DNA from: a virus
DNA length: 64,000 bases
IMG/VR virus record: IMGVR_UViG_3300017971_000185
Span: 421,683-485,682 of that record
Direction: 5' to 3' (one strand)
The position numbers were made by a program, and so were the translations under genes. Below, one piece after another: positions 1 to 64,000 of this stretch (positions within the stretch are counted from its first letter, which is position 1; each line of letters begins with the position of its first letter). The notes below the pieces were generated by a model that saw nothing but the letters and a program-made list of their open reading frames with translations, had not been told where the DNA came from and searched no databases.

Positions 1-9
1 CGGCAGTAC

Positions 10-249
10 ATGTCCGATCCCACGCGCCCGTTCCCGTTCCAGCCGCGCGGTGCTGTGGATGGGAAGGTCATGACCCAGGAAAGTGCTCGGAAGCTGCGAT
101 TCTGGGCACGATGGGGCAATAGCTGTGGCATGGTTTTCGACAAGGACGCTTTCATCCAGGAACATCCTCAATGGCTGGATCTGAAGGACATTTTGGAGAC
201 TCGCGGGGGGAATCCGTGGGTCGAGGTTCAAGCAGACATGTGCCCGTAA
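10..249 (+). CDS. small hypothetical protein
   Basis: A 79-residue protein I do not recognise. It is rich in Trp, Phe and Arg and ends in DMCP. The frame is open back to base 1, so the true start may lie before the window and the ATG at 10 is provisional. It is followed after seven bases by another small gene with a good ribosome site, so both probably belong to one operon that leads into the nuclease gene. Confidence 0.5.
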   Translation: MSDPTRPFPFQPRGAVDGKVMTQESARKLRFWARWGNSCGMVFDKDAFIQEHPQWLDLKDILETRGGNPWVEVQADMCP

Positions 250-256
250 GGAGACT

Positions 257-472
257 ATGGTCTCTCCCACACACGCAGGAAACCCCGCTAGGACGTGCAA
301 TTGGGATCGCGCTTCTGAAGAAGCACGTATCGAGGCACAACAGATTCAAGAATCTCAAGCAAAGTTGTCTGGCGAAGCGGCTCCCATCGATATTGGCCAT
401 CATCCGGTCTATGGGTGGTTTGTGATTGAAACCACTCTCGGGACTATTTTGTGGGCAGAAAGAGGAGAGTGA
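257..472 (+). CDS. small hypothetical protein
   Basis: A 71-residue protein preceded by a clear Shine-Dalgarno (aaggaga, 6 nt before the ATG). The C-terminal half (GWFVIETTLGTILWAERG) looks like a beta-rich domain. No family is recognised. The following 122 bases hold no ORF that I trust; they contain the sequence cacctataggg at 550-560, discussed as a possible promoter motif. Confidence 0.5.
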   Translation: MVSPTHAGNPARTCNWDRASEEARIEAQQIQESQAKLSGEAAPIDIGHHPVYGWFVIETTLGTILWAERGE

Positions 473-594
473 CTAAGAAGCCAAGGCCGAGGCAGTCCGG
501 CAGCGCGTTACAACGTCGGGATGTGCGTAGCGCAGGTTCCGCTGTAGCGTCACCTATAGGGAGCAACCTGTTTACTTCGTGGGTATAGCGGAGT

Positions 595-1581
595 GTGGGC
601 ATTCGCTTCGTCACTCGTTCCGACGTTCACATCTCGGACCACACTCCGCAGTCGAGAACGGATAACTGGATCGAGACCGTCGCGGAGAAGCTCGCTCAGG
701 TTGGCGAGATTGCTCGCGAGGTTGATGCCCATGCTGTCCTAGACAATGGGGATTTCTTCGATGTGAAGTCTCCTGGGCGCAACTCTCACGCGATGGTGCG
801 GCTTGTAGCGGATGTCCATGCCAAGTACCCCTGTTCGGTCTGGGGAAACGTCGGCAACCACGATTGCGTCTACGGCAACCTCGACTACCTGGACCAGCAA
901 CCGTTGGGCGTGTTGTTCTCGACGGGAGTCTTTCAGCGTTGCTACGGAGAGCACACGCGGAGGCTGACTGACCCGGATAGTGGTGTCGAGGTCCGTGTCG
1001 TGGGCATTCCTTACCACGGTCCCAAGTACGACATGGGGCGGTTCGAGGTACGCAAAGAGAAGGAGGACTATCTCGTTGTCATGGCGCATGTTCTCGCGTC
1101 GCCGCGTGGAGGGACGATGTTTGAGGGCGAGGACATCGTGAAGTACGATGACGCGCTCAACCTGTCGCCCGATGTGGATGTCTGGGTCTTTGGGCATTGG
1201 CACAAGGATCAAGGCATCGTAGAGCACAGACCGGGCAAGTGGATCGTCAACATCGGCGCGCTCACGCGAGGTTCGTTGAGCCAGGACGATCTCGATCGTG
1301 AACCTGGGGTTGCCATTCTCACGTTCGCAAAAGATGGTTTCCAGATCGAGCGTCGTAACCTCAAGGTTCGCCCTGTAGATGACGTGTTCAACCTGGAGCG
1401 CCGCGTTCAGGCCGAGACGCGAGCAATGACGATGGAAGCGTTTGTGTCGTCTCTGCGCGAGACGCTGGGCAAGGAAGCCAACTCGGAGTCCCTCCAAGAG
1501 AGGATCGATCGGATGGGTGTTCCCGACAACGTGCGTGAGCGGGCCATTCTCTACATCGAGGAAGCTGAAAACAGTAGGTGA
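595..1581 (+). CDS. sbcD: SbcD/Mre11-like metallophosphoesterase
   Basis: A 328-residue calcineurin-like phosphoesterase of the SbcD/Mre11/T4 gp47 family. The metal-binding motifs appear in order: DVH (residues 10-12), GDFFD, GNVGNHD and GHWH. Enzymes of this family are Mn-dependent nucleases that trim DNA ends together with an SbcC/Rad50 ATPase; a partial SbcC-like gene lies at 4091. In phages they serve recombination-dependent replication. The GTG at 595 is chosen because the next codons already build the first beta strand (IRFVTRSDVH). The capping C-terminal region is short and helical, as in phage versions. Confidence 0.85.
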   Translation: MGIRFVTRSDVHISDHTPQSRTDNWIETVAEKLAQVGEIAREVDAHAVLDNGDFFDVKSPGRNSHAMVRLVADVHAKYPCSVWGNVGNHDCVYGNLDYLDQQPLGVLFSTGVFQRCYGEHTRRLTDPDSGVEVRVVGIPYHGPKYDMGRFEVRKEKEDYLVVMAHVLASPRGGTMFEGEDIVKYDDALNLSPDVDVWVFGHWHKDQGIVEHRPGKWIVNIGALTRGSLSQDDLDREPGVAILTFAKDGFQIERRNLKVRPVDDVFNLERRVQAETRAMTMEAFVSSLRETLGKEANSESLQERIDRMGVPDNVRERAILYIEEAENSR

Positions 1582-1590
1582 GGCCATGGG

Positions 1591-1684
1591 TAGAATGGTT
1601 GTGAATAGAAGGAGGGCCTCCCTTGGCGGCGGCGTAACGTGTGTGCTGCGCCGTCGTCTTGGGAGGTTTGCTATTCGGTAGAGT
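1591..1684 (+). promoter_or_regulatory. intergenic hairpin with two -10-like boxes
   Basis: The 111-base gap between the SbcD-like and Cas4-like genes holds a TAGAAT box (1591-1596), a long imperfect hairpin whose arms are cctccc (1617-1622) and gggagg (1661-1666) with a GC-rich interior, and a TAGAGT box (1679-1684) 8 nt before the GTG start at 1693. I read this as a terminator or attenuator followed by a promoter for the downstream gene. A 26-codon reading frame from the GTG at 1601 spans the hairpin, but I do not call it a gene. Confidence 0.4.
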
Positions 1685-1692
1685 GAGATCAC

Positions 1693-2637
1693 GTGGCTGC
1701 GAAGCACGATTTTACGCTCTACTGGAACAACCTCATCACGTATGAGGGCTGTCCGCAGTGCTTTCTCTGGAACCGTGGGTGGGGTGATATCGACGTAGGC
1801 GGCGGGCCTGGGCGTAAGAAGCCCAAGCCAGTCAAGAAGTCTGCCCACCACAAGATCATGGGGCTCGTCATCCAGTCGGCTGTCGAGACCTTTTACAACG
1901 AGGAGCTATGGCGGAAGCCGGAAGGGCTCAAGCATCGGTTGGTGCGGATGACCAAGGCCGCTTTCACGCAGGAATTGGCGAAGCACTACGTCGATTGGAG
2001 GCAAGCGCCGGGTCAGGCTGAGATGGTGCGGGTGTGCTGCGATGGGGTGCTGGGCTACATGCGTACCATGAAGTATCACAGGTTTCTGGGTTCGTATGCG
2101 CGCGCAGAAGTGAACCTTCGTGGGTGGATTGACAAGAGGAATCCCCTTGGTGGCTATGCAGACGTGATCATCCGTCGTGAGGACACGGGCATCACCATTC
2201 TGGATGGCAAGAATTCTACAACGAAGGGTAAGTATGTAGACCCAGACCAGTTGAGATTCTACGCCTTGTGCTTCTACCTGGCGTACAACGCGATGCCCGA
2301 TCGCCTTGCGTTTGTGTGGTATCGCTACCCCTATGACGGCAAGGATGAGACGGGAGTAGAGTGGATCGAATTCACCAAGCGTGATCTCCAGACTCTCGCG
2401 AAGCGCGCTTTAGAGGCGCGGCAGAAGATGAACAAGGAGGAATTCGACGCCACGCCCAACTCGGCAACGTGTCGGTTCTGCGACTACGAAACGGTGTGCC
2501 CCGAGCGCAAAGCCATGAGAGAGGCCGATCCGCGGAGTAGGCCAAGAGTGAGCCTGCCTACGGTAGATGAGGCGACCGGGTTCGTGGAATTTGATCTGAA
2601 TTCCCCGGTTCATTCAACCTCGCGTTCGGGTAAATAA
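1693..2637 (+). CDS. Cas4/RecB-like PD-(D/E)XK nuclease with Fe-S cysteines
   Basis: A 314-residue nuclease of the Cas4/AddB-type PD-(D/E)XK superfamily. The active-site pattern is visible: GGYADVII (first Asp), TILDGK (D-x-K, read as the D/E-x-K motif) and the following QLRFYALCF (the Q-x3-Y motif IV). An N-terminal CPQC pair (residues 20 and 23) and a C-terminal C-x2-C-x5-C cluster (CRFCDYETVC) match the 4Fe-4S staple of this group. It probably resects DNA with the neighbouring SbcD-like protein. The GTG start is accepted because residues after it run directly into the Cys motif. A CRISPR adaptation role is not implied: the CRISPR genes are 59 kb away. Confidence 0.8.
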   Translation: MAAKHDFTLYWNNLITYEGCPQCFLWNRGWGDIDVGGGPGRKKPKPVKKSAHHKIMGLVIQSAVETFYNEELWRKPEGLKHRLVRMTKAAFTQELAKHYVDWRQAPGQAEMVRVCCDGVLGYMRTMKYHRFLGSYARAEVNLRGWIDKRNPLGGYADVIIRREDTGITILDGKNSTTKGKYVDPDQLRFYALCFYLAYNAMPDRLAFVWYRYPYDGKDETGVEWIEFTKRDLQTLAKRALEARQKMNKEEFDATPNSATCRFCDYETVCPERKAMREADPRSRPRVSLPTVDEATGFVEFDLNSPVHSTSRSGK

Positions 2638-2652
2638 GGCTACAGGTTTCCC

Positions 2653-2967
2653 ATGCCAGAGACCACGACCGACCAACGTCTGGAAGATGCGATTCGGCGT
2701 CGTACCGAGATTCTGGCGCACATCGAACGCATCAAAGGCAAGAAAGAGGCAGCCGAGTCGAATCTGAAGGCGGCCGAAGAAGCCTGCCGTAGTCGCAAGG
2801 TCGATCCAGATGATATCGATGGCTACATCGAGAAACTGGAGACGCGATACGAGCAGTTGGTCTCGGACCTGGAGCGGGACATTGAAGATCTTGAGGAGCA
2901 GCTTGCTCCTTTCCTCGGTGACGCAGACGGAGAAGAAGCTAATGAAGATCGAAGTAGCGAAGAGTGA
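2653..2967 (+). CDS. coiled-coil protein
   Basis: A 104-residue, highly charged protein predicted to be almost wholly alpha-helical with heptad-like spacing (IERIKGKKEAAESNLKAAEE) and an acidic tail. It overlaps the clamp gene by 26 bases, so translation is probably coupled. Its place between a nuclease gene and the clamp/SbcC-like genes suggests that it could supply or mimic the coiled-coil part of an SbcC complex. That is inference only. Confidence 0.65.
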   Translation: MPETTTDQRLEDAIRRRTEILAHIERIKGKKEAAESNLKAAEEACRSRKVDPDDIDGYIEKLETRYEQLVSDLERDIEDLEEQLAPFLGDADGEEANEDRSSEE

Positions 2968-4087
2968 TCTGGAAAACGCATTGCAGGTTGTGTCGATCGG
3001 AACCTCGGGAAGCGGCAGCGATCTCACGACCCATTTCGTGTTTCGGACCAAGGACGATCAGACGAGCATTCTGTCTTACAATGGTCGTCTTGGAGCGAGC
3101 ATTCCACTCATCTGCAACGCTTCAGTGGATGACGGAGAGGACGCGCCCGACGCTTTCACGATCGAATCCTGGCGACTACAGCAATGGCTCAAGGCAGTAG
3201 ACGACGCCGCGGTGGTTCTGGAGCTAGATGGTGGTGTTGTCTCTGCGACCGCTCCATCTGGCACCGTGCAATTCCGTTCTCTCGATCCATCTTCCTTCCC
3301 CTTCTGGGACAAGACGCTCAAAGGCGCGAAGAAGACCATGACCATCGAGGCGCGGCGGCTTCACGCTGCCCTGTCTCACGTCAAGTCGTTCATTTCGGCA
3401 GCCGACACGACACGGCCAGAGATGGCCGTCACCGAAGCCAAAGACGGGTCGTTGTGGGCAACCGATACGGCTGCGTTGACGATCGTTTCACTGGAGGAGC
3501 TAGGGAATTCCAACCTGCGCATCCATGGCAAAGACATTCCTTCGGTGCTTTCGTTCCTGCTGTTGGCAGGAGATGACAAGCTGGAAGTGCTGGAGCACAA
3601 GCGGTCGCTATTTCTCCGTCGAGATGATGGGGGAGTGCTCAGCGTGGGGCGCCCTACCACGGCGTTTCTGGAGTTGGAGGACATCGAGGAAGTCGAGGAT
3701 GCGCATTGGTGGGAAGTGGGTACCAAAGACCTGGATCGAGCGATTCAGCAGCTTTCGGCGAGCGCTGCGAAAGAAGATCTCAAGATCACGTTCAACTTCG
3801 ATCCCACGGCACAGAAGGTTGTCACGTCCATGACAGCCGATTCTGGGGCGACGGTTACGTTGGATCTCGAATGTCCTGAGTACGGTTCCAAGGATGGTGT
3901 GGAGGTTGGGCTCCCGAAGAACGGCTGGGATGTGGAGTATCCCTATCTTCAGCGAATCTTGTCCTCGTACAGAGGCGGTAACGTGCTCAAGTTTGGGCTC
4001 AATCCCGCTGAAGAGGGCGGCTGGACGCGGTTTGTGGAGGACCGGGAGGGCGACAAGTATCTCACGATCTTAGTGTGGATACCGTGA
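2942..4087 (+). CDS. dnaN: DnaN-like sliding clamp
   Basis: A 381-residue protein with the length and three-fold repeated architecture of bacterial beta clamps. Recognisable signs are the N-terminal MKIEVAKSDLENALQVVS, a middle segment KTMTIEARRLHAALSHVKSF, the D-rich loop FISAADTTRPEM and repeats of short beta strands. The clamp would encircle DNA and tether the phage or host polymerase, loaded by the DnaX protein encoded at 7068. The ATG at 2942 is chosen over upstream in-frame codons because ggagaag lies just before it and homology begins there. The sequence is divergent, so the call rests on overall pattern and context. Confidence 0.75.
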   Translation: MKIEVAKSDLENALQVVSIGTSGSGSDLTTHFVFRTKDDQTSILSYNGRLGASIPLICNASVDDGEDAPDAFTIESWRLQQWLKAVDDAAVVLELDGGVVSATAPSGTVQFRSLDPSSFPFWDKTLKGAKKTMTIEARRLHAALSHVKSFISAADTTRPEMAVTEAKDGSLWATDTAALTIVSLEELGNSNLRIHGKDIPSVLSFLLLAGDDKLEVLEHKRSLFLRRDDGGVLSVGRPTTAFLELEDIEEVEDAHWWEVGTKDLDRAIQQLSASAAKEDLKITFNFDPTAQKVVTSMTADSGATVTLDLECPEYGSKDGVEVGLPKNGWDVEYPYLQRILSSYRGGNVLKFGLNPAEEGGWTRFVEDREGDKYLTILVWIP

Positions 4088-4090
4088 CCG

Positions 4091-4744
4091 ATGGTGCTTT
4101 CTGAGCTTCCGTCTATTGGCTCCCTTCGATCGAAAGCCGATCAGGCGATCGGCTTTCGCGATGCGCTTCAGCGCCGGAACAAGACCAATCAGCAGGAGAT
4201 TCGGGACCTGACAAACGAGGAAGCGTTGCTTCTGTTGGTAGCTGAGTTGCTTCGGACGTTGGTGGACGCGGAGGTGACGGAGGGCGTCGAAGCCGTGACA
4301 AAGCTCCAGACGGAGGGCTTGCAGGAGATTTTCCCCGACAAGGACGTGAGCCTGGAGGCCGATGTCACGTCTTCACGAGGTAAGGTCTCCGTTGATCTGA
4401 TGACGGTAGACCGCAAGCCGGACGGAGAGGTGGTTAAGGGCGCCGATGTGGACTTCTTTGGCGGCTCTATAAGCACCGTCGAGTCCGTGTTGCTGCGCAT
4501 CATCGTGATTATGCGTCGGGGCTTGCGGCCGTTGCTTGTGTTGGATGAGACGTTAGGAGCCATCGCCAAGCTCTACGTGGACCGCATGGCGACGTTCCTG
4601 AGGACTTTGTGCAATCGCATTCCTGGCGGTATGGATGTTCTTGCCGTGAGCCACGATCCGTTGCTCATCGATGCGGCTGAGAAAGCCTACGTTGTTGATG
4701 TGCAGGCCGATGGTAGCGTCAAATTCAAGGAACGACGCCAATGA
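4091..4744 (+). CDS. half-length SbcC/Rad50-type ATPase
   Basis: A 217-residue protein that corresponds to the C-terminal half of an SbcC/Rad50/RecF-type ABC ATPase. It has a helical N-terminus, an ABC signature (FGGSIS, residues 123-128), Walker B (LLVLDE, 148-153), a D-loop (TLGAI) and the switch histidine in AVSHDP (His188). There is no Walker A motif in this protein. It begins three bases after the clamp gene and overlaps the next gene by 4 bases. It may pair with a separate P-loop subunit or with the SbcD-like protein at 595; no matching N-terminal half is present in the window. Confidence 0.75.
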   Translation: MVLSELPSIGSLRSKADQAIGFRDALQRRNKTNQQEIRDLTNEEALLLLVAELLRTLVDAEVTEGVEAVTKLQTEGLQEIFPDKDVSLEADVTSSRGKVSVDLMTVDRKPDGEVVKGADVDFFGGSISTVESVLLRIIVIMRRGLRPLLVLDETLGAIAKLYVDRMATFLRTLCNRIPGGMDVLAVSHDPLLIDAAEKAYVVDVQADGSVKFKERRQ

Positions 4745-5235
4745 TGAAGCCCGGAGCCATCAAGCACAAGCTGGGCCAGGTGGTGTTTCGGCATCGTAAG
4801 AGGTTCATCGAGGAAGGGCTCAAGAGACGACCGTGCAACTGCGCCTACAACGCTCCTGTGAAGTTTCCGCGTAAGACGAGCGCCAGGGAGACGGTTCACG
4901 TGTGCCTCTTCCAAATCGCAGATCGCTCTGCGTGGAACAACACCATCTGTGACGATGCGTTCGATGGCGCTTCGCAGGCGCAGCAGTGTCCGTATTTTAA
5001 GTGCCAGAACACGGCGGAGGATCTCAAGGAGATGTTCGCGTCGCTGCTTGGTCTAGACGGGACGCCCGTAGAGATCGGATGGGTTGCTAAGCACTATCCC
5101 GACATTGCAGCGTTGACGTGGGTTCTGGGCGAGCAGCCCAAGGCGAAACCCGAGCACAGTGTCTTGGACTTGGTTGGCAAAGAGGAGCCAGAGGAGCTGC
5201 CGGAAGAACCATTGGCGGAGGAACCCAATGAGTGA
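4741..5235 (+). CDS. cysteine-containing hypothetical protein
   Basis: A 164-residue protein with several paired cysteines (RPCNC, VHVCLF, ICDD, QCPYFKC) that could bind zinc or an Fe-S cluster, followed by a Pro/Glu-rich tail (EEPEELPEEPLAEE). Two adjacent ATG codons start it at 4741, overlapping the ATPase stop. No family is recognised. Its position between recombination ATPase and primase genes suggests a DNA-metabolism role. Confidence 0.6.
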   Translation: MMKPGAIKHKLGQVVFRHRKRFIEEGLKRRPCNCAYNAPVKFPRKTSARETVHVCLFQIADRSAWNNTICDDAFDGASQAQQCPYFKCQNTAEDLKEMFASLLGLDGTPVEIGWVAKHYPDIAALTWVLGEQPKAKPEHSVLDLVGKEEPEELPEEPLAEEPNE

Positions 5236-5764
5236 TCTGTTGATGGTTCACAATTGGGATGGCTTGCTCAAGCAAGCGAAAGTCCCTCCTCGAATCATGG
5301 AGGTTCCTGTCGATCCCGAGAGTGCGCCCTTCCTGGTTTCGGCTCGGGAAGGAGCCCCGTTCCCGCTCGTGTGGGTCCACAAGGCAAACAACCGAGAGAA
5401 GATTCGTGCCTGCCCGCGCAAGGATCTGACGCTGCGCACCAAGATCATCGAAGAGGTCGTTCGGGCAGGGGAAGAGAAGGAGGTAGGCAACATACATCCT
5501 CTCACGATCGAGGGTGTGCAGGCGGCGTTGGCTTACCTCAAAGCCTACAGTTTCGATGATGTGGAAGCCCTGGTCGCATCGGACGTGAAGGAAACGTATC
5601 TGGAAGAGGTGAACACCTACGTCAAAGAGTGGGTGCCGGAGGGGCACTTGGTGCTGCTCCCGAAGGACCGGTCATTCGTGGGTGATATGGGACAGATGAG
5701 CACGGGACACGTCATTGTCGTGGTCCACAATCCGCTTCGGGGAATCGCAGTAGTGAAGAGATGA
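5228..5764 (+). CDS. hypothetical protein
   Basis: A 178-residue protein of unknown function. The ATG at 5228 has a strong ribosome site (ggagga, 6 nt upstream) and overlaps the preceding stop. It looks like a soluble mixed alpha/beta protein: the middle is helical (IEGVQAALAYLKAYSFDDVE) and the end is beta-rich (GHVIVVVHNPLRGIAVV). It overlaps the primase gene by 4 bases, so it may be a replication accessory factor. Confidence 0.6.
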   Translation: MSDLLMVHNWDGLLKQAKVPPRIMEVPVDPESAPFLVSAREGAPFPLVWVHKANNREKIRACPRKDLTLRTKIIEEVVRAGEEKEVGNIHPLTIEGVQAALAYLKAYSFDDVEALVASDVKETYLEEVNTYVKEWVPEGHLVLLPKDRSFVGDMGQMSTGHVIVVVHNPLRGIAVVKR

Positions 5765-6438
5765 GAGAGTGGGTCGAGGAAGCCCTGGCGCAGTGTGTGC
5801 TGTCGCAGGAGGCGAGAGGTTACCTCTTGGCGCGCGGGGCGAAGCCAGAGACCATCGAGGAGTGGGGGATCACGACCTGGACGGCACCAGCAGAGTCCGC
5901 TCCAGATGAGGACTTTCGGAAGCGTCTTGGCGAGCACGGCGAGGTTTTCAATGACCGCATCATCATCCCGCTGCGGAGCCCTCGCGGGGTTCTTCTGGGA
6001 TGGGACAGCCGATCTATAGGTGAGAAGGCGGTCCTTCGTTGGCTGATCGGAGACCGGCCTTGGTGCGTGTGCTGGGTTGGGCTCCAGGTGGCGATGGACA
6101 AGATCTGGGACGGTCGAGATCCGTGGATCGTGGAGGGAGCCTTCGATGTGTTCGCGCTACAGCACGCGTTGCCGGACGAGCCTGTACTAGGAGCGGGGCC
6201 TGCGCGTCTCGTCTATAGCCAGGTGGAGTTTCTCCGGCGGTTCTGCAAGCACGTCAATCTCGTGTTCGATCGGGATGCCGCAGGGCGTAAAGGATCACAA
6301 GAGGCTCTCGCGAACCTTCAGGGTCGCGGAGTCTCATGCCGGGAGATTGCTTACGGTAGAGCAGAGGATGACCCAGGTAAGATTTGGGATCGAGGCGGCG
6401 CAGAGGCCATGCGTCGCGAGTTTCCTTACCACAACTGA
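5761..6438 (+). CDS. DnaG-type primase core (TOPRIM)
   Basis: A 225-residue primase lacking the usual zinc-binding and helicase-binding domains. An N-terminal helix-rich segment resembles the DnaG region with 'RGxxxETIExWGIT'. Next comes the RNA-polymerase basin motif FNDRIIIPLRSPRGVLLGWD, then TOPRIM motifs WIVEGAFDV (Glu125, Asp129) and LVFDRDAAGRKG (Asp170, Asp172). It would make RNA primers for phage replication, with template recognition supplied by another protein. DnaG is normally about 600 residues, so this is a minimal form. Confidence 0.8.
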   Translation: MREWVEEALAQCVLSQEARGYLLARGAKPETIEEWGITTWTAPAESAPDEDFRKRLGEHGEVFNDRIIIPLRSPRGVLLGWDSRSIGEKAVLRWLIGDRPWCVCWVGLQVAMDKIWDGRDPWIVEGAFDVFALQHALPDEPVLGAGPARLVYSQVEFLRRFCKHVNLVFDRDAAGRKGSQEALANLQGRGVSCREIAYGRAEDDPGKIWDRGGAEAMRREFPYHN

Positions 6439-6449
6439 CGGGAGCAGCC

Positions 6450-6947
6450 ATGTCTCAGGAGATCTTTGAAGCAGGAAACGATGTCTACAAAGCGCTGAAG
6501 ATGCTGATTGGCAAGTACCATCCGCATCTATCCGATGTGAAAGACCAGATCTTCGTGTATTTCAAGGAGAAGGCATCAACGCCGGGAGGCGTGGCTGTGG
6601 CGGGCAAGACCAAGAAGGCGCCCCTGCTGCTGGCCGCCGGGTTGGTGACGGAGAACAAGCGCAAGATCACATTCATCATCGAGCTAGGGCACGACTACTG
6701 GAAGCCACTCTCCGACAAGCAAAAGACTGCGCTCCTTGATCACCATCTGTGTGCCATGGTCGCAGACGTGAGCCAGCAAGGTGGCATCACGTATGGCGTC
6801 AAGCCACCGGACTTCGTGGGGTATCGGGATGAGGTAGAGCGCTGGGGCTTGTGGCGTCCTGCACAGAACCCGAAGGCCAAGACGTTGGTGGAGCAGATGT
6901 TCGGCGCGGAGGAGGAAGAGGAGACGATGGAGGAGGAGGAGGAGTAG
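6450..6947 (+). CDS. phage metallopeptidase-like protein with altered motif
   Basis: A 165-residue protein matching the layout I know from the 'putative phage metallopeptidase' family: a beta segment (KITFIIELGHDYWKPLSDKQ), a helix that normally carries HExxH, and a later FVGYRDEVERWGLW segment. Here the motif reads HHLCAM, so the catalytic Glu and second His are missing. The C-terminus is a run of acidic residues. It may be a non-catalytic relative. The ATG at 6450 follows gggagcag. Confidence 0.55.
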   Translation: MSQEIFEAGNDVYKALKMLIGKYHPHLSDVKDQIFVYFKEKASTPGGVAVAGKTKKAPLLLAAGLVTENKRKITFIIELGHDYWKPLSDKQKTALLDHHLCAMVADVSQQGGITYGVKPPDFVGYRDEVERWGLWRPAQNPKAKTLVEQMFGAEEEEETMEEEEE

Positions 6948-6948
6948 G

Positions 6949-7071
6949 ATGCATCAGCACGCGATCCCGGCGGAAGAAGTGATCGCCACAGACGGGTATA
7001 CAGATGGGTTTCATGATGGGGTAGCTTGGGTGCTACGTCGCGTAGAGGAGACCACACGGCCGGAAGGATGA
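6949..7071 (+). CDS. 40-residue hypothetical protein
   Basis: A short ORF that starts one base after the previous stop and ends in an ATGA overlap with dnaX (dnaX starts at 7068). Its product, beginning MHQHAIPAEEVI and containing GYTDGFHDGVAWVLRR, is compact and plausible. It sits behind ggaggagtagg, a usable ribosome site. The tight spacing on both sides is the main argument that it is real. Function unknown. Confidence 0.55.
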   Translation: MHQHAIPAEEVIATDGYTDGFHDGVAWVLRRVEETTRPEG

Positions 7072-7766
7072 GTCTCGATACCAAATACAGGCCAATGAAG
7101 TACAAGGAAGTGCTCGGGCAAGAAGGCACTGTCGCGGTGCTGCGCCAATTCGTGAGCACGGGACATGGGTTCTGTCAGAGCTACCTCTTCGGCGGTCCGT
7201 TTGGCGCAGGAAAGACGACCCTTGCTCGCATTCTCGCCCGAGCGTTGCTGTGTGCTAATCCTCAGAAGGGGGAGCCATGTGACGAGTGTCATTCGTGCAA
7301 GGTGATGCTCGACAAGCCCGGCTCGCACGAGTGCTTCATCGAAGTTGATGCCGCCACCAACAGTGGCAAAGCGGACGTTGCCAAGCTTATCCAAGATCTG
7401 GACTATTCGACGTTCTCGGGCAAGCAGAAGATCTATCTCTTCGATGAGTGCTTTACTGAGGACACGATGCTTTTGACGCCGGACGGCGCGCGGAGCATCA
7501 AAGACCTTGTGGAAGAGAGATACATGGGTTTGGTTGCCTCGCTAGATCCGGTTACTGGTGACCATTGTTGGAGGCCGGTTACTGATTGGCATGACATCGA
7601 AGATGAACGCGACTGTGTGATGTTGGAATTTGATAATGGTGTTGTGTTAACTGTTACGACCGACCAGGAGATATTCACGAGGAATCGAGGATGGGTTGCC
7701 GCTTCGGACTTGACGGATGGCGATGATGTTTGCGAAGCCGCTAATGCGTCGTTTGCTCGACGCTGA
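7068..7766 (+). CDS. dnaX: DnaX N-terminal half fused to split-intein N half
   Basis: Residues 1-127 are the N-terminal part of a DNA polymerase III gamma/tau (DnaX) clamp-loader ATPase. They include Walker A (GPFGAGKT, residues 43-50), a four-cysteine zinc module (C62, C71, C74, C77) and Walker B up to YLFDE. At that point the reading frame continues as an intein N-terminal segment starting CFTEDTMLLTPDG and stops at 7766. The rest of DnaX is encoded from 8965 after an endonuclease gene. A working clamp loader therefore needs protein trans-splicing between this product and the one encoded at 8836-10035. The ATG at 7068 overlaps the previous stop. Confidence 0.9.
   Translation: MSLDTKYRPMKYKEVLGQEGTVAVLRQFVSTGHGFCQSYLFGGPFGAGKTTLARILARALLCANPQKGEPCDECHSCKVMLDKPGSHECFIEVDAATNSGKADVAKLIQDLDYSTFSGKQKIYLFDECFTEDTMLLTPDGARSIKDLVEERYMGLVASLDPVTGDHCWRPVTDWHDIEDERDCVMLEFDNGVVLTVTTDQEIFTRNRGWVAASDLTDGDDVCEAANASFARR
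7449..7763 (+). mobile_element. split intein, N half (in DnaX)
   Basis: A 105-residue intein N segment. Block A is CFTEDTMLLTPDGARSIKDL with the nucleophilic Cys1. Block B is VLTVTTDQEIFTRNRGW followed by DLTDGDDV. The conserved block B histidine (TxxH) is replaced by Gln (TTDQ). It is inserted exactly inside the DnaX Walker B motif, between YLFDE and CHELS. Confidence 0.88.
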
Positions 7767-7775
7767 GGTCGTGAT

Positions 7776-8843
7776 ATGTTGGATGCGATGACAAAAAATC
7801 CCCATCCAAGAGGAAGTGACGCCTATTGGGAGAGACGTTTGGAGCTTCTGCTGCGGCGAGGAAAGTTGTGTGCTTGTGGTTGTGCTGAGCCAATTCGAGT
7901 TAGTTTGGAGTGGCTCAAAGCGCAAGGCGCCCAGCGCAATGTATGGCTACCTAAATATCGTCCGGGGCATGCTCCGCTTATTTCTTGCGCTTGCGGGTGT
8001 GGAGAATTGATCGAGGCTGTTGATGAGCGAGGACAACCTAGAAAGGTACGGGATCGACAACACGCCGCTCGCATGACTCCGGGTCCGGTGGTGGATTGGG
8101 AGAAACGAGCGGCTGAATGGAATGCTCGGGCGCCCCTTTGCGCTTGTGGGTGTGGGTTGCGTCTTCACCGAACGCCGGATCAGATGCGTGCTCGTTTGCC
8201 GGATGCGAAGCATTACCCAGGACATGCACATCGTCGGTCGGGGTTACAGAGGCTTAACTCGATAGAGCGCAGCGTGGTTCTTGGTGTGCTTTTGGGTGAT
8301 GTGTCAATTTCTGTGCCGTGTAAAACACCGCGTTTGCAATTCACGCATGGGATTTCTCAACGTGAGTACACACTACACAAGATCCGAGTGTTAGAGCGAT
8401 TGTCTTGGTGGTGGCAAGAGACGCAGACAAGCGGATACACAGACAATCTTGGAATTCAAGCCTCCTCCTCTTGCGCGGTAGCCTTGGGGGAGATCTACGA
8501 GCTTGTCCGGCCCGGTGGCGGCCCAAAGCGGGTCACCGGCCGATGGCTAGATGAGATCGATGACAGAGCTTTGGCGTACTGGTTCATGGATGACGGATCG
8601 GTTTCTTTCAGTAACAAAAAGCTGTCTCACGCAGCTTTTCACACTGAAGCCTTTTCGGAGCAGGAACATGATTTGATGGTTGGGTGGTTTCGTAGTCGTG
8701 GCTATCTTCAGGTAGTCAAGGCTAAGGCTCGGGGGTATTGGTATCTGTATGTTCCTCGGAGCGACGCTGAAAGCCTGGTCAAAGCTGTTCGGCCTTTCGT
8801 TCCTGATTCGATGCGGTACAAGGTGAGGTGCGCTTGTGGCTAG
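7776..8843 (+). CDS. LAGLIDADG homing endonuclease inside fractured dnaX
   Basis: A 355-residue free-standing endonuclease. The N-terminal half has three repeats of a Cys-rich module (CACGCAEPI, CACGCGELI, CACGCGLRL), each followed by a Gly-His element such as YRPGHA or YPGHA, likely zinc-binding DNA-recognition units. The C-terminal half carries two LAGLIDADG-type motifs, VVLGVLLGDVSI and LAYWFMDDGSVSF. Enzymes of this type cut intein-less or gene-intact alleles and promote their own copying. It begins 9 bases after the intein-N stop and overlaps the intein-C start by 8 bases. The DNA is richer in T at third positions than its neighbours, in keeping with recent arrival. Confidence 0.85.
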   Translation: MLDAMTKNPHPRGSDAYWERRLELLLRRGKLCACGCAEPIRVSLEWLKAQGAQRNVWLPKYRPGHAPLISCACGCGELIEAVDERGQPRKVRDRQHAARMTPGPVVDWEKRAAEWNARAPLCACGCGLRLHRTPDQMRARLPDAKHYPGHAHRRSGLQRLNSIERSVVLGVLLGDVSISVPCKTPRLQFTHGISQREYTLHKIRVLERLSWWWQETQTSGYTDNLGIQASSSCAVALGEIYELVRPGGGPKRVTGRWLDEIDDRALAYWFMDDGSVSFSNKKLSHAAFHTEAFSEQEHDLMVGWFRSRGYLQVVKAKARGYWYLYVPRSDAESLVKAVRPFVPDSMRYKVRCACG

Positions 8844-8964
8844 GCTCGTGCGACGAATCCTCGCGGGGAAGAGGAAGGTTTATGATGTTGCTGTTGCTGG
8901 CAGCCATGCTTTCTTCGCCTATTCACGTGAGGGTAACGGTTGTCATGCTGTCCTGGCTCACAAC
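8836..8964 (+). mobile_element. split intein, C half (in DnaX)
   Basis: A 43-residue intein C segment. Block F is KVYDVAVAGSHAFFAYS and block G is AVLAHN followed by Cys+1, so the penultimate His, terminal Asn and Cys nucleophile needed for splicing are all present. Its GTG start overlaps the end of the endonuclease gene, so it is translated as a separate polypeptide and must associate with the N half at 7449-7763. Confidence 0.9.
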
Positions 8965-10035
8965 TGCCATGAGCTAAGTCGTCAAGCATTCGACGCCATG
9001 CTTCTGCCGATGGAGGACAACCGGCCCAACAGCCAGGACAAGAAGCTCGTGTGCATCTTCGCGACGACGGAGCCCGAGAAGATGCGACCGGCTGTCCTGT
9101 CCCGCTGCGCTCCCGCCTTCATCATCCGACCCTGCGCGCCTGCGCAGATCGCGGAGCGGCTGGGGCAGATCTGCACCGCTGAAGAGATCCCTCACCAGCC
9201 AGAGGCCCTGATGCTCATAGCCGAGGCCACGGAGTGCCACATCCGAGACGCCATCAAGGCTGTCGAGGGGGTCTCGATGGTCGGGGATGTGAGTCCTGAG
9301 AGCGTCCGCTCGTATCTCCAGATGGACGCCAATCCGATCTACCTGGAGGTTCTGGAGAACATCGGAAAGGACCAGAAAGCCCTCCTGGAAGCCATAGAGC
9401 GGCTTTTGCAGCACGTCGCCCCGGCCACTGCCTACGACAACCTGGCCGAGTTGGCAATGTTGGCATATCGGTTGGCAAATTTGGGAGTAGGAACCGTACC
9501 TTCATTTTTGGACAAGGACAAACTCAAAGAAGTCGGAGATCGCCATGGGGCATTTCTGATTGAAGCCGGGTCGAGATTTGCGAAGCGTCCGGGCCGGGTT
9601 TCGTCTGCAATGCTGCGTTGTGATTTGGCTGCACTTCATCAATTGGCGACTGGAGCGGTAGCCACGATCGTGCAGACCGAGACTCCTGTTGCCGTGCAGC
9701 CCACCGTGAGTGAAGGTTCTTCCGAGCCGAAAATCGTAGCTCCGCCTGCACCGAAAAAGACCGAAGATGCACCTTCCCCGTCCCCTGAAAAACCTTTACC
9801 GGACCCGGCTCCTGAGGAGCAGGCTGGTATTGTAGAGGGGTACGTGACTTCCACGGGTGTGTTTTGTGATCCACGTGCTGCACGTTCTAACCGGCAAGGC
9901 GCTCCGCAAGATGGTTCTCGCCAATCCTCTACTCTGTCTCCCGAAGACTTTGCGCAGCGTTTGGATGAACGGCTGCGGGAGTTGATTGACGAGAATGGGA
10001 GATCAGAGGGACCGGGTTACCTGGGTGGCTCTTGA
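8836..10035 (+). CDS. dnaX: split-intein C half fused to DnaX C-terminal part
   Basis: A GTG-started 399-residue protein. Residues 1-43 are the intein C segment; the extein then resumes with CHELSRQAFDAMLLP, completing the Walker B/sensor region of DnaX, followed by FATTEPEKMRPAVLSRC (sensor 1/SRC arginine finger) and the AAA+ lid and collar domains. The last roughly 110 residues are Pro/Ala-rich (PAPKKTEDAPSPSPEKP), like the linker of tau. After trans-splicing, DnaX would be about 483 residues. The gene overlaps the endonuclease gene before it and the NusG-like gene after it. Confidence 0.9.
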   Translation: MARLVRRILAGKRKVYDVAVAGSHAFFAYSREGNGCHAVLAHNCHELSRQAFDAMLLPMEDNRPNSQDKKLVCIFATTEPEKMRPAVLSRCAPAFIIRPCAPAQIAERLGQICTAEEIPHQPEALMLIAEATECHIRDAIKAVEGVSMVGDVSPESVRSYLQMDANPIYLEVLENIGKDQKALLEAIERLLQHVAPATAYDNLAELAMLAYRLANLGVGTVPSFLDKDKLKEVGDRHGAFLIEAGSRFAKRPGRVSSAMLRCDLAALHQLATGAVATIVQTETPVAVQPTVSEGSSEPKIVAPPAPKKTEDAPSPSPEKPLPDPAPEEQAGIVEGYVTSTGVFCDPRAARSNRQGAPQDGSRQSSTLSPEDFAQRLDERLRELIDENGRSEGPGYLGGS

Positions 10036-10546
10036 GCTATCCAAGCAGGGCGAGCAAAAGGTCGAAGACGGGTCTCTGGTCACCGATATCCGTGAAGCTC
10101 TGGGCGTAGATGAGGACTGGCCCGTGTTCGTGCCAGCGAAGGTCTACGCCAAAGGCGGCAAGCAAATCACCATCCACCTAATGGAAGGATATGCTTTCAT
10201 AGCTTCGGGGTTGGACGAAGTAGACTATTTCAAATTGGAGAGTGACACGAAGCTAGTTTCAAAGGTCATGTCTGCAATCTCACCCTCCGGTGTGAAGGTT
10301 CTGAGTACGATTGCGGATATTGAAATACAGAGTTTGCGTCGACAATTGATGGAGCGTATTGCGTCAGATATCTCACCTGGCATGAAGGTTCATGTGACCG
10401 AAGGTAAGTATCGTGGTTTGGACGGAGAGGTGCTTCTGATCTTGGACGACTGTGCTATAGTCCACATCGGTTTGCGGTCGTTGCAGACGATGGCCCGGAT
10501 TCCTCGGGTGTTTCTGGATGCGAGCATTGACAAAGGTGTTGTTTGA
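9995..10546 (+). CDS. NusG-like transcription factor
   Basis: A 183-residue protein with an N-terminal NGN-like domain (VTWVALELSKQGEQKVED ... FVPAKVYAKGG ... GYAFIASGLDE) and a C-terminal KOW motif (ISPGMKVHVTEGKYRGLDGE). NusG/RfaH-family proteins bind the RNA polymerase clamp and promote elongation or antitermination. A phage copy immediately before a sigma-like gene and the virion genes suggests control of late transcription. The ATG at 9995 is preferred to an in-frame TTG at 9986; both overlap the dnaX end. Confidence 0.75.
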   Translation: MGDQRDRVTWVALELSKQGEQKVEDGSLVTDIREALGVDEDWPVFVPAKVYAKGGKQITIHLMEGYAFIASGLDEVDYFKLESDTKLVSKVMSAISPSGVKVLSTIADIEIQSLRRQLMERIASDISPGMKVHVTEGKYRGLDGEVLLILDDCAIVHIGLRSLQTMARIPRVFLDASIDKGVV

Positions 10547-11157
10547 TGGCGACGCGATGGACGGATTGCCGGTCAGTTGATCCTGCCGAGTTAGAGGCTC
10601 GGTACTCGGTTGACGACTTGATGGACTTCATCGAGTCAACGGTCAACGATGAGCCTTCCGAAGAGGCGCAACGAAACCTGGAGCGCATTCGGGAGATCAT
10701 CGAGGATCTCCCACCGCGTGAAGCTGACTTCGTGGAGTTGTACTTCTTTCGTCACCTGAAACAAACAGACATTGCAAACATCTTCAAGGTCAGTCAGCCG
10801 ACTGTCTGCTACCGACTGCAACGAGCAACCCTACGCATTCAGTTTATGCTCTCGTTGCCTGATGTGACGGCGGAGGAGATCGAGGAAGCAATGCGTGGCT
10901 TCTTGGCTGATCCGAAGGATGTTGAGATCATGGTGCTCATGTACAAGACCACGTGTCAGAGCGAGGTCGCAAAGCGTCTGGGCGTCACGCAAGGTCTCGT
11001 GCGACATCGGTTCATGCGAGCCACGCAGAAGATGCAGAACAATGAGGAGATGGAGACCTACGCTCAGGTCTTCGATGCCATCAGCAGAAACCTCAACATT
11101 CTTCGCGAAGTACAACGCAACGCTTGGGATGCCCGAGTAACGCACGTCGTGGACTAG
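10546..11157 (+). CDS. sigma-70 region-4-like protein with two HTH units
   Basis: A 203-residue protein with a sigma region 4 pattern (LPPREADFVELYFFRHLKQ, then TDIANIFKVSQPTVCYRLQR) and a second similar helix-turn-helix (QSEVAKRLGVTQGLVRHRFM). No region 2 is evident, so it may act as a divergent late sigma factor or as a region-4 transcription activator. The ATG at 10546 overlaps the stop of the NusG-like gene (tgATG), implying co-translation. Both would act on RNA polymerase just before the virion operons start. Confidence 0.7.
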   Translation: MATRWTDCRSVDPAELEARYSVDDLMDFIESTVNDEPSEEAQRNLERIREIIEDLPPREADFVELYFFRHLKQTDIANIFKVSQPTVCYRLQRATLRIQFMLSLPDVTAEEIEEAMRGFLADPKDVEIMVLMYKTTCQSEVAKRLGVTQGLVRHRFMRATQKMQNNEEMETYAQVFDAISRNLNILREVQRNAWDARVTHVVD

Positions 11158-11162
11158 CGATA

Positions 11163-11173
11163 GTCCGCCTATG
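11163..11173 (+). promoter_or_regulatory. candidate late promoter motif (CCTAT type)
   Basis: The sequence gtccgcctat lies between the sigma-like gene and the lipoprotein gene. The same core recurs at 11859-11868 (actccgcctat), 16256-16263 (cctcctat), 550-556 (cacctat) and 29275-29279 (cctat), in each case in the short gap before a gene. It could be an element read by the phage sigma-like protein. Evidence is positional only. Confidence 0.3.
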
Positions 11174-11197
11174 ACACGTCAAGCACAGGAGAAGGTC

Positions 11198-11767
11198 ATG
11201 TCTCGATTCGCAAAATTCATGTCGGTGGTTGCTCTTATTGGGCTCATGGCTGGGTCCACGGGCTGCAAGGTCAAGAAGCAAACCGCTAGTCCCGAGGACT
11301 ACTACCCGCTCATTCTCATCGCCCTGGACGGTGGCAAGACCGCCGCCATGATCGGACGCAACGAATTCATCGAGAAGAAGAATTTCGGCGGGTGCGTGGC
11401 AACGGAGGTTCTGATCTCGGGGTTCGGTTCGGCGCAGGATGTGCTGTCGGGGAAGATGCAGGACAAGATCGTTCTTCCTGCGATGGAGCTAGACCTTGAA
11501 GAGTGCCTGGCGATCAAGGGCGACACGCCGCAGGGACACGAAGATCTGGTTCCGCTCATCGAGGGCGTCTCCGGCATAGCTCTCATGACCGGCGAGTTTT
11601 ACGCCAAGAAACTCAAGCAGCACGACTGCAAGAAGGGGGTCGCCGCGCTGGGGGCCATTGCGTACATTCGGGGGTTGATCAAGCCCATCACCGATCAGGT
11701 CGCCGAGCCCGGTAGCATGATCTCGGTCCCGGCTGTCGAGATCACGTTTGACGAGTGTAGACGCTAG
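11198..11767 (+). CDS. phage-encoded lipoprotein
   Basis: A 189-residue protein with a lipoprotein signal peptide: a basic start (MSRFAKF), a hydrophobic stretch (SVVALIGLMAG) and the lipobox STGC, giving a lipidated Cys at residue 23. The mature part has several cysteines (NFGGC, LEEC, HDC, FDEC) and no recognised domain. Phage lipoproteins often act in superinfection exclusion or lysis. The ATG at 11198 has the ribosome site aggaga; an in-frame ATG at 11171 would put a charged extension before the signal. Confidence 0.7.
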   Translation: MSRFAKFMSVVALIGLMAGSTGCKVKKQTASPEDYYPLILIALDGGKTAAMIGRNEFIEKKNFGGCVATEVLISGFGSAQDVLSGKMQDKIVLPAMELDLEECLAIKGDTPQGHEDLVPLIEGVSGIALMTGEFYAKKLKQHDCKKGVAALGAIAYIRGLIKPITDQVAEPGSMISVPAVEITFDECRR

Positions 11768-11783
11768 TTCCGCCCACGGCAGC

Positions 11784-11820
11784 CAGAAACCGGGCTCTGG
11801 GCTCCAGGGTCCGGTTTCTG
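11784..11820 (+). terminator. strong hairpin, likely terminator
   Basis: A perfect 10-bp inverted repeat (cagaaaccgg at 11784-11793 and its complement at 11811-11820) encloses a second small stem (ctgg/ccag). It follows the lipoprotein stop by 16 bases. There is no long T run after it, so it may be a factor-assisted terminator or a processing hairpin. Confidence 0.6.
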
Positions 11821-11858
11821 CGTTTCTGGGCCTTTCAGGGGCTCCTGGGCCGGTACTC

Positions 11859-11868
11859 CGCCTATCCG
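11859..11868 (+). promoter_or_regulatory. candidate late promoter motif (CCTAT type)
   Basis: Second clear copy of the tccgcctat motif seen at 11165, here placed after the terminator hairpin and about 30 bases before the next gene. This is where a promoter for the virion-protein operon would be expected. Confidence 0.35.
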
Positions 11869-11896
11869 TCCCATTTGAGTAGGACTCCTCTACCTC

Positions 11897-12223
11897 ATGG
11901 AAAAGAAACCATCTGAGCGGCGGATCATCATGGCTAAGAAGGTGGCCCGTGATTGGCTGCTGAAACGTGCCAAACCAGAGTATCGATTCCGGGTTTACCA
12001 CAACCAGGATTCGGCGCCTTATGTGAGTTTGTTGCGGAGCTTTCGGGATGGTCGTTTCAAGCTCGCGGGTGTGGACCAGCTTCCCGATTTGGGGGTGAAG
12101 GAAGAGGTCGGCGGTTTCACAGTATGGTCGTCAGACTGGAAGGCGATCATGTCGCTCAAGACCTTCTTTGAGAAGAAGGGGATGGATACGTCGTGGATTT
12201 GGACCCGAGATGGTGATCGATGA
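11897..12223 (+). CDS. hypothetical virion-cluster protein
   Basis: A 108-residue basic protein of unknown function. An alternative start at 11930 (MAKKVARDWLLKRAKPEYRF) is attractive because the motif KVARDWLLKRA resembles the short [RK]VAxxYLxxA motif found in other proteins of this cluster. The end overlaps the next gene by 4 bases. Confidence 0.6.
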   Translation: MEKKPSERRIIMAKKVARDWLLKRAKPEYRFRVYHNQDSAPYVSLLRSFRDGRFKLAGVDQLPDLGVKEEVGGFTVWSSDWKAIMSLKTFFEKKGMDTSWIWTRDGDR

Positions 12224-12648
12224 CCCTCTCACTGATCGAGTCAGCGTTCACGTACCGCTCGGAGAGCGGCGGACAGTCGTGGTACTACACCATCGTCCAG
12301 AACATGAATGGTGTGCTTGGGATTCGAGACATCCTCTCGCCCTACGGTCCTCTCTGCGATTCCAACACACAGATTCCGCAATTCGTTCTCGATGATCAGC
12401 AGACGGCCATCGGCCAGGTGGAGAATATCTTGGCTACCACAAGTGCGATCAATGGCATTCTGACGTTCACGAACGATACGAGTCAAACGGTGACGTTCGC
12501 GACACCCCTTTCCAACACGAGCTATCGCGTCCAGATTGCTCAACAAGACCCGGTGTACTTCTGGACGACAAACAAAACTCTCACCGGCTTCACCATCAAC
12601 GCGAGCATCTCGTTTACGGGGTTCGTGGGCTTCGATCTGTTCGTGTAG
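12220..12648 (+). CDS. putative fibre / receptor-binding protein
   Basis: A 142-residue beta-rich protein. The C-terminal segment (TFTNDTSQTVTFATPLSN, then SYRVQIAQQDPVYFW and ending FVGFDLFV) has the pattern of the small beta-sandwich tips seen at the ends of many phage fibres. The end of the long beta-helix protein at 13719 has the same style. Likely a surface appendage that contacts the host. The function is inferred from composition and neighbours. Confidence 0.5.
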   Translation: MTLSLIESAFTYRSESGGQSWYYTIVQNMNGVLGIRDILSPYGPLCDSNTQIPQFVLDDQQTAIGQVENILATTSAINGILTFTNDTSQTVTFATPLSNTSYRVQIAQQDPVYFWTTNKTLTGFTINASISFTGFVGFDLFV

Positions 12649-12656
12649 GAGGACTC

Positions 12657-13709
12657 ATGTCGCTACGCAAGAGAGTCTTGAAGCTGGCTTATCAACGGGA
12701 GGATCTGCGGTCCTATCTGTTGCCTTTGATCGAGAAGGATGCGGGCGCTCTGGGTAGTCTTTCCAAGCAGATTGAGAAGCTACAGGGTGTCGATAGCGTC
12801 AAGGTGATTTCGGACAAGCCGACTTTGAACGGGAAACGAGAGGTTATCCTTGGGATCTACATGGACGCTGAGATTGGAGCTACGAAAGGTCGTCAACACC
12901 TAACGAGGCTCGTCCGCAAGGAGCTAGACCGCGCGGTATCGAAGTATCCAGTTGTCATGATTCGAATGTTGTCCCCAAGCCCTGGTCTAGATCCCTTCGG
13001 TCGTCCGGGGGTGGGGTGGGACACGCATCGCGAGAGGTTCCAGAAATACTACTCGGAACATCCCTACAAACTCATTTTGGAGACAGAGCCGGGAGTGTTG
13101 CGGACGGCCAAGGACTTTTGGGTGGAGCTTCGCGAGTTGCCTCCGGTGCTTCAGCGGGCTCTCAAGTCCGTGGGATACCGGCGCAAGGACATTCGAGTCG
13201 AGCCGGACACGACCTACAGTCCGAGCGAAGGGTCGGCCAGTGCTTCGGGACAGCGCGGCTACGTCATCGTCGTCAACATGCAGACGGGTCAGATGAAAAC
13301 GGAGATGGGCTCGTGGGGCGGCCCCAACCCCTTCGAGCGCAAGCAGGTTGATCTGGATCGGCGCAACTACCCCATCCCGGCCAACGGAGCTGTGGTTGTT
13401 GGCGAATCGGGTGGTCGTGGCTCCTTTGCCCGCATCAAAGTCAACCCATCCAACCTGTCGGCCATTCTTCCGTCTGGGGATGAGGACAAACTTCCTCCCG
13501 ATGAGCAGAAGGCTCTCAACATCATCGGCGGGATCAAGGGCGGTCACCGGGTCCGCTACTTCGAACGCAATAACCTTGGCCCCTACGACTTTCGGGCTAA
13601 CCCCCTTCTCCAGTCGCTCGCCAAGAAGGGGATGATCAAAGCCAACCGGGCTGGGGCGATGAAGATCACCACGAAGGGGCGCAACGCCATGACGCGGGAG
13701 ATCCTCTAG
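12657..13709 (+). CDS. virion-associated protein with LRKxVLKLA leader
   Basis: A 350-residue protein beginning MSLRKRVLKLAYQREDLRSY, an N-terminal leader shared with the proteins encoded at 15918, 18903 and 21535. The rest is unrecognised; it includes a Gly/Ser-rich section and a winged-helix-like end (LLQSLAKKGMIKANRAGAMK, ITTKGRNAMTREIL). A strong ribosome site (aggaggact) precedes the ATG. The repeated leader suggests a common targeting signal rather than a common function. Confidence 0.6.
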   Translation: MSLRKRVLKLAYQREDLRSYLLPLIEKDAGALGSLSKQIEKLQGVDSVKVISDKPTLNGKREVILGIYMDAEIGATKGRQHLTRLVRKELDRAVSKYPVVMIRMLSPSPGLDPFGRPGVGWDTHRERFQKYYSEHPYKLILETEPGVLRTAKDFWVELRELPPVLQRALKSVGYRRKDIRVEPDTTYSPSEGSASASGQRGYVIVVNMQTGQMKTEMGSWGGPNPFERKQVDLDRRNYPIPANGAVVVGESGGRGSFARIKVNPSNLSAILPSGDEDKLPPDEQKALNIIGGIKGGHRVRYFERNNLGPYDFRANPLLQSLAKKGMIKANRAGAMKITTKGRNAMTREIL

Positions 13710-13718
13710 GAGCAACTC

Positions 13719-15347
13719 ATGGCACAGCCCCCGCTCAAACTCGATGCTCTGGAAATCGTCGGCGATAGTGGCGTTGGTGTTCGGCTAATCGAGTCGGACG
13801 CGACAACCGGAGAGCTTCTCTTTTCGGATGCTGTTGTAAGCGCTCGCAAGCTGGCCGAAATCATCGGTTTGCAGGGTGTCGATGGTGTGATCGTTTGCGG
13901 CTCTGGCGATGGCGTGAGCAAGGACGCGGACAACAACCCGATCACGACCCTTCAGGCAGCCTTTGCGGCGGTTCCCACGTCAGCGAGCGCCTCGAATCCC
14001 TGGCTCATTCTTCTAATGCCGGGGGTCTACATCGAGGATGTTTACGCTGATCGTGACGGCGTCCAGGTCCGGGGACTCGGAAACGTCATCGTTCGGAACG
14101 CCACTGCGAACGATACGCTCACTATCTTGGAGGGACCTTTCTCGGTGCCTCGGCGTGTGACCTTTGAAGGCGTGCGCTTCGAGAACACCGACGTGTCGAG
14201 CGCTTGTGTCACGGTGACTTCTGCGCTCTACGCGACAGGCACGATCACGGTATCCGATGTGACGCTTGCGGGAGACACGGTTTCCATTGCCGGGATCACG
14301 CTCACGGCGATTGCGTCCGGTGTTCCGGTAGCGGGAGAATTTCTGCTTGGAGCCACGTTCATCGACACGGCCACGAATCTCACGACGGCAATCAACGATC
14401 CAATCAACACGCCGCTTGACACGACGGTTAAGGCATTTTCCAGCGGTCCGGTGATCACGCTTCGAGCGCAGGTACCTGGGTTGGCTGGAAATGCGATTAC
14501 GATGGCAACTTCTGTGCCGGCAACTTTTGTGCTTTCGGGAGCCACGCTGGCTGGTGGGGTAGATTCGGCTGCCGGTTCTACGGTTGCGAACGATCATATC
14601 GCGTTTCTCAACTGCGACTTCGTTCCGGCCGGAGTGACGGGCCAGTACATGAACCTGGCGTCGATCAACAACATCTACGTGCAGGGCGGCGACTGCGCCG
14701 GATCGAGCACCGGAGCTACGTTGATCTGTCACGAGTGTGCTCGGTTTGAGGTTGTCGGACTCGGCAACGTTTCTCGAATCGACCTTCGTTACGATTCAGG
14801 CGGCACGTTGCCGTCCATCGCGACATCCACCTACACGTTGCGCGACATGACGGTTTCGACGGCGGTCACGGCAACGTTTGTTGGGGTGGTCGGGAGCCTA
14901 GATGTTCGCTCGTCTCGGCTAAGCGCAGCGTTTACGTTGTCTGGCGGGACGGCTTTGATTGCCAATTCGGACGTGAGCACTTCCACGACGGTGGGTGGGG
15001 GAGGCGCTCTCACGGCGCAAAACTCGTCTCTGGGTGCTCTGGATGTGACGGGTTCCTCGGCGGCTACACTGACGAATTGCACACGCGGCACCCTGACTGG
15101 AGACGGGACTTCCACCGTAGCGGAGACTCTCTCGGTTGGGTCGCTCGCATTCGCCGCTGCACCAGCAGCGACATTCACGTTCCCGGTTCCCCAGCCAGAT
15201 GCAGCCTACACCGTGCATCTCGATTCGGCCATCTTGCCTGGGGCGGTTGCGGACATTCCGGTTGTGACTTCTCGATCGGCAGCCAGTTTCACGGTGACGT
15301 TCGGCGCACCACAGACGACCACGGTCGGTTTCACGGTAACGAGGTAA
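13719..15347 (+). CDS. beta-helix tail fibre / tailspike-like protein
   Basis: A 542-residue protein with the pectate-lyase-like start common in phage spikes (ITTLQAAFAAVPTSA, then PWLILLMPGVYIEDVYADRD) and many short beta turns (VRGLGNVIVRNATANDTLTI). An inserted domain near residues 165-285 (TLAGDTVSIAGITLTAIASG ... TNLTTAINDP ... LAGNAITMATS) is a module also found in the protein at 20934. The C-terminus ends in a beta-sandwich tip. It probably recognises or degrades a surface polysaccharide; no catalytic residues can be assigned by eye. Confidence 0.65.
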   Translation: MAQPPLKLDALEIVGDSGVGVRLIESDATTGELLFSDAVVSARKLAEIIGLQGVDGVIVCGSGDGVSKDADNNPITTLQAAFAAVPTSASASNPWLILLMPGVYIEDVYADRDGVQVRGLGNVIVRNATANDTLTILEGPFSVPRRVTFEGVRFENTDVSSACVTVTSALYATGTITVSDVTLAGDTVSIAGITLTAIASGVPVAGEFLLGATFIDTATNLTTAINDPINTPLDTTVKAFSSGPVITLRAQVPGLAGNAITMATSVPATFVLSGATLAGGVDSAAGSTVANDHIAFLNCDFVPAGVTGQYMNLASINNIYVQGGDCAGSSTGATLICHECARFEVVGLGNVSRIDLRYDSGGTLPSIATSTYTLRDMTVSTAVTATFVGVVGSLDVRSSRLSAAFTLSGGTALIANSDVSTSTTVGGGGALTAQNSSLGALDVTGSSAATLTNCTRGTLTGDGTSTVAETLSVGSLAFAAAPAATFTFPVPQPDAAYTVHLDSAILPGAVADIPVVTSRSAASFTVTFGAPQTTTVGFTVTR

Positions 15348-15350
15348 TCA

Positions 15351-15914
15351 ATGAGTGGTGACCCCTTCGATCCCTATGCCAGCATTACGCTGGGCCCCGA
15401 CACCGATGTGATGGACTCCCACATCCAGGGCAAAAAGTTGGATGGGGGTCAGTTTGTTGCGGTTCGGAGCCTGACTGATCGTGAGCGTGAGAAGAATGCG
15501 TTGGCGGTTCCGGCGGTTGCGGGTACGCGCGTTGCTTTCGTGGCAAACATTGGTTCGGTTCTTCACTATGACTACATCCCTGATGAGGGCGTCGAGGGAT
15601 CGGTTATCATGGTGCGGACGGCAGAGGGTGACTGCACGAGCCTGGGAGACAATGTGTTCGTGAGATGGGATGACGGGTACTTCATGCCCGTCTCTCGCTA
15701 CCACCTTCGGCCAGGAACCTCCGAGGACGCAAACCCTCCCACCATGCGCTTCGCCAGCCTTGGTGACTTGCACGGAACCTTCATTAGCTCGGACGACAAG
15801 ACAAGTGAGTTAGTCCACAAGAGCACGAAGGACCTGTGGAGCTTTGAGGAGAAGGACGGCGAGTATGTGATCAGCCGTTTGTTTGATGACACGGGAGAGC
15901 CCTTGAAAGGCTAG
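15351..15914 (+). CDS. hypothetical virion-cluster protein
   Basis: A 187-residue protein with a beta-rich middle (GSVIMVRTAEGDCTSLGDNV, then FVRWDDGYFMPVSRYHLRP) resembling an SH3-like barrel. A similar short barrel-like stretch occurs in the protein at 41447 (VRLFNGEDTDVGRVVAVWP). It starts 3 bases after the fibre gene and ends 3 bases before the next, so it belongs to the same operon. Function unknown. Confidence 0.55.
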   Translation: MSGDPFDPYASITLGPDTDVMDSHIQGKKLDGGQFVAVRSLTDREREKNALAVPAVAGTRVAFVANIGSVLHYDYIPDEGVEGSVIMVRTAEGDCTSLGDNVFVRWDDGYFMPVSRYHLRPGTSEDANPPTMRFASLGDLHGTFISSDDKTSELVHKSTKDLWSFEEKDGEYVISRLFDDTGEPLKG

Positions 15915-15917
15915 GCC

Positions 15918-16250
15918 ATGACGCTTCGCAAGAATCTCATCCGCCTTGCACACGAGAATCCCGGCATGCTTCGGGAAGCGTTGCTTGATGTATTGGCCGC
16001 CAAGCTGACGCTTCGCCAGGTCAAGGCTCTGATCAAGAAACACAATCTTCCGGGGGAGGTGAGCGGTCGCGGGACGGATTGGGAGATCGAGGTCGCGAAC
16101 GAGAACCAGAAGCGGAAGGTGGAAAAGGTGATCAAGGGCCTGGGAGGCTTCAAGACCGGGTATGGCGGCTGGGGTGTTGCGCCAGGGCTACAAGGGCAAA
16201 GGCGAGTGGAGCGATCCCGCGTCGAAGTGGCACTACTAGGCTGTAAGTAG
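15918..16250 (+). CDS. LRKxLIRLA-leader protein, probably frameshifted near its end
   Basis: A 110-residue protein starting MTLRKNLIRLAHENPGMLRE, the clearest copy of the shared N-terminal leader. A helical segment and KVIKGLGGFKTGYGGWGV follow. From about base 16180 the +1 frame gives a more natural ending (GYKGKGEWSDPASKWHY, stop at 16237-16239) than the annotated frame (LQGQRRVERSRVEVALLGCK). Either a real or sequencing-induced 1-base shift, or programmed +1 frameshifting, is possible. Function unknown. Confidence 0.55.
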   Translation: MTLRKNLIRLAHENPGMLREALLDVLAAKLTLRQVKALIKKHNLPGEVSGRGTDWEIEVANENQKRKVEKVIKGLGGFKTGYGGWGVAPGLQGQRRVERSRVEVALLGCK

Positions 16251-16255
16251 CGAAT

Positions 16256-16263
16256 CCTCCTAT
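16256..16263 (+). promoter_or_regulatory. candidate late promoter motif (CCTAT type)
   Basis: cctcctat followed by agaaaa lies in the 36-base gap before the gene at 16287. It matches the core of the elements at 11165 and 11859. Confidence 0.3.
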
Positions 16264-16286
16264 AGAAAAACCCCCTACGGACCCCC

Positions 16287-16955
16287 ATGACTCAGCCCGA
16301 CCCACAGCGTGTAGCAGCCATTTACCAGGCTAGGTGCTTGTATTCACGGGCAGAAAGCCTGTTGGCGTCAATGGACCGGATCGCGAGCCAGGAGACGGGA
16401 GGCCGCATCAAGACGGCTGGAGAGGTCATCTTCAGGAAGGATCGCGGCGGAGACGAGAATCAGTGGGCCTATGCTGATGTTGGGCCATCCGAGCGTGTCA
16501 TAGGGGATTTCAACTATTCGCCCAAGAACCTCAAGCCTCTGGCGCGGGCGCTACGCTCGACGCTGGCTGGATTGGGGCATGTTCTCTCGGCCTACAACGT
16601 GTTTGCCAAAACCAAGTCGGCGCGTGTGAGCCCGGACGGAAGTCTGGGTGGCAAGGGATTCATCCAGAAGATCTCGGACATGAGACGGCAGTTTATGAAT
16701 TGTGTCGAGTCCTTGTCGGCTCTGTCGGACACGCTCTATGACGAAGTGAATGCTCCGCACTGGTCCGTGCTCTCGCGTCAAGAAGACTCCGAGCAGAAAC
16801 GTGAAGTGCAGGAGATGATCGAGGACGTGGAGGAGATCCGCAGCGATCCCGAGGAGTGGGCCGAGGAGCAGATCGAAGAAGAGTTTGAGGAAGGCAACGA
16901 AGGGGTTGCCAAGACCGCGAGCCGACTAGCGAGCCGTTGGTTGGAAGGTGCCTAA
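16287..16955 (+). CDS. hypothetical virion-cluster protein with RVAxxYxxR motif
   Basis: A 222-residue, largely helical protein. It begins MTQPDPQRVAAIYQARCLYS and ends SRLASRWLEGA; both ends resemble the recurring [RK][VI]AxxY/HL motif of this cluster. The last third is very acidic (EEWAEEQIEEEFEEGNEG). It overlaps the next gene in a TAATG arrangement. No enzyme motif is visible. Confidence 0.55.
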   Translation: MTQPDPQRVAAIYQARCLYSRAESLLASMDRIASQETGGRIKTAGEVIFRKDRGGDENQWAYADVGPSERVIGDFNYSPKNLKPLARALRSTLAGLGHVLSAYNVFAKTKSARVSPDGSLGGKGFIQKISDMRRQFMNCVESLSALSDTLYDEVNAPHWSVLSRQEDSEQKREVQEMIEDVEEIRSDPEEWAEEQIEEEFEEGNEGVAKTASRLASRWLEGA

Positions 16956-18910
16956 TGGGTTCCAAGATGCCAAGTGACGATCTCACGCCCACCATGGGAT
17001 ACAACTATCTCTTGGAGGGGTACGACTTCGATGAGCAGTATGGGGATGGTGTTGTCGATGGCGCCAGGCTTCCCGAAGCCTATGGTCTCGGCGGACTGCC
17101 CGATGGCATCGTTGATGCGGACGATAAACTCGCGATTCCCGAGGGAGTCGAGCGTACGGAGGAAGAAGGGTTCGATCTGACCAGCACGGATCTGGTAGCC
17201 GACAGCGGTCTGCCGCAGCCGGAGTATCAGGAGGATGAGGCCCATACGGATTCGGTACCTGATGTCACGGACTTCTCCTGGTTAGAGGATGCTGAGCAAG
17301 ATCCCAATCGGCTTCCGAGCTTGGCGACCAATCGAGTGATCCCAGAGCTAGTTGAAGCATGGGGCAAGAGAACGGATGGTATTCGTCGGATCGAGGCAGT
17401 CGATCGTGACGCAGCCCCAACCGAAACGAAGGTTTCCGATGCTGACCTTCGGCGTGTTCTGGCTTCGGCAATGCGCAAGTCCGCTTCCGGCGTTTCGGTT
17501 GCTCAGATCAAGGAAGAGGTCGTTCAAGCTCTCGGCCATGAAGCAGCACGGCTGGCGAAGCCCATGAAGGCTCTGGAGAATGAGCATGGGCTCGTTGGGA
17601 ATGTGTACTTGCGTCCAAGCGCTTTCCCTGGACTGCTCCGGGGGAAGTGGGCCAAGGAGATCAAGAAGAATTACAAGACCGCACGCTATCTCATAGCGTG
17701 CGGACAATGCACGGCGTGCAAGGGCGGCAACAGCTCGGAGTGCGCCTGCAATGCTCTGCTGGGCCTGAAAGTGGTTACGGCGGTTGACTGGAATCAGGCA
17801 TACGCCCACTACGCGCCGCGTCTGGAGGCGACAGGGCGACTGGACCGTATGGCTACGGTCATGGACAAGCGCCTGGCGCTCCAACAAGCATTCCTGCGTC
17901 ACGAGCGGAACGTGGTGCCGGTGACGCGGCAGCAATTCCCCAAGGATGTGGTGCCCGAGCCGGAGATTTCGCCAGAGGAGGCGCGTCGGGCATTTGCGGA
18001 AACTGGCCCAGCGAAGCGTGAAGTGGTCGATCCGGCCAAATTGGCCGCGAAGCACCAGAGCAAGAAGGTGCAGGCGAAGATTGGACAATGGGTCAACGCT
18101 CGTCTCCTCACAGAAGGTGAGGCGCGTACTCTCCTGGAGTCCGGTGGACATCCAGACGCCATGCTCAAGAAAGCAGCGCGTATCATTACAGCACGCAAGG
18201 AGAGTGGGGTCTACAGAGGGGATGGTCGTCTGCCGCCAATGGCGACGGCGAAAGAAGCATTCGAGGCGATGCGGGGTCAGGGTGCGGAGCTACAGAAGCG
18301 TGTGGCTTCTCAGCAAGTCCCAGAGCCAGAGGGTGAGAATGTCCGTCAGGTCACACAGATGATGCGGTGGGCCAGGCGACAGATGACAGAAGGATTCGCA
18401 GGCAAGGGTCTGACCGATCTGCTCAGAGGGAAATTCTCTCCGCGGTTGCTCTCGGCAGCCAGCAAGCAACTGACTCAGATCCGCAAGAAGCATGAAGGGC
18501 TTTCGGGGCGCGTGTATGTGGATGCCGCTGCCTATGCTTCATCGAGCGGGACAAAAGGCTGTGAGGAAGGCGCTCTGATTCACCGCGCGAACGCACTACC
18601 TACCGTTTTGGCTATGTCACGTTGTAGCTCGTGCGTGTCGCGGAGTCAGTTGGAAGATGGCACGATGCGGTGCCAGAAGTACAACAAGATGTTGGTGGAT
18701 GCGCCGCCGGTCGAAAACCCACTCGTGTATCAGGCTGAGCAGATACGGCTGGCCGATGCTTCGGATGCCGAGATAACGGCTTCGATTTTCTCGCCATCCG
18801 AGTTTGATCTCTGCAACGATAACCTTGAAGGCTTCGACATCGATGAGGGGCCGCCTTTGTCCAAGTTGTCAGAGTACACCTTCGGAGGCATGGAGTGGAA
18901 TGATGAGTAG
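16955..18910 (+). CDS. large protein with duplicated Cys-rich domain
   Basis: A 651-residue protein of unknown function. Two parts look homologous: a helical lead-in followed by HGLVGNVYLRPSAFPG with a CGQCTACKGGNSSECAC cluster, and near the C-terminus HEGLSGRVYVDAAAYASS with CSSCVSRSQLEDGTMRC. The cysteines are spaced as in zinc- or Fe-S-binding modules. The N-terminal 100 residues are acidic and the protein ends in GGMEWNDE. It sits among virion genes, so a structural or DNA-contacting role is likely. The start at 16955 overlaps the previous stop. Confidence 0.6.
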   Translation: MGSKMPSDDLTPTMGYNYLLEGYDFDEQYGDGVVDGARLPEAYGLGGLPDGIVDADDKLAIPEGVERTEEEGFDLTSTDLVADSGLPQPEYQEDEAHTDSVPDVTDFSWLEDAEQDPNRLPSLATNRVIPELVEAWGKRTDGIRRIEAVDRDAAPTETKVSDADLRRVLASAMRKSASGVSVAQIKEEVVQALGHEAARLAKPMKALENEHGLVGNVYLRPSAFPGLLRGKWAKEIKKNYKTARYLIACGQCTACKGGNSSECACNALLGLKVVTAVDWNQAYAHYAPRLEATGRLDRMATVMDKRLALQQAFLRHERNVVPVTRQQFPKDVVPEPEISPEEARRAFAETGPAKREVVDPAKLAAKHQSKKVQAKIGQWVNARLLTEGEARTLLESGGHPDAMLKKAARIITARKESGVYRGDGRLPPMATAKEAFEAMRGQGAELQKRVASQQVPEPEGENVRQVTQMMRWARRQMTEGFAGKGLTDLLRGKFSPRLLSAASKQLTQIRKKHEGLSGRVYVDAAAYASSSGTKGCEEGALIHRANALPTVLAMSRCSSCVSRSQLEDGTMRCQKYNKMLVDAPPVENPLVYQAEQIRLADASDAEITASIFSPSEFDLCNDNLEGFDIDEGPPLSKLSEYTFGGMEWNDE

Positions 18911-19217
18911 TCTGCGAAGTCACCTCATCCGACTCGCTCATGAGAACCCTGGCGAAGTGCGCGACGCCATCCTCCCGCTGCTCAAGGAGGCCGCCAAGAA
19001 GTTGGGCAAGCCAGAGATCATCCACGGGATGAAGTACGGAGGAACGCGCTACAAGTACAACTACGGGATCTTCATCGATCACGTAGAGAAAGACGGAGAT
19101 TTTCTCGTGGCTCAATCCGGCAAGAGGACCAAGAAACACGGAAAGGCCAAGAGTCTGAAGGAAGCTGAGAAACTCGCACTGAGAAAGTGTGAATTCACCA
19201 CGAAGCCTTCGCACTGA
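18903..19217 (+). CDS. LRSxLIRLA-leader protein
   Basis: A 104-residue basic protein starting MSSLRSHLIRLAHENPGEVR, the shared leader of this cluster. The remainder (KYGGTRYKYNYGIFIDHVEK ... SLKEAEKLALRKCEF) looks like a small alpha/beta fold. The preceding ATG at 18900 is an equally possible start. It overlaps the end of the 651-residue gene. Confidence 0.55.
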   Translation: MSSLRSHLIRLAHENPGEVRDAILPLLKEAAKKLGKPEIIHGMKYGGTRYKYNYGIFIDHVEKDGDFLVAQSGKRTKKHGKAKSLKEAEKLALRKCEFTTKPSH

Positions 19218-19244
19218 GAAACGGCTACTACGGACGGTGATCTG

Positions 19245-20924
19245 ATGACTGCTCTAGCTCTTCAAAGCTGGATCGTTGCTCCCGAGGTAGAGCGGGTGGC
19301 GCGGGAGTTTTCCCCCGAGGAGTGGGAGACGTACAAGAAGGATCACCCTGGCGCAAAGCGGGAGCGTCATACGATCCGTGAGCGCAAGAGGGAGCGTGGG
19401 AAGGAAGAGGAGAAGGCTGAGAAGCCGAAGGGGAAAGCGAACGAGACCAAGGAGGCGCTCAAGGCCGCGAAGCCGAAGATCGAGAGCAAATTCAAGGAGG
19501 CGATCGGCGAGCAGTCGCAGAAGATCGCGGATGGTGTCGATAAGCTCCTGAGTATCTCTGAGGGCTCGACAAGCAAGTTTCTCAAGCATCTACCTACAGC
19601 GGGTATCGCTGTTGGCGCTGCGGTAGGCGCTGCTCTGGGGCCTGAGTGGCTTGATGCTCTGGGTTCTGGCGATCTCGCAACGATGTTGCCAGGGATCAAG
19701 GGCACACTGCTCGCAGGAGCGGCAGGAGCGGCGATGGGAGCTATTCCCGGTAGTGCAACGGTGTTGGCAGGTCTCGGGGCGTTGGGAGTGCTCGCCAAGA
19801 AACTTGCCAAGTGGGCTGGCGGTAAGGAAGGCAAGACAGCCGCCGATTTGGCCGACATGCCTGATGATCTCAAGCAAGCATTGCTCGACTACTTTACGAA
19901 CGTGACGGATGACGAGATGGCGCTAGTCGGGAAGGCGAAGTCCAAAGAGAACGCAGCCAGCCTTGCCGCTGCGGTTCTCAAACAAGAGGAAGAGAAAACA
20001 GAAGGTGGGGAGAAGCAGGCTGCTTTGATGAATAGGTGGTCCTCAATGGAGAACACTAAGCAAGCATGCGTCAACCTCAGAGCGCTGATGGCGTTGTTGC
20101 AGGCAATGTATCAGCACTACTACACAGCACACTGGACAACGCGTGGGGAGCCTTTCTACGGTAAGCATCTCATGTTCCAGCGCATTTATGAGGCAATCGA
20201 TGAGGAAGTCGATTCTCTTGCTGAGAAGTTGGTTGCCTTCTTCGGTGCGGAAGCTGTTGAGCCTGTGGCGCTGGCTTCTTTGATGCAGGGATGGTTGCAG
20301 CGTTGGTCTTCGATTGAGGATTTACGTCGTAGGTCTCTTCAAGCTGAGAAGGATTTTCAAGAGAGTCTGCGTCTGATCTACGATCAGTTAGAGAAGGAAG
20401 GCTCTTTGACGTTGGGGCTTGATGATTTTTTGGCCGCCATTGCCAATACCCATGAGACTCACACGTATTTGGTGCAGCAGTCACTTGGTGGTGTGTCGCG
20501 GGTAGCTACGTTGGTTGAGGCATGGGGACGAGGATATGGACCAGGACGTGGATATGAGTGTGGATATGGGCCGGGGCCGGGCCGGGGGCCAGGACCGGGC
20601 TGGGGTGGATATGGGCCGGGGCCGGGATACGGGCCAGGATGGGCAGGATTGCCTGGCGAGATGACGCCTCTCGAAAAGTCCTGGGGTGGCTATTCGTCCT
20701 TCCGGCCGATTCGCCGTGGCGAGGAGGATGAGGACGAGGAAGTCGATGCCGATGACCTGGATCTCGATGCTTCATGGGAAAGTCTCGCGGACGATGAGGG
20801 CTATTTCCATTCGGTTCCGCAGTGGAGCGAGCTACGTGAGCTAGCAGAATCCGGCGAACGAGAGAAGATGCCGAAGACGGACCAAGAGCCCTTTGAAGGG
20901 TGGACTCTATCCGCGACCGGATAG
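19245..20924 (+). CDS. fusion protein with Dps/ferritin domain
   Basis: A 559-residue protein. Residues about 20-36 carry FSPEEWETYKKDHPGAK, a motif shared with the protein at 33840. Residues 117-190 are a long Gly/Ala-rich hydrophobic zone. Residues about 272-415 are a Dps-family ferritin-like helix bundle with ferroxidase residues at exact Dps spacing: His296 (TAHW), His308 (GKHLM), Asp323 and Glu327 (EEVDSLAEK). Residues 430-468 are a Tyr/Pro/Gly repeat (YGPGPGRGPGPGWGGYGPGP), followed by an acidic tail. Dps proteins oxidise and store iron and can coat DNA. Here the domain sits in a virion-type gene, so it may be packaged or exposed. Confidence 0.75.
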   Translation: MTALALQSWIVAPEVERVAREFSPEEWETYKKDHPGAKRERHTIRERKRERGKEEEKAEKPKGKANETKEALKAAKPKIESKFKEAIGEQSQKIADGVDKLLSISEGSTSKFLKHLPTAGIAVGAAVGAALGPEWLDALGSGDLATMLPGIKGTLLAGAAGAAMGAIPGSATVLAGLGALGVLAKKLAKWAGGKEGKTAADLADMPDDLKQALLDYFTNVTDDEMALVGKAKSKENAASLAAAVLKQEEEKTEGGEKQAALMNRWSSMENTKQACVNLRALMALLQAMYQHYYTAHWTTRGEPFYGKHLMFQRIYEAIDEEVDSLAEKLVAFFGAEAVEPVALASLMQGWLQRWSSIEDLRRRSLQAEKDFQESLRLIYDQLEKEGSLTLGLDDFLAAIANTHETHTYLVQQSLGGVSRVATLVEAWGRGYGPGRGYECGYGPGPGRGPGPGWGGYGPGPGYGPGWAGLPGEMTPLEKSWGGYSSFRPIRRGEEDEDEEVDADDLDLDASWESLADDEGYFHSVPQWSELRELAESGEREKMPKTDQEPFEGWTLSATG

Positions 20925-20933
20925 GAGGACTGC

Positions 20934-21527
20934 ATGGGTCAACTCAGGATCACACCGTTGCTCATAGCGCCGCAGTCGGCACAGCCGCCCTATCAGCTAT
21001 TGGTAGCGAATTTCTCCAAGCCGCACACGCCCGAGTTTGGCACGACGGGAAGCAATCCCATTCGCACGAGGTCTGGGTTCGAGTGGCAGAACACGAGCTA
21101 CCTGTCGTATGGACACGACGCTGCTCGCAATACGGTCGTGGCAACAGGGACGGGTTCCCTTCTGACGAATCCTCCGTGGACGGGCCAGACGGGAGCTGTC
21201 ACGATCAACGACAACGACTTCACCACCGGGCGCGCGTTCGTTTTCATCGGTAGGTTTGTGCTGGAGGCAGGAGAGGACTTCGCCGTTGGGGCCAACGTGG
21301 GGGCCACGGCAACGAACCTGGCGTTAGCGATTAGCAATCTGCCAGGCTACACCGGTACGCCCGCGGCAGCAGTTGTCAATGTCGTTGGGCCTCTTGGTAG
21401 CCAGGTGCTCACGTGGCGAACACAAGTGTTTGGCGCCAAAGCCAACTTCTCGAATATCACGCCAGACAGTGGGTTCTTGGCTCCGGGCGATCCGCAACGT
21501 GGCGGCAACGTGATTCTCCCCGCGTGA
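20934..21527 (+). CDS. beta-rich structural protein
   Basis: A 197-residue protein with no charged helices and many Gly, Thr and Asn. The second half (GRFVLEAGEDFAVGANVGAT, then ATNLALAISNLPGYTG and a closing GDPQRGGNVILP) is the same repeat module as that embedded in the beta-helix protein at 13719. Such modules are common in phage baseplate and fibre proteins. A good ribosome site (aggaggac) precedes the ATG. Confidence 0.55.
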   Translation: MGQLRITPLLIAPQSAQPPYQLLVANFSKPHTPEFGTTGSNPIRTRSGFEWQNTSYLSYGHDAARNTVVATGTGSLLTNPPWTGQTGAVTINDNDFTTGRAFVFIGRFVLEAGEDFAVGANVGATATNLALAISNLPGYTGTPAAAVVNVVGPLGSQVLTWRTQVFGAKANFSNITPDSGFLAPGDPQRGGNVILPA

Positions 21528-21534
21528 GGTCGTT

Positions 21535-22272
21535 ATGAGCCTTCGTAAGAGCGTCATCCGTCTTGCCTATGAGAAGCCAAATCTTCGGTCGTTTTTGCTT
21601 CCGCTCGTGACCCGCAAGAAGGTCGCGCGGGAAATTCCAAAGATTCTTGAGGGCAAGAACATCCGTGTCTATGCGGATCGTTTTATGATCAGGGTGGTCG
21701 AAATTCCTCAAAAGCCGCTCAGGCGTCGGAGTGTTCGCACCCTGTCGATTCCTATCAACGCACCGGGTAGTAGGCCCTTCGATGCGTTCATTGTGGACAA
21801 CCTGCTTCACCATCGCGATGGCGCCAAGATTGGCAAGAACGACACCTACGATCAGGCTCTCAAGAAACTCCAGAAGGCTCTCAGCAAAGCCGAGGAGTTG
21901 ACGACCAAGGAGTGGGAGGAGCAGAAGATCGACGGCAAGCCTGATCCCTGGTTTCCTCGCATCAGCCAAGACGAAATCAACTACCTGTTGGTCGAGCCCT
22001 CGGACTACAAGCCGCTCAGCATCAAGGGCAAGGACTTCACTCTTCAAAGTACGTGGACCGACTTCAAGGCATACGACCCAGGTGCGGATTTCCAATCGCA
22101 CGATCCAACATACACGGTGATCGTATCGAAGTCTCCGACAGGAGCGCGGAAACTCTACAAGATGCTCAAGGTCAACCCTGACGCGCTCAAACGGGTGTCT
22201 TGGTATCAGCTTACGGACTGGTTGCGCAAGAACAAGATCAACTTCGACAGCCATGGAAGCGTGTATCGCTAG
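21535..22272 (+). CDS. LRKxVIRLA-leader protein
   Basis: A 245-residue protein starting MSLRKSVIRLAYEKPNLRSF, nearly identical in pattern to the leader at 12657. The body is basic and of unknown fold, with a C-terminal helical segment (SWYQLTDWLRKNKINFDSHG). It closes the group of virion-associated genes before the terminase genes. Confidence 0.55.
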   Translation: MSLRKSVIRLAYEKPNLRSFLLPLVTRKKVAREIPKILEGKNIRVYADRFMIRVVEIPQKPLRRRSVRTLSIPINAPGSRPFDAFIVDNLLHHRDGAKIGKNDTYDQALKKLQKALSKAEELTTKEWEEQKIDGKPDPWFPRISQDEINYLLVEPSDYKPLSIKGKDFTLQSTWTDFKAYDPGADFQSHDPTYTVIVSKSPTGARKLYKMLKVNPDALKRVSWYQLTDWLRKNKINFDSHGSVYR

Positions 22273-22278
22273 GTGTGA

Positions 22279-22965
22279 ATGCCGACGAAAGAACAGCTAG
22301 ATCTCCTTGCTGACAGTCCTCCAAATGCCACACGGGTCAAGGTCGTCACGGCCGAAGGGAAAGAGAAGTGGCGAATCCTTCCTGGTTTGGTTGGCCCCGA
22401 GGAGCAAGTCCTTCTCGATACCGACACGATTGCGCTGAGCAGCAAGAAGCGCAGGCCCATCTTCATGACGGGGAAGCCGGGGCGGAAGGTCCGTCCCAAG
22501 CGGGATCCCAAAGATGAGCTAGTCAAGGTCATCGTCAAGGACAAAGAAGAACACATGAAGAAGGATCCTCTTCTGGCTGCGGTTCGCGAGAACCCGGAGT
22601 CGGTGGAGGTTCTGCACGAAACGATCAAGGCCATAGCCAACGAGGTTTCCTCCCTGGAATTCGAGCGCATTGAGGCAGACCGCAAAGGCGAGGGCTCAGC
22701 CATGCTCTCGAATCGTCGCATCGCGGCGTTGACCAAGATCGGTGACACATGGCTCAAGCGGATGGACCAGATCATGTCCAAGGGCATCGATCTGGAGAGC
22801 CCGGCTTTCAAGGGTGTCTACAACCTGATCATGGAGACGTTTCGCGAGGCCATGTCCTCTGCAAATATCCGTGAGGAGGCCATCAAGCTGACGTTCACCA
22901 AATTCAGTCACCGTGTCGAGGCTGATGATTGGTGGAACGAGGCTCGGATGAGGATGAAGCAGTGA
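22279..22965 (+). CDS. probable small terminase subunit
   Basis: A 228-residue, mostly helical protein immediately upstream of the large terminase and overlapping it by 4 bases. It has a basic middle (KPGRKVRPKRDPKDE) that could bind DNA and a long C-terminal helical part (AFKGVYNLIMETFREAMSSA). Small terminases recognise the packaging site and regulate the large subunit, and usually sit exactly here. There is no diagnostic motif, so the call is by position. Confidence 0.5.
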   Translation: MPTKEQLDLLADSPPNATRVKVVTAEGKEKWRILPGLVGPEEQVLLDTDTIALSSKKRRPIFMTGKPGRKVRPKRDPKDELVKVIVKDKEEHMKKDPLLAAVRENPESVEVLHETIKAIANEVSSLEFERIEADRKGEGSAMLSNRRIAALTKIGDTWLKRMDQIMSKGIDLESPAFKGVYNLIMETFREAMSSANIREEAIKLTFTKFSHRVEADDWWNEARMRMKQ

Positions 22966-25100
22966 CCCGGTCGAGCCTAGCGGAGATAGCCCGAACGGTC
23001 GGCTCCTTCTGGGACAACAACGCGGCTTCCGGGCAGACAGAGGTGGTGGATGTCATCACCTTCATCGAGGAGTGGGCAGGCCGCAGGCTTTTCCCAGCAC
23101 AAAGAGTCATCCTCAAGGCCCACTACGGGCTGGCTCTCGATGACAGCCCGGCTGGCTTTTCAGAGGAGCTACTGGCGTCTTACTCGACCGTGGATCTCCT
23201 GGCTCTGGCGCTGGAGGAAGATCCCAAGGTCAGTGGTCAGGCAGATCGAGCGCAACTCATTCGGACCATCATGCGCAAGACCGTCGTCATCTATGATGAC
23301 GATGCTCCTTGGCGCAAGACGCCAGCCTCAGCGAAGTGGCTGACTGAGCGCGAGTACCTGCACTATCTGTACGACAACCAGCGTGCGAACATTCGCGAGG
23401 TCATTCCCGGCGAAGAACGCCGGGAGATGATCCTGAGTGTCGGACGACGGTCAGGAAAGACTGAGTTGTCGGCCATCATTGCGGCTTACGAGACGTACAA
23501 GCTGCTGGCCAAGGGGGATCCGCAGCTTTTCTACGGGCTCCCAAACGGCGAGACGATTCAGCTTATCTCTGTTGCTACTGATCGTGATCAGGCGAGCATT
23601 CTCTACGGCAAGGTCAAGGCGATCTTCAACGACACGGACTACTTCGCGGCTCACCGGGCCAACTCGACCCAGACCTTTGCGAAGTTTCAGACGGCGAGGG
23701 ACATCCAAGACTTCGGTCGGTTTGATGGCAATGCTCAGCAGGCGAGCATCAACGTCACTTTCCGTTCGTGCATCGCGAAGGGGCTGCGTGGTCCCGGTAA
23801 CATCGTCGCCATCCTAGACGAGATCGCTCACTTCACAGATGCAGGGCAGTCGTCGGCAGAGGAGGTCTACAAGGCGATCTCTCCGTCGCTCTCGACGTTT
23901 ACTCCGAAGGATCCCGACAACCGAACCAAGGCGCTCACGGAAACATCCGATGGGCGCATGATTCTGATCTCATCTCCGCTTGGTCGGCAGGGCAAGTTTT
24001 TCGAGTTGTTCCAGATGGCGATGAAGGGCGGCTCTGGGTCGGCCAACATGCTGGCGATTCAGGCACCGACGTGGGAGATCAACCCGACCATTCCGCCGGG
24101 AGAGTACGAGAAAGAGTACGCCAAAGATCCTATCCAATTCATCACGGAGTTTGGCGGCGAATTCTCCAGCCGGACGCTGGGTTGGATCGAGGTCCGCAAG
24201 GATCTGCTCGAATGCGTGGACCCGACGCTTCGCCAGCGAACACGCGGGCTCCCTCGTGTTCCTCATTTCATGGGGATCGACTTCGCGTTGGCTCAAGACG
24301 GCACGGCCGTAGCCATCGGTCACATCGAAGGCCCCAAGGTCATCCTCGACTACATCGATGAGATCCGTGCCGGGACGCCAGGGCCCTACGAGAACCATGA
24401 GCGGCTCGACTACGAGGAAGTGGCTGACTGGATTCGGGACTTGTCGAAGAAGTTTCTGATCGAGGAGGGGATGTTCGATCAGTGGGCCGGGATCATCTTT
24501 GAGCAAGCTCTTGCGAAGCGCGGACTTGCCCAGATCAAGACGCAACACCTGACGGGTCCTCTGTCGAGCCAGATCTTCAAAAACTTCAAGGATCTGATGT
24601 ACGAGAGGCTTCCCGGCGGAGAGTCGCGGCTCGTTCTCTACGATGACATGCCCGATAAGGACAAGACGGGGATGAGCGAGGACGCGTACCGGGAGGCACT
24701 GGCGGCGCAGGACGAGATGGGGGAGGGCGACGATCCGAAGGAGGAAGAAGGGCCTATCTCGTATCTCCAAGAGTTGCTGGAGCTACAGGCCACGATCAAG
24801 TCCAAGTACATCGTGGAGGTCAAGGCTCCCAATCTCGTTGGTAAGCATGACGACCGCTCGGATGCTCTGGTGCGCATGGTGTGGCTGGCTTCGCAGAGAC
24901 TTGGAAACATCAAGTATATCTCAGGGCAGATAGCTCAGGGCGTTGGCCCCAATCGACACCGAATCTCAGAAGGTGCGGTTGTCAAGGCGCGAATGAGGGC
25001 GATGCAGAGTGGTAGCCATGAGCATCGGACTGTTCGCCAGCGCCAGGGTCACTATGTGCGTCCAGTGCTCGGGGTTCGCGGAGGAAGGCTAAAGGGGTGA
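22962..25100 (+). CDS. terL: large terminase subunit (packaging ATPase-nuclease)
   Basis: A 712-residue TerL. The ATPase domain has Walker A (SVGRRSGKT), Walker B (IVAILDEIAHF) and a coupling motif (MILISSPLG). The RNase H-like nuclease domain has FMGIDFALAQDGTAVAIGH with its first Asp and the late DDRSDALVRM acidic pair. TerL pumps DNA into the prohead and cuts it. The GTG at 22962 overlaps the preceding stop and avoids a poorly supported upstream extension from 22929. The C-terminal 60 residues are basic. Confidence 0.92.
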   Translation: MTRSSLAEIARTVGSFWDNNAASGQTEVVDVITFIEEWAGRRLFPAQRVILKAHYGLALDDSPAGFSEELLASYSTVDLLALALEEDPKVSGQADRAQLIRTIMRKTVVIYDDDAPWRKTPASAKWLTEREYLHYLYDNQRANIREVIPGEERREMILSVGRRSGKTELSAIIAAYETYKLLAKGDPQLFYGLPNGETIQLISVATDRDQASILYGKVKAIFNDTDYFAAHRANSTQTFAKFQTARDIQDFGRFDGNAQQASINVTFRSCIAKGLRGPGNIVAILDEIAHFTDAGQSSAEEVYKAISPSLSTFTPKDPDNRTKALTETSDGRMILISSPLGRQGKFFELFQMAMKGGSGSANMLAIQAPTWEINPTIPPGEYEKEYAKDPIQFITEFGGEFSSRTLGWIEVRKDLLECVDPTLRQRTRGLPRVPHFMGIDFALAQDGTAVAIGHIEGPKVILDYIDEIRAGTPGPYENHERLDYEEVADWIRDLSKKFLIEEGMFDQWAGIIFEQALAKRGLAQIKTQHLTGPLSSQIFKNFKDLMYERLPGGESRLVLYDDMPDKDKTGMSEDAYREALAAQDEMGEGDDPKEEEGPISYLQELLELQATIKSKYIVEVKAPNLVGKHDDRSDALVRMVWLASQRLGNIKYISGQIAQGVGPNRHRISEGAVVKARMRAMQSGSHEHRTVRQRQGHYVRPVLGVRGGRLKG

Positions 25101-25101
25101 C

Positions 25102-25380
25102 ATGGCAAAGATCCTTCAGCCTTCAGATCTCCTCCGGGCTGACCATCGGTTGATCAAGGATCTCATCCGTACCATGGGGAAGGCGGAGAAGGTCCAGCAC
25201 CTTCCCCAAGAGTACGAGTGGGTCTGTGGGTGCTTCTCTGGTCTGGGGGGTTCGTGGGAGGCAGCGGCGAAGGGGAGCGTTGCGCAGATTGATCTGCTCA
25301 AGAAGATCATCAAGAACGCGATCAAGACCAAACGAATCAGCCCTGCGCCAAAGTGGGGCGGGTACAGTGGGAAGGGATGA
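25102..25380 (+). CDS. small hypothetical protein
   Basis: A 92-residue basic protein between terminase and portal genes, starting one base after the terL stop and ending in an ATGA overlap. It contains helix-rich segments (LLKKIIKNAIKTKRI) and ends PKWGGYSGKG. No family recognised; it may assist packaging. Confidence 0.55.
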   Translation: MAKILQPSDLLRADHRLIKDLIRTMGKAEKVQHLPQEYEWVCGCFSGLGGSWEAAAKGSVAQIDLLKKIIKNAIKTKRISPAPKWGGYSGKG

Positions 25381-25790
25381 CGCTACTCTCCGCGCGCGAT
25401 CCCGCAGTCCGTGCCCTGCCCCCTCGGCAGCGCCAGGCATACCTGCGGTATCTAGATGAAGGGGACCAGGAACGGGCTGCCGCGGTGCTGGAGCGGTCTC
25501 CGACGTGGCGGGCCGCCAGGAGCCGCCAGGAGGCCCAGGAGGCCGAAAATACTGCCTTGTTGCAGCGGGGGACCGGTTCGCTGGAAGAGGCTGAGAGGGC
25601 TCTCAGGAGGGCTCTGAGGGCGTTTAGGAGCATTCGGATAGCCAAGCGCGGTCCAGAGCACCGGGAAATGAGGTTTTTGGTCGGGAACATAGGGGACGCG
25701 TTATCCGCAGTCAGGCGCGCAAAGCGTGGGTCGCTCGTTGACTACAGCGACCCGGATTTGGCTATCAGAGACAGAGACTTAGAAGGCTAA
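25377..25790 (+). CDS. hypothetical helical protein
   Basis: A 137-residue protein dominated by Arg, Ala and Glu (PRQRQAYLRYLDEGDQERAA), predicted to be a helical bundle. Its ATG overlaps the preceding stop. Unknown role between terminase and portal. Confidence 0.5.
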   Translation: MTLLSARDPAVRALPPRQRQAYLRYLDEGDQERAAAVLERSPTWRAARSRQEAQEAENTALLQRGTGSLEEAERALRRALRAFRSIRIAKRGPEHREMRFLVGNIGDALSAVRRAKRGSLVDYSDPDLAIRDRDLEG

Positions 25791-25792
25791 TT

Positions 25793-28700
25793 GTGGCGTC
25801 TCCAAGGAAACGCGTTCGCGCTCGGACATGCCTGCGGGTGACCCCCAAGCGACGGGTCATCGCGGGATCAGCGGATGTTCCGACCAACGGAGATGCTCAA
25901 CTCGTGGGCCGAGTACCCACGCGGACAGACCGGCGAGAGGAGCTATCGGTAGGTAAGCCGCAGCCTCTCATTCGTGGCTCGATGAGGTCGAAGATCGCTA
26001 CGTGTGGTGGGTCGGCTTTCAGCGGCTACGGAGGAGCCGGCGGCGTAGGAGGCATAGGTGTTTCTGGCGGCGGTTCGGGTGTTGGGTCGGCGGGATCATC
26101 CACGCTCGGAAGTGGTGGCAACTTCTATTCGCCCGAGCTATCCACCGATTTCCTTGAGCTACCGCAGAGCCTAGACGAGCAGCGAAACTACTTCCGGTTC
26201 TTCTACCGGGCTGATCCGTTTGTTGGTCAGGCCATCGATCTACACACGGAGCTACCGCTGTCCAAGATTCGTCTCGGTCGCCCCGAGGCCAAGAGCAAGG
26301 AGCTTGGCGATCAGTCATTGGACTTCATCAAACGTTGGTGCAAGAACATCGGGTTGTTGCATCGGCTGATCGAGATCGTTCACGAGTACAACCTCCTTGG
26401 TGAGGTCTTCATCTTCTTTGAGGACCGCAACCCGGAGATGCCCGAGGATATCCGTGTCGAGCGGAAGTATGTCTTGCCGGATGAGGAGGGTGCGGAGCTG
26501 ATCGAGCAAGCCGAGGAGCGCGACAACGCGGACGAGCGCGCTGCCGACTGGATGCAGGCAAACTACGAAGGATGGACGGCGATCCGCGTGCTTCCGCCGG
26601 AGCAGATTCATCTTGAGGGCTTTCCCTTTACGGATGAGAAACTCATCGAGCTAATCCCTGACTCCAAGACCAAGGCCATCATCGAGATGGCTGGCAACGG
26701 CGACGAACGAGCCAAAGAGATTGTGGAGTCGATGCCTGCGGATGTCGTGAGTGCGGTTACGGATGGCAAGAACATCCCGCTCAACACGAATCCGAAGGCA
26801 GGGTCGTTCTGCTACTACATGGCGAACAAGCGCAGCCAGTACGAGCCCCGCGGGCACTCTCGTCTGGAGCGCTGCATTCGCACGCTCGTCTATAAGGACA
26901 AGTGTCTGCTTCCGGGCTGCTTGGTTTGGGTGAGGAGAAAGGGTATCCCGCAGCAGGTCCGAGTAGAGACGATTCAAGACGGGGAATTCTTACTTACGCA
27001 CAAGGGGAGATTTCGCAAGGCTATAACCGGGTCTCGGGAAATTGAAGAAGATATTGTTGCTCTGGCGGTGGAGGGAATCCGGCGTCCGCTTTGTGTGACG
27101 AGGGATCATCGAGTGTTGGTTGTGGAGGATGGTGTTGAGCGATGGATCGAAGCAGGTGAGTTGAGGCCGGGGCAGCAGCTTTGCGAGCCTTCGATTGATA
27201 ACGGGGATAGGCGGAGGACGTTTGATCTTAGAAAGTGGTGGGGCAATCGTCATTTTGCGGTCCAACGAAGAAGTCTTTGCGGGGGGGAGACTTGTATTGT
27301 GGACCGTCACTTGAGTGTTTGTGAGGTAAGCGAAGAGGACAACACTCTATATGTAACATTTAGTTTTCCGCAGGATCATGTCAATCGTGTCGGGGCCGTA
27401 CAAGGAATGAGGAAATTGCTAGAATGGCTCAGAGATTTGGAGAGACCTACTCAGGTTTCTTACAAGGCTCTTTCTGAGGTTACTGGCATTTCTCCTGTTC
27501 GCTTAAGGAACTACGCGTTTACACTAAGAAAGCGTTTGGGTCTGCGGATGGATACAACTCCAGTAGGGGCAGGTCCGCGCAAGACTACGTGGCATCCCGC
27601 GCCCCCAGACGCCGAGGTTCCTGATGAGACTCAGTATCATACGTTGGCTTCGGGTCTTTGCGAAGTTCCTCTGACGGAAGACGTGTGTTATTTGCTTGGT
27701 GCTTTTTTGGGTGATGGGGCAATATGGCACAGCGATTGTAGATTTCTCAATACCTGCTATGTTGAGTGGTCGTTCGGCGGCGACGCCATTTCGTTAAAAG
27801 TACGAGATCGGATCGCCCGCATTGCAGGAGATTTGATCAGCGATGAGAATCTGCATTTTACCCCTGTAATGGGGGAATACGACACGGAGAGTGCGATTCA
27901 TTATGTTCGTGTTGAGGATGAATTGTTTGCACGATGGGTAGCCGAGGAGATGGGCGTTGACTGCTATACTAAGCGGTTGCCTTTTTGGGTGTTTGAGCTA
28001 GCAGATGAACAAATCAAGGCGTTGCTGTGTGGCCTACTTGATACGGACGGATCGTTGAAGGTTGGATTGCCTTCTAACGATAAAACTGTCGAGATCTCTG
28101 TTGAGTTGGCAAACGCTACATTAATTGATCAGTTACATCTCTTGTGCAATCGTGTGGGGCTTGTGTCGTATGTTGGGCAATGCACGAGGTCTGCAACTTC
28201 GATAACGCGCCGCTGGAAAACAAAATCCGGGATGCGGGAGAAGACATACACGTACCCGGAGGCAACATATTATTCGCTGAGAAGCACAGATTATTCTAGT
28301 GTTAGGGAGTGGAGTAGGGGTTCAGTTAAGGGAGAAGAAACAGAGTGGGTTGAGCGAAAGTATACTTGGCGTTCGCGGTTTGATCATAATAGGCTGACTC
28401 GAAGAATCACTGGAGTGGAGAGAATTCCATACACGGGTACGGTGTATTCGTTTGATGTAGAAGAAGATGAGTCGCATACAGGCGGTGGATTGCTTTTGCA
28501 TAACTGTCGGCAAGCCCAGACATCGATCGCATCGCGTCATATGACTCCAATTCGCCTGGTCTACGCTGAGAATATGAACCAAGCGCAGACCGAGGCCCTC
28601 CGAGATCAGATCGATCTGGCGCTGCAAGATCCCGACTACAGCATCGTCACCAACTTCCAGGTGACGTGGGAAGAGATGACACCGCAGGGTCGTCTCTTGG

Positions 28701-29260
28701 AGCTTTCGGGAGAGTACGAGCTAATCAACCGGGAGCTTTACGCGGGGCTCGGGGTCACGGAGTCGTTGCTGTCTGGCGAGTCGAGCTACAGTGGCGACCG
28801 CATCAATCTGGAGGTCATCAACGTCCGCTACATGCTCATGCGTGAGATCGTTCAAGATCTCATCGAGGAGTATTGCTTCAAGCCCATGTGCGCGAGGATG
28901 GGCTTCATCGAGACCGTCAATGGCAGGGATCAGGTCGTCTATCCGAAGCTGAGCTTTACTCGGCTTGCGCTTCGGGACAATCAGGACACCTACGACGCAC
29001 TCTACAACCTCTACTCGAAAGGCTCGATCCCGGTTTCGACCATTCTGGACCTTCTCAACATCGATCCAGAGTCGGCGGCGGAGGAGTTGGAGCGCGACTT
29101 CGCGACCTTCCAAGACGCGACGTTCAACGAGGTTCTCCGCGGTGCCTACTCCAGCGTGGGAACCAAGCTGGCTGACGATACCGACTTCACGGAGATGATC
29201 GCCAAGCGGCTTGGGCTCAAGTACGAGCCGAAGGAGGAAGGCGGCGGAGGACGGTTCTAG
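25793..29260 (+). CDS. portal protein interrupted by an intein
   Basis: A 1155-residue precursor. The exteins (370 + 251 residues) form a portal protein: a Gly-rich N-terminal arm, FRFFYRADPFVGQAIDLHTE, IVHEYNLLGEVFIFF, a stem/crown region, and the downstream LSGEYELINRELYAGLGVTE and GDRINLEVINVRYMLMREIV helices. The portal is the dodecameric DNA gate at the capsid vertex. A 534-residue intein lies between VYKDK and CRQAQ. The first 70 residues in this frame are Arg-rich and unconvincing. An alternative frame from the ATG at 25875 reads MFRPTEMLNSWAEYPRG and then stops, so a frameshift or a later true start is possible. Confidence 0.88.
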   Translation: MASPRKRVRARTCLRVTPKRRVIAGSADVPTNGDAQLVGRVPTRTDRREELSVGKPQPLIRGSMRSKIATCGGSAFSGYGGAGGVGGIGVSGGGSGVGSAGSSTLGSGGNFYSPELSTDFLELPQSLDEQRNYFRFFYRADPFVGQAIDLHTELPLSKIRLGRPEAKSKELGDQSLDFIKRWCKNIGLLHRLIEIVHEYNLLGEVFIFFEDRNPEMPEDIRVERKYVLPDEEGAELIEQAEERDNADERAADWMQANYEGWTAIRVLPPEQIHLEGFPFTDEKLIELIPDSKTKAIIEMAGNGDERAKEIVESMPADVVSAVTDGKNIPLNTNPKAGSFCYYMANKRSQYEPRGHSRLERCIRTLVYKDKCLLPGCLVWVRRKGIPQQVRVETIQDGEFLLTHKGRFRKAITGSREIEEDIVALAVEGIRRPLCVTRDHRVLVVEDGVERWIEAGELRPGQQLCEPSIDNGDRRRTFDLRKWWGNRHFAVQRRSLCGGETCIVDRHLSVCEVSEEDNTLYVTFSFPQDHVNRVGAVQGMRKLLEWLRDLERPTQVSYKALSEVTGISPVRLRNYAFTLRKRLGLRMDTTPVGAGPRKTTWHPAPPDAEVPDETQYHTLASGLCEVPLTEDVCYLLGAFLGDGAIWHSDCRFLNTCYVEWSFGGDAISLKVRDRIARIAGDLISDENLHFTPVMGEYDTESAIHYVRVEDELFARWVAEEMGVDCYTKRLPFWVFELADEQIKALLCGLLDTDGSLKVGLPSNDKTVEISVELANATLIDQLHLLCNRVGLVSYVGQCTRSATSITRRWKTKSGMREKTYTYPEATYYSLRSTDYSSVREWSRGSVKGEETEWVERKYTWRSRFDHNRLTRRITGVERIPYTGTVYSFDVEEDESHTGGGLLLHNCRQAQTSIASRHMTPIRLVYAENMNQAQTEALRDQIDLALQDPDYSIVTNFQVTWEEMTPQGRLLELSGEYELINRELYAGLGVTESLLSGESSYSGDRINLEVINVRYMLMREIVQDLIEEYCFKPMCARMGFIETVNGRDQVVYPKLSFTRLALRDNQDTYDALYNLYSKGSIPVSTILDLLNIDPESAAEELERDFATFQDATFNEVLRGAYSSVGTKLADDTDFTEMIAKRLGLKYEPKEEGGGGRF
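26903..28504 (+). mobile_element. LAGLIDADG intein in the portal gene
   Basis: A 534-residue intein. Block A starts CLLPGCLVWVRRKG, block B is LCVTRDHRVLVV, block F is TVYSFDVEEDESHTGG and block G is LLLHN followed by Cys. The central endonuclease has two dodecapeptide motifs, CYLLGAFLGDGAIW and ALLCGLLDTDGSLK. The DNA is clearly AT-richer than the extein, a sign of separate origin. All splicing residues are present, so removal is expected. Confidence 0.92.
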
Positions 29261-29274
29261 GCTGATAGATAGCC

Positions 29275-29279
29275 TATCT
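29275..29279 (+). promoter_or_regulatory. candidate CCTAT motif before giant ORF
   Basis: The 38-base gap after the portal gene contains gatagatagcctatctaag and an inverted repeat, gccctct/tcgagggc. The CCTAT core matches those at 11169 and 11864. It may be a promoter or processing site for the giant-ORF operon. Confidence 0.2.
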
Positions 29280-29298
29280 AAGCCCTCTATCGAGGGCT

Positions 29299-32200
29299 AT
29301 GTTCTCAGCCGCCAAAATCGCCAAACGTTACCTGCAACGGCAGGCGAATGGCAAGAAAACTGGCTACCGGGACAGCGTGGGATTGTTCATTCCGCTGCCC
29401 GCCGCTCTCGCCAGGCAGTTTCCGTCACTCGGCACTGAGGACCGTTCGCCACCGCACACCACTTTCCTGTTCGTAGGTGACGTTTCGGAGGACCGGGAAG
29501 CTGACTTTCTGAGGGTTTTGAGCGATGCGTTCCAGGGCGAGGGCTGGCCCAGGGTCAAGGCCACGCTGGGCGATCTCAACTACTTCCAGCACACCGACAA
29601 GGGGCGGATCGTTCCTCACGTGGCCGTGAAATTCGGTCAGCCGATGGCTGAGTTACGGGACCGGGTGAAGAATCGCTTGGAGGAAGCGGGTTTCGAGGTC
29701 AAGGACTCGTTTCCCGTCTACATGCCGCACGTCACGTTGGATTACACGCCTGGGTTTGACAAGCCGTACAAGGGGGACGTGCCGACCGGTACGTGGGAGT
29801 TTGATGAAATGGAAGTGTGGGGCTTGCCCAAGGTCCACAAAGTCAAGTTTGGGTCCGCACTCCAGAGCAAGCTGGGTGCTCAGAAAAGGAGTCCTCGGGA
29901 CATCCCCACGAAGGCGCAGCTTGACTTTGATGGCACGTTCTCCCACTGGCAGAAGTCAGCGTTTGTCGCGGAGTCGGGTTGGGATGCAGCGGACAACCAT
30001 CGATTTGTGCTCTGGCCGGACAACAGAGATGAGGAGACGTTTCTCAACGGGCCAGTGCGGTCGCTATTCGAGGACAGCGGGTACTTCACCGGGCGTGTCT
30101 GGAGCGACACACAGAAGGAACAAGGTCGTCCGCTCGGAGTCGAGGTCCATGGGGAAATTGCCAAACGTGTTGCCAGGCAGTACTTGGCTCGCGTTCAGCC
30201 ACTTGACCTACGGCAGATCGAGAAGTTTCGCAAGGACTTCTTGATGCTGATGAAGAACGCCAAGGTCGTGAAGGACTATAAACAGGCGTTGAAGTGGAAA
30301 GAGGCGGTCCAGACTTGGAGTGATCGGTTTGAGCTTTTCGTTCTTGATCGTCTTCGCAAGGCAATCAAAGACCTGAGATTTCAGAGGCGAATTACCCAAG
30401 GTGATGCAGACTATTGGGACAAGAAGATCGGGCACGAGGTCTGGGATTTGCATCTCGACTTTCGTGTTCCTCTAGAGCGCTACGAATTTGTGGTCAAGTA
30501 TGATCCGAGGGCGTCTAGAGAGGGGCTGTTTGCGCAGCTACAGCGCGAGCTTCCAAAGTGGGAAGGGCGTGTGCGTCGCTCAGCGCGCAAAGCATGGCGT
30601 GTGCTCAAGGACTTTGCGGAGTGGTACTCGCGAATCTCTGAAACACCGCTGGGCGTGGATATCCCTGAAGAGGAGCGGGTAAGCATTGAGGGTCTTCCGG
30701 TAACAATCAGAGGTTTTCCGACCGACTCCTCTGAGATGTACGCCGACTTTTTGGAACGATTTAAGGTAGGTCTGAAACGCTACAAACAGCGTGCCAGACA
30801 AGCGCTTCCGCTTCTGCTCCGCGGTCAGCTTCCGTTGGTTGTCGATTTCCGTGCGAGGCTCGATGAAGCGGGGGTCTACGAGCACGACCACATCTCCATC
30901 AATCCTACTTCGGCGGAGCGAAATCCAGGCGCGCTGGCTAAGACCATTGCGCATGAGATGGGGCACCACGTCTACAAGACGTACTTGAGCAAAACCGCTC
31001 AAGACTTCTGGTCTCGGGCGATTTCAGGAAACTACGGAACGCTTGATCTCAACGAAGTTGCTCGTAGGTACGGAGGCGACAAGTTTCTCTACGATAACGA
31101 ACGGATCAAGAAAGAGAACCCGTTACTTTATCTTCAGATCCAAGGGCTGTGGCACATGCCGGAGACCAAGCGCGTATTCGATTACGTCTTGGGCATGGAT
31201 GACTTGAAGAAGTACCTCGCAGAAGGCGGCACGGCCAAGTTTCGGGTCCACGGCAAGCCGATCACGGGATACGCCCACAAGAATAAGGAGGAAGCGTTTT
31301 GCGAGGCTCTGGGCATGCTCGTCGGTTACGGACCACGCACCGTACTGCCGGAGGTTCGGTTGTGGCTCAAGACGATTCTGCCCCAGATCAAGATCGCACG
31401 CCATTCCGTGAGCCAGTGCATGCACAAGGGCTGCAAGAAGGCTCCAGAGATCGAGTGTATCTGGGCTGAGGGCATCGGCCATGCGTGGTTTTGCAAGCCG
31501 CACTTCAAGGAGTGGTCCACCAAAGGGGACGGGAAGGGAGAGGTCTGTAGGCAATGGGAGATCGACGGAAAGGCGGGAGAGAAGAAGTGCGCTGGTGATG
31601 GAGAGTGTTTCTATCCAGGCCAGCGCGTGAAGATCGGCCCTTATACAGACGGATCTTGGAAGGATGGCGTTGTCTTGAAGTTGGAGCGATACGACATCCT
31701 CAATCCAGATGTTCTGGTGCGAGATGACGAAGGCATTGAGGACTGGGAGGACCAGGACAGCTTGGTTCCCTTGGAAGGACCAGACGCTAGGGCAGATCCC
31801 TCTTTGAAGACAGCCAAGCCAAGCGATAGCTGGCTGGCGCTGAATCCCGACGTGCTCTACCGGGCCGAAGAGGAGGATGAGGAAGTGACGGCGGAGGATC
31901 TCGTAGCCGAAGCCGCGCGGTTGTTGGGAGTTGCCAAAGCCGGACCCGTTGTGGATAGCACGGAGTGGAACGAGGACGTGGCGTCGTTCCTGAAGATCGC
32001 TCCGCCCGTAATGCGCGTGGCTTTCCAGTACAGGCTCAAGACGGCTGGATGGTGGGCGATTCAGCCGGGCAAGCCGGGCATCAACCCTCCGCCAGTCGAC
32101 AAGGGTGGCTTGATGAACGCCATCCCAGGCACGGACCCGAACGAAGGGGCGCTCTATGGCGGGGATCGTCCCGCGGACATCCTGGGTGACGCCATGCGGG

Positions 32201-33831
32201 ATGTGGACCGAGAGTATCTGCTTGCCTGGGGCCGACCGGCGACCCGGACAGAGCTAGAAGAGGCATGGAATTTCGTGATGGGTCCGATTCTGGAGGACGG
32301 GAGCTTCAACTACGGAAGCAAGTCGGAGCCGTTGAACCAGTGGCTCATCGAATTTGCCGAGTGGTTGGGGAAGAAACCCAACGAGATCATGTTCTGGAGC
32401 GACGATCTGTGGCATGCGTTGGCGCGGCTGTGGAAAGAAGGGAAAGGTCCCGCGCACCTGGAGGCATACCGCAAGGAGTTGCTGGGGGTCTGTGAGGACT
32501 CCAAGGGGTTCGGCGAGCACGCCACGCTTCGTTCAGAAGACCTGGCAGAGAGGCTCCAAGCTCGGGTCTCGGTCATCCATGATGAGACTTTCCGTGGTGA
32601 AGATACTTTGGAAGGAGACCAGGAGCCGGAGATCTTCATTGGTCGGGTGGCTTCCCAGCACTTGGCTCTGAGTGCGCACCGACGCTCGATCGCGTTGATG
32701 AAGTTTCTGTCCGAGACTGCGAGGAGCCTCGGCGTAGCGAAGCATGTCTACGTGGTGGGTGGCGCGGTACGAAACTTCGTCATCGAGCGGCCGATCAAGG
32801 ATCTGGATCTCGTGATCGACTCCATGTCGGCCGGGCGCGACTCCGAGTGGTTTGCCAAGGAGTTAGCGCGTCGGATCCCAGCAGCCACAAACCTCAAGAC
32901 GAATCAGTACGGGGTCGCCATCCTCACTGTGAGCGGAGATTGGGAGCTAGATGGCGACAACATGAAGGGTGAGGTCATAGAGATCGCCAACGCCCGTAGC
33001 GAGTCCTACGCCAAGGGTGAGGGGAAAGGCTACAAGCCTTCGGAGGTACAACCGGCGACCATCGAGCAGGATATACGAAGGCGCGACTTTACAATGAATA
33101 CATTGATGTGGCGCCTGCTGGACTTGGCGAAGGGGCCAGACAAGGCCGAGATCATCGATCTTACGGGGTGTGGTCTGAAAGACCTGAAAGAGCGTTCGGT
33201 CAAATGCCCGGCCGACCCCAACAAGACGTTCTCAGATGACCCCACGCGCATGTTGAGGGTCATTAAGTTTACGGGGAAGTACGGCTTCAAGATCCCGCCA
33301 GACGTAGCGGCTTCCATCAAGCGCAACGCACGGAAGATGAAGCAGATGCCCTGGGAGGCCATCGGCAACATCTTGGTCGGAGACATTCTCAAGGAGCCTA
33401 CCGCCCGCAAGTCACTACGTCAGATGAAGGAGCTTGGGCTGCTCGACGTGGTGAGCGAGATGATTCAGGAGAAGCGACCGTTCGCCACGTTCATGGCGAA
33501 CCAACTCAAGCGCGACCGACGGGTGCAGCTTCTCCTCGATCTCATGGATCTCGGTCTCCCAGCGAACACACCGCTCCACTTCCTCACGCCCAAACAACGG
33601 CAGTGGCTTCGCGAGACCACGGTGAGGATGCCAGAGGATGAGGCGAGCAAGTTTGCAGACAGGCTGATCAAGCCTCCGGTGGACAACAAGAGAGTCATTG
33701 ACGAGTTGATGCTGCCGCCGCCAGAGCGAAGCCGCATCAAACCGTTAGCTCGCGAGCTAATTCTGGCTGACCCGAAGCTGGCTGACGATCCCCGAAAGCT
33801 CACGGATCTGGTGGTCAAGAAGTGGAAGTGA
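29299..33831 (+). CDS. giant fusion: 2H phosphoesterase, metallopeptidase, CCA-adding enzyme
   Basis: A 1510-residue protein with at least three enzyme domains. Residues about 1-185 form a 2H phosphoesterase (LigT/2'-5' RNA ligase superfamily) with both HxTx motifs: HTTF (His53) and HVTL (His144). Around residue 552 is a zinc-metallopeptidase motif, IAHEMGHHVY, with a later EAFCEALGMLVGYG that could give the third ligand. A Cys/His cluster (CMHKGCKKAPEIEC) and acidic linkers follow. Residues about 1148-1400 are a class II tRNA nucleotidyltransferase/poly(A) polymerase: YVVGGAVRNF, IKDLDLVID, RRRDFTMNTL and DDPTRMLRVIKF. The motif [RK]VAxx[YH]L recurs near domain borders. Located between portal and protease genes, it may be packaged in the virion. 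Confidence 0.85.
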   Translation: MFSAAKIAKRYLQRQANGKKTGYRDSVGLFIPLPAALARQFPSLGTEDRSPPHTTFLFVGDVSEDREADFLRVLSDAFQGEGWPRVKATLGDLNYFQHTDKGRIVPHVAVKFGQPMAELRDRVKNRLEEAGFEVKDSFPVYMPHVTLDYTPGFDKPYKGDVPTGTWEFDEMEVWGLPKVHKVKFGSALQSKLGAQKRSPRDIPTKAQLDFDGTFSHWQKSAFVAESGWDAADNHRFVLWPDNRDEETFLNGPVRSLFEDSGYFTGRVWSDTQKEQGRPLGVEVHGEIAKRVARQYLARVQPLDLRQIEKFRKDFLMLMKNAKVVKDYKQALKWKEAVQTWSDRFELFVLDRLRKAIKDLRFQRRITQGDADYWDKKIGHEVWDLHLDFRVPLERYEFVVKYDPRASREGLFAQLQRELPKWEGRVRRSARKAWRVLKDFAEWYSRISETPLGVDIPEEERVSIEGLPVTIRGFPTDSSEMYADFLERFKVGLKRYKQRARQALPLLLRGQLPLVVDFRARLDEAGVYEHDHISINPTSAERNPGALAKTIAHEMGHHVYKTYLSKTAQDFWSRAISGNYGTLDLNEVARRYGGDKFLYDNERIKKENPLLYLQIQGLWHMPETKRVFDYVLGMDDLKKYLAEGGTAKFRVHGKPITGYAHKNKEEAFCEALGMLVGYGPRTVLPEVRLWLKTILPQIKIARHSVSQCMHKGCKKAPEIECIWAEGIGHAWFCKPHFKEWSTKGDGKGEVCRQWEIDGKAGEKKCAGDGECFYPGQRVKIGPYTDGSWKDGVVLKLERYDILNPDVLVRDDEGIEDWEDQDSLVPLEGPDARADPSLKTAKPSDSWLALNPDVLYRAEEEDEEVTAEDLVAEAARLLGVAKAGPVVDSTEWNEDVASFLKIAPPVMRVAFQYRLKTAGWWAIQPGKPGINPPPVDKGGLMNAIPGTDPNEGALYGGDRPADILGDAMRDVDREYLLAWGRPATRTELEEAWNFVMGPILEDGSFNYGSKSEPLNQWLIEFAEWLGKKPNEIMFWSDDLWHALARLWKEGKGPAHLEAYRKELLGVCEDSKGFGEHATLRSEDLAERLQARVSVIHDETFRGEDTLEGDQEPEIFIGRVASQHLALSAHRRSIALMKFLSETARSLGVAKHVYVVGGAVRNFVIERPIKDLDLVIDSMSAGRDSEWFAKELARRIPAATNLKTNQYGVAILTVSGDWELDGDNMKGEVIEIANARSESYAKGEGKGYKPSEVQPATIEQDIRRRDFTMNTLMWRLLDLAKGPDKAEIIDLTGCGLKDLKERSVKCPADPNKTFSDDPTRMLRVIKFTGKYGFKIPPDVAASIKRNARKMKQMPWEAIGNILVGDILKEPTARKSLRQMKELGLLDVVSEMIQEKRPFATFMANQLKRDRRVQLLLDLMDLGLPANTPLHFLTPKQRQWLRETTVRMPEDEASKFADRLIKPPVDNKRVIDELMLPPPERSRIKPLARELILADPKLADDPRKLTDLVVKKWK

Positions 33832-33839
33832 CGACTCCC

Positions 33840-36800
33840 ATGCGTGTCGCCGGCATCTTGGCCTACCCGCCAAAGATGCGACAGGAGATCCTCGATTGGG
33901 TGAAGTCGCTATATGCCACATGGGCTGCAACGAGAGCCCGTGTGGAAATCAAGGGGCACAAGGAGGATATCAAGGAATTCAAGGCTGATCTCAAGGAGGC
34001 AACGACTCCAAGAGAGATTGAGCGGCTCAAGGATCGTATCGAGGTACGACAAGAAGGCATCGACAAAGCGAGCAAGATTCTGAAGGAAGCCATCCGCGAT
34101 GGTGCGAAGGGCCGTGGTCGGAAAAAGTCCAAGCGTGACTTCGTGACGGACCTGGGGGGGATGCCGAAAAACTACCCGATCGAGCAGTTGCAGCAGGAGA
34201 TACCCAAGATTCGCGTCGGGGTGGAGTTTACAGGCCAGCCCGCTCCGCGAGAACGCGCTGTCCACGGCACGTGGAACGGCAACACCAAGAAGTTGAGGAT
34301 TCTGCTGCACGGTAGAGCGCCTGACCAGATCTTCAAGTACCGCGAAGCTGCTCGGACCATGGACACGATCATCAAGCATGAGCTTCGGCACATGGTCCAG
34401 CAGATGTTCTTCCAGTTTGAAGCGGAGTTGATGGAGAGGAAGATTCTGGAGCGCGGCAAGAGCTGGGAGAAGCTGAGCCCGAAAGAGCAAGAACACATCC
34501 GCAAGTCGCTGAGCCGAGGTGCGCCAAAGGAGTACGAAGTTGGCAGCTTTGCGCTCTATGAGGACGTTCCCAAGAATCTACAGTACTACCTACTGCCGCA
34601 GGAGTTTTTCACGTGGCTCGGTCAGAGCGAGGAGACGTTCTTGGATGAGGTTCGCACCATGCGGGTGGTTGGTGGTGAGAAGGACCCCCGACCCAAGAAG
34701 AAGGAGTTTGACCAGTTTGTAGGCAACCCGCGGCCGATCAAGTCGAAAGGCCGGGTTCTCAAGAAGGGCGACCCCATTGCCACGCATCCGTTCTTCGCGA
34801 CTCTGTGGGAATACGACCGCAAGCGGTGGCAACGGGCAGTGCGTGAGTTGTGGAAGCGTGTGCAGAACAAGCTCGTCTTGCCGCCAACGAGATTGCCGTC
34901 TTCCAAGAGGGTAGCAGCGCGACACAAGACCGCCCGCATGGCAGAGCGGGTAGCGATTCGGCATCTGGTTGCCCGCGCTCCCATGAGCAAGCTGCTCGGG
35001 GACCTGATGGGCAAATGGGAGCTTCTCAACCGTAGCGTCGATGAGGATCTGCAAAAGGGCGGGGTATCGCGGGCCGATTTCCTGGCCAACAGGTTCAAAG
35101 GTCTGGACGAGTACGACATTCGGTCGTTGCTCATGCGTCTCAAGTCTAGCGGCCGGGTCATTTGGCCGCACATGCTTCGGGCTGCCAAGCTCTGGGTCGA
35201 GTACCTGCTTCAAACCAAATCGATTCCGCGAGGCCAGGCGAAGAAGTTTGAGTTGTCGGCACGGCCCTTCTCTGCGGCCAAGCGGCCTCCACGAGACATC
35301 GTCGCGTGGCTTGAGAAGAACAAGGGCAAGTATCGCTACTTGGTAGACGCAGCCGGGTGGCCGGACAAGGTTGAGAATGGCATCGGGGGAGCAGAGGACT
35401 TGTTTACGGTCGGGCCGTTCAAGGTCCACAACACCGTGCGGGAGACGGGCGGTCAGCCGCGAACGTTGGCCTGGTACAACCCGAATGACGACAAGCTCTA
35501 CCTACGACCGCATATCAAGGTGGGAGAGGGCGAGCTTCACAATTTCCTGCATGAGTTGGGGCATCGCTATTGGGACAAGATCATGTCTCGCGATGTCAAG
35601 ACGAAATGGGCGAATCACCACTCGATGATCAAGTACGGGCTTGGGCAGTACGAGCGGTCTAGACCCACAGATCTACCTGAGATTGGTGAGCCTCTTCCGA
35701 TCCCCATGCAGGGCATGAGGCGCGGGGGTCCTCCGATAGTCACCGATATCGATGATCGCTTCATCCACGTCTTGCACAAGCCAACTGGACGTGACGCCAA
35801 GATCAAGAAGCGGGAGTACTGGAAGTTTTTGGAGCGCCGAGCCAAACGGGGGCAGTTTCCGACCCCTTACGCCAGTACGAATAGGGAGGAGCACTTCTGT
35901 GAGGCGCTTGCCATGCACCTCCTCGGCAATCTGCCGGAGCCCCACAAGTCGATCTTCGACACGGTCGTGATCAAGGGTGAAGACCCTCCTGGGATGCCGG
36001 CAAAGGTCGCCCGGATGTACCTCGCCAAGCGGTTCACGCCGGAGGCGTGGAAAGAGTACAAGCGCAAGCACCCCAAAGCCGATCCGAAGCGACACGAGAT
36101 TGTCCAGCCCGAGAAGGGGAAGGCTCCAAAGCCCAAGAAAACGGTCCGGCAGAAGCTCGACCACGTGTTCACGAGCATCAAGGGGCTCAGCAAGTCGGTC
36201 GCCAAATCGGTTCGCGAAGCTCCCGAGAAGGTCCAGAAATTCATCGTGGACAAGAGTTATCGCGATGACGTGACCAAAGCAGCCGCCAAGACGATCAAGG
36301 AAGCCCCTGGAAAGATCAAGACCGCGGTCATCCAGTCCGGCAAAGCCGAGTTGAAGGCAATCTTCAAGGAGACTCCGCGCATCCTCGCCACGCTGGCGAA
36401 AGAACGACGCGCTCCCACGAAGGCAGAGGCAAAGACTCTTTATGGAGTCGGTGTGTATGTGGCAGGGACGGTTCTAGCCATGACCACCGGAGGGCCGGCA
36501 GGCGGAGCGATTGGGCGAGTGGCCTTGGCCGGCGCTAAAGCGTTCGGGCATAGCCTGAGCCTGCACATCGGCATCAAGGCCATGAACCAGTTTGCTGATG
36601 AGGGATTCCTGGCCTACGAAGCAGCCGAAAGTGTTGCTCAGGCAGGAGGCATTTCGGCGGTGCTTCCAGTCAGCACGAGTGCTCTTCCTGGTCTGGGTCA
36701 GATTTGGGATGCCGTGAGTAAGGTGGTGATGGCTTCGGAAGAGAAGTCCAAGTCCGAATCCGCGATGGATAAGATGATTGAGCAGTTGATCAGGATCATC

Positions 36801-36869
36801 GGGGAGGAGTTGGATAAGGGGCTCACGGACGATGAGATTGTGAAGATTCTGAAGGAGGAACGGCCGTGA
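33840..36869 (+). CDS. large protein with two metallopeptidase motifs and hydrophobic tail
   Basis: A protein of about 1009 residues; a GTG at 33822 is an alternative start. Two separate zinc-peptidase motifs occur: IIKHELRHMVQQ (His180) and FLHELGHRYWDK (His571). The second is followed by EEHFCEALAMHLLG, matching the third-ligand helix in the 1510-residue neighbour. Then come VARMYLAKRFTPEAWKEYK, a Lys/Pro-rich linker, repeated helical segments and a Gly/Ala-rich hydrophobic region (GVYVAGTVLAMTTGGPAGGA) that could cross or disturb a membrane. It overlaps the next gene by 4 bases. Candidate roles are cell-wall or protein digestion during DNA entry. Confidence 0.75.
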   Translation: MRVAGILAYPPKMRQEILDWVKSLYATWAATRARVEIKGHKEDIKEFKADLKEATTPREIERLKDRIEVRQEGIDKASKILKEAIRDGAKGRGRKKSKRDFVTDLGGMPKNYPIEQLQQEIPKIRVGVEFTGQPAPRERAVHGTWNGNTKKLRILLHGRAPDQIFKYREAARTMDTIIKHELRHMVQQMFFQFEAELMERKILERGKSWEKLSPKEQEHIRKSLSRGAPKEYEVGSFALYEDVPKNLQYYLLPQEFFTWLGQSEETFLDEVRTMRVVGGEKDPRPKKKEFDQFVGNPRPIKSKGRVLKKGDPIATHPFFATLWEYDRKRWQRAVRELWKRVQNKLVLPPTRLPSSKRVAARHKTARMAERVAIRHLVARAPMSKLLGDLMGKWELLNRSVDEDLQKGGVSRADFLANRFKGLDEYDIRSLLMRLKSSGRVIWPHMLRAAKLWVEYLLQTKSIPRGQAKKFELSARPFSAAKRPPRDIVAWLEKNKGKYRYLVDAAGWPDKVENGIGGAEDLFTVGPFKVHNTVRETGGQPRTLAWYNPNDDKLYLRPHIKVGEGELHNFLHELGHRYWDKIMSRDVKTKWANHHSMIKYGLGQYERSRPTDLPEIGEPLPIPMQGMRRGGPPIVTDIDDRFIHVLHKPTGRDAKIKKREYWKFLERRAKRGQFPTPYASTNREEHFCEALAMHLLGNLPEPHKSIFDTVVIKGEDPPGMPAKVARMYLAKRFTPEAWKEYKRKHPKADPKRHEIVQPEKGKAPKPKKTVRQKLDHVFTSIKGLSKSVAKSVREAPEKVQKFIVDKSYRDDVTKAAAKTIKEAPGKIKTAVIQSGKAELKAIFKETPRILATLAKERRAPTKAEAKTLYGVGVYVAGTVLAMTTGGPAGGAIGRVALAGAKAFGHSLSLHIGIKAMNQFADEGFLAYEAAESVAQAGGISAVLPVSTSALPGLGQIWDAVSKVVMASEEKSKSESAMDKMIEQLIRIIGEELDKGLTDDEIVKILKEERP

Positions 36870-39800
36870 GCGACTATTCCGTGCTTCAAGTTGCGGCCTT
36901 GTACCGAGCCTCTCAGGACACCAAGTACAAGGGCAAGAAGGTCGTCAAGAACCAAGACGGTGAAGATACGACCGTCTACGAGTACAGCGAACGGCAGGTT
37001 GCGTTGCGGGACAAGGACAAGGCCGAGCGCATCCAGAAGCTCCGACAACGCCGGAGCGACCTGATCAAGAAGGTCAAGAGCGATCTCAAGAGCAAGGATG
37101 ACAAGACCCGACTGACCGCTCTGGCGGTCGCACTCATTGATCACACTTACGAGCGTCCGGGTAACGAGGACAGCGCCGACGATGGTCATTTCGGTGTTAC
37201 TGGCTGGCTCAAGAAGCACGTCACGTTCTCTGGCAACAAGGCCACGCTGAGTTACGTCGGGAAGTCTGGCGTCAAGCAGAAGAAGATCGTGAACGACGCG
37301 GCTGCGGTCAAGCTGCTCAAGGAGATCACGAAGGGCAAGAAGCCAGACGAGCAGATCCTCACGACAGATGACGCGAGCATCACAGCCAAGGACATCAATG
37401 CCTATCTGCCCGAAGGCATCACGGCCAAGGATCTGCGAGGGCTCCATGCCAATGAGGAGATGCTTGGGCAGCTAAAGAAGGTCAGGAGCAAGGGATCGAA
37501 GCTGCCGAAGGCTCGCACGGAGCGTGACCGCATTCTCAAAGACGAATTTAATCGAGCGTTGAAGGAGACGGCCGAAATTGTCGGGCACGAGCCGAGCACG
37601 TTGCGAAGCCAGTATCTCGTTCCTCACTTGGAGGACGAGTACAGGAAGGACGGCACCGTTCTCACGAATCTGGACAAGACGGCAGCCGCCCCGAAATTCC
37701 GCAACTACGAAGAGGCTATGGCGTGGGTGAAGAAGAAAAGCCGGGAGTACGGCGGTAAGAACAAGTTTCTGTCGAGTGACGAGTACCGGGAAGCCTACCC
37801 GGTGATCAAACGGTTGTCCGACAAGGCGAAGAGTGAGGCGAGGAAGAGTCTGCGCGGAGATGCCGAGCGTGCCATGAAGGAAGTCGGGGTCCGGTTCGGA
37901 GATCGTGTGGAATGGCATCAGGTGGGGCCGTTCATGACGGTGGACGTGTTCACCGGCACTGTGGTGGACAAGAAGGGCATCCCGTATGTGAAGCTGGATC
38001 GGCCAGTCCAGGGGAAGCGGACAGTGCGTTGGCACAAAGGGTTCCGGCGCGTTGCGGCCAAGACAGCGGCCGAAGTGGGCACGGATACCGGAACCATTTA
38101 CGCGATTTCGCCCGAGATGCTTCATCGCGTGGTCTCACGCAGTGTTTGGCGTGACGCTGCGGATGAGGTTTGGAACGAGGGTGTTCCGGCTGACTTTAGT
38201 GCGTTGTGGGAGCGCATGAGCCGGGAGATTCGTGAACACGGCGGAGCCGTGTTGTCGCCGGGCGGTGATGGACGCTGGGATGTGACGATTCCCGAGGCGG
38301 CTCCTCACTTGCAGGAGCAGGGTTTGCTGCCTCCCTACGGGACGCCCGAGTTTGGGCGCGAGGCGACCAAGAGCAAGGCCGAGAAAGAAGAGGAGCAGAT
38401 CAGGAAACTGCTCCGTCCCGATCCCAAGAAGAAGCCGCCCCGTCACGACCTTCGAAAACATCGCATCGAGGAAGAGGATGAGGATCTGAAGGGAGACCGG
38501 GCGGATGAGGACAAGGATCGCAGCCTGAATTACAAACACGTGGCGGCTCTCTACCTGCAAGCCTGGCAGAAGGCCAAGAGCGAGGAAGCCGCCAAGAAGC
38601 TCTTTGACCAGTACAAAGAGAAGAACCCGGACACGGAAAAGACCTGGCAGGAATTCCTAGAGGACCCCGAGCCCAAGGAAAAGAAGCCCGAGGAAGAGAA
38701 GTCGAAGAAGGACAAGGCTGAGGTCGGGGAAGAAGGCGAGAAGCTCTGGAAAGACATAAAGGATGAGCCTCCGCCAGACAAGGGGAAGAAACCATCGCCC
38801 GACGCCGAAGCGGTCGCACGCAAGAAGATTGTCAAAGACACCGTGAAGGGCGTTGCGGATTCTCTGAAATCCAACATCGCAGGTGCTTCGCTCCCTCCAG
38901 CCGTGCGCAAGGAGATCACGACAGCGCTGGAGAACATGGACGCGGAGCAGATCAAAACGTTCAACAGCGCTCTCCAGAGCTACGGTTCACGAGCCAAGAC
39001 GCTCGCGATAGATGGGCCGAAGGCTGTCCAGAAGGCCGAGCGGGCGCTAGAGGATTTGGCCGACTATGACTTCGCGGGAGCGCTCAAAGCCGATGAGCTA
39101 GCTCAGAAAGTGGTCGAGCAGGCTCACGCGAACGCGGTGATCAAGAAGGACAAGCAGAAGCAACGCGGTAAGAAGCGCAAGGTCACCGACTCCATCGACA
39201 AGATGCAAGAAGTCGTGCGCGACCTGTCGGGCGACTCCAAGTACGTCATCCCGAAGAAGGTCAAGGACGTGCTCAAGAAGCAACTGGAGGGGATGGAAGA
39301 GGAGAAGTACGAGGATGTCATCGGTGCCGTCGAGCGCCATCTCCATCTCATGCAGCAGGAAGAGAACCTCGATGCAGCAACGGCTCTAGCTCCGGCAGAG
39401 GCGTCCTTGGAGGAATTCGAGGAGCGCATCGATGAAATGGACGATCCGCACGCGAAGGGAGACCAGATCGCGGAAGCCATCCAAGCCACGCGCGTCGTCC
39501 AGCGACATGAGCAACGTGAGAAGGCGAAGCATCAGGCGAACAAGGCAGCGGTGTCGTCCACTGCACGGATCTTCGGAACGAAGGAAGTCCCTTCGGATGT
39601 CATGGACAAGCTGGGCCCGGCCCTGGAAGGGCTCGATCTAGAGGAGAAAGAGAAGTACGTCGAGGCTGTCCAGGCCGAGTACCGAGACATCAAGAACCGC
39701 ATCGAGACAGATCCGGCAACCGGCGCACAACGGATTCCGCCCTTGCTTCTCAGGGAGTCCATGGAGGCGCTGGAGAAACCATCCTACGAGGGCAGCCCCG

Positions 39801-41437
39801 AGGACATCGGACGCGCCACAGCACGCGCGATGGCGGCACAGACGTTGATCGCAGACCCGTTCACGATCGGCGGACAGAAGGTCGGCCAGGTTGCTCTGGA
39901 CGACGCTGGAACCCGTCAGCGAGGGCTCCAGGCTTTCGAGAAGTACCAGGAGTTGCCCCAGCAGATGAGGACGGCTGCTGCCTCCCAGATTCAAGAGCGG
40001 CTGGAGAACGTCGATCCCGAGAGCCCCGAAGCCAAGGAGCTAAACCGCATCCTCGATGGCATCGCCCTGGCTGCGCTCGTTGATGAACGCGAGGAAGACA
40101 AGCTGCCGCAGATCCCGGGCCGCGAAGTGAATGAGGGATTCGCGGAGGTTGCGCGAGCGATGGCGAAGGCGGGCAAAATTGACTTGTTACTAGGTCCCGT
40201 CGAGGATTTCTACAGCGCGGAGGGCCAGAAGTCGGTCCACTCTGCGATGCAGAGCCTCGATGACGCCAACCTGGCTCGGTCCGTCAAGGACACCATGCCG
40301 GGGATGGATGAGTACCTCGTAGGCACCGAGGAGACGCCAGCGCTCCCAGAAGAGAAGAAGCGGCATTTGCGCCAGGCCATCATCGACATGGCCGTAGACA
40401 ACATGACCGTCGTGGACCGCCTCATCCGCTCCCGACTGGAAGAAGCCGGAGAGAAGAAGAAGGCCCGAGACGCCAAGTATGTGGCCGAGACGGCGCGAAA
40501 AGCTACTGGAAAGTCTTGGTGGCAGAAACTCATCGAGAAGTACCTAAAACCGGATGTTCCGATGGCGCAAACTCGGACTTCCTCCGGTAGTTTGAAACTT
40601 CCAGCGTGGACTCTCCGAGATGGAGAAAGGGTCCGACTGGCAGATTCAGATTCTCCCGAGGAAAGCCCTGTTTTGGACATGCGGTTGGAGTATTTGCGGG
40701 CTCTCAACGACTTTGTGACCAAAGAAATTGGGAAGCCTTCAAAGTCGCATGCAGACCGCGCAATTCAACGATTCTTGGAAACGAAGAACCCGAATTTCCT
40801 CCGATCCGAACCTGAAACTCCAGAAGGAGACTTTGAAAGTGCGGAACGGAAGAAAGAGGGACGAAATTCTCGTTTTTCGCTTGATAGTAGGCACGTATTA
40901 GCAGCGGGGCAGCCTTCTGTCCGCGCTGTCGAACCCTTTTTCGTCTCAAAGAGAGGAAAACAAATGTCAACGCTGACTCGTGAGGCTGCCCAAAAGGTCA
41001 CGGATGACCTTGATCGTATTGCCAATCTCTTCCAGCACAATCACGAATCCCTGGGGGTTCCGCAGAAGATTGCGCTCGACTTTGCCTATCGCTGTGATCT
41101 GCTCTCCGACGAGATTGGCCGTCTGACCGGCCAGGAGAAAGAGGCGTACCAGCAAGGCACAGGAGAGGGTACAGCGCCAGGTTCCGACGACAACACGAAC
41201 AAGGGTCCGTCGCAGCCGTTCAACCCTGCCGAGATCGGCAAGCAGGACAACACGCCCCCGCAGACGGAGCCCGATGAGCCTTACATGAAGGGCAACTTTC
41301 TCCAGAAGGAGTACAACGAGCTTCGCAACTGGCAGGAGCAAGGGTTGTTCTCCAATGCGAAGGCAGCCTCCGTAGTTGCCAGCCGGATGATCGCCAAGCT
41401 TCAGGGGCTTCAAGCTGCACTTGACGGCGCCGAGTAG
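36866..41437 (+). CDS. giant protein with N-terminal topoisomerase IB
   Basis: A 1523-residue protein. Residues about 55-260 are a poxvirus/bacterial-type DNA topoisomerase IB with all five catalytic residues assignable: Arg97 (YERPGNED), Lys133 (YVGKSG), Arg191 (AKDLRGL), His241 and Tyr250 (GHEPSTLRSQY; the His-Tyr gap of nine matches vaccinia). This enzyme relaxes supercoils through a 3'-phosphotyrosine link. After it come an SH3-like piece, long charged coiled-coil regions with KHVAALYLQAWQKA, and repeated helical domains. The last 157 residues may also be made alone from 40964. Position in the head cluster suggests an internal virion protein. Confidence 0.8.
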   Translation: MSDYSVLQVAALYRASQDTKYKGKKVVKNQDGEDTTVYEYSERQVALRDKDKAERIQKLRQRRSDLIKKVKSDLKSKDDKTRLTALAVALIDHTYERPGNEDSADDGHFGVTGWLKKHVTFSGNKATLSYVGKSGVKQKKIVNDAAAVKLLKEITKGKKPDEQILTTDDASITAKDINAYLPEGITAKDLRGLHANEEMLGQLKKVRSKGSKLPKARTERDRILKDEFNRALKETAEIVGHEPSTLRSQYLVPHLEDEYRKDGTVLTNLDKTAAAPKFRNYEEAMAWVKKKSREYGGKNKFLSSDEYREAYPVIKRLSDKAKSEARKSLRGDAERAMKEVGVRFGDRVEWHQVGPFMTVDVFTGTVVDKKGIPYVKLDRPVQGKRTVRWHKGFRRVAAKTAAEVGTDTGTIYAISPEMLHRVVSRSVWRDAADEVWNEGVPADFSALWERMSREIREHGGAVLSPGGDGRWDVTIPEAAPHLQEQGLLPPYGTPEFGREATKSKAEKEEEQIRKLLRPDPKKKPPRHDLRKHRIEEEDEDLKGDRADEDKDRSLNYKHVAALYLQAWQKAKSEEAAKKLFDQYKEKNPDTEKTWQEFLEDPEPKEKKPEEEKSKKDKAEVGEEGEKLWKDIKDEPPPDKGKKPSPDAEAVARKKIVKDTVKGVADSLKSNIAGASLPPAVRKEITTALENMDAEQIKTFNSALQSYGSRAKTLAIDGPKAVQKAERALEDLADYDFAGALKADELAQKVVEQAHANAVIKKDKQKQRGKKRKVTDSIDKMQEVVRDLSGDSKYVIPKKVKDVLKKQLEGMEEEKYEDVIGAVERHLHLMQQEENLDAATALAPAEASLEEFEERIDEMDDPHAKGDQIAEAIQATRVVQRHEQREKAKHQANKAAVSSTARIFGTKEVPSDVMDKLGPALEGLDLEEKEKYVEAVQAEYRDIKNRIETDPATGAQRIPPLLLRESMEALEKPSYEGSPEDIGRATARAMAAQTLIADPFTIGGQKVGQVALDDAGTRQRGLQAFEKYQELPQQMRTAAASQIQERLENVDPESPEAKELNRILDGIALAALVDEREEDKLPQIPGREVNEGFAEVARAMAKAGKIDLLLGPVEDFYSAEGQKSVHSAMQSLDDANLARSVKDTMPGMDEYLVGTEETPALPEEKKRHLRQAIIDMAVDNMTVVDRLIRSRLEEAGEKKKARDAKYVAETARKATGKSWWQKLIEKYLKPDVPMAQTRTSSGSLKLPAWTLRDGERVRLADSDSPEESPVLDMRLEYLRALNDFVTKEIGKPSKSHADRAIQRFLETKNPNFLRSEPETPEGDFESAERKKEGRNSRFSLDSRHVLAAGQPSVRAVEPFFVSKRGKQMSTLTREAAQKVTDDLDRIANLFQHNHESLGVPQKIALDFAYRCDLLSDEIGRLTGQEKEAYQQGTGEGTAPGSDDNTNKGPSQPFNPAEIGKQDNTPPQTEPDEPYMKGNFLQKEYNELRNWQEQGLFSNAKAASVVASRMIAKLQGLQAALDGAE
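40964..41437 (+). CDS. possible internally initiated 157-residue protein
   Basis: In frame with the end of the 1523-residue protein, an ATG at 40964 is preceded by a strong ribosome site (gagaggaaaac). Its product starts MSTLTREAAQKVTDDLDRIA, a helical N-terminus typical of a separate head protein, and ends in a short helix (VVASRMIAKLQGLQAALDG). The roughly 400 bases before it have lower GC and different codon use than the regions around them. This could be a gene that fused to the upstream ORF but is still expressed on its own. Confidence 0.45.
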   Translation: MSTLTREAAQKVTDDLDRIANLFQHNHESLGVPQKIALDFAYRCDLLSDEIGRLTGQEKEAYQQGTGEGTAPGSDDNTNKGPSQPFNPAEIGKQDNTPPQTEPDEPYMKGNFLQKEYNELRNWQEQGLFSNAKAASVVASRMIAKLQGLQAALDGAE

Positions 41438-41446
41438 GCGATCTGC

Positions 41447-41980
41447 ATGGAACGCAGGTCAGACGATGTGAATTGGCAGGAGACCACACGGGAATTCACC
41501 GTGGGGGATTCTGTCAGGCTATTCAACGGCGAGGATACCGATGTAGGCCGCGTCGTTGCCGTCTGGCCTGCGATCGGAATGCTCGATCTGCAATTTGCCA
41601 CGGGGTGGACTCGTAAGCCGGTCGAGGATGTGGTCCGGCTGGACAAGTGGACTCCGTATGCGCCGCCGAAGACCGAGCACAGTCAAGTTCCAGGCGGTGC
41701 GGGTACGGTTCCTGTCAGCGCAGGCCCGGCAAACAAGCAATCTAGCGTGCGCCGGGTTGCGGAAGCATACGTCAAGAAGGCGCTCTATTGGGCCGCACGA
41801 GATCGCCAGTACCGACCCACACAAGAGGAGATTGAGACTGGCGAATACATCTGCCCACGATGCAAAGGGTCGATGGGGATGGCTCGCTACAAACGACGCA
41901 ACGGCATCACTGAAAGGCTTCTGGCCTGTCATAGGTGTCTCTTCTTGATCAAACCAATGGACGCCGGGTTGGAGGGCTAG
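41447..41980 (+). CDS. zinc-ribbon hypothetical protein
   Basis: A 177-residue protein with an N-terminal beta-barrel-like part (VGDSVRLFNGEDTDVGRVV), a middle RRVAEAYVKKALYWAARDRQ segment carrying the cluster's recurring motif, and a C-terminal zinc ribbon (CPRCKGSMG ... LLACHRC). It directly precedes the protease gene with its stop abutting the GTG. Function unknown; possibly a small head-assembly or nucleic-acid-binding factor. Confidence 0.55.
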   Translation: MERRSDDVNWQETTREFTVGDSVRLFNGEDTDVGRVVAVWPAIGMLDLQFATGWTRKPVEDVVRLDKWTPYAPPKTEHSQVPGGAGTVPVSAGPANKQSSVRRVAEAYVKKALYWAARDRQYRPTQEEIETGEYICPRCKGSMGMARYKRRNGITERLLACHRCLFLIKPMDAGLEG

Positions 41981-44900
41981 GTGGCTTTCCTCAAGTACGC
42001 ATACGCTCAGACCGTCGAGCCCGCCATATCGGGACGCGGTTGGAGCAAGATCCGCACGGCAAGCGGCGGGTCTGATGCGAATTTGGTCGAGAAGGCCAGC
42101 GAGATCCTCGGGGAAAACTTCGACCCCCATCGGTATCTGCTGACACACGCCACGATCGTCGCGTCCGTGGACGTGGAAGAAGTCCCGAACGTCAAGCTCG
42201 GGTCAGTCCTCGATCCCAACACGGGACGCCGGATCAACCGGAAGTGGACCGACTACCGGGTCATACCTGAGTGCGACAAATTCATCAACAACAACTGTTT
42301 CATTCCTGGGACGCTCATCACAATGGCAGATGGCACGGTCAAGGCCATCGAGGACATCTGTGAGGGGGATGAGGTTCTGACGCATCTTGGTCGGCCGAAG
42401 CGAGTGACGGCCACGATGCGGCGCGATGTCGTTGAGGAATTACGCGAGATCAAGCCGCGAGGAACAACGGAGCGGCTGTATGTCACGGCAGAGCATCCGT
42501 TCTATGTGTTTCGTGAGAACGCATGTGTGAATTGTGGAAGCCCGGCGCGGCAGCATGTCTCATGGAATGCACGCTGCATTTCGCATCTCATAGGGAAGTT
42601 TTACTGTTCCAGCGAGTGTTACTACGCGAAGCGGGTTCCGAAGCGCGAATTGTTGGAAGAGAAACGGGGAGAGTTTGTCGAGGCGAAGGATCTGACAGAC
42701 CGCGATTTCACTGCTTCTCCCGTACTGAGAGGTGCAAAGGATGTTGGGCTGACGCTTGGGCAAGCCCGTCTGATTGGATTGTTCTTGGCGGAAGGCTACT
42801 ACGAGCAGGATAGTAGAAACGATAATGAGCGAGTTGGGGCGATCTGGGCTTTTCACAAAGATGAAGCTCCTACGCTCGCGCGGCTCGTTCGGGATCTCAT
42901 GAAGCGGGAGTTTGGGGTCGAGTGTGTCATACGGCCCCACAAGAACGACAACGGGATTCATGTCACGACAAGGACCCATCGTGACGCGGCGGCCTTCTTC
43001 ACCAAGTGGGTTCGCGGAAGTGGATCTAAGACAAAGACTCTCCATCCTGATCTGCTGTTTGCTTCTGCCGACATACAAATGGAAATCGCGCGGGGGTGGC
43101 TGGAAGGAGACGGGTGTTTTCAGGACACACGCACTGAGAAAAAGCCTGGTGATATCCGGCTGACTGGCGATACCTCGAATCGTTCCCTTGCCAGTCAGAT
43201 GCAGATCATCTTGCAGCGGCTCGGGATCTCTTCCCACCTGACACGCATAGAATCGCCAGGACGTAAACGGCTGATCGTTGATGGTGAAATCAAGATTGTC
43301 AACGATCCCGAGAAGCCGCGAAACGTATCGTGGGCGCTTGCTTGCGGGGGTGCTTGGGTTGAAGATCTCGTGCAGGATACGGTGTACGAAGAGCCGTATC
43401 TTGCAGCCGTCGAGGAGCGCGGAGGACTTCAAGCTGCGCCCAAGTTGCGCTTCTTGAATGGCTACCACCTGCAAATCATCGAGAACCTCGATACGATCGC
43501 TTACGCGGGCCCTGTCTACAACTTTGATGTTGAAGACGACCACTCGTATGTTGCTAACGGTGTCGCTGTTCACAACTGTGATGCTTGGGCTCGTCCGGTG
43601 TTGATGAAGTCGTACCGGACGTTCATCGGGGCACAAAACTTCTGCGAGCACTTGCAGAAGGAAGAAGAGTCGAAAGGCCGAATCATCGATGCCGTGGCTC
43701 GCGATATTGGACCATCAGTCTACATTGACATTTTGCTCGCGACGGATCGTCGGCACACAGGTCTCGTGAGGGACATCGAGTCTGGCAAGATGAGCACTCT
43801 GAGTATGGGGTGCTTTCTGGCCGGGACGCAGGTGTCGTTGCAGGACGGCCAGCGGGTGGCGATCGAGGAGGTGGTCCCAGGGGATATGGTGCTGACCCAC
43901 AAGGGTCGTTTTCGCGAGGTGCTCAACACGCAGATTCGGACGTATCGAGGAGAGTTGCGTCGGATCAAGGCGGTTGGGGTTTCTTCTACCATTCAGGCGA
44001 CGGCGAACCATGGGTTTGAGGTTTTGCGGGCTCCGAAGACGTGCGCTTGTGGGTGTGGAGAGCCCCTTGGGGAGACAAGCTCTATAACGCGCCGCACGAC
44101 ACGTCGTTTCAAACGAGGCCACGACAAACGGATCTACAACCCCAACAACACCTATTCGCTGGCGGAAGCCCGGCGGCGGAAGCAGCAGATTACTGATCTC
44201 AAAGCGCTTCGTTTCGAGAAAGTACGAGCGGATGAGCTTGAGGTTGGTGATTTCTTGTGCTTTCCCAAGGTTCGATTTCATCTACAGACTAAAGGCTGGA
44301 CGGTTGGCAAGGCAAGGCTGGCTGGCTATTTCTTGGCCGAAGGTTCCTATCTCAAACACAAGGGTGAGCACGTTGAAGTGCAATTCAACTTCTCCATGGA
44401 GGAGAAGGACACTTATGTTCGTGAGGTAGTCGAGCTTCTTAAGGAGGAGTTTCCCGAGGCTAACGAACCCTGGGTTCAGGACCGGCCTAGTCGGAACACC
44501 TGTGTGGTCCACATGACTGGCCGTGATGCCGTGGCTTGGTTCTATAAACACTGCGGTGAGTATAGCCACGGCAAGCGGGTGTCGTTTGAGGCGATGCACG
44601 TACCCGCGGAGTTACACCGGCATCTTGTTGGCGCCTGGATCAATGGTGATGGCACGTTGGGTAAGGACAACAAGACGCTTTCGGGGACGACGACTTCCTA
44701 TGCCTTGGCGTGTCAGTTGCATCTGCTATTGACGCGATGCGGTGTTTTTGTGCGGATGGAATGCGCGCAAAATGGAAGAGCGATCGAGCTTGCGGAGGCT
44801 GTAGGCGCCGGTTGGATGCCCGATCCTGAAACGGGTAAGCGTCCGGCCATTACTCTCGCGGTTGGGCTGTCCTCTGCACAACAGCTTCGGGGGTATTCTG

Positions 44901-46096
44901 ACAAGGTTGGCCGTCCGTCAGAGGCACAGCAGCAGCTTCGTGTTTTAGATGACCATGTGGTTTTCCCCGTCACCTCTGTTGAGTCGGGCTGGTACGAAGG
45001 GCCGGTCTACAACATGGAAGTAGAGGAGGACCACACCTATGTGGTTGAGGGTGTGGCAGTTCACAACTGTTCGGTCACCGAGACGATCTGCACGAAGTGT
45101 GGAAATGTTGGCGCTGATGAAACAGAACTTTGCAATCATGTCCGATTTGAGAAGGGCAACTACTTCTACGATGACAAGGGCAACAAGCACAGAGTTGCTG
45201 AGCTTTGCGGCCACCCCACGCTGGCCAACGGAGGCGTCAACTTCATCGAGGCTTCCTGGGTCGCAACCCCGGCCTTCGGTGGCGCTGTCGCTCGGAACAT
45301 CCTGACGCCCACGGGCATGAGCCCAGAGATGCTTCGCCAGGCTCAGAGGGTTCTGAGCGAGCCTCCGCCACAGTGGCTCGATGGGCTCGCGAAAGCAGCC
45401 AGCAAAGAACCACCGTCAGACTTCAGCGAGGCTATCCAAGTTTCGCAAGCCGAGTCTCCCGCGAAGTCGCGGACTCGGGTTAGTGACTACTACGCTCCCG
45501 ATGGTCCCGGAGCCATCATCGGAGAGCCCGGCAGTGCCCCAGAGGAGATTCTCGGATTCGACTTTGGTGACGATGAGGGCGGCGGCGAAGAGGAGAAGAA
45601 GCCGGAAGAGAAGCCGGAAGCGGGCCCGCTGGACCAGCTTACCGATGCTGTCTACCAGCAGGTTCTCGACCGCGTGACTCAGAAGGTTCAAGACGAGTTA
45701 GCAGGGCGGGGGGAACAGCCTTCCGTGCAAGAGCCTGCAAATTCGACTGGCGAAGACATCATCAAACAAGCCGCCCACAAGCGTGCGTATCGGCTGGGAA
45801 TCGAGGCCATCGTGAAGTCGGCCTCAGGAGACGCCCATCTGATTGACGCCGTTGCGCGATTCAACTCGCGCATGGGCGTGAAGGTTCCCAGAGCGCTCTA
45901 CATGGCCGCTCTGAGTTTAGGGCCGCTATCCAAACACGGCTCGATTGAGGAGTGGGCTGTGAATGCTCACAGCGCACTCAACCGTACACCGTCCTTGGGA
46001 GAGACCAAGACGCTTCTGCGCCTTGGAAAACTTCTCGATCAAATGGCGGCTTTCACCAACCACAACCACAAAGTCGAGGAATCTCGCAATGGGTAA
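41981..46096 (+). CDS. probable prohead protease with two inteins
   Basis: A 1371-residue precursor; removing two inteins leaves about 525 residues. The extein reads THATIVASVDVEEVP, FINNN|CDAWARPVLMKSYRTF, NFCEHLQKEEESKGRIIDAV, YIDILLATDRRHTGLVRDIE, KMSTLSMG|CSVTETICTKCG, then an acidic, scaffold-like C-terminus. This pattern matches T4 gp21-like or other capsid-maturation serine proteases; His of CEHLQ and Ser of STLSMG are my candidates for catalysis. Such proteases trim scaffold and head proteins during prohead maturation. The gene is flanked by zinc-ribbon and scaffold genes as expected. The GTG start immediately follows the previous stop. Confidence 0.75.
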   Translation: MAFLKYAYAQTVEPAISGRGWSKIRTASGGSDANLVEKASEILGENFDPHRYLLTHATIVASVDVEEVPNVKLGSVLDPNTGRRINRKWTDYRVIPECDKFINNNCFIPGTLITMADGTVKAIEDICEGDEVLTHLGRPKRVTATMRRDVVEELREIKPRGTTERLYVTAEHPFYVFRENACVNCGSPARQHVSWNARCISHLIGKFYCSSECYYAKRVPKRELLEEKRGEFVEAKDLTDRDFTASPVLRGAKDVGLTLGQARLIGLFLAEGYYEQDSRNDNERVGAIWAFHKDEAPTLARLVRDLMKREFGVECVIRPHKNDNGIHVTTRTHRDAAAFFTKWVRGSGSKTKTLHPDLLFASADIQMEIARGWLEGDGCFQDTRTEKKPGDIRLTGDTSNRSLASQMQIILQRLGISSHLTRIESPGRKRLIVDGEIKIVNDPEKPRNVSWALACGGAWVEDLVQDTVYEEPYLAAVEERGGLQAAPKLRFLNGYHLQIIENLDTIAYAGPVYNFDVEDDHSYVANGVAVHNCDAWARPVLMKSYRTFIGAQNFCEHLQKEEESKGRIIDAVARDIGPSVYIDILLATDRRHTGLVRDIESGKMSTLSMGCFLAGTQVSLQDGQRVAIEEVVPGDMVLTHKGRFREVLNTQIRTYRGELRRIKAVGVSSTIQATANHGFEVLRAPKTCACGCGEPLGETSSITRRTTRRFKRGHDKRIYNPNNTYSLAEARRRKQQITDLKALRFEKVRADELEVGDFLCFPKVRFHLQTKGWTVGKARLAGYFLAEGSYLKHKGEHVEVQFNFSMEEKDTYVREVVELLKEEFPEANEPWVQDRPSRNTCVVHMTGRDAVAWFYKHCGEYSHGKRVSFEAMHVPAELHRHLVGAWINGDGTLGKDNKTLSGTTTSYALACQLHLLLTRCGVFVRMECAQNGRAIELAEAVGAGWMPDPETGKRPAITLAVGLSSAQQLRGYSDKVGRPSEAQQQLRVLDDHVVFPVTSVESGWYEGPVYNMEVEEDHTYVVEGVAVHNCSVTETICTKCGNVGADETELCNHVRFEKGNYFYDDKGNKHRVAELCGHPTLANGGVNFIEASWVATPAFGGAVARNILTPTGMSPEMLRQAQRVLSEPPPQWLDGLAKAASKEPPSDFSEAIQVSQAESPAKSRTRVSDYYAPDGPGAIIGEPGSAPEEILGFDFGDDEGGGEEEKKPEEKPEAGPLDQLTDAVYQQVLDRVTQKVQDELAGRGEQPSVQEPANSTGEDIIKQAAHKRAYRLGIEAIVKSASGDAHLIDAVARFNSRMGVKVPRALYMAALSLGPLSKHGSIEEWAVNAHSALNRTPSLGETKTLLRLGKLLDQMAAFTNHNHKVEESRNG
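42296..43576 (+). mobile_element. LAGLIDADG intein 1 in prohead protease
   Basis: A 427-residue intein inserted after FINNN. Block A is CFIPGTLITMADGTVKAIED, block B is LYVTAEHPFYVF, block F is PVYNFDVEDDHSYVANG and block G is VAVHN followed by Cys. It has a C-x2-C zinc-like insert (CVNCGSPARQH ... CSSEC) and two LAGLIDADG motifs (RLIGLFLAEGYY, IARGWLEGDGCF). All splicing residues are intact. Confidence 0.93.
43811..45067 (+). mobile_element. LAGLIDADG intein 2 in prohead protease
   Basis: A 419-residue intein inserted after STLSMG, beside the presumed catalytic serine. Block A is CFLAGTQVSLQDGQRVAIEE, block B is IQATANHGFEVL, block F is PVYNMEVEEDHTYVVEG and block G is VAVHN then Cys. It contains a CACGCGEPLG zinc-type module like those in the dnaX endonuclease and motifs RLAGYFLAEGSYL and LVGAWINGDGTLG. 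It is more similar to intein 1 (same ends) than to the portal intein. Confidence 0.93.
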
Positions 46097-47474
46097 TCGT
46101 CAACGACTGACCTGGGATAAGGGAGCCGCTGCATCGGACAAAGAAGCGTCCCCGCCACCGCAAATTCCGGCCAATGACCGGACCGAGAAGTCCGAGCATC
46201 CGGCGGCACAGCCCGATCCCGACTACGCGAAATACAAGGAAGGCGACCCGTCTGCCTGGGCCGAGGACGTACATCCTGGTCCCTACGACACGGCCGCTGC
46301 TCCTGCAACGCCCGGCTACAGAGAGCCAGCAGACCACCCGGCCGCCAAACCCGGCAAGCCCATGAGTGCGTCTGACCAGAGCGAGGAGGAGATTCGCAGG
46401 GCCACCGAGTTGAAGGCGGCGAAGTGCATTCGCGTCGCTGCCGTGATGCTCGGCGATGTCCCCGAGGGCGTCGATGAGGAAAAGCATGTCCTGGCCATCG
46501 AGAGCCAGGCTCTCGATCTCATGGACCTTCCCGACGATCACCTTCAGTCGACTCTGGAGCGTCTCGGAATGGCCGACGATGAGGAATCCGACAAGGAAGC
46601 CTCCATGGACATCACAGCCCGTCTCGACAGGCTTGAGTCTGGCCTGGAGCGCATCGCAGAGAAGATGGGCATCGCCGGCAATCTGTTCGGCCAGATGGAT
46701 GAGCCGATCATCGAAGAGCCCATGGAGGAAGACCTGCTGGAGACTCCACTGGAGGAAGAGGACGCGATGCTGGAAGAGATGCTGGCTCAAGATGAGCCGG
46801 TAGTCGAGGAAGACGCCATGCTGGAGGAGATGCTCTCCCAGGATGACGACGATCTCGATGACGACGAGGAAGAGATGCTCGCGGCCATGCTCTGCGGACG
46901 TACCGCGGCCGACGAGGAGGAGGAAAAGGAAGAGGACAAGGAGGGCGGCAAGAAGGCCAAGAAGGGTGAGGACGATGAGGATGAGGAGGCCGATGAGGAC
47001 AAGGAGAGCGCCTGCAAGAAGGCCGAGGAGGAGGAGAAGAAGGAGGAGAAAGAGCCCGAGGAGAAAGAGGCTTCCCTCGACATCCAGCTTGAAGACCCAA
47101 TGGGCCTGATGGATACGTCAGCCCCAGACAGCGACACAGATCTGGAGCTTCTCTACCGCACTGCCGAGGACGATGAGGACAAGGGCGGCAAGCCCGAAAA
47201 GGGCAAGATCCCTTCGCAGTTTGAGAAGAAGGACAAGGACGAGGAAGAGGGCAAGAAGGAAGAGGACAAGGCCGAGGAGAAGGAGGAAGAGGCCCAGGAT
47301 GAGGGTGAGAAGGAAGGCGGCAAGAAGAAAGGTACTGATCTCCGTCCGCAGCCGAAGGAGCCCAGCACAGGGGCTCAGGCTCTCGGCACCGTCCAGAAGT
47401 CGGCGTCGAGCGAGGTCAGCGATCTCAGCAGCCTGTGGGAGCACGCTCCCGACGTGTCCTCAGTGTTCAAGTAG
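46089..47474 (+). CDS. acidic scaffold-like protein
   Basis: A 461-residue, extremely acidic protein. The N-terminus (MGNRQRLTWDKGAAASDKEA, then DPSAWAEDVHPGPYD) is Pro-rich, the centre has repeats (EEEDAMLEEMLAQDEPVVEE) and the last third is a Lys/Glu-rich low-complexity coil ending LWEHAPDVSSVFK. Gene order protease-scaffold-decoration-capsid and the composition fit an internal scaffold removed by the protease. The ATG at 46089 overlaps the protease end. Confidence 0.65.
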   Translation: MGNRQRLTWDKGAAASDKEASPPPQIPANDRTEKSEHPAAQPDPDYAKYKEGDPSAWAEDVHPGPYDTAAAPATPGYREPADHPAAKPGKPMSASDQSEEEIRRATELKAAKCIRVAAVMLGDVPEGVDEEKHVLAIESQALDLMDLPDDHLQSTLERLGMADDEESDKEASMDITARLDRLESGLERIAEKMGIAGNLFGQMDEPIIEEPMEEDLLETPLEEEDAMLEEMLAQDEPVVEEDAMLEEMLSQDDDDLDDDEEEMLAAMLCGRTAADEEEEKEEDKEGGKKAKKGEDDEDEEADEDKESACKKAEEEEKKEEKEPEEKEASLDIQLEDPMGLMDTSAPDSDTDLELLYRTAEDDEDKGGKPEKGKIPSQFEKKDKDEEEGKKEEDKAEEKEEEAQDEGEKEGGKKKGTDLRPQPKEPSTGAQALGTVQKSASSEVSDLSSLWEHAPDVSSVFK

Positions 47475-47482
47475 GACTTTCG

Positions 47483-47514
47483 CCTACCTGCCCTTTTCAT
47501 CGAGGGCAGGTAGG
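47483..47514 (+). terminator. 12-bp perfect hairpin after scaffold gene
   Basis: cctacctgccct (47483-47494) pairs perfectly with 47503-47514 across an 8-base loop. No T run follows. It sits 8 bases after the scaffold stop and could be a partial terminator or an RNA-processing site that raises capsid mRNA relative to upstream messages. Confidence 0.6.
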
Positions 47515-47668
47515 TAATCGGGTTCCACCATCGGTGGAATGACTATACGCACCCATATAAGTATCGGAGCTTGGTGAGGGTTGGTCTTTGACCACCATTC
47601 TGGGGGTCGCCCCGTCAAGCCGCAATCCACCAAACCTGTGAACAGGGAGCAAAAGGAGCCATAGAAAA
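47515..47668 (+). promoter_or_regulatory. structured leader upstream of decoration/capsid genes
   Basis: A 154-base non-coding leader. It contains a 7-bp hairpin (ttccacc 47523-47529, loop atc, ggtggaa 47533-47539), a small tggtc/gacca hairpin near 47581-47593, and the ribosome site aaggagcc before the ATG at 47669. The AT-rich stretch tatacgcacccatataag (47544-47561) could contain a promoter. Strong head-protein expression would be expected from here. Confidence 0.4.
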
Positions 47669-48349
47669 ATGGCGTTGCTTGGACAGGCGAGTGGTGGTTT
47701 CACGGAGTCGTCCTCGGCTCTCCGAATTCTCCATGTGGGTGTGCGTAACACCGTGGGGGTTCTGACCGAGGATAGCTTCACGCAAACCAACCCTCCCGTA
47801 ACTACGGTGGCTGCTCAGATTTCCACTCAGTGCGATACGTCAGTGCTGGGTGTTCTGTCTGGGTCGGTCGCTTTCACGCGCGTTGACGCGGGGGACAACT
47901 TCATCGGTGGTCCCGTTGAGCACGGTCTTGGCAATCAAGCATTCCAGATCAAGCCGGTCGGATGCTTCATCAACACCGCGGTCGGAAACGCATTCGAGAA
48001 TCAGCCCGGTCCCGCAAGTGGGAAGGGCCCCTACGTCTCGGCTCAGGGAACCTACGGGAATGCCCTCTTCGAGAGCCAGGTCATCGAGGCAGCTACCGTT
48101 GGTGGTGGCGTCCTGGCGGCCGGTACGGACATCGTCTACTCGACTGGTATGCGCCTGTTTGCTTCACGCAACGGGTACTTGCAGCCAATGGAGTCGGCGC
48201 AAGCTGGCGCTGCAACCTCGTTCCTGAACGCGGCCCACTCGGTCGAGATCACGAACGGCATTGTGGTAGCAGATGTAACCCTCATCGGCATCCTCAAGAT
48301 GCCCCCTGACGCAACCATGAATGAGTTGGTCTACGACCAGCGCATCTAG
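47669..48349 (+). CDS. capsid decoration or minor head protein
   Basis: A 226-residue, Gly/Ala/Val-rich beta protein (ATVGGGVLAAGTDIVYSTGM) with few charges, located between scaffold and major capsid genes and sharing their transcript. It resembles proteins that decorate or cement capsids in its place and composition. A separate possibility is a head-fibre protein. It has no signal peptide or enzyme motif. Confidence 0.6.
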   Translation: MALLGQASGGFTESSSALRILHVGVRNTVGVLTEDSFTQTNPPVTTVAAQISTQCDTSVLGVLSGSVAFTRVDAGDNFIGGPVEHGLGNQAFQIKPVGCFINTAVGNAFENQPGPASGKGPYVSAQGTYGNALFESQVIEAATVGGGVLAAGTDIVYSTGMRLFASRNGYLQPMESAQAGAATSFLNAAHSVEITNGIVVADVTLIGILKMPPDATMNELVYDQRI

Positions 48350-48363
48350 GGGAGGACAAAACG

Positions 48364-49236
48364 ATGACGGTTGACAACGCAGTCAAACAGCGCATCATCA
48401 GCGACTACATCAAGACCGCTGCTGGGCGTCACAAGCTGGCCGCGTCCATGACGCAGCCTCTCCGCACGCGGCGTGACTACACGTCTGTGGGTCGGCGCAC
48501 GTTCCTCGTGGAGCAACTCCCCGATGGCGCACTGCCGATCTACGACAAGGATCCCGATGTCACGGCGTATGTCGTCGGCGAGGAAGGCGAGAACATTCTC
48601 GCTGTCACCAAGCCGCGGCGCGTGGTGTTCCCACTCTTCGAGATCGCGAGCTTGCCCGAGATCCCGCTGACCCAGATCAAGGAGCGGCGCTTCGACCTGA
48701 TCGAGCGTGCGCAAGATCTGGCGAGGGCTCAGATCCAAGCCGCGGAGGACGAGAGGGTGTTCGCCATCCTCGACGCTATCGCCACTGTTGGATTCGACTC
48801 GCTTCCGGGCCAGTTGAACCCCGACGTGCCGGTGGTCGCTCCCATTTCTGGTGCCGTCCTGGCCGACGCATTCAGTCTCATCGAGCGTCACGACCTTCGG
48901 GTTGCTCGTGTGTACATGAATGCGCGCGACTATGCCGACATCAGGAAGTTTGGTCGGGACATCTTGGATATCGAGAGTCAGCGCGACTTGCTGAAGACCG
49001 GTCTCCAGGCAACCCTGTGGGGCGCGCAGATCATCACCAGCCGGCTCGTTCCGGTTGGCACGGTCTATGTGTGCTGCGAGCCCGAGTTGTTCGGACGCAT
49101 CCCGGTGCGTACAGAACTCACGGTCCTCTCGGCCGACGACCCCCGCGCCCGCACCATCGGGTTCTCAGTTTTTGAGAATCTCGGAATCGGTGCCTACAAC
49201 CCGCGTGGGCTCACTCGACTGTCTGTCACCCGCTAG
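48364..49236 (+). CDS. major capsid protein (HK97-fold)
   Basis: A 290-residue protein with the major-capsid pattern: a helical N-arm (DNAVKQRIISDYIKTAAGRH), an E-loop/spine region (IPLTQIKERRFDLIERAQDL), the A-domain segment VARVYMNARDYADIRKFGRD and TLWGAQIITSRLVPVGTVYV, and a C-terminal strand GFSVFENLGIGAYNPRGLTR. It is the last gene before a strong terminator. The N-terminal ~60 residues may be shortened by the protease. Ribosome site ggggaggac precedes the ATG. Confidence 0.88.
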   Translation: MTVDNAVKQRIISDYIKTAAGRHKLAASMTQPLRTRRDYTSVGRRTFLVEQLPDGALPIYDKDPDVTAYVVGEEGENILAVTKPRRVVFPLFEIASLPEIPLTQIKERRFDLIERAQDLARAQIQAAEDERVFAILDAIATVGFDSLPGQLNPDVPVVAPISGAVLADAFSLIERHDLRVARVYMNARDYADIRKFGRDILDIESQRDLLKTGLQATLWGAQIITSRLVPVGTVYVCCEPELFGRIPVRTELTVLSADDPRARTIGFSVFENLGIGAYNPRGLTRLSVTR

Positions 49237-49258
49237 TAGCGGCTGAGAGGCAGAATGG

Positions 49259-49295
49259 AACCCCGGTGGCTTCGGCCTCCGGGGTTTTCTTTTTG
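49259..49295 (+). terminator. rho-independent terminator with UUCG loop
   Basis: aaccccgg (49259-49266) pairs with 49279-49286; the inner ggc-ttcg-gcc closes with a UUCG tetraloop, and a run of T (ttttctttttg) follows. This is the clearest intrinsic terminator in the window and closes the capsid operon. Confidence 0.9.
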
Positions 49296-49296
49296 C

Positions 49297-49326
49297 TTGT
49301 GGGGCGTATTTGGGGCGCGGTAGGAT
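49297..49326 (+). promoter_or_regulatory. promoter for the endonuclease cluster
   Basis: TTGTGG (49297-49302), an 18-base spacer, then TAGGAT (49321-49326), 12 bases before the ATG at 49339. The box gcggTAGGAT matches the GGGGTAGRMT family found before several accessory genes. The predicted message would have a leader of only about 6 bases. Confidence 0.5.
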
Positions 49327-49338
49327 ACCCAGGACCCT

Positions 49339-50322
49339 ATGCGTGCCATCCCGTGTCCTATTTCTCCACAGGAGCTTGAACAGCTTTATCGAGTAGAGAA
49401 ACTCACTGACGAGCAGATTGTCGAACGCATCGGTGAGGAGGCGACGGTCAAGCGTGTTCGATCGTGGCGTAAGCGGTTTGGCATTCGCACGCTTCATCGA
49501 TGGGAGCGTTACGATGTGCCGCTGATTGAGGGGCGACTCAAGTCTTTGCTAGTTGGCTCAATGCTCGGTGATGGGAGGCTCGTTTACAGGACGCACGCAA
49601 CCCACTACACGGAGAACCATGAGGAGGCTCAGAAGGCTTATCTTGAGTGGAAAGTCGCTCAATGGGGGTCGTCCTGGGTGCGTACGGAGCCCAAGCCCAG
49701 TGTCAAGAAGAAGGATGGGAAAACCTACCGTTCATGGCGATTCAACACGGTCGCCCATGCGATTCTGAATGATTGGCAAGCGCTTTTCTACGAACGGCGT
49801 GATCGCGGCTGGAAGCGTCTTGTCTCTGAGATCGTGGATCATGTAGACGAATTCGCGCTGGCCATCTGGTACCTCGATGATGGTTCTGCGGGATGGTGGC
49901 CTGACATCATATTCGGTGCGGATGGGGAAAGCCGCAAGGTTGCGTGGGCCATCTTTGAAAAGTTCGGTCTCAAACCTCGGTGGCGGTTGGCGAAAGAGAT
50001 GGCGGGTCGGGAGACAGGTACCTTTCACATGGAACGCGAAGACACTGCCGAGAAATTTCTCAACATTATCACACCACATGTCCCGGTCTGCATGGCGTGG
50101 AAACTCAGGGGTTTCGGTTACAACAGCGGTCGAAACAACATCATCAAGGGCAAGCTCGATTCCGAGGTCTTACGGGAGTTTGCGGCCGAGGGAATTCCAA
50201 TTCGGCGCATAGCAAAGATTCTTGGGGTTGGTAGCTCCACGGTGGATCGCTATCTTCGGAAAAATGGGATCGAGCATCCCCGGACCAAGGGGAATCCAAA
50301 CCATCGGAGAACCCATGTCTAG
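49339..50322 (+). CDS. LAGLIDADG homing endonuclease (free-standing)
   Basis: A 327-residue endonuclease with two LAGLIDADG motifs (LLVGSMLGDGRLV and LAIWYLDDGSAGW). N-terminal (TDEQIVERIGEEATVKRVRS) and C-terminal (IRRIAKILGVGSSTVDRYLR) helix-turn-helix units probably read the target site. It follows the capsid terminator and overlaps the next endonuclease gene by 8 bases. The upstream capsid gene, or an empty site between capsid and accessory genes, is the likely homing target. Confidence 0.88.
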   Translation: MRAIPCPISPQELEQLYRVEKLTDEQIVERIGEEATVKRVRSWRKRFGIRTLHRWERYDVPLIEGRLKSLLVGSMLGDGRLVYRTHATHYTENHEEAQKAYLEWKVAQWGSSWVRTEPKPSVKKKDGKTYRSWRFNTVAHAILNDWQALFYERRDRGWKRLVSEIVDHVDEFALAIWYLDDGSAGWWPDIIFGADGESRKVAWAIFEKFGLKPRWRLAKEMAGRETGTFHMEREDTAEKFLNIITPHVPVCMAWKLRGFGYNSGRNNIIKGKLDSEVLREFAAEGIPIRRIAKILGVGSSTVDRYLRKNGIEHPRTKGNPNHRRTHV

Positions 50323-51109
50323 CTCGACTGACGCACTTCGAAAATATCGTGAGGGATTGCGTGGAACGGCTAAGTATCGTGAGATGCGGGAGTATGATTG
50401 GGATCGGGTCCGGGCCGATCCTGCCAAGCATGCCAAGCGAAGTAAGACCAAACGAATCAAGCATGCTCGACGGATGGAGGAAGACTCTGACTACAAGACC
50501 AAGGTGTTGGCGGGAAGTAAGAGAGCCAACGCTCGTTTGAGAGAGCTTCCTGAGCATGAACGCTCTGCCAAACTCCACAAGTGGCGTTTGAAGAGCAGCT
50601 ATGGTCTTACGCCTGAAGACTACGAGGAGCTTTTGGCTTCTCAGGGGAATGCCTGCGCGATCTGCCAGACCAAAGAGCCTGGCGGTAAGCGTAAGGTCTT
50701 TTCTGTAGACCATTGCCATGAGTCGGGAAAAATCCGGGGGCTTTTGTGTGCTGGCTGTAATCTGGGGTTGGGTAAATTCAAGGATGATCCTGAGCTGCTT
50801 TGTTCAGCCATCGCCTATCTGAAAGCAGCAGAAGGAAAGCCGTCTCCTGAGGATATGCTTCATACAGTCACCTGTTCTGATTGTGGGAAGCGGTGGAAGA
50901 CCAGGAGAGTCAGAGGATTGGTTTGTCCAGAGTGCGAGGAAAAGCGGGCTCAGGAACGAGAGCGGCGTTGGAGGTTGCGTAGAACCAAACAGTGTCCCAC
51001 ATGCGGTGGTGGGTTTGTGGATGAAACGCAGGCCAACAACCGTAAGTACTGTTCTTCTCTGTGCTTGGCCAAGGCACAGGCTGTGCGTCGGAAGGAGCGG
51101 GATGCGTAG
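50315..51109 (+). CDS. endonuclease VII-type HNH endonuclease
   Basis: A 264-residue protein with a T4 endonuclease VII-like HNH domain: YGLTPEDYEELLASQGNACA, then ICQTKEPGG, FSVDHCHESGKIRGLLC, AGCNLGLGKFKDD. Two further zinc clusters follow (CSDCGKRW ... CPECEEK and CPTCGGGF ... YCSSLC). The N-terminus is a basic KYRE/RRM-rich helical region. Such enzymes are often mobile in phages. It overlaps both neighbouring endonuclease genes by 8 bases. Confidence 0.85.
   Translation: MSSSTDALRKYREGLRGTAKYREMREYDWDRVRADPAKHAKRSKTKRIKHARRMEEDSDYKTKVLAGSKRANARLRELPEHERSAKLHKWRLKSSYGLTPEDYEELLASQGNACAICQTKEPGGKRKVFSVDHCHESGKIRGLLCAGCNLGLGKFKDDPELLCSAIAYLKAAEGKPSPEDMLHTVTCSDCGKRWKTRRVRGLVCPECEEKRAQERERRWRLRRTKQCPTCGGGFVDETQANNRKYCSSLCLAKAQAVRRKERDA
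50346..50362 (+). repeat. 17-bp direct repeat, copy 1
   Basis: A 17-base sequence (atcgtgagggattgcgt) inside the start of the endonuclease VII-type gene. It recurs exactly at 52295-52311, so the two copies bracket most of the second and third endonuclease genes. Confidence 0.8.
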
Positions 51110-52277
51110 CAAGAGGCCACCGCGAGAAGTCTTGGAGAGCTTGGTCGCGGAGCTTTTGACGCAACAGCAGATTGCTGGTCGTTATGGTGTGGCTCAGGTA
51201 ACGGTGAGTCGCTGGCTGCGGCATTATGGGATTGAGGCGTTGGGTAAGACGGGGAAGATTGATCGGGAGCTGCCGCCTCTGACCGCGATTCAGCAGGCGC
51301 TCGTCGTGGGATCTTTGTTGGGGGACGGGACGATGAGTGCTCCCAGCTTTCGCACGGCACGGATTGCGGAGGGGCATGCGCTCAAGCAGCGGGAGTACAC
51401 GGATTGGAAGGCCGGCATCATGGGATCTTACGTGTCCAATCAGTATGAGGCTACCAAACGGAAGGACGGCAAGACGTACAAGGCGTGGTGGTATTCGTCT
51501 CGGACGACGACTCGGCTGCGTCCTTTTTACGATATGTTTTACGGCAGCGGGCACAAGGTGTTTCCGAAGCAGTTACCTGAGTTGATGACGCCTTTTGTGC
51601 TTGCCGTGTGGTACATGGATGACGGGAGCCGGTGGGGGAGGTACTACCCACGCATCTCCTACGGCCTGGATGCTCAGGGTCTAGACCGAGCTTTGGAGGC
51701 TTTGGCGATGTTGGGTTTGTCTCCAAAGGTATACACGAGCAAGAAGGGGCGCACGCTTCATTTTCCGGGGCAAGATGATCTTTTCTTTAGCTTGGTCCGA
51801 GAGCATGTGCATTCGTGTATGGTTTACAAGCTGCCTCTTGAGCGTGTCCGAAAACGTTATGTGTTTGTTGCGGAGAGGCAGGATCGGAGGCCCGAGTTTA
51901 TTTCTGCCCTGACGCCGGAGCGTTTGCGGAAGATGTACGAAGGCGACCTGATGACGGATGGGGAGATTGCTGTTTGTGTTGCCAAGCGCTTTGGTGTTTC
52001 TCCGTTTCGTGCGGAGACTGTGCGGAGAGTCCGAAAGAAGTGGGGTATTCCGGCCATGACGAGTCAGGAACGGAAAGAGAGGAGGCGTGGGACTGCTCCG
52101 CGATTGACTGGCTTGACACGGAAGGTTTTGGAACGTTTGTACGTCGAGGATTTGCTAAGCGACACGGAAATTGGGAGAATCTACGGCGTGAGCAAGACGC
52201 CGATTCGGGCACGACGCAGGGCATACGGGATTTTGGCCATTTCCAAGGCAGAACGAGCCAGGTTGAGGTTGGGTTGA
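51102..52277 (+). CDS. LAGLIDADG homing endonuclease with multiple HTH units
   Basis: A 391-residue endonuclease with motifs LVVGSLLGDGTMS and LAVWYMDDGSRW. HTH units lie at the N-terminus (LTQQQIAGRYGVAQVTVSRW) and twice in the C-terminal 110 residues (DGEIAVCVAKRFGVSPF; SDTEIGRIYGVSKTPIRARR). It is a relative of the enzyme at 49339 but clearly diverged. The ATG at 51102 overlaps the previous stop. Confidence 0.88.
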   Translation: MRSKRPPREVLESLVAELLTQQQIAGRYGVAQVTVSRWLRHYGIEALGKTGKIDRELPPLTAIQQALVVGSLLGDGTMSAPSFRTARIAEGHALKQREYTDWKAGIMGSYVSNQYEATKRKDGKTYKAWWYSSRTTTRLRPFYDMFYGSGHKVFPKQLPELMTPFVLAVWYMDDGSRWGRYYPRISYGLDAQGLDRALEALAMLGLSPKVYTSKKGRTLHFPGQDDLFFSLVREHVHSCMVYKLPLERVRKRYVFVAERQDRRPEFISALTPERLRKMYEGDLMTDGEIAVCVAKRFGVSPFRAETVRRVRKKWGIPAMTSQERKERRRGTAPRLTGLTRKVLERLYVEDLLSDTEIGRIYGVSKTPIRARRRAYGILAISKAERARLRLG

Positions 52278-52294
52278 ACGGCATGCTTCAAAAA

Positions 52295-52311
52295 ATCGTG
52301 AGGGATTGCGT
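52295..52311 (+). repeat. 17-bp direct repeat, copy 2
   Basis: Exact second copy of the sequence at 50346-50362, in the 45-base gap between the last endonuclease gene and the IbrA-like gene. Flanking bases are also similar (gcttcaaaaa versus gcacttcgaaaat). Confidence 0.8.
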
Positions 52312-52322
52312 ATGAGGAAGTG

Positions 52323-53567
52323 ATGAGCGACGGATCGTTCAAGCGGTTTCTCGGGATTTCCGTTCTGGAGGCAGCGCGTCAGCGTATCTCTTGGACATTT
52401 GATGTGTTTGAGAAGATCTGCGTTTCGTTTTCGGGCGGGAAGGATTCGGGGGTCATGTTGCATCTTGTCATGGACGAAGCCATCAAGCGGGGTCGGAAGG
52501 TTCATGTCATGTTCATCGACTGGGAGGCGCAATACGATCTCACGATCAGCTACGTGCGGGATTGTTTCAAGCTGTATGAGGAGCACATCATTCCCTATTG
52601 GGTGTGTCTCCCGTTGACGACCACGAATGCGGTCAGCGTATACGAGCCCGAGTGGGTTTGTTGGGACCCGGCCAAGAAGGATTTGTGGGTACGTCCGCTG
52701 CCTGAGGGTGTGATATCAGATCCTCGCGGGTTTCCCTTCTACGAAGACAAGATGACATTCGAGGACTTTGTCCCAGAATTCGGCGAGTGGTTTGGCCAGG
52801 ATGCCGGCTCCGCCGCGTGTCTGATTGGTCTTCGGTCTGGGGAGTCGTTGAATCGGTTTCGGACGTTGATTAGCGATCGGAAGGTGACCAAGGATGGGAG
52901 GCAGTGGACGACCAAGGTAGGGCAGCCGGGGACGTTCAATGTCTACCCGATCTATGATTGGCAAACGAAAGACGTTTGGACATATTACGGGGCGTTTGAG
53001 AAGCCGTACAATCGGTTGTATGATCGGTTTTACCAGGCTGGGTTGTCGCTGCACCAGATGCGGATTTGCGAGCCCTATGGAGATGAGCAGCGCCGGGGCT
53101 TATGGTTGTTTCACGTGATCGAGCCACAGACGTGGAGCCGCATCATGGCCCGTGTTGCGGGGGCGAATTCCGGCGCCTTGTATGCTGGCGAGCGTGGAAA
53201 CATCTTGGGAAATCAGAAGGTCACGCTACCTGATGGTCATACGTGGAAATCGTTTACGATGATGTTGCTCGATACGATGCCGCAGGCGACGGCTGAGCAT
53301 TACAGGAACAAGTTTGCGGTCTATCTCAAGTGGTACAAGGACCACGAGGGTTTGGACGACGTACCTGATTCCGTGCCTGGTGATACAGGGTCGCGGGATG
53401 TGGGGTCTTGGCGTCGGATGGCGCGTTGCATCTTGAAAAACGACTTCTGGGCAAGTAGTTTGAGTTTCGGTCCTCAGAGAAATTCGGCGTACAAGAAGTA
53501 TCAAGATCTCATGAAACGCAGGCGCAGAGAGTGGGGTATTTTTGCAGAGACGGTGACAGATGAGTAA
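52323..53567 (+). CDS. IbrA-like PAPS-reductase-family protein
   Basis: A 414-residue protein of the phosphoadenosine phosphosulfate reductase-like/ATP-pyrophosphatase family. The PP-loop SFSGGKDSGVMLHL is intact, followed by VMFIDWEAQYDLTISYVRDC, LIGLRSGESLNRFR and DVWTYYGAFEKPYNRLYDRF. The long C-terminal part matches the IbrA/DUF3440 layout. IbrA-type proteins occur beside IbrB (ParB-like) proteins in plasmids, prophages and phages; their chemistry is not established and sulfur transfer to nucleic acids (as in DndC) is one idea. The gene overlaps the next by 8 bases. Confidence 0.8.
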   Translation: MSDGSFKRFLGISVLEAARQRISWTFDVFEKICVSFSGGKDSGVMLHLVMDEAIKRGRKVHVMFIDWEAQYDLTISYVRDCFKLYEEHIIPYWVCLPLTTTNAVSVYEPEWVCWDPAKKDLWVRPLPEGVISDPRGFPFYEDKMTFEDFVPEFGEWFGQDAGSAACLIGLRSGESLNRFRTLISDRKVTKDGRQWTTKVGQPGTFNVYPIYDWQTKDVWTYYGAFEKPYNRLYDRFYQAGLSLHQMRICEPYGDEQRRGLWLFHVIEPQTWSRIMARVAGANSGALYAGERGNILGNQKVTLPDGHTWKSFTMMLLDTMPQATAEHYRNKFAVYLKWYKDHEGLDDVPDSVPGDTGSRDVGSWRRMARCILKNDFWASSLSFGPQRNSAYKKYQDLMKRRRREWGIFAETVTDE

Positions 53568-53982
53568 CGTCCAATTGACTCTGATCGAGGGTGACCGGGA
53601 TCGCGAGTTTTACGCGGATATGGGTCCTTTCTTTGCGAGCGCCGAGGTAAGTAAAGAGCTTGGTTCGCCCCTTTATGATGAAGCGGGATCTTTTTGGGTG
53701 ATTGCCCGGAAGGCCAAGAAGGTCGTGGGGTGGTCCGTGTTTCGGATTCGGAAGGACGGAGTTGCTGTGTTTGATTGGACCTACGTGGTGCCGGAATGGC
53801 GACAGGAGGGCTTGTGGGAGCGGCTTTACGATTTCAAGATGGACTGGTTGCGTGAGCGCGGGGTGGCGCGCGTGAATACCGCAACCAGTGATGAGGACAT
53901 GCAGAGGGCGTTCAAGAAGCGCGGGTGGCGCGTCCGGCGCGAGAAGGGAGCTTGGTTGTTTTACGAGAGGGAGGTGTTCTGA
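53560..53982 (+). CDS. GNAT-like acetyltransferase
   Basis: A 140-residue protein with a GNAT-like pattern: a substrate-binding N-terminus, strands VVGWSVFRIRKDGVAVFDWT, the VVPEWRQEGLWERLYDFKM segment where acetyl-CoA-binding R/QxxG would be, and NTATSDEDMQRAFKKRGWR (the usual last helix). It is sandwiched between and overlaps the IbrA- and IbrB-like genes, implying a linked function. Substrate unknown. Confidence 0.65.
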   Translation: MSNVQLTLIEGDRDREFYADMGPFFASAEVSKELGSPLYDEAGSFWVIARKAKKVVGWSVFRIRKDGVAVFDWTYVVPEWRQEGLWERLYDFKMDWLRERGVARVNTATSDEDMQRAFKKRGWRVRREKGAWLFYEREVF

Positions 53983-54632
53983 TGTCTGAGACGCTTCTGG
54001 CGCGCGCGGAGGAGCTTTTTGCTGAGCTAGACGTCATGGGCCTTGAGGAGCGTGTGGAGGCTCTCAATGGTCTACGGAAGCTCCTACATGCTCATAGTCC
54101 GTTTCGAGAGGAGCCTGTGGACTGTCTCCAGTGGGTACCGGAGAAGGGGGTCAGGGCCAACTCTTACAATCCCAACGTCGTGTCTCCCGTGGAGATGGAG
54201 CTTTTGGCCCACTCGATCAAGTCGGATGGGTACACGCAGCCAATTGTCGGCTTTTATACGGGGGGCGAGTATGAGGTTGTGGATGGGTTTCATCGGAATC
54301 GGGTGGGGAAGGAGGATGGTGAGATTCGGGAGCGCATTCACGGGTACTTGCCGCTGGTAGTGATCAACGAGGAGCGCAGGGGGATCAGGGATCGGATGGC
54401 GGCGACAATTCGTCACAATCGTGCTCGGGGGCGGCACCAAGTCAGCGGGATGGCTGAGATTGTGGTTGAGTTGTCACGACGCAAGTGGAAGGATGAGCGT
54501 ATTGCGAAGGAGCTTGGTATGGACCCTGATGAGGTCTTGCGGCTCAAGCAGATTACCGGACTTGCTGAGGCTTTTCGGGATCGAGAGTTTTCCAAGGCGT
54601 GGGAGCCTGAGCTTGACGGAGGCGACACATAA
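53982..54632 (+). CDS. IbrB/ParB-like nuclease-domain protein
   Basis: A 216-residue ParB-like protein: NSYNPNVVSPVEMELLAHSI, then SDGYTQPIVGFYTG, VVDGFHRNRVG (the ParB GxHRxxA/G box) and an HTH region (KDERIAKELGMDPDEVLRLK). In known ibrAB pairs the ParB-like partner is co-encoded with the PAPS-reductase-like protein. ParB-fold domains bind or hydrolyse CTP/ATP or cleave nucleic acid. The ATG overlaps the GNAT stop. Confidence 0.78.
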   Translation: MSETLLARAEELFAELDVMGLEERVEALNGLRKLLHAHSPFREEPVDCLQWVPEKGVRANSYNPNVVSPVEMELLAHSIKSDGYTQPIVGFYTGGEYEVVDGFHRNRVGKEDGEIRERIHGYLPLVVINEERRGIRDRMAATIRHNRARGRHQVSGMAEIVVELSRRKWKDERIAKELGMDPDEVLRLKQITGLAEAFRDREFSKAWEPELDGGDT

Positions 54633-54643
54633 TGGGGTAAGAT
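54613..54643 (+). promoter_or_regulatory. leaderless-type promoter
   Basis: TTGACG (54613-54618), a 19-base spacer and TAAGAT (54638-54643) preceded by gggg. The GTG start of the next gene is 6 bases downstream, exactly where transcription would begin. Confidence 0.6.
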
Positions 54644-54649
54644 CTCGTT

Positions 54650-54874
54650 GTGGGGCAGAGCCTACCCAGACTCCTCACCCGTCAACAGATCGCGGCACTT
54701 CGCGATGGGGATCTCATCAAGTGGTACAGGAAGTTGAAGTTTGTTCGGCAGGAGGGTTTGGACGGGAGTTTCTCGACGCCCAAGAGGGCGCGGTGGTGTT
54801 ACCATGAGGCGCGGAGGGAGATTGGGCGGCGGGGTCTGCGAGAGTACGAGACGACGGAGAACGTGAATGGCTGA
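54650..54874 (+). CDS. small hypothetical protein
   Basis: A 74-residue, Arg/Trp-rich protein (TRQQIAALRDGDLIKWYRKL) with no recognised family. Its GTG start lies 6 bases after a TAAGAT box, suggesting a leaderless mRNA. It overlaps the next gene by 8 bases. Confidence 0.55.
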   Translation: MGQSLPRLLTRQQIAALRDGDLIKWYRKLKFVRQEGLDGSFSTPKRARWCYHEARREIGRRGLREYETTENVNG

Positions 54875-55376
54875 GGTTGACGATCTCAGAGCGGAGAATG
54901 AGAAGCTCAAGGGCGAGCTTGCTGATGCCGTGGAGCGAGCGAAGTTGTTTCTGGCCCAATTGCACACGCGTTGCCCCGTGTGCCAACCGAACGGGACCCC
55001 GCAACTGCTTGAGATTGAGGAACAGTGCAGTCGCCTAGCGGCAGCGCTGAAAATGATGGCAACGGCGGCTGTGGCCGTACTCGCGGAACATGTCCGTCCT
55101 AAGATGACGCGCCAAGAGGCGCGTCGGGTTTTTGAGGACGCTCTCGCCGACAATCCTGTGCCGAAGGTGTGTGCCGTTTTCTCTGCTCCACACGACGTGG
55201 GGCTTTCCACGCGCGTCTTGCAGAAGTGGCTCGATTCAGGGGAGACTCCTGCTGATGCGCCTCCCGTGATTGAGGTTGTCCGTGAAGTCTTACGCCTGAG
55301 AATGATACTTCGGGACGCGCAGGAAGGTCTCTCCACTGAGATGCGGTCGTGGGGAGAAGCTCCTTACAGCGACTAA
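54867..55376 (+). CDS. coiled-coil hypothetical protein
   Basis: A 169-residue protein with an N-terminal coiled coil (VDDLRAENEKLKGELADAVE), a CPVC pair and a helical C-terminal half. No function can be assigned. Confidence 0.55.
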   Translation: MAEVDDLRAENEKLKGELADAVERAKLFLAQLHTRCPVCQPNGTPQLLEIEEQCSRLAAALKMMATAAVAVLAEHVRPKMTRQEARRVFEDALADNPVPKVCAVFSAPHDVGLSTRVLQKWLDSGETPADAPPVIEVVREVLRLRMILRDAQEGLSTEMRSWGEAPYSD

Positions 55377-55384
55377 GGAGATGG

Positions 55385-55627
55385 ATGATGCGATCCCTCG
55401 AAATCGCGGACAAGCTCAGCAGTCAGGACAAGGCGCTCTTGGTTTTCATGTGGAGTTTCGACGGCGAGTTTCGACCCGCAAGTGAGGCGCAATTCAGTAG
55501 CGTTGAGCGTTTCATGAAGTGCAAGTGTGTATGGGGCAGCGGCGAGCCTGTAGGTTCGCACTGTGAGATCAGCGATCTCGGGAAAGAGGTTGCCAGGGCC
55601 GTGCAGGAGAAACACGATGTGCGATGA
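55385..55627 (+). CDS. small hypothetical protein
   Basis: An 80-residue protein starting MMRSLEIADKLSSQDKALLV, preceded by aaggag. It contains CKCVWGSGEPVGSHC and has the look of a small winged-helix or zinc-binding regulator, but this is not established. The neighbouring ATG at 55388 is an equal start candidate. It overlaps the next gene by 11 bases. Confidence 0.5.
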   Translation: MMRSLEIADKLSSQDKALLVFMWSFDGEFRPASEAQFSSVERFMKCKCVWGSGEPVGSHCEISDLGKEVARAVQEKHDVR

Positions 55628-55835
55628 GTGGCTGCCGGTTGATCTAGCCCATTTCGAGGGCGTGCAGGAGAGTCGAGACGTTTGGAAGAAGCGGGCAACG
55701 TGGTTTGAAAGGGCGTTGCGGAAGCTCAAAGCGTCAATGCCAGGCGATACGCCGCAACGCGGATTCCTGATCGCGATCATCGACACCGCGCTCGCTGTAG
55801 AAACGGGCCATGAGCAACGAGATAATGAGGTATAG
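55617..55835 (+). CDS. small hypothetical protein
   Basis: A 72-residue helical protein starting MCDEWLPVDLAHFEGVQESR. It overlaps both neighbours, typical of compact phage accessory operons. No family recognised. Confidence 0.5.
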   Translation: MCDEWLPVDLAHFEGVQESRDVWKKRATWFERALRKLKASMPGDTPQRGFLIAIIDTALAVETGHEQRDNEV

Positions 55836-56352
55836 GGAGATGGACACAGACGAGAAAGTGACAATTGAGGAATCGCCGCGCCCGGAAACGGAAGAGGAAG
55901 AGAAAGCCTATTTTCTCAGAGCTTTTCGAGACGCGCTTGAGGAGATCTCGTATATTCTCCGGCTTCCTGGCTCCCCGGACTTGGTCGTTGATACAGTCGC
56001 GGGCGTGCGGAAGCTGGTTGCTGAAAACTCGGCTTATAGAGGTAAGAAGGAGGAGCATGCTCACGCTTCGACTCCAACGTGCCGTTTGTACGAACGAGTT
56101 GAGACGGGGATTGCTGCGGTCGATTCTGCTTTGGCTGGAGACATGATCGAGTGCAATCGCAAGACATCAACCTGGGAAGACGAGGCTCGGCGCGCGGTTA
56201 ATGTCTTGGCTCGCGAGATCGTTGAGACGACGCGGTGGGTGGACATCATTGATCTCGTGAACGCGATTCGGCACATCCGGCGGGAGACGGAGCAGCACCA
56301 AGCGGAGGCAGAGCATCTATCCGCAGACGGGACTGAGAAGACCGATGGTTAA
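55810..56352 (+). CDS. hypothetical helical protein
   Basis: A 180-residue acidic, helical protein (TEEEEKAYFLRAFRDALEEI). Start at 55810 overlaps the previous gene; its end overlaps the next by 8 bases. No recognised domain. Confidence 0.5.
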   Translation: MSNEIMRYREMDTDEKVTIEESPRPETEEEEKAYFLRAFRDALEEISYILRLPGSPDLVVDTVAGVRKLVAENSAYRGKKEEHAHASTPTCRLYERVETGIAAVDSALAGDMIECNRKTSTWEDEARRAVNVLAREIVETTRWVDIIDLVNAIRHIRRETEQHQAEAEHLSADGTEKTDG

Positions 56353-56746
56353 GCGCTACAGCATCAACCCGGTGGACGTTTGTTTGGTCGAGGATTCTGA
56401 TGGGGACTATGTGCTCGCAACCGACTACGCTGCCGTGGAGGAGCGGGCAGAGCAGCTACGGCAGTGGGTTCACGATTGTCAAGCTGGCATGTACATCAAC
56501 TGCGTCTACTGCGGACATCGCTATGGCCCGGATGATGAAGTGCCTGCGACGATGGCGGAGGTTCTCAAGGAGCACATCGAGCAGTGTCCTGAGCATCCGA
56601 TGTCGGCGTTGAAAGCCGAACGAGACCAATTGGCTGAGGAGAATGCGTTGTTGCGTCGTGCGTTGTTGTCTGAGGAGGAGTTGACCAAGGAGGAGCAGGA
56701 GATGGTGAGGAAGCTGGAGGCCGTTATCGCGTCTCGGAAGGAGTGA
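56345..56746 (+). CDS. zinc-finger-like small phage protein
   Basis: A 133-residue protein with a C2H2-type element, INCVYCGHRYGPDDEVP followed by LKEHIEQCPEHP, and a C-terminal coiled coil (ERDQLAEENALLRRALLSEE). Similar small proteins with this VYCGHRYGP...H..QCPEHP pattern are common among phages, always of unknown function. The finger could bind nucleic acid or a protein partner. Confidence 0.65.
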   Translation: MVKRYSINPVDVCLVEDSDGDYVLATDYAAVEERAEQLRQWVHDCQAGMYINCVYCGHRYGPDDEVPATMAEVLKEHIEQCPEHPMSALKAERDQLAEENALLRRALLSEEELTKEEQEMVRKLEAVIASRKE

Positions 56747-56751
56747 ATGTC

Positions 56752-56925
56752 ATGAAATCGACACCTAAGTGGTTGATTGTCTTGGCTATCGCATTGGTGG
56801 GACTGGTGGGGCTCATTGGCGACTGGGGGCTCGCGATTCATTTTGGGTTGCACATGATGTTGGCGGTTGTGGTCGTGATTGGGTTAGGTCTTGTGTGCCT
56901 GGACATCAGGAAGGGAGATAGGTGA
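56752..56925 (+). CDS. small membrane protein
   Basis: A 57-residue protein with two predicted membrane helices (KWLIVLAIALVGLVGLIG and MLAVVVVIGLGLVCL) and a short basic tail. A GTG at 56743 is an alternative start. Size and topology allow a holin-like or superinfection role, but there is no endolysin beside it. Its 3' end contains the first copy of a 26-bp repeat. Confidence 0.6.
   Translation: MKSTPKWLIVLAIALVGLVGLIGDWGLAIHFGLHMMLAVVVVIGLGLVCLDIRKGDR
56879..56904 (+). repeat. 26-bp direct repeat, copy 1
   Basis: The 26 bases at 56879-56904, within the 3' end of the small membrane protein gene, recur exactly at 58033-58058. Confidence 0.85.
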
Positions 56926-57344
56926 TGCAGAAGCCATGTGCTGACGCGGGAGTCGGTTCGGAGAAACAGGCCGGCACGAGCTGGCGCGGCCGTCATTTCC
57001 TGACGGGGATGCCGCTGGAGGGCACGCTCTACCCGGACTTCCCGTCGCTCCTCGCGGCGTTGAGGTCGCTCTCCGTGGAGGTGTTTTCGCACGACTACCC
57101 GTCGCAGGATCCCGACGAGAGGTCCTTCGGGTTCGAGGAGGTGAGAGAGGGCTGGGAATCCGTGCTCCATCTTGTGCCCGTCGCCGCTCTCCGCGGAGAG
57201 GAGACGACGGGGCGCTTCAGGCCCGAGGCCGTTGAGGCCGACCCCACGGTTGACGGGCTGGAGTTTCTGATGGGGACGCCGGAGGGTCGGAGTCGCGTCG
57301 CGAAGATTCTCAATCGGGACAAGAGGGGTAGACTGACGGTATGA
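56925..57344 (+). CDS. hypothetical protein
   Basis: A 139-residue protein (GRHFLTGMPLEGTLYPDFPS ... GLEFLMGTPEGRSRVAKI) whose ATG overlaps the previous stop. GC at third positions is high compared with its neighbours. No family recognised. The promoter for the next gene lies inside its last codons. Confidence 0.55.
   Translation: MQKPCADAGVGSEKQAGTSWRGRHFLTGMPLEGTLYPDFPSLLAALRSLSVEVFSHDYPSQDPDERSFGFEEVREGWESVLHLVPVAALRGEETTGRFRPEAVEADPTVDGLEFLMGTPEGRSRVAKILNRDKRGRLTV
57329..57334 (+). promoter_or_regulatory. leaderless-type -10 box
   Basis: ggggTAGACT placed exactly 6 bases before the ATG at 57341. Same layout as at 54638 and 58228. No good -35 is seen at standard spacing. Confidence 0.5.
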
Positions 57345-57625
57345 GGCGACCGCAGGTGCTTTTAGTTGGAGGTCTCTACGACGGAGATCCTTTGGATTAC
57401 CTTCTCGCGAGCGACGCTTCGACACGTCTCGTGGACGCGCACGCGATTTTTGGGCGGAGTATGAAGGCATTGAGGGATGCGGGCTACGAACAGACCACGT
57501 TGGACCGCTACACGCGGGAGGCGTTGGGTGTTGCTGCGTATGATGCCTCCGATTATCCGCGGCTTTTACGTGAAAACTACGAACGCCTTGTTCGGGTCAC
57601 GGCCAAGTGGGTCGAAATCCGATGA
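57341..57625 (+). CDS. small hypothetical protein
   Basis: A 94-residue alpha/beta protein starting MRRPQVLLVGGLYDGDPLDY. No match is recognised. It is predicted to be made from a leaderless message. Confidence 0.55.
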   Translation: MRRPQVLLVGGLYDGDPLDYLLASDASTRLVDAHAIFGRSMKALRDAGYEQTTLDRYTREALGVAAYDASDYPRLLRENYERLVRVTAKWVEIR

Positions 57626-57659
57626 GCGTTGAGGCGGACGACCGGGGCAGCAGAAGCGG

Positions 57660-57665
57660 TAAGGT
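57660..57665 (+). promoter_or_regulatory. leaderless-type -10 box
   Basis: gcggTAAGGT placed 5 bases before the ATG at 57671. Confidence 0.4.
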
Positions 57666-57670
57666 TTTGT

Positions 57671-57907
57671 ATGGCACTCAAACGCAAACGCAAGCCCTCT
57701 GAGATCCTGGCTTCGACTAGCCGTCGATTCGGGGATCATACTGTTCGGTGTGTGCTTCGGCAGACACTCGATCAACGGGGCCGACCGACAGACGTTTTCC
57801 GTATCGAGGCCGACGCCATGAGACCTGCAAAACGTGGGGACCGATGGCAGCCGATTCCGCTGTCGTGGAGACGCTTGTGGTTGGGAGATCGAGTAGAATG
57901 CCCATGA
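57671..57907 (+). CDS. small basic hypothetical protein
   Basis: A 78-residue basic protein starting MALKRKRKPSEILASTSRRF, with a beta-rich middle (HTVRCVLRQTLDQRGRP) resembling other small phage proteins. Start chosen at 57671 because of the box at 57660; an in-frame upstream ATG at 57629 has no ribosome site. Confidence 0.5.
   Translation: MALKRKRKPSEILASTSRRFGDHTVRCVLRQTLDQRGRPTDVFRIEADAMRPAKRGDRWQPIPLSWRRLWLGDRVECP
57894..57899 (+). promoter_or_regulatory. leaderless-type -10 box
   Basis: cgagTAGAAT, 4 bases before the ATG at 57904. Confidence 0.45.
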
Positions 57908-58041
57908 CTCGCTACTTGGAGCCTTTTTTGCTCCCTCCTGAAGAGCGGGGTAAAGCTCCCGCGCGTGTCCAGGCCGAGATTTCTTCGATCAAAGGCACCG
58001 AGGCGAAATTGACGGGGACGAGCGCGGCTTGGTTGGGTTAG
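57904..58041 (+). CDS. 45-residue hypothetical protein
   Basis: A very short protein starting MTRYLEPFLLPPEERGKAPA and ending TSAAWLG. It is supported by the -10 box directly upstream and by overlap with the preceding stop. An in-frame ATG at 57898 is less likely because it lies inside the box. Confidence 0.45.
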   Translation: MTRYLEPFLLPPEERGKAPARVQAEISSIKGTEAKLTGTSAAWLG

Positions 58042-58058
58042 GTCTTGTGTGCCTGGAC
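58033..58058 (+). repeat. 26-bp direct repeat, copy 2
   Basis: Exact copy of 56879-56904. In one frame both copies encode the same peptide, GLGLVCLD, so this looks like a leftover of the small membrane protein's C-terminus. Confidence 0.85.
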
Positions 58059-58066
58059 GAGAGGGG

Positions 58067-58072
58067 TAGGAT
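58067..58072 (+). promoter_or_regulatory. GGGGTAGGAT box before 58074 gene
   Basis: aggggTAGGAT ends one base before the ATG at 58074, too close for leaderless start at that ATG. Here the G run more likely serves as a ribosome site (gagaggggtagg), or transcription starts inside the gene. Confidence 0.3.
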
Positions 58073-58073
58073 A

Positions 58074-58235
58074 ATGGCTCACGAGCAGCAGGACGAGCAG
58101 AAGCAGGTCGTGAAGCGGCTTCGAGAGATTGCTGAGACTGCCGAGGACGATCCCGTGAAGGCCGCGGAGGACGCCGTTGCTGTGCTCAGGGATTTCGCGT
58201 CCCGTCTCCGTGAGGTGCCTGACGGGGTAGGATGA
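58074..58235 (+). CDS. small helical hypothetical protein
   Basis: A 53-residue helical protein (QQDEQKQVVKRLREIAETAE). The reading frame extends upstream through the 26-bp repeat, but the ATG at 58074 has the better signal. Function unknown. Confidence 0.5.
   Translation: MAHEQQDEQKQVVKRLREIAETAEDDPVKAAEDAVAVLRDFASRLREVPDGVG
58228..58233 (+). promoter_or_regulatory. leaderless-type -10 box
   Basis: ggggTAGGAT exactly 6 bases before the GTG at 58240. Confidence 0.5.
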
Positions 58236-58239
58236 GGGC

Positions 58240-58746
58240 GTGCTCCGGGTCGAGTCCTTTCCCCTTGGCGAGCCCGCCGCGTTCGGTTCCTTCTGGACCC
58301 GTCGTCCGGCTCGACGTGGGACGGTGAGGGTTTTCATTGACGACCGCAAGCTCGTCGAGGCCCCCACGGTGACCGCCTGTCGAAGCGGGATCTCGTTTCA
58401 CTTCACGGTGACGCGCAAGAGCTACAGCGACTCCTTGTGGGTCAAGTGGCATCCTGACAGGGAGTGGCGTACCACGTGGATGAGAGGGGAGACGGTGCGC
58501 GTCGTCTACGAGGAGCCCGAGGAGCCCGAGTGCCCCTATCTCCAGGATGGGCTGCCTTGTGATGGTGGGCCCGTCCATCCCACGGGAAAGACCAGGGGTG
58601 CCGGTTCTCTGATCGAGCACGAGTGGGCCTGTTCGTGCAAATACCAGACGTGGTGGAGTTACCGGGACCCCGATCCCGTGCGTGGGACGCCTGAGGAGCG
58701 ATCTGAGCGTTCGAAGTTGCCTTGGTGTAGACTACGTTACTGGTGA
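58240..58746 (+). CDS. hypothetical protein
   Basis: A 168-residue protein, beta-rich with a C-terminal half containing CPYLQDGLPCDGGPV and HEWACSCKY, a possible zinc site. Unrecognised. GTG start supported by the box at 58228. Confidence 0.5.
   Translation: MLRVESFPLGEPAAFGSFWTRRPARRGTVRVFIDDRKLVEAPTVTACRSGISFHFTVTRKSYSDSLWVKWHPDREWRTTWMRGETVRVVYEEPEEPECPYLQDGLPCDGGPVHPTGKTRGAGSLIEHEWACSCKYQTWWSYRDPDPVRGTPEERSERSKLPWCRLRYW
58728..58733 (+). promoter_or_regulatory. TAGACT box before zinc-ribbon gene
   Basis: ggtgTAGACT, 25 bases before the ATG at 58759; this one would give a short leader containing the ribosome site gatgagga. Confidence 0.35.
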
Positions 58747-58758
58747 GGTTGATGAGGA

Positions 58759-58965
58759 ATGGGTGACGATGTGAGCCAGAAGCCAGCGACCGATGACTTG
58801 CACTTCCGCGGTCAACAGAAGTGCCTCAAGTGTGGCCGTTTCATGCGAAAGACACCCGACTACCAGATCTGGACGTGCCGATGCGGGGGTTGGGCCGTTG
58901 GTCTGGCGGACTTGGAACACATGCAGATTGCGACCGAGGTTCTCTTGGCTCGCGGGTGTGCGTGA
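58759..58965 (+). CDS. small zinc-ribbon protein
   Basis: A 68-residue protein with CLKCGRFMRK and WTCRCGGWAVG, a four-cysteine zinc ribbon, then an acidic helix. Such proteins often bind nucleic acid or RNA polymerase. No name can be given. Confidence 0.55.
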   Translation: MGDDVSQKPATDDLHFRGQQKCLKCGRFMRKTPDYQIWTCRCGGWAVGLADLEHMQIATEVLLARGCA

Positions 58966-58971
58966 GGAATC

Positions 58972-59337
58972 ATGAACAAGACGGACAAGATCCCGACCAA
59001 CCGACGATCTCCGGCTGCTACGCTGGCGTATTTGGCTCACGAAGCGTGGGATGGGCATTCCGCTCTGATCGTTCACGGCGGCATCCGAGGTTCGGGGCCC
59101 TCAGAGCATCGAGCGTCGATTCTCCGGTTCTTTTGGAAACAGCGTCGGCCGGGAGCTTTCATCGAGCAACAGTCTCCTGAGGTGCGCCAGCGTTTGCGTG
59201 AGCTTAGGTCTGACGACATAGCGAACGTTGGTGCGTTTCCAGATTGGTACGCGGCGGACGAATCCCCCGTAGGACGGGTCTGGAAACTGCCGGGTTCCAG
59301 AGATCGAAGCGGAGGGACGTACAATGACGCGTACTGA
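58972..59337 (+). CDS. hypothetical protein
   Basis: A 121-residue protein (LAYLAHEAWDGHSALIVHGG) of unknown function, with ribosome site gaggaa before the ATG and a 14-base overlap with the next gene. Confidence 0.5.
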   Translation: MNKTDKIPTNRRSPAATLAYLAHEAWDGHSALIVHGGIRGSGPSEHRASILRFFWKQRRPGAFIEQQSPEVRQRLRELRSDDIANVGAFPDWYAADESPVGRVWKLPGSRDRSGGTYNDAY

Positions 59338-59509
59338 GCCAGACGAACCTGGGCTTTATTGGGCGCTCATCGATGGCCGCTGGGAGTGCGTGTTGCTCAA
59401 GGGGCCTGACTTCATCGTCAGGATGGGAATGTCGGGTGGCTATTCGTCATCTATGCTTGTCATCCAGTGGGGAGAGCCGATCCCCGCACCAGGGGCCACG
59501 CATGGGTGA
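59324..59509 (+). CDS. small hypothetical protein
   Basis: A 61-residue protein (EPGLYWALIDGRWECVLLKG) with the look of a small beta-barrel. Ribosome site ggaggg precedes the ATG, which also overlaps a TACAAT sequence. Unknown function. Confidence 0.5.
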   Translation: MTRTEPDEPGLYWALIDGRWECVLLKGPDFIVRMGMSGGYSSSMLVIQWGEPIPAPGATHG

Positions 59510-59671
59510 AACCATGAACACGATCGAGGACATCACTTCGCGCCCGAGCCGAGGAGCTTCGTTCCGAGGCCGAGGAGCTAGAGCGACAGGCCCACGATAT
59601 TCAGTACAGCGCGCCAACGCGCCAATGGCCCGGTGGTCGCCCACGTCGCCTTGCCGTCCAGCTTACAATGA
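59502..59671 (+). pseudogene. small ORF split over three frames
   Basis: A natural-looking protein seems to run MGETMNTIEDITS, then in the +1 frame RAEELRSEAEELERQAHDIQ, then in the next frame RQRANGPVVAHVALPSSLQ with a stop at 59669 that overlaps the following ATG. Two single-base shifts would be needed. It may be a decayed gene or contain sequence errors; each segment alone is weak. Confidence 0.35.
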
Positions 59672-59847
59672 CGGACGTTTTCTGGATCGAGCTTGAGCGC
59701 CTGTGCGATGCCGGTTGCGTCGAAGCGGCACGCGCTTGGTTGCAGGGCGAAGTCTTGCCGAGACGGGACGGAGTTGATCTGTTGGGATTCGGGGACGCAG
59801 GGACCCAGTGCTTCCGCATGTTGGATCGTCTCGCAGGGGAGCCATGA
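59668..59847 (+). CDS. 59-residue hypothetical protein
   Basis: A small acidic protein starting MTDVFWIELERLCDAGCVEA and ending MLDRLAGEP. It overlaps both neighbours in ATGA arrangements, which supports the call. Unknown function. Confidence 0.5.
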   Translation: MTDVFWIELERLCDAGCVEAARAWLQGEVLPRRDGVDLLGFGDAGTQCFRMLDRLAGEP

Positions 59848-60026
59848 ACCTGGGTTGCGATACGTGTGGGCACATCGCCTGCGTTTGCGAGATCATGGCC
59901 GCGCATGAGGATGGGTGTCGTTTCCGTCTCGCTGCGACGTGTGCCGTTCCTATCGAGTGCGACCATGGCTACGACGTGTGTCCGCGGTGCGATCCTTGCA
60001 CCTGCACAGATCGGAAACCACAGTGA
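59844..60026 (+). CDS. cysteine-rich small protein
   Basis: A 60-residue protein with ten cysteines in CDTCGHIACVC and DVCPRCDPCTC, separated by an IECDHGY segment. It probably binds two zinc ions. Small proteins of this kind occur in many phages without known function. It overlaps the genes on both sides. Confidence 0.6.
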   Translation: MNLGCDTCGHIACVCEIMAAHEDGCRFRLAATCAVPIECDHGYDVCPRCDPCTCTDRKPQ

Positions 60027-60220
60027 CTCAGCCCGGTCCTTACCGAAAGCCAGATTTCCGTTGTGAGGAATGCACCATCCATGGCGAGCGGTGCATCCTG
60101 CCTCTTGGGCATCGTGGGATGCACATGTTGTCTGGGGGCGACTGTTGGGTCACGGCGGGCACCGCGGCAGAGAGCTACGAGGACTGCATCTGGGCGGGAA
60201 GCAAGCCAGAGGATGCCTGA
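60023..60220 (+). CDS. small cysteine/histidine-rich protein
   Basis: A 65-residue protein started by GTG at 60023, overlapping the previous stop. FRCEECTIHGERCILPLGHR and MHMLSGGDCW provide a possible zinc site. Unknown function. Confidence 0.5.
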   Translation: MTQPGPYRKPDFRCEECTIHGERCILPLGHRGMHMLSGGDCWVTAGTAAESYEDCIWAGSKPEDA

Positions 60221-60279
60221 CCTGACCGGTGTTTGGGGTATACGGGAATAGCCCAGATGCTCGAAAGGTTGGGTTTCTC

Positions 60280-60813
60280 ATGCGCAAGTACCTTCTGATT
60301 CTCGGTTGCCTCGCCTTCATCGCCTAGATCGGCGTCAGGGCGTATGCTGCAATCCAGTACGACCGGCAGGTTGGTGGTCACCTGAAGCTCGCTGCTGATG
60401 CGTCCAACATCCAGCTTGCACAGGATCGGCTGGCTCTCGGTCTTGAGGGCATGGACGACCGACTAGGCGGAGGCAAGTGGTGCCATGACCCCGACAAGCA
60501 GGAATTCTACACGTCGGTGGTCTACACGACTCCAGATGAGAACGTGTCATTTTGGTGCCAGAATCTACTCCAAGCGCTCACCGATCTGCGTGAGCTACCG
60601 CCTGATTCCGACGCGCTCACGGTGAGCAACACGTTGATGAAGGTGCGTGAGACGCTGCTCGATGAGGGCCAGAGCGTGAGGGTCACGAGTCCAGACGGCA
60701 TTTCGGTCTACCCCCACAACACGCCTTTCTTCTTGTGGGGGTGGGGATCGTTTCTGCTGATTGGCCTCTGTGTGGGGTCGTGGGTGTGGGAGAACCGGGA
60801 GGACATCTTCTAG
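60280..60813 (+). pseudogene. membrane protein gene with in-frame amber codon
   Basis: From the ATG at 60280 (ribosome site aaagg) the frame reads MRKYLLILGCLAFIA, hits TAG at 60325-60327, and then continues IGVRAYAAIQYDRQVGGHLK through to a second membrane helix (FFLWGWGSFLLIGLCVGSWV) and a stop at 60813. The stop breaks the first hydrophobic segment. An ATG at 60451 could give a truncated 120-residue protein. Other genes in the window end normally with TAG, so general recoding is unlikely. Confidence 0.6.
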
Positions 60814-60874
60814 GGAAACCGGTCGGAGTTGCCGACGCTGAGGAGTGACGGCAAGGTCACTCTTCGCGTTCTCA

Positions 60875-60902
60875 AGAGAACCCAGGTTGTCCTGGTTTCT
60901 CT
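60875..60902 (+). terminator. hairpin before the CRISPR genes
   Basis: agagaacccagg (60875-60886), loop ttgt, and cctggtttctct (60891-60902) form a 12-bp stem with one G-T pair. The rest of the 262-base gap (60814-61075) shows no ORF and no repeats; it holds the promoter described next. Confidence 0.5.
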
Positions 60903-60983
60903 CGCGCTTGGCGCTTGACGAAGAGATCTCCTTTTCGCTTCGCTGAATTTTTCGTGGAAGGTTGTTCTCGGCCTGATTAGGGG

Positions 60984-61012
60984 TTGACTCGGCGCAGGTC
61001 TCCAAGTATGGT
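60984..61012 (+). promoter_or_regulatory. sigma-70-like promoter of the cas operon
   Basis: TTGACT (60984-60989), a 17-base spacer and TATGGT (61007-61012). Transcription would begin near 61019, giving a leader of about 57 bases before cas7. Confidence 0.65.
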
Positions 61013-61075
61013 GGCGGGTGGCGGCGCACGGGGCGCGGCTGTCTCAATCTACCACCAACATGGAGATCAGATCAG

Positions 61076-62044
61076 ATGAAAACACCAAGTCTCAAGAGAC
61101 TCGATTGGATGGCTTTCTTCGAATCGGAGTTGGGCATCTGCAATGGAGACCCGGACAATCCGGGTTATCCGAGGATGACGGAGGACGGCTATCTGGTGAT
61201 CAGCGGTCCTTTCCTGAATCGTCTGGGACGCAATCAGTACGAGCGCATGGTGGAGACGGGCGAGCTGCCCGCAAAGGGGAATGCGATCCACATTCAGCGT
61301 GGAGCCCGGCTTGCTAACGTTGCTGAGGAAGCCATTGCTGCGGCTGATCCCAAGGAAGCCGGGAAGATCTTGGAGGATGCCCGTAGTAAGCGCGACAAAG
61401 AGGCTGAGGAGGGGAAGAAAAAGACAAGAGCCCGGTCGAGTGTCAAGTATCCAGAGGAGAAGGTTCACGATGCGCTGACTCGCACGTTCATCGATGACGC
61501 GATGTACGGATCGGTCTTGACGAGCACAGTTTACACAGCCCCTTCCATTCACGGCGCCGTCACTACGCGTATGGGCATGTCTCTTCATCCTGTGGAGCTA
61601 CACAACATGACCAACACGCGCATGGCGTCTGATAGTGATGCGGTGGACCGTTCTCGCGACTTCGCGCGCTCTAAACCGGTTCGCTACGCGCTCATTCGCA
61701 CTGTGGGAACCTTTGATGCTTTTCGGGCTGAGAAGAACCATGTCGATGCTGAGCGTCTCAAGGATTTCTTTGCCGTCTATCTGACGATGTGCGACAACGC
61801 GACATCGAATGCGCGCGGAACCTTCGGCCTTCGGGAGTTGATTGTGGTCAAGCACAAGAGCCCCACAGGCAGCATGAGTCTGATCGATTTCAAGGATCGG
61901 CTCAAGGTGCGTATGCGGAATGGGGAGTGCCCGCGCTCGTTTGCCGACATCGAGCTTGGCTATGATGACAAGAACCTCCCTCCGGGGGCTGAGATCATCC
62001 GACTGGCTGAGCTACGGGGGAACTTGGATTGGCTGGTTAGCTGA
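61076..62044 (+). CDS. cas7: type I-C Cas7 (Csd2)
   Basis: A 322-residue Cas7-family backbone protein. The N-terminus has the Csd2 landmark ICNGDPDNPGYPRMTEDGY, followed by a charged lysine/arginine linker, then SIHGAVTTRMGMSLHPVELH and a glycine-rich GTFGLRELIVVKHKS. Cas7 subunits coat the crRNA spacer in the Cascade complex. The gene starts the operon and ends in an ATGC/TGATG overlap with cas5. An ATP-independent RNA-binding role is expected. It is phage-encoded here, distant from any adaptation gene seen. Confidence 0.85.
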   Translation: MKTPSLKRLDWMAFFESELGICNGDPDNPGYPRMTEDGYLVISGPFLNRLGRNQYERMVETGELPAKGNAIHIQRGARLANVAEEAIAAADPKEAGKILEDARSKRDKEAEEGKKKTRARSSVKYPEEKVHDALTRTFIDDAMYGSVLTSTVYTAPSIHGAVTTRMGMSLHPVELHNMTNTRMASDSDAVDRSRDFARSKPVRYALIRTVGTFDAFRAEKNHVDAERLKDFFAVYLTMCDNATSNARGTFGLRELIVVKHKSPTGSMSLIDFKDRLKVRMRNGECPRSFADIELGYDDKNLPPGAEIIRLAELRGNLDWLVS

Positions 62045-62709
62045 TGCCAAGTGTTTACTTTCAGGGCGACTTCGCCCACTTTTCCAACCCGCTGCTGAAG
62101 GCCGAGGGGACTACCTTTCCCGGCCCTCCGCCTTCGGCTCTCCGCGGAGCCATTGAAAACATCCTGTTCAAGATGGGCGTCTACGTGGATGTCCGCCGCA
62201 TCACGTACCACCGGCCGATTCGGACGATGAACTTCAAGACGAACGGCCTCAAACATGCGGTAGGCATGTCGCAGATCACGCTCCCGGATGCCCATCAGAT
62301 GAACAACACGTTGCTCTACGACGTGGCCTATACAGTGGACTTCGATCTGCGCTTGTGTTGGCGTGACCGAGAGACCCAAGAGATCGTTAAGTTCGATGAG
62401 AGGGTGCTGGAGAGCCAGGATCTTCGGAAGTACATGGCGATGTACGAGAAGTATATCCGCCTGGGTAAGTGTCAGCACCCGCCTTGGCTGGGGTCGAAAT
62501 TCTGCGAAGCTCTGTTCAGGGCACCCCGGCCCGAGGACACGCCGATTCAGGAGTCGCGGGACTTGGGGATGATGACGCACGGCATCGAGTACCGTAAGGC
62601 GGGGAACATCACCCATGTCTTTCATCCGGTGATGAGAGACGGGGTTGTAGAGGTGGACTCGTTCTTCGATGTTCTCAAGGCCCGCTACGGGTTGAGGGCG
62701 GGTCAATGA
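62044..62709 (+). CDS. cas5: type I-C Cas5 (Cas5c/d) with altered catalytic residues
   Basis: A 221-residue Cas5c. Its start, GDFAHFSNPLLKAEGTTFPG followed by PPPSALRGAIENILFKM, aligns with Bacillus halodurans Cas5d. In type I-C this protein normally cuts pre-crRNA with a Tyr-Lys-His triad (Tyr46, Lys116, His117 in that enzyme). By eye, Tyr46 aligns with Phe in TTFPG, and the Lys-His pair aligns with Arg-Lys in LRKYMAM. Processing by the usual route is therefore doubtful. It overlaps cas7 by 1 base and cas8 by 4 bases. Confidence 0.83.
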   Translation: MPSVYFQGDFAHFSNPLLKAEGTTFPGPPPSALRGAIENILFKMGVYVDVRRITYHRPIRTMNFKTNGLKHAVGMSQITLPDAHQMNNTLLYDVAYTVDFDLRLCWRDRETQEIVKFDERVLESQDLRKYMAMYEKYIRLGKCQHPPWLGSKFCEALFRAPRPEDTPIQESRDLGMMTHGIEYRKAGNITHVFHPVMRDGVVEVDSFFDVLKARYGLRAGQ

Positions 62710-64000
62710 TTCGTCTCGACACACTCGTTGCCTTGGGGCAACGGGAAAAACTCGGCTATCTGCTCGATGACCAGCGGCCCTATGGGGAAGTTGTGTTGGA
62801 TGCGGAGGGCCACATCATCACTGTTCGCAAATCCTCTGGGGCGGTTCCCGTCCCAGACTTGCCCAATCGCACCAACTCCGAGTTGCGCATTGGGATGTAT
62901 GTCGAGAACGAGATGTATCTCTTTGGGACGACTCCGAAGGAGTACAAGGACCCCACGAAGCCTAGGAAAGCGCTGGAGCACGCTGCTGAAGCCTATGCCA
63001 AGATCGCCAAGGAAGTGCGGATCAAAGCCACACAGGCGGTCGCGCGGTTCTACGACTTGTCTCTAAGGGGCAAGCACAAGGTGCCGAAGGGGTGGCGATT
63101 TCAGCGGTATGTGTTTGTCTATAAGGACCAATACCTGCCCAGCGTTCCGCAGCTTCGCCCTGTGATTGAGAAATTTGTAGATGCCATTCCTAGCGTGGAC
63201 AGCATCGAAAGGCAGTGCTTGATTACGGGAGAGTGGGTGCGGTGTCAGACGACGCCCCACGCAAACACCAAAGGACTTAGCTCCAACTCCAGTGGAGCGT
63301 CCTTTGTGAGTTTCAATGGGACAAGTCAGTACCAGGGGCGTCCCGAGGATCGGTTCTTGACGGCTCCCATCGCCCCTGGTGTATCTCGACTCATGACTTC
63401 AGCGCTTTCGTGGTTGAGCCGGAATCGTAGAATCCAACTCACGCCCGATCTCAATGTCTTGGTCTGGACTGAGGAAGGCCACCCGCTAGAGGCTCTCGGG
63501 CCGAAGTTGTTTGCGCCAGAGAAGGAGTCCCGAGAACAGCGAACGAAACGCGAAGAGGAAGCCGTTGGTGACCTCTTCGCTCATCCTGAGTGGGATGAGA
63601 GCACGGAGGCCGCCTACCTCCTGACAACGACTGGGAATATGGGTCGCTTCGCGGTCCGTGAGTGGGAGGAAACGACTGTCGGCAGGCTCTCTGCCAATCT
63701 GAGGCGGTTCGTTCAGGACTTCACAGTCGAGATCACAGTTGGGGAAGAGGAAGTCCAAGCTCGTCACACGTCTCTCTCGCGGCTGTACGCAGCGTGGTCC
63801 GATAGGCAGGTGGTACACCGTGACATCCTTGCCCTAGCCAACATGGCGCTCAAAGGAATGCCGGTACCAGAGTGTGCGTGGCCCTCCGGTGCGCCAGAAA
63901 CCATTATCCAGAAAGCCATCTTTCAAGCGTATAGGAAACGGAACATGGAGAATCCAGGAAATTTCACAGCGGACATCAGCGTAGACGGGCAGTCGAATGC
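62706..64000 (+). CDS. cas8c: type I-C Cas8c (Csd1), partial at window end
   Basis: The frame from the ATG at 62706 is open for over 431 codons to the last base. It matches Csd1: MIRLDTLVALGQREKLGYLL, then QCLITGEWVRCQTTPHANTK, the hallmark SSNSSGASFVSFNG, and MTSALSWLSRNRRIQ with NVLVWTEEG. Cas8c is the large subunit that recognises the PAM and opens target DNA. Complete family members are about 550-650 residues, so roughly a third is missing beyond the window. The expected Cas3, Cas4, Cas1 and Cas2 are not in view. Confidence 0.82.
   Translation, partial: MIRLDTLVALGQREKLGYLLDDQRPYGEVVLDAEGHIITVRKSSGAVPVPDLPNRTNSELRIGMYVENEMYLFGTTPKEYKDPTKPRKALEHAAEAYAKIAKEVRIKATQAVARFYDLSLRGKHKVPKGWRFQRYVFVYKDQYLPSVPQLRPVIEKFVDAIPSVDSIERQCLITGEWVRCQTTPHANTKGLSSNSSGASFVSFNGTSQYQGRPEDRFLTAPIAPGVSRLMTSALSWLSRNRRIQLTPDLNVLVWTEEGHPLEALGPKLFAPEKESREQRTKREEEAVGDLFAHPEWDESTEAAYLLTTTGNMGRFAVREWEETTVGRLSANLRRFVQDFTVEITVGEEEVQARHTSLSRLYAAWSDRQVVHRDILALANMALKGMPVPECAWPSGAPETIIQKAIFQAYRKRNMENPGNFTADISVDGQSN

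What the first reader, a model, noticed from the sequence alone, without database searches (positions are those of the whole stretch)
7068..10035. Fractured dnaX: split intein with a free-standing LAGLIDADG gene between its halves
The DnaX Walker B motif is split exactly after YLFDE. The N product ends in an intein N segment with a stop at 7766; the C product begins with an intein C segment (GTG at 8836) carrying AHN|C. The gene between is an independent LAGLIDADG endonuclease with three Cys-rich repeats. Fractured genes of this design are known mainly from environmental sequences, usually with other endonuclease families in between and in other host genes. A split clamp loader with this enzyme class would be a new combination. 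Replication of this phage would depend on trans-splicing.
Basis: partly seen in the sequence, partly recalled or inferred. Interest (0 to 1): 0.88.

Follow-up and report, generated by a model that had tools for sequence, protein, structure and literature searches.

The report
Split phage clamp-loader gene with homing endonuclease
In this giant phage the gene for a DNA-replication clamp loader is cut in two by a self-splicing protein element with a DNA-cutting gene lodged between the halves; related phages carry the same arrangement, an eroded copy, a continuous form or no insert at all, so a known type of gene parasite is caught at several stages in a new host gene.

Summary
Confirmed. The dnaX gene of a 497-kb phage record is broken after YLFDE in Walker B. 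The N-half (7068-7766) ends in a 105-aa intein N-fragment. The C-half (8836-10035) starts with a 43-aa intein C-fragment ending AHN|C. Between them lies a free-standing LAGLIDADG_2 endonuclease with three Cys-rich modules (7776-8843). It is not a sequencing error: two other assemblies are identical across the locus, and two diverged phages share the full arrangement (endonuclease 42-48% identical). Of 79 distinct phage dnaX loci, 6 carry this intein at the same codon: three fractured with a full endonuclease, one split with an eroded endonuclease, and two continuous mini-inteins. Each occupied dnaX sits among empty relatives on the tree. One occupied/empty pair shares a recombination tract ending at the insertion site. 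The two continuous inteins are not sisters, so split and fused states have interchanged at least twice. Trans-splicing and DNA cleavage are inferred. Four of the six inteins, this one included, have Gln in place of the block B His. "Fractured genes" are a known kind; dnaX as host gene plus LAGLIDADG appears to be a new combination among the papers I could search. New variant of a known kind.

The parts
7068..7448 (+). DnaX N-extein (127 aa), through Walker B YLFDE
   Evidence: TIGR02397 positions 4-127, E 7.5e-34; translation
7449..7763 (+). Intein N-fragment (105 aa), Cys1 at 7449-7451
   Evidence: 65% identical to the same segment of the continuous mini-intein of L050; aligned with all five homologues; substitutions concentrate at third codon positions
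7656..7667 (+). Block B TTDQ: the usual block B His is Gln (codon 7665-7667)
   Evidence: sequence; Gln also in L050, L010 and L051, His in L052 and L047
7764..7766 (+). Stop of the N-half; the TGAGG here also gives a Shine-Dalgarno-like GAGG 7 nt before the endonuclease ATG
   Evidence: (reading of the sequence, not a test)
7776..8843 (+). Free-standing LAGLIDADG_2 endonuclease ORF (355 aa)
   Evidence: PF03161 72.1 bits, cut-off 25; I-WcaI and I-SceI as closest solved relatives
7866..8234 (+). Three Cys-rich modules CxCGC... (residues 31-66, 70-100, 121-153), probable DNA-recognition extension
   Evidence: sequence; conserved in L010 and L052, which have four
8268..8770 (+). LAGLIDADG_2 nuclease domain with both motifs (LLGD 8289-8300; YWFMDDGS 8577-8600)
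   Evidence: PF03161 residues 165-331; acidic residues of both motifs invariant in 3 of 3 full-length homologues
8820..8828 (+). Shine-Dalgarno-like AAGGTGAGG ahead of the C-half GTG
   Evidence: sequence; purine-rich stretches at the same place in L010, L052, L051
8836..8964 (+). Intein C-fragment (43 aa): block F KVYDVAVAGSHAFFA, block G AVLAHN
8965..10035 (+). DnaX C-extein (356 aa), Cys+1 then HELS
   Evidence: TIGR02397 positions 125-286, E 3.7e-22

Best explanation
This is a 'fractured' clamp-loader gene. dnaX is translated as two proteins, DnaX-N::IntN and IntC::DnaX-C. The two intein fragments associate, rebuild a Hint-fold intein and ligate the DnaX halves in trans at YLFDE-CHELS, releasing a 483-residue DnaX. 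The LAGLIDADG protein made from the middle gene is a homing endonuclease that cuts alleles lacking the insert, so that repair copies the whole module (IntN, endonuclease, IntC) into them. The same intein lineage also exists as continuous mini-inteins and as a split intein with an eroded endonuclease, which fits a cycle of invasion, endonuclease decay and loss. Shown here: anatomy, homology, conservation across phages, occupied/empty polymorphism, and recombination at the site. Inferred: trans-splicing, DNA cleavage, homing.
For: Anatomy and family assignment. Three assemblies identical over the locus. Same fractured layout in L010 and L052 with no conserved frame relation: inserts of 1516, 1654 and 1607 nt (707 in the eroded L051), different stop codons. 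Continuous homologous mini-inteins at the same codon in L050 (154 aa) and L047/LR745208 (167 aa); the L050 model lists intein structures as top matches (mean pLDDT 63, moderate) and the L050 intein matches NrdJ-1 by sequence. 6 of 79 distinct dnaX loci occupied, all with Cys+1. Occupied loci scattered among empties: 6 changes on the tree, one clade rejected, p-AU 7e-50. Fractured L053 and empty L164 share a 125-nt exact run within about 270 nt at about 95% that ends at the insertion site, against about 71-73% in the long flanking alignments; the longest run in 2757 comparable pairs, next longest 39. Fragment sizes 105/43 resemble the split intein IMPDH-1, 106/42 (PMC11766414 table). Differences between homologues concentrate at third codon positions in IntN, IntC and exteins.
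Against: Block B His, important in most inteins, is Gln here and in three relatives; [quoted passage not shown] No biochemical or transcript data. The codon-position pattern has no formal null and third positions are near saturation. The recombination tract shows exchange at the site, not its direction or cause. Endonuclease activity is unproven; the structure models are of low to moderate confidence (mean pLDDT 61.5 and 63).
Confidence: 0.85

Rival explanations
1. The intein is dead: dnaX is a pseudogene in two pieces and the phage uses the host clamp loader.
For: Block B His is missing; trans-splicing is not shown; the host would supply DnaX.
Against: IntN and IntC keep Cys1, block F, terminal Asn and Cys+1, and differ from homologues mainly at third codon positions. 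The broken layout is kept in three other phage lineages. The phage has its own clamp-like and primase genes upstream of dnaX and no second dnaX was found.
Confidence: 0.08
2. Stop readthrough plus frameshift gives one continuous intein-endonuclease precursor.
For: In the window the N-half and the endonuclease are in one frame, separated by TGA and 9 nt.
Against: In L010, L052 and L051 the frame relations and stop codons differ (TAG, TAG, TAA), and a further shift would be needed into IntC in the window. Each downstream ORF of the window has a start with a Shine-Dalgarno-like stretch.
Confidence: 0.03
3. An RNA intron nested in the intein removes the endonuclease gene from the mRNA.
For: Phage genes broken by endonuclease genes are often explained by group I introns (PMC12363816 passages).
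Against: No Rfam match in 6900-10300 even at E up to 1; only 9 nt lie between the N-half stop and the endonuclease, and the C-half overlaps it, leaving no room for a ribozyme outside coding sequence.
Confidence: 0.02
4. The endonuclease is a separate parasite of the intein: its target is the continuous mini-intein (L050/L047 type), so it homes only into inteins and splits them, rather than moving the whole module into intein-free dnaX. (This differs from the best explanation only in the target, so its probability is counted apart.)
For: Continuous mini-inteins close to the split ones exist in two of the three intein pairs, as this predicts; the endonuclease is encoded as its own gene.
Against: Occupied and empty dnaX alleles recombine at the dnaX insertion site (L053/L164), and occupied dnaX genes are scattered among empties, as expected if the whole module moves.
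Confidence: 0.3

Closest known systems
Fractured genes (Dassa et al. 2009; recalled, paper not held)
   Same: Conserved DNA-metabolism gene broken by a split intein, free-standing endonuclease gene in between, phage context
   Different: Host gene here is dnaX and the endonuclease is LAGLIDADG_2 with Cys-rich modules; I recall Vsr-like EDxHD enzymes as frequent there and could not check the list
Split PolB with HNH endonuclease in jumbo phage MIJ3 (PMC6892783, passages)
   Same: Jumbo phage; split intein; endonuclease ORF between the halves; continuous mini-intein relative in another phage (SCTP-2)
   Different: PolB, not DnaX; HNH, not LAGLIDADG; no series of intermediates in the passages read
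Split inteins from metagenomes such as IMPDH-1, NrdJ-1, gp41-1 (PMC11766414 table; NrdJ-1 structure 8ubs)
   Same: Similar fragment sizes (106/42 for IMPDH-1; here 105/43); NrdJ-1 is the best solved-structure sequence match of the L050 relative
   Different: Different host genes; here block B His is Gln
Split Ssp DnaX intein (PMC11766414 table; recalled as artificially split); DnaX mini-intein structure 7cfv
   Same: Intein of a DnaX protein
   Different: Cellular (cyanobacterial) DnaX, to my knowledge split by engineering; insertion-site identity was not compared here
I-SceI / I-WcaI family LAGLIDADG endonucleases
   Same: LAGLIDADG_2-type domain
   Different: The matches cover only the LAGLIDADG part, not the Cys modules; here the gene lies between intein halves instead of in an intron

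Membership tests
Fractured gene | Conserved gene in two pieces that abut in the family profile | tested here: met
   TIGR02397 positions 4-127 and 125-286
Fractured gene | Pieces end and begin with matching intein fragments | tested here: met
   Both fragments align to continuous inteins L050 and L047
Fractured gene | Free-standing endonuclease ORF between the pieces | tested here: met
   PF03161, 72.1 bits; own start and stop
Fractured gene | Trans-splicing restores the protein | not testable with these tools
   needs expression
Class 1 intein | Cys1, C-terminal Asn, nucleophilic +1 residue | tested here: met
   Cys1, HN, Cys+1
Class 1 intein | Block B TxxH histidine | tested here: not met
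   TTDQ in the window; Gln in 4 of 6 family members. [quoted passage not shown]
Class 1 intein | Pfam Intein_splicing above cut-off | tested here: inconclusive
   PF14890 did not pick the dnaX fragments among its 5 hits in the record; fragments are short; Hint_2 E 0.016, below cut-off. Homology rests on L050/L047 and the fold search
LAGLIDADG homing endonuclease | Domain above curated cut-off and both acidic motifs | tested here: met
LAGLIDADG homing endonuclease | Site-specific cleavage of the insert-free allele | not testable with these tools
   needs cleavage assay; indirect support from occupied/empty polymorphism and the recombination tract

The most novel reading that the evidence does not exclude
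Gene fracture by a split intein is reversible: an ancestral fractured dnaX intein carrying this endonuclease lost the endonuclease and re-fused into a continuous mini-intein at least twice (L050, L047), with L051 as a surviving intermediate (still split, endonuclease eroded to its last ~95 residues). Split inteins would then be a phase in the homing cycle rather than only its end point, and this lineage would run the cycle with an intein whose block B His is mostly Gln.
Probability: 0.45. Interest if true: 0.75.

Novelty: new variant of a known kind. Interest (0 to 1): 0.62.

Why it matters
It gives a naturally split DnaX intein with three diverged complete examples, an eroded one, two continuous homologues and 73 empty homologues at one codon. 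That set lets three open questions be tested directly: what the free-standing endonuclease of a fractured gene cuts (empty gene or intact intein), whether split and continuous states interchange, and how inteins splice without the block B His. It also offers new split-intein pairs for protein engineering, and shows a replication gene of giant phages maintained in pieces.

Tried and rejected
Sequencing or assembly error: rejected by identical assemblies and diverged homologues. RNA intron: no Rfam match. Alternative code or readthrough: frames and stops differ between homologues. Second dnaX copy: none among 3 profile matches in the record; two are the halves, the third is a weak match of 17.7 bits. 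Pseudanabaena phage Pan1 match reaching into the IntC region (H23): annotated gene of 930 nt, too short to hold an intein, dropped. Structure models were weak: endonuclease mean pLDDT 61.5, intein L050 63.0; used only to name folds, and the Cys modules could not be assigned a fold. Origin of the endonuclease outside dnaX: scans of viral and genome contigs found only the LAGLIDADG part or the Cys part elsewhere. Replicase context: no PF07733 DnaE-type polymerase and no TIGR00663 clamp found in the record, but a PolA-type polymerase and a processivity-factor match at 2810-4084. No tRNA in the window. One search used a mistyped family and is irrelevant; one search fetched a 201-base stretch that was not needed.

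Rows dropped: 4 loci (L118, L119, L122, L125) with only one dnaX half were left out of the 79; the C-extein tree used 76 of 79 (short C parts left out); the pair scan used 75 of 79 loci, 2775 pairs, 2757 of them under 80% on one side.
Full report
Observation. The window is bases 421683-485682 of a 497,194-base virus record. At 7068-7766 an ORF carries the first 127 residues of DnaX, ends its extein at YLFDE and continues with a 105-residue intein N-fragment to a TGA at 7764-7766. At 8836-10035 a second ORF starts with a 43-residue intein C-fragment (...VYDVAVAGSHAFFA...AVLAHN) followed by Cys+1 and the rest of DnaX, 356 residues. The halves match TIGR02397 at abutting positions (4-127 and 125-286). 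Between them, 7776-8843 encodes a 355-residue protein: PF03161 LAGLIDADG_2 at residues 165-331 (72.1 bits, cut-off 25), preceded by three CxCGC modules. The spacing is tight: 9 nt between the first stop and the endonuclease ATG, and an 8-nt overlap between the endonuclease and the C-half start. A GAGG overlaps the first stop 7 nt before the ATG, and AAGGTGAGG precedes the GTG.

It is real. Two other IMG/VR assemblies (L006, L007) are identical over 3836-15032. A further virus, L010 (contig IMGVR_UViG_3300025727_000011), has the same three-ORF layout with 62% (N-half), 42% (endonuclease) and 44% (C-half) identity. Another, L052 (IMGVR_UViG_3300037264_000327), has it too, with an endonuclease 47% identical to the window's in alignment A6. 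Insert lengths between the exteins are 1516, 1654 and 1607 nt and the stops and frames differ, so a conserved readthrough or frameshift is not the rule; no Rfam family matches the region.

Relatives at the same codon. Scans with the N- and C-half alignments, reduced to distinct loci, gave 79 dnaX loci with both halves: 73 empty and 6 occupied, all occupied ones between DE and CH. Besides the three fractured loci there is L051 (IMGVR_UViG_3300025810_000004): still split (707 nt) but with the endonuclease worn down to roughly its last 95 residues, second motif kept, first motif and Cys modules gone. Two loci have continuous mini-inteins: L050 (618,736-base contig, 154 aa) and L047, the 485-kb LR745208.1 (167 aa). 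The +1 residue is Cys in 6 of 6 occupied loci; in the 73 empties it is Ser 35, Ala 24, Cys 14. A separate scan with intein N-fragments found no further close member: 7 loci, 6 of them on contigs of dnaX loci already known and 1 distant.

Mobility. On the extein tree each occupied locus is separated from the others by empties (6 changes). On C-exteins alone (76 of 79 loci) the result is the same, and a single occupied clade is rejected, p-AU 7e-50. Trees cannot tell gain from loss. Intein identity is highest within three pairs whose exteins also group: window/L050 63.5%, L010/L051 73.8%, L052/L047 65.3%. Fractured L053 (= L010) and empty L164, from different metagenomes, share a 125-nt exact run inside about 270 nt at about 95% that runs up to the insertion site, while the long flanking alignments are about 71-73% identical. 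Among 2757 pairs of comparable divergence this is the longest exact run, the next being 39 nt. Exchange between occupied and empty alleles at this site is therefore strongly indicated; that a double-strand break by the endonuclease caused it is inference.

Split and fused states. On a six-sequence intein tree the two continuous inteins fall in different pairs, each beside a split one; holding them together is rejected, p-AU 2.65e-7 (6 rows, 145 columns, so take it with care). At least two interchanges of state are needed. One invasion followed by two losses with re-fusion, or three invasions of continuous inteins at one place, need equal numbers of events. The eroded L051 shows that endonuclease loss does happen in this lineage; I hold re-fusion at a little under even odds.

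Selection and catalysis. Across six pairs of homologues, substitutions in IntN, IntC, exteins and the endonuclease are most frequent at third codon positions (for example window/L050 IntN 24, 22 and 59% at positions 1, 2, 3). No formal null was run. Cys1, terminal Asn and Cys+1 are present in all six inteins. The block B His is Gln in four of six (TTDQ, TTDQ, TTNQ, TLGQ) and kept in two; the L047 intein has Ser instead of the penultimate His. [quoted passage not shown] The L050 model, at moderate confidence, lists intein structures as its top matches.

Endonuclease. Its nearest solved relatives are I-WcaI and I-SceI by sequence profile and by fold. Full-length relatives with Cys modules were found only in fractured dnaX loci (3 distinct viruses, the window's included); in the rest of 62 viral and 22 genome loci only the LAGLIDADG part or only the Cys part matched. 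The Cys module also occurs in short ORFs, one of which has an HNH domain above cut-off (L261; L259 and L262 look similar but have no such hit), and inside a continuous intein of this same phage, which suggests a shared, exchangeable module, probably for DNA recognition. That role is inference.

Context. The gene sits after an exonuclease match, a processivity-factor match, an ATPase match and a primase match, and before a sigma-factor-like gene, so the phage probably loads its own clamp. No other dnaX was found.

Known or new. The arrangement is a fractured gene in the sense of Dassa et al. 2009, which I know from memory and from citations only. The closest case I could read is split PolB plus HNH in jumbo phage MIJ3, with a continuous mini-intein relative in SCTP-2 (PMC6892783, passages). 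Searches of the held library for split inteins with clamp loader, DnaX, fractured genes, LAGLIDADG and huge phages (search listings) showed no natural split dnaX. The only split DnaX seen in passages is Ssp DnaX in a table (PMC11766414), which I recall as engineered. I rate it a new variant of a known kind.

Noticed in passing
L298:1876-6238 (IMGVR_UViG_3300028826_000180): A phage gene that reads like DnaE (my reading; no profile run) is broken at three places: ORF 1876-3279 starts with an intein C-fragment (VHN|S), carries a continuous mini-intein and ends with an intein N-fragment; ORF 3270-3725 lies between; ORF 3712-4938 starts with an intein C-fragment (LISN|C) and ends with an N-fragment; ORF 5096-6238 starts with a C-fragment (VSN|S).
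   Followed up: partly
window 41981-46096: A 1371-aa ORF with two continuous LAGLIDADG-type inteins; the second has a CACGCGEP...GH module right after block B, like the modules of the dnaX endonuclease.
   Followed up: partly
L002, L003, L004, L288/L289 (own record, outside the window): Further inteins in genes that read like a UvrD-type helicase, a ribonucleotide reductase (two) and a RecD-type helicase; the PolA polymerase match is interrupted by about 1.26 kb in one open frame, probably another intein. Only dnaX was seen split.
   Followed up: no
L053:5109-5378 against L164:4782-5051: Recombination tract of about 270 nt next to the intein site between two phages otherwise about 71-73% identical in the fetched flanks.
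   Followed up: yes
L259, L261, L262: Short ORFs that pair one CxCGCG...GH module with an HNH-like C-terminus (Pfam HNH above cut-off only in L261); the module has no convincing Pfam family.
   Followed up: partly
L047:6115-6120: The continuous DnaX mini-intein of LR745208.1 ends SN|C: the penultimate His is Ser while block B His is kept, the reverse of the window's intein.
   Followed up: no

Follow-up and report, generated by a model that had tools for sequence, protein, structure and literature searches.

A portable 26-residue tag on unrelated proteins of a clade of huge phages, and its possible role as an address to the assembling head

Why should phage proteins that are otherwise unrelated begin with the same short segment? 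Four genes in a 64,000-nucleotide stretch of a 497,194-bp phage record (hereafter the window) encode such proteins, and the earlier note had interpreted their common leader as an N-terminal sorting or docking signal on virion-cluster proteins. We refer to this 26-residue segment, with the consensus LR.(K)LIRLAHENPELR..LLPLLK, as tag A. Genes were called with a simple home-made caller in the window and in about 130 kb of other stretches. The copies in the window are as follows:

12657–12743, + strand: tag A, N-terminus of a 350-aa protein (12657–13709), profile E 3e-17
15918–16007, + strand: tag A, N-terminus of a 110-aa protein (15918–16250), profile E 9e-17
18903–18992, + strand: tag A, N-terminus of a 104-aa protein (18903–19217), profile E 6e-17
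21535–21621, + strand: tag A, N-terminus of a 245-aa protein (21535–22272), profile E 1e-18

The leaders are present where they had been reported. Pairwise local scores over their first 30 residues are 36–84; the highest score among the remaining 1,764 N-terminus pairs in the window is 40, and in 200 shuffles the best of the six pairs averages 23, with a maximum of 36. A profile built from these four leaders alone and searched in the 497-kb record recovers 23 copies (E 1e-18 to 4e-6; next match E 0.3). Thus, 23 proteins of the record carry tag A, four in the window and 19 beyond them (E 1.6e-15 to 4e-6), and the database search that had been suggested for further leader-bearing proteins extends the set to about 40 related phage contigs.

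Tag A is not a described family in Pfam, PHROGs or PADLOC, because a scan of 88 carriers found no family common to more than four of them. The best match of the tag in a PDB search reached only E 0.98, and a full-text literature search for the tag core returned no paper. By tblastn with tag consensus sequences, a short query that limits sensitivity, tag A was found over its whole length in one of 50,697 phage records, LR745208.1, an uncultured phage of 485 kb with 11 copies. The related contigs come from IMG/VR, and the 13 in which copies were counted have 3–15 each. Tag A occurs in none of the plasmids searched and once among 84,980 prokaryote genomes, on one contig of an Actinomycetota MAG. 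It is absent from the cultured phages Tunturi_5 and G, both of which have the same capsid family, and unbiased clustering of the Tunturi_5 N-termini revealed no analogous leader. Based on this spread and on the absence from Tunturi_5 and phage G, tag A marks, as far as these collections show, one clade of huge, mostly uncultured bacterial viruses. Tags are slightly more similar within genomes than between them (mean identity 0.608 vs 0.588, permutation P 0.05).

Past the leader, the four window proteins have no similarity to one another, as had been claimed, but the idea that the sequences then differ completely does not extend to their relatives, since the bodies of the 21535 and 12657 proteins recur behind tags elsewhere. 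The 21535 body has a full-length tagged paralogue encoded at 392977 (26% over 254 aa, E 4e-18) and no homologues in cultured phages. For the 12657 body, phage LR745208.1 encodes a tagged counterpart with 45% identity, in which the body directly follows the tag; about 115 residues lie between the two in this genome. LR745208.1 also encodes a fusion of another protein with an orthologue of the 392977 protein, which comes second; the tag lies where the two meet.

The leader is N-terminal at the four window genes but not throughout this genome, where one copy lies at the extreme C-terminus (gene 243494–244558) and three are internal. Among 90 distinct carriers from related contigs, the tag occurs 77 times at the N-terminus, 21 times internally and five times at the C-terminus; some carriers have it at both ends and some have several copies. 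C-terminal copies can close the protein, with LLPLLK, LLPLLR or LLPLLQ followed by the stop codon, and C-terminal, internal and two-ended placements recur in related phages. A signal at the level of the mRNA or the start region is ruled out because the C-terminal and internal copies are in frame.

Tag A is a portable module on non-homologous bodies. A phage DUF2958 carrier has the tag at residues 3–29, then a linker, and its body at residues 41–136; this body is 56% identical to residues 2–96 of a complete, tagless 98-aa Nostoc plasmid protein that starts where the phage body starts. The existence of this tagless homologue indicates that tag A is separable from the body.

An AlphaFold2 model of the 21535 protein predicts that the tag forms a helical hairpin (residues 3–13 and 15–25 with a tight turn, pLDDT 92–96) followed by a stretch below 50 pLDDT, and the same hairpin is predicted in a second carrier (pLDDT 84–96). 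The depth of the alignments behind both models is confined to the tag columns, so the low confidence of the bodies is uninformative about the bodies themselves. The possibility raised in the earlier note, that the leader is part of a continuous folded domain in each protein, is not what these analyses suggest: the tag has a modelled hairpin of its own beside a low-confidence stretch and is absent from tagless homologues.

Domains that look like cargo occur among the carriers (DUF2958, RelA/SpoT, WGR, 2H phosphoesterase, pentapeptide repeats and DnaJ), and the carriers gave marginal matches at most to defence-protein models. Many carriers are encoded singly or in small groups, frequently on the strand opposite to adjoining genes. 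One operon, near 390842–398895, includes two tag-A genes, a C70-like peptidase, an SNF2-type helicase and a weakly ART-like protein with a second motif (motif B, below) that had no match in a search of solved structures; presumably, this arrangement recalls the dar genes of phage P1. The body of the 18903–19217 protein weakly matches a head-decoration PHROG (E 0.0036). The ParB-like body of the 243494 carrier is distantly related to ORF101 of Dickeya phage LIMEstone1 (28% over 145 aa, E 3e-12), which is annotated as a confirmed structural protein, with virion mass spectrometry in PMC3296691. ORF101 lacks the tag and therefore speaks for the location of the body, not for the role of the tag.

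Motif B comprises [RK]VAxRYL-like heptads, of which 30 were found in 943 proteins against 5.6 expected from shuffles (12 N-terminal, five C-terminal and 13 internal). In the window, its copies lie at the ends and in the interior of giant proteins encoded between the portal and the protease, among other places listed here. A third recurring element was recognized by eye in the translation of a Dps-like protein, and a similar element (FP.E.AL..YL.EHP.AD...H.V) often directly follows tag A in related phages.

11939–11959, + strand: motif B KVARDWL, near the N-terminus of the 11897–12223 protein
16923–16943, + strand: motif B RLASRWL, C-terminus of the protein ending at 16955
29314–29334, + strand: motif B KIAKRYL, N-terminus of a 1510-aa protein (29299–33831) with further copies inside, at residues 290 and 1116
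34947–34967, + strand: motif B RVAIRHL, inside a 1009-aa protein (33840–36869)
19308–19376, + strand: third element FSPEEWETYKKDHPGAKRERHTI, in the Dps-like protein (19245–20924)

Carriers that head transcription units are preceded by the sequence TA-N4-SNCTAT, mostly at a distance of about 20–45 nt from the start. When ten such sites were used to train a weight matrix, it also found a tag-A gene outside the training set, several motif-B genes and the lipoprotein-like gene 11198 at the entrance to the head cluster. The gene for a sigma-factor-like protein directly precedes the first of the elements in the window:

10546–11157, + strand: sigma-factor-like protein (PHROG sigma factor E 4e-16) that may read the element
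11157–11180, + strand: promoter-like element TAGTCCGCCTAT, upstream of lipoprotein-like gene 11198 (untrained weight-matrix match)
11850–11873, + strand: promoter-like element TACTCCGCCTAT, upstream of motif-B gene 11897 (weight matrix)
29262–29285, + strand: promoter-like element TAGATAGCCTAT, upstream of motif-B gene 29299 (weight matrix)

The strict pattern precedes 10 of 18 unit-heading tag-A or motif-B genes of this genome vs 3 of 97 others (Fisher 1.4e-7). Genomes other than this one, with 8/37 vs 8/246 (P 2.4e-4), provide the cleaner test because the sites of this genome had guided the design of the pattern. Over the whole record, a pattern for the element has 21 matches vs five in a reversed control, many of the 21 away from tag genes. 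We infer that the sigma-like protein reads the TA-N4-SNCTAT element, and the tag genes would be expressed late. Motif B, which follows the same positional rules as tag A and has the same upstream element, may be a parallel address.

The head gene cluster of the window comprises:

22932–25100, + strand: terminase large subunit (PHROG E 7e-26)
25838–29260, + strand: portal protein (PHROG portal E 1.5e-22) with an intein-like insert read from the translation
41981–46096, + strand: head maturation protease (PHROG E 1.7e-7) with intein/Hint sequences (Pfam intein/Hint models)
46089–47474, + strand: scaffold candidate, by position between the protease and capsid genes only; no family match
48364–49236, + strand: major capsid protein (PHROG major head protein E 6e-48)

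The capsid protein is 78–94% identical in 11 other tag-bearing records, and its nearest cultured relatives are those of Tunturiibacter phage Tunturi_5 (48.5%), Bacillus phage G (38%) and mycobacteriophages (about 29%). The description of the carriers as virion-cluster proteins holds for the four in the window, which lie inside the head cluster, but most carriers are encoded outside the virion gene cluster, and tags are not enriched within 10 kb of the capsid gene (15 observed vs 14.0 expected).

Based on these observations, we consider it probable that tag A folds by itself into a two-helix hairpin and serves as a docking signal that takes co-regulated cargo into the head as it assembles in this clade of huge phages. 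The tag hairpin would bind one common receptor via its conserved L/I/R positions; the inner face of the capsid protein, the scaffold or core, and the portal region are candidates. Many unrelated, co-expressed proteins could then be packaged together in the virion and delivered later into the next host along with the DNA. Two observations, the upstream element at the lead-in gene of the terminase-portal-protease-capsid cluster and the single conserved capsid protein across tag-bearing records, argue for docking at the head, and the virion-confirmed distant homologue of one carrier body argues for a virion location. Against it stand the lack of tag clustering near the capsid gene, the lack of an invariant cleavage site, and Tunturi_5 and phage G, which have the same capsid family without the tag. 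What survives of the original sorting or docking proposal is a portable add-on with its own modelled hairpin and an upstream element in common with the head cluster; the restriction to N-termini does not, and no invariant T4-like cleavage site was seen.

The same module evidence does not name the target, and the tag might instead dock its carriers on another intracellular structure made by the phage, such as a replication compartment, a membrane site or the tail assembly. The location of most carriers far from the head cluster would fit such a target, but it is unlikely given the upstream element, the virion-confirmed homologue and the four carriers within the head cluster. A different role would be that of a propeptide or spacer for the encoded head maturation protease, with processing as its main function and excision of the tag wherever it lies, at either terminus or at a junction. 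Tags do lie at ends and domain junctions, and A, G or S occupies position +3 after LLPLL in 86 of 123 tags. Glu immediately precedes that residue in only 38 of the 123, however, so there is no T4-like cleavage consensus; C-terminal copies stop straight after LLPLLK, and the entire 26-residue hairpin is conserved, beyond the needs of a cleavage site. We regard this role as improbable.

That the hairpin is amphipathic and can be present several times within one protein would also suit a small interaction domain through which carriers associate with one another, with no function as an address. The clade-wide co-occurrence with one capsid protein and the upstream element in common with head genes suggest a common target instead and leave self-association a slim chance. 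Least probable, we think, is that gene shuffling produced the leader as a side effect, with recombination reusing the 5' coding end and the peptide being functionless. Tags do resemble tags of their own genome (the nearest neighbour is from the same genome for 44 of 95 tags vs 9.7 expected), but copies are also found in frame at C-termini and internally, and the amino acids are strongly conserved across divergent phages.

Docking at the head, if correct, could be part of a larger arrangement: a position-independent address in two codes (tag A and motif B), served by a dedicated late promoter and perhaps a dedicated sigma factor, that loads interchangeable effectors and multidomain proteins by the dozen and makes the virion a general-purpose protein-delivery particle. 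We place this extension at slightly below an even chance. How giant phages choose the proteins of their heads is largely an open question: in T4 the signal is short, and no consensus unites the Dar proteins of P1. A recognizable tag would allow the proteins that uncultured huge phages probably carry in their virions to be read from sequence alone and would turn many 'hypothetical' proteins into testable candidates for delivered effectors. It would also be a single signal that acts whether it lies at the N-terminus, at the C-terminus or between two domains, and as the module is compact, its receptor and packaging role are testable by reporter fusion.

The capsid-targeting sequence (CTS) of phage T4 is an N-terminal segment of 10–20 residues that loads cargo into the prohead, is removed, and is transferable in T4 (PMC5694885). 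Like tag A, the CTS is a short segment on several unrelated proteins (the internal proteins and Alt). Unlike the CTS, tag A has 26 residues, occurs on up to 23 carriers, is mostly but not exclusively N-terminal, and has no invariant cleavage site among the 123 tags. No sequence relation between the two was detected in 50,697 phage records by tblastn, the sensitivity of which is limited by the short query. In phage P1, the 30 N-terminal residues of DarB suffice to carry a reporter to the capsid; the Dar proteins have no consensus N-terminus, and the cargo acts on host defence (PMC9024508). Tag A, in contrast, has one consensus for dozens of proteins. By analogy, it would work like the T4 CTS and the DarB N-terminus, without detectable sequence relation and independently of position. 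In the giant phages SPN3US and phiKZ, many packaged inner-head proteins have propeptides for which a CTS-like role has been proposed (PMC5694885). Those propeptides are mostly longer than 100 residues and are removed by a protease, whereas tag A is compact and can be C-terminal. The cargo-loading peptides of encapsulins and microcompartments are likewise short terminal addresses on the unrelated cargo of a protein shell. These systems are cellular and tag A is on phage proteins; the likeness is one of kind.

Two carriers of tag A, the 26-residue predicted helical hairpin found on unrelated proteins, are preceded by the upstream element TA-N4-SNCTAT at a position that favours a start well upstream of the tag (L043 15281-16687 and L045 3531-4172, each in the coordinates of its own stretch). 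Because the element supports such a distant start, the tag is probably truly internal in both proteins. Within the window, the first of the head cluster's promoter-like elements is immediately preceded by the gene for a sigma-factor-like protein (10546-11157), a candidate late sigma factor.

Two head-gene reading frames of the window carry intein/Hint-like sequence: one occurrence lies inside the portal frame (25838-29260) and two stretches lie in the head-protease frame (41981-46096). A clamp-loader-like gene (about 7095-10035) also looks to be interrupted by an intein. The capsid protein (48364-49236) retains nearly 90% identity across contigs of many samples (L205-L215); by contrast, other proteins, such as the body of that starting at 12657, show only about 45%.

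A 559-aa protein (19245-20924) combines a ferritin/Dps-like domain with the third recurring element, FP.E.AL..YL.EHP.AD...H.V. The 1510-aa protein at 29299-33831 joins 2H/LigT-like and metallopeptidase-like regions and a CCA/polyA-polymerase domain in one chain, with the [RK]VAxRYL-like motif B at its start and internally. At the N-terminus of a 1523-aa protein in the head cluster (36866-41437), Pfam recognises (E 5e-24) the catalytic domain of a topoisomerase IB of eukaryotic type. Elsewhere in the 497-kb record, tagged genes adjoin that of a 1094-aa SNF2-type helicase (L048 8686-11970; G000, the apparently whole record, 394685-397969), which matches PHROGs of long phage helicases and methyltransferases.

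Follow-up and report, generated by a model that had tools for sequence, protein, structure and literature searches.

Polyvalent proteins combine at least two disparate enzymatic domains in one polypeptide, are encoded among virion or late genes, have a zincin-like metallopeptidase in the same chain or its neighborhood and enter the host together with the phage DNA (Iyer et al. 2017, PMC5512222). Short address sequences are known from T4, in which about 10 N-terminal residues are enough for a foreign protein to enter both the head and the host (PMC9026906; PMC9958956); in this capsid-targeting sequence (CTS), residues 4 and 7 serve targeting and residues 8 and 10 processing (PMC9026906). Furthermore, CCA-adding and 2H enzymes occur among the RNA-repair and nucleotide-targeting enzymes of jumbo phages (PMC7824862). 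Here, we analyzed a stretch of 64,000 nucleotides (the window) from a ~497-kb phage contig, a virus record of 497,194 bases. It harbors an intact reading frame of 1510 codons without internal stop (positions 29299 to 33831, plus strand) that encodes a polyvalent-like protein of 1510 amino acids (here named P0001). Two further IMG/VR contigs carry the same open reading frame (ORF) with identical sequence. A search for the host of the phage by scanning GTDB genomes with TerL gave no match.

Gene neighborhood and enzyme modules of P0001

The genes in this region are arranged in the order TerL, portal, P0001, two more giant ORFs, protease and major head protein. TerL (22929 to 25100) is encoded upstream of P0001, as is a portal protein split by one intein (25793 to 29260, plus strand; phrog_16240). 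The giant ORF that follows P0001 overlaps its 3' end by 10 nucleotides and encodes a metallopeptidase-like protein of 1015 amino acids with HExxH-type motifs (33822 to 36869, plus strand). The next one (36866 to 41437, plus strand; 1523 amino acids) begins with a topoisomerase IB domain at residues 24 to 262 (PF01028, E = 4.8e-24), followed by a long tail. Further downstream lie an ortholog of the head maturation protease (41981 to 46096, plus strand; phrog_18299), with two apparent intein insertions that were read from the sequence and a family call that was made on an intein-free ortholog, and the major head protein (48364 to 49236; phrog_2522). The original prediction of a 1510-residue fusion of three enzymes between the portal and protease genes was borne out, as the frame is open and the domain calls stand; the presence of three unrelated enzymes in one ORF was also correctly recognized, but is not without precedent, given the polyvalent proteins. 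Three short tags and a linker of ~400 amino acids with a Cys/His-rich patch had been overlooked, as had the ORFs for the metallopeptidase (33822) and topoisomerase IB (36866) ahead of the protease. Elsewhere in the window, positions 19245 to 20924 encode a protein of 559 amino acids with a Dps/ferritin domain (PF00210, residues 278 to 415), which has an N-terminal stretch in common with ORF 33822 (ERVAREFSPEEW.. and KVARMYLAKRFTPEAW.., respectively).

The first module of P0001 (residues 25 to 191; 29371 to 29871, plus strand) is a LigT/CPDase-like 2H phosphoesterase with HxT motifs at H53 and H144. Its match to PF13563 was below threshold in a Pfam scan of the whole ORF and above the cut-off when residues 1 to 286 were scanned alone (E = 4.9e-10). 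A back-translation scan for relatives yielded only the same phage, and homologs were instead taken from an HMM search of TerL-clade loci; all 12 of these matched PF13563, with both HxT motifs invariant. An AF2 model of the module (mean pLDDT 73.7, with core blocks mostly at 81 to 96) was placed by Foldseek in the E. coli LigT/drCPDase fold (probability 1.00, E = 1.9e-7), and D. radiodurans CPDase, E. coli LigT and Usb1 were all found with a probability of 1.00. The module thus combines a LigT-like fold with a pair of HxT motifs, the features by which 2H phosphoesterases are recognized, and family searches and the modeled fold place it closest to LigT/2',3'-cyclic-phosphodiesterase enzymes.

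The second module (residues 296 to 700; 30184 to 31398, plus strand) is a zincin-like metallopeptidase with the motif HEMGHH at residues 552 to 557 and a distal EEAFCE at residues 664 to 669. A Pfam scan gave no family match in this region; the HExxH motif and the distal glutamates are retained without exception by 15 diverse homologs. Foldseek searches of the PDB with its AF2 model (pLDDT 82.6) yielded weak matches to M1/M34 zincin cores (best E = 0.047) and no close kinship to a named peptidase family, so that the module looks like a divergent zincin family by its motifs and model. The subsequent linker of ~400 amino acids (residues 703 to 1115), for which family searches gave no match, begins with a Cys/His-rich patch from C707 onward (31417 to 31503, plus strand) that may form a zinc knuckle, judging from its sequence.

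The C-terminal module (residues 1133 to 1507; 32695 to 33819, plus strand) matches class II CCA-adding enzymes and poly(A) polymerases, with E = 2.5e-19 for PF01743 (residues 1150 to 1301) and ~1e-14 for class II enzymes in the PDB. The motifs GGAVRN, DLD, RRDF and DDPTR are intact and correspond to the GGxVR, DxD, RRD and EDxxR-type motifs of class II, with DDPTR standing for EDxxR. On these matches, the module is assigned to the class II nucleotidyltransferases, and CCA and poly(A) addition are alike compatible with its sequence. In two relatives (L058 and L086), apparent inteins lie within the CCA catalytic motif (REFTFN|C ... HN|TLMWRL).

A seven-residue tag at module borders and protein termini

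Immediately ahead of each P0001 module lies a helical tag of seven residues with the consensus [RK]VAxR[YFHW]L, which was searched for with the pattern [RK][VIL]A.[RKQH][YHWF][LVIM]. Tag 1 (KIAKRYL, residues 6 to 12; 29314 to 29334, plus strand) is located at the N terminus before the 2H module and forms an isolated helix in the AF2 model. Tag 2 (RVARQYL, residues 290 to 296; 30166 to 30186, plus strand) directly precedes the metallopeptidase and corresponds to RVAGRYL in an ortholog, and tag 3 (RVASQHL, residues 1116 to 1122; 32644 to 32664, plus strand) directly precedes the CCA module. Further tags are found in ORF 33822 (residues 376 and 728) and in ORF 36866 (HVAALYL at residue 558).

The strict tag occurs six times in the ORFs of the window, compared to 0.16 times in residue shuffles. 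The uncultured 485-kb phage LR745208, whose TerL is 49% identical to that of the phage studied here, has 13 strict tags when G is allowed for A, versus 1.75. Across 71 TerL-clade loci, some of them on near-identical contigs, 82 tags were counted versus 3.6 after shuffling. A pooled clade set (1767 ORFs, 503 kaa, identical 3' ends collapsed) contained 78 tags versus 2 to 7 matches for reversed, permuted, shifted and A-to-G or A-to-S control patterns, although the contigs are kin and the counts are not fully independent. The tags occur at N termini (24, with 11 expected), at C termini (17, with 5.5 expected) and between modules; none of 34 lies within a mapped domain, where 15 were expected and none of 20,000 permutations reached so low a number.

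To avoid circularity, a profile was built solely from 11 tags of LR745208 and run on the genome of the present phage. It found six places with modest E-values, as expected for a motif so short, including the N terminus of P0001 (E = 0.015) and a tag of ORF 33822 (E = 0.17). The four others (best E = 0.001) comprise two short ORFs that carry the tag at their N terminus or close to it (MSASAQRVASRYLQ at 224008 and MPPSFKRVARRYLE at 17161), a protein at 394209 that resembles ADP-ribosyltransferases, with weak Pfam support and an N-terminal tag, and a place at 361890 on the minus strand. The tag does not appear to be a general feature of phage ORFs: the strict form is absent from stretches of 45 kb taken from Tunturi_5 and from Rctr197k, and 12 other peptidase loci contained two tags, both N-terminal. 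A limited search of the open-access literature for the motif strings yielded no occurrence. A 694-codon open frame at ~30.7 kb of the genome (L031) has the tag RVAARYL at its N terminus and a stretch rich in Arg and Tyr that resembles protamine; judging by this composition, its product could be a DNA-condensing head protein.

Relatives of the modules exist both alone and fused. In LR745208, a stand-alone peptidase of 454 amino acids (39% identity in the alignment) harbors RVAGRYL at residue 14, a second peptidase KVADRFL at residue 14 and an ART-PolyVal protein KVAFRHL at residue 20, and a 2H protein begins with HKVARRAL. The start of a stand-alone CCA protein reads MTVSPISVASRFVQSA. HAD_SAK, a Pfam name that refers to RNA-repair proteins, carries a C-terminal tag when alone (L067, L090 and L115; the variant KVAERAL in the present genome), and this stretch becomes the linker when HAD_SAK is fused to 2H or TopoIB. 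Likewise, 2H is joined directly to CCA via RVASLWL or RVASVWI in L058 and L059, with tag, linker and CCA arranged as at tag 3. For peptidase, CCA and HAD, the terminus of the stand-alone protein that matches the fused form thus bears the tag or a variant of it. Several stand-alone peptidase homologs lack the tag, which counts against its reading as an address.

Of 73 sources searched with HMMs, 19 contained TopoIB, 14 2H, 11 HAD, 10 CCA and 9 peptidase, for the most part within giant ORFs located in the portal-protease region, and the giant ORFs occupying the same slot in relatives are combinations of CCA, 2H, TopoIB, HAD_SAK and peptidase. The tag carriers (ART-PolyVal, peptidases, 2H and HAD_SAK) are effector-like. 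A second polyvalent-looking protein of the present phage lies at ~225.9 kb of its genome (L034), with an apparent 2H domain, a ParB-like region, the tag RVAARHL and then a HEFGHH peptidase, and no Pfam match above threshold. The virus Rctr197k from a DAMO enrichment encodes a multi-domain protein of 2175 amino acids directly 3' of its terminase gene (L008, 16140 to 22667), in which a search for the strict tag found none.

Possible roles of the tagged enzymes

We consider it probable, at roughly 60%, that P0001 is a polyvalent, tagged multi-enzyme cargo that is targeted to the prohead, perhaps cut, and injected for the repair of RNA or tRNA ends; packaging, cleavage, injection and substrates are what we infer from sequence. 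The tag most likely acts like the T4 capsid-targeting sequence, by analogy, and its distribution suggests an address that loads a cargo kit into the head for delivery at infection; it could instead denote a different destination or a site of contact with a scaffold. As an address, it would dock the cargo onto the prohead core, leading to its packaging and to its injection together with the DNA. The head protease or the resident metallopeptidases may release separate enzymes by cutting the chain between modules; no protease cleavage motif was identified, which counts against this reading. In the host, broken RNA or tRNA ends would be mended by the 2H and CCA modules, and the peptidase would either process the chain itself or turn against a host protein.

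The pairing of 2H with CCA, to which relatives add HAD_SAK, points to the healing of RNA ends. The proposed role of the CCA module in tRNA repair is plausible and is strengthened by the clade relatives that join CCA, 2H and HAD_SAK. The phage genome contains 49 tRNA matches, 48 of them over the Rfam cut-off and at 310 to 376 kb, and CCA is absent directly after the tRNA in 22 of 32 phage tRNAs checked, which makes tRNA finishing a serious alternative or addition: completing the ~48 tRNAs of the phage itself would fit the module equally well, and besides repair the module could also finish those lacking CCA. Searches of this genome for an RNA-ligase partner with PF09414 or RtcB found none; the ORF behind a weak PF09414 match reads as a NAD-type DNA ligase.

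A distant peptidase homolog on one short contig (L055) begins with MLTFGQFLSEA, and the adjacent Dps protein with MKGFHQFLKES; these starts match T4 ipII (MKTYQEFIAEA) at positions 4, 7, 8 and 10. This short contig thus suggests that cargo of one kind travels under two addresses, one of T4 type in the lineage of L055 and one in the form of the [RK]VAxRYL tag in that of P0001.

The same tRNA data would also suit ordinary late-made enzymes that stay unpackaged, with the CCA module maturing phage tRNAs and the tag serving as a helix for multimerization or contact with the head scaffold. We regard this as unlikely, since P0001 sits between portal and capsid genes, the tag is also borne by an ADP-ribosyltransferase and by peptidases encoded elsewhere in the genomes, and in L055 the equivalent place is taken by targeting sequences of T4 type. 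Still less probable is that the metallopeptidase and the tags are devices of head maturation, with the tag as protease site or propeptide junction and the enzymes as secondary cargo. Zincins have been proposed to process polyvalent proteins (PMC5512222) and the tags lie at module borders; yet cutting at extreme C-terminal tags would free almost nothing, and T4-type targeting sequences have an acidic residue ahead of the cut (position 10) that is missing from the tag.

The lowest probability goes to an anti-CBASS or anti-signaling kit, in which the 2H module would degrade cyclic oligonucleotide signals like Acb1, a role raised in the original prediction. The 2H superfamily does include such enzymes, signal degradation has been proposed for polyvalent 2H domains (Iyer et al. 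2017, PMC5512222), and PF23474 (Acb1) weakly matches the 2H protein of LR745208 (E = 0.003) and 1 of the 12 homologs. These matches are below the cut-off, the P0001 module likewise has no Acb1 match above it, LigT/CPDase ranks first by sequence and fold, and the recurrent 2H partners are CCA and HAD_SAK; an anti-CBASS role is therefore not favored. The idea of an injected kit in the original prediction gains support from the genomic context and the shared tag.

A broader reading, to which we assign slightly less than an even chance, sees in [RK]VAxR[YFHW]L a new capsid address of a huge-phage clade that works N-terminally, C-terminally and within the chain; modules would be sorted singly, and the giant ORFs would be polyproteins cut into tagged, injected enzymes for RNA repair and attack on the host. 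If so, a motif of seven residues would suffice to read from sequence alone which proteins an uncultured clade of huge phages putatively injects, new host-takeover enzymes among them, and would offer a new peptide with which to load proteins into large phage heads. The long-standing question of what huge phages carry along when infection begins, and of whether RNA repair sets in ahead of phage gene expression, would thereby become directly testable.

Comparison with known systems

By its sequence features, P0001 fits the polyvalent protein concept: it unites disparate enzymes in one chain beside virion genes and includes a zincin peptidase, recognized by HExxH and the distal glutamate with a weak fold match, and 2H and ADP-ribosyltransferase domains are also in the catalog of Iyer et al. 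(2017, PMC5512222). It differs in having one tag per module and stand-alone tagged counterparts. The terms "CCA" and "targeting sequence" have 0 occurrences in PMC5512222, and a limited search of the open-access literature found no report of a CCA module in a polyvalent chain, a tag per module or its clade-wide use, each as read here from sequence. The 2H module shares the fold and both HxT motifs with LigT/ThpR and related CPDase enzymes and, unlike these, sits within a multi-enzyme phage protein. CCA-adding and 2H enzymes are both present among the RNA-repair enzymes of jumbo phages (PMC7824862), whereas in P0001 they are fused and encoded in the head gene cluster. In contrast to the T4 CTS, the tag has an unrelated sequence, also occurs internally and at C termini, is present in several copies per chain and shows no cleavage site; as in the T4 internal proteins (IPI-III and Alt), a short tag is shared by otherwise unrelated cargo of a defense-related or host-modifying kind.
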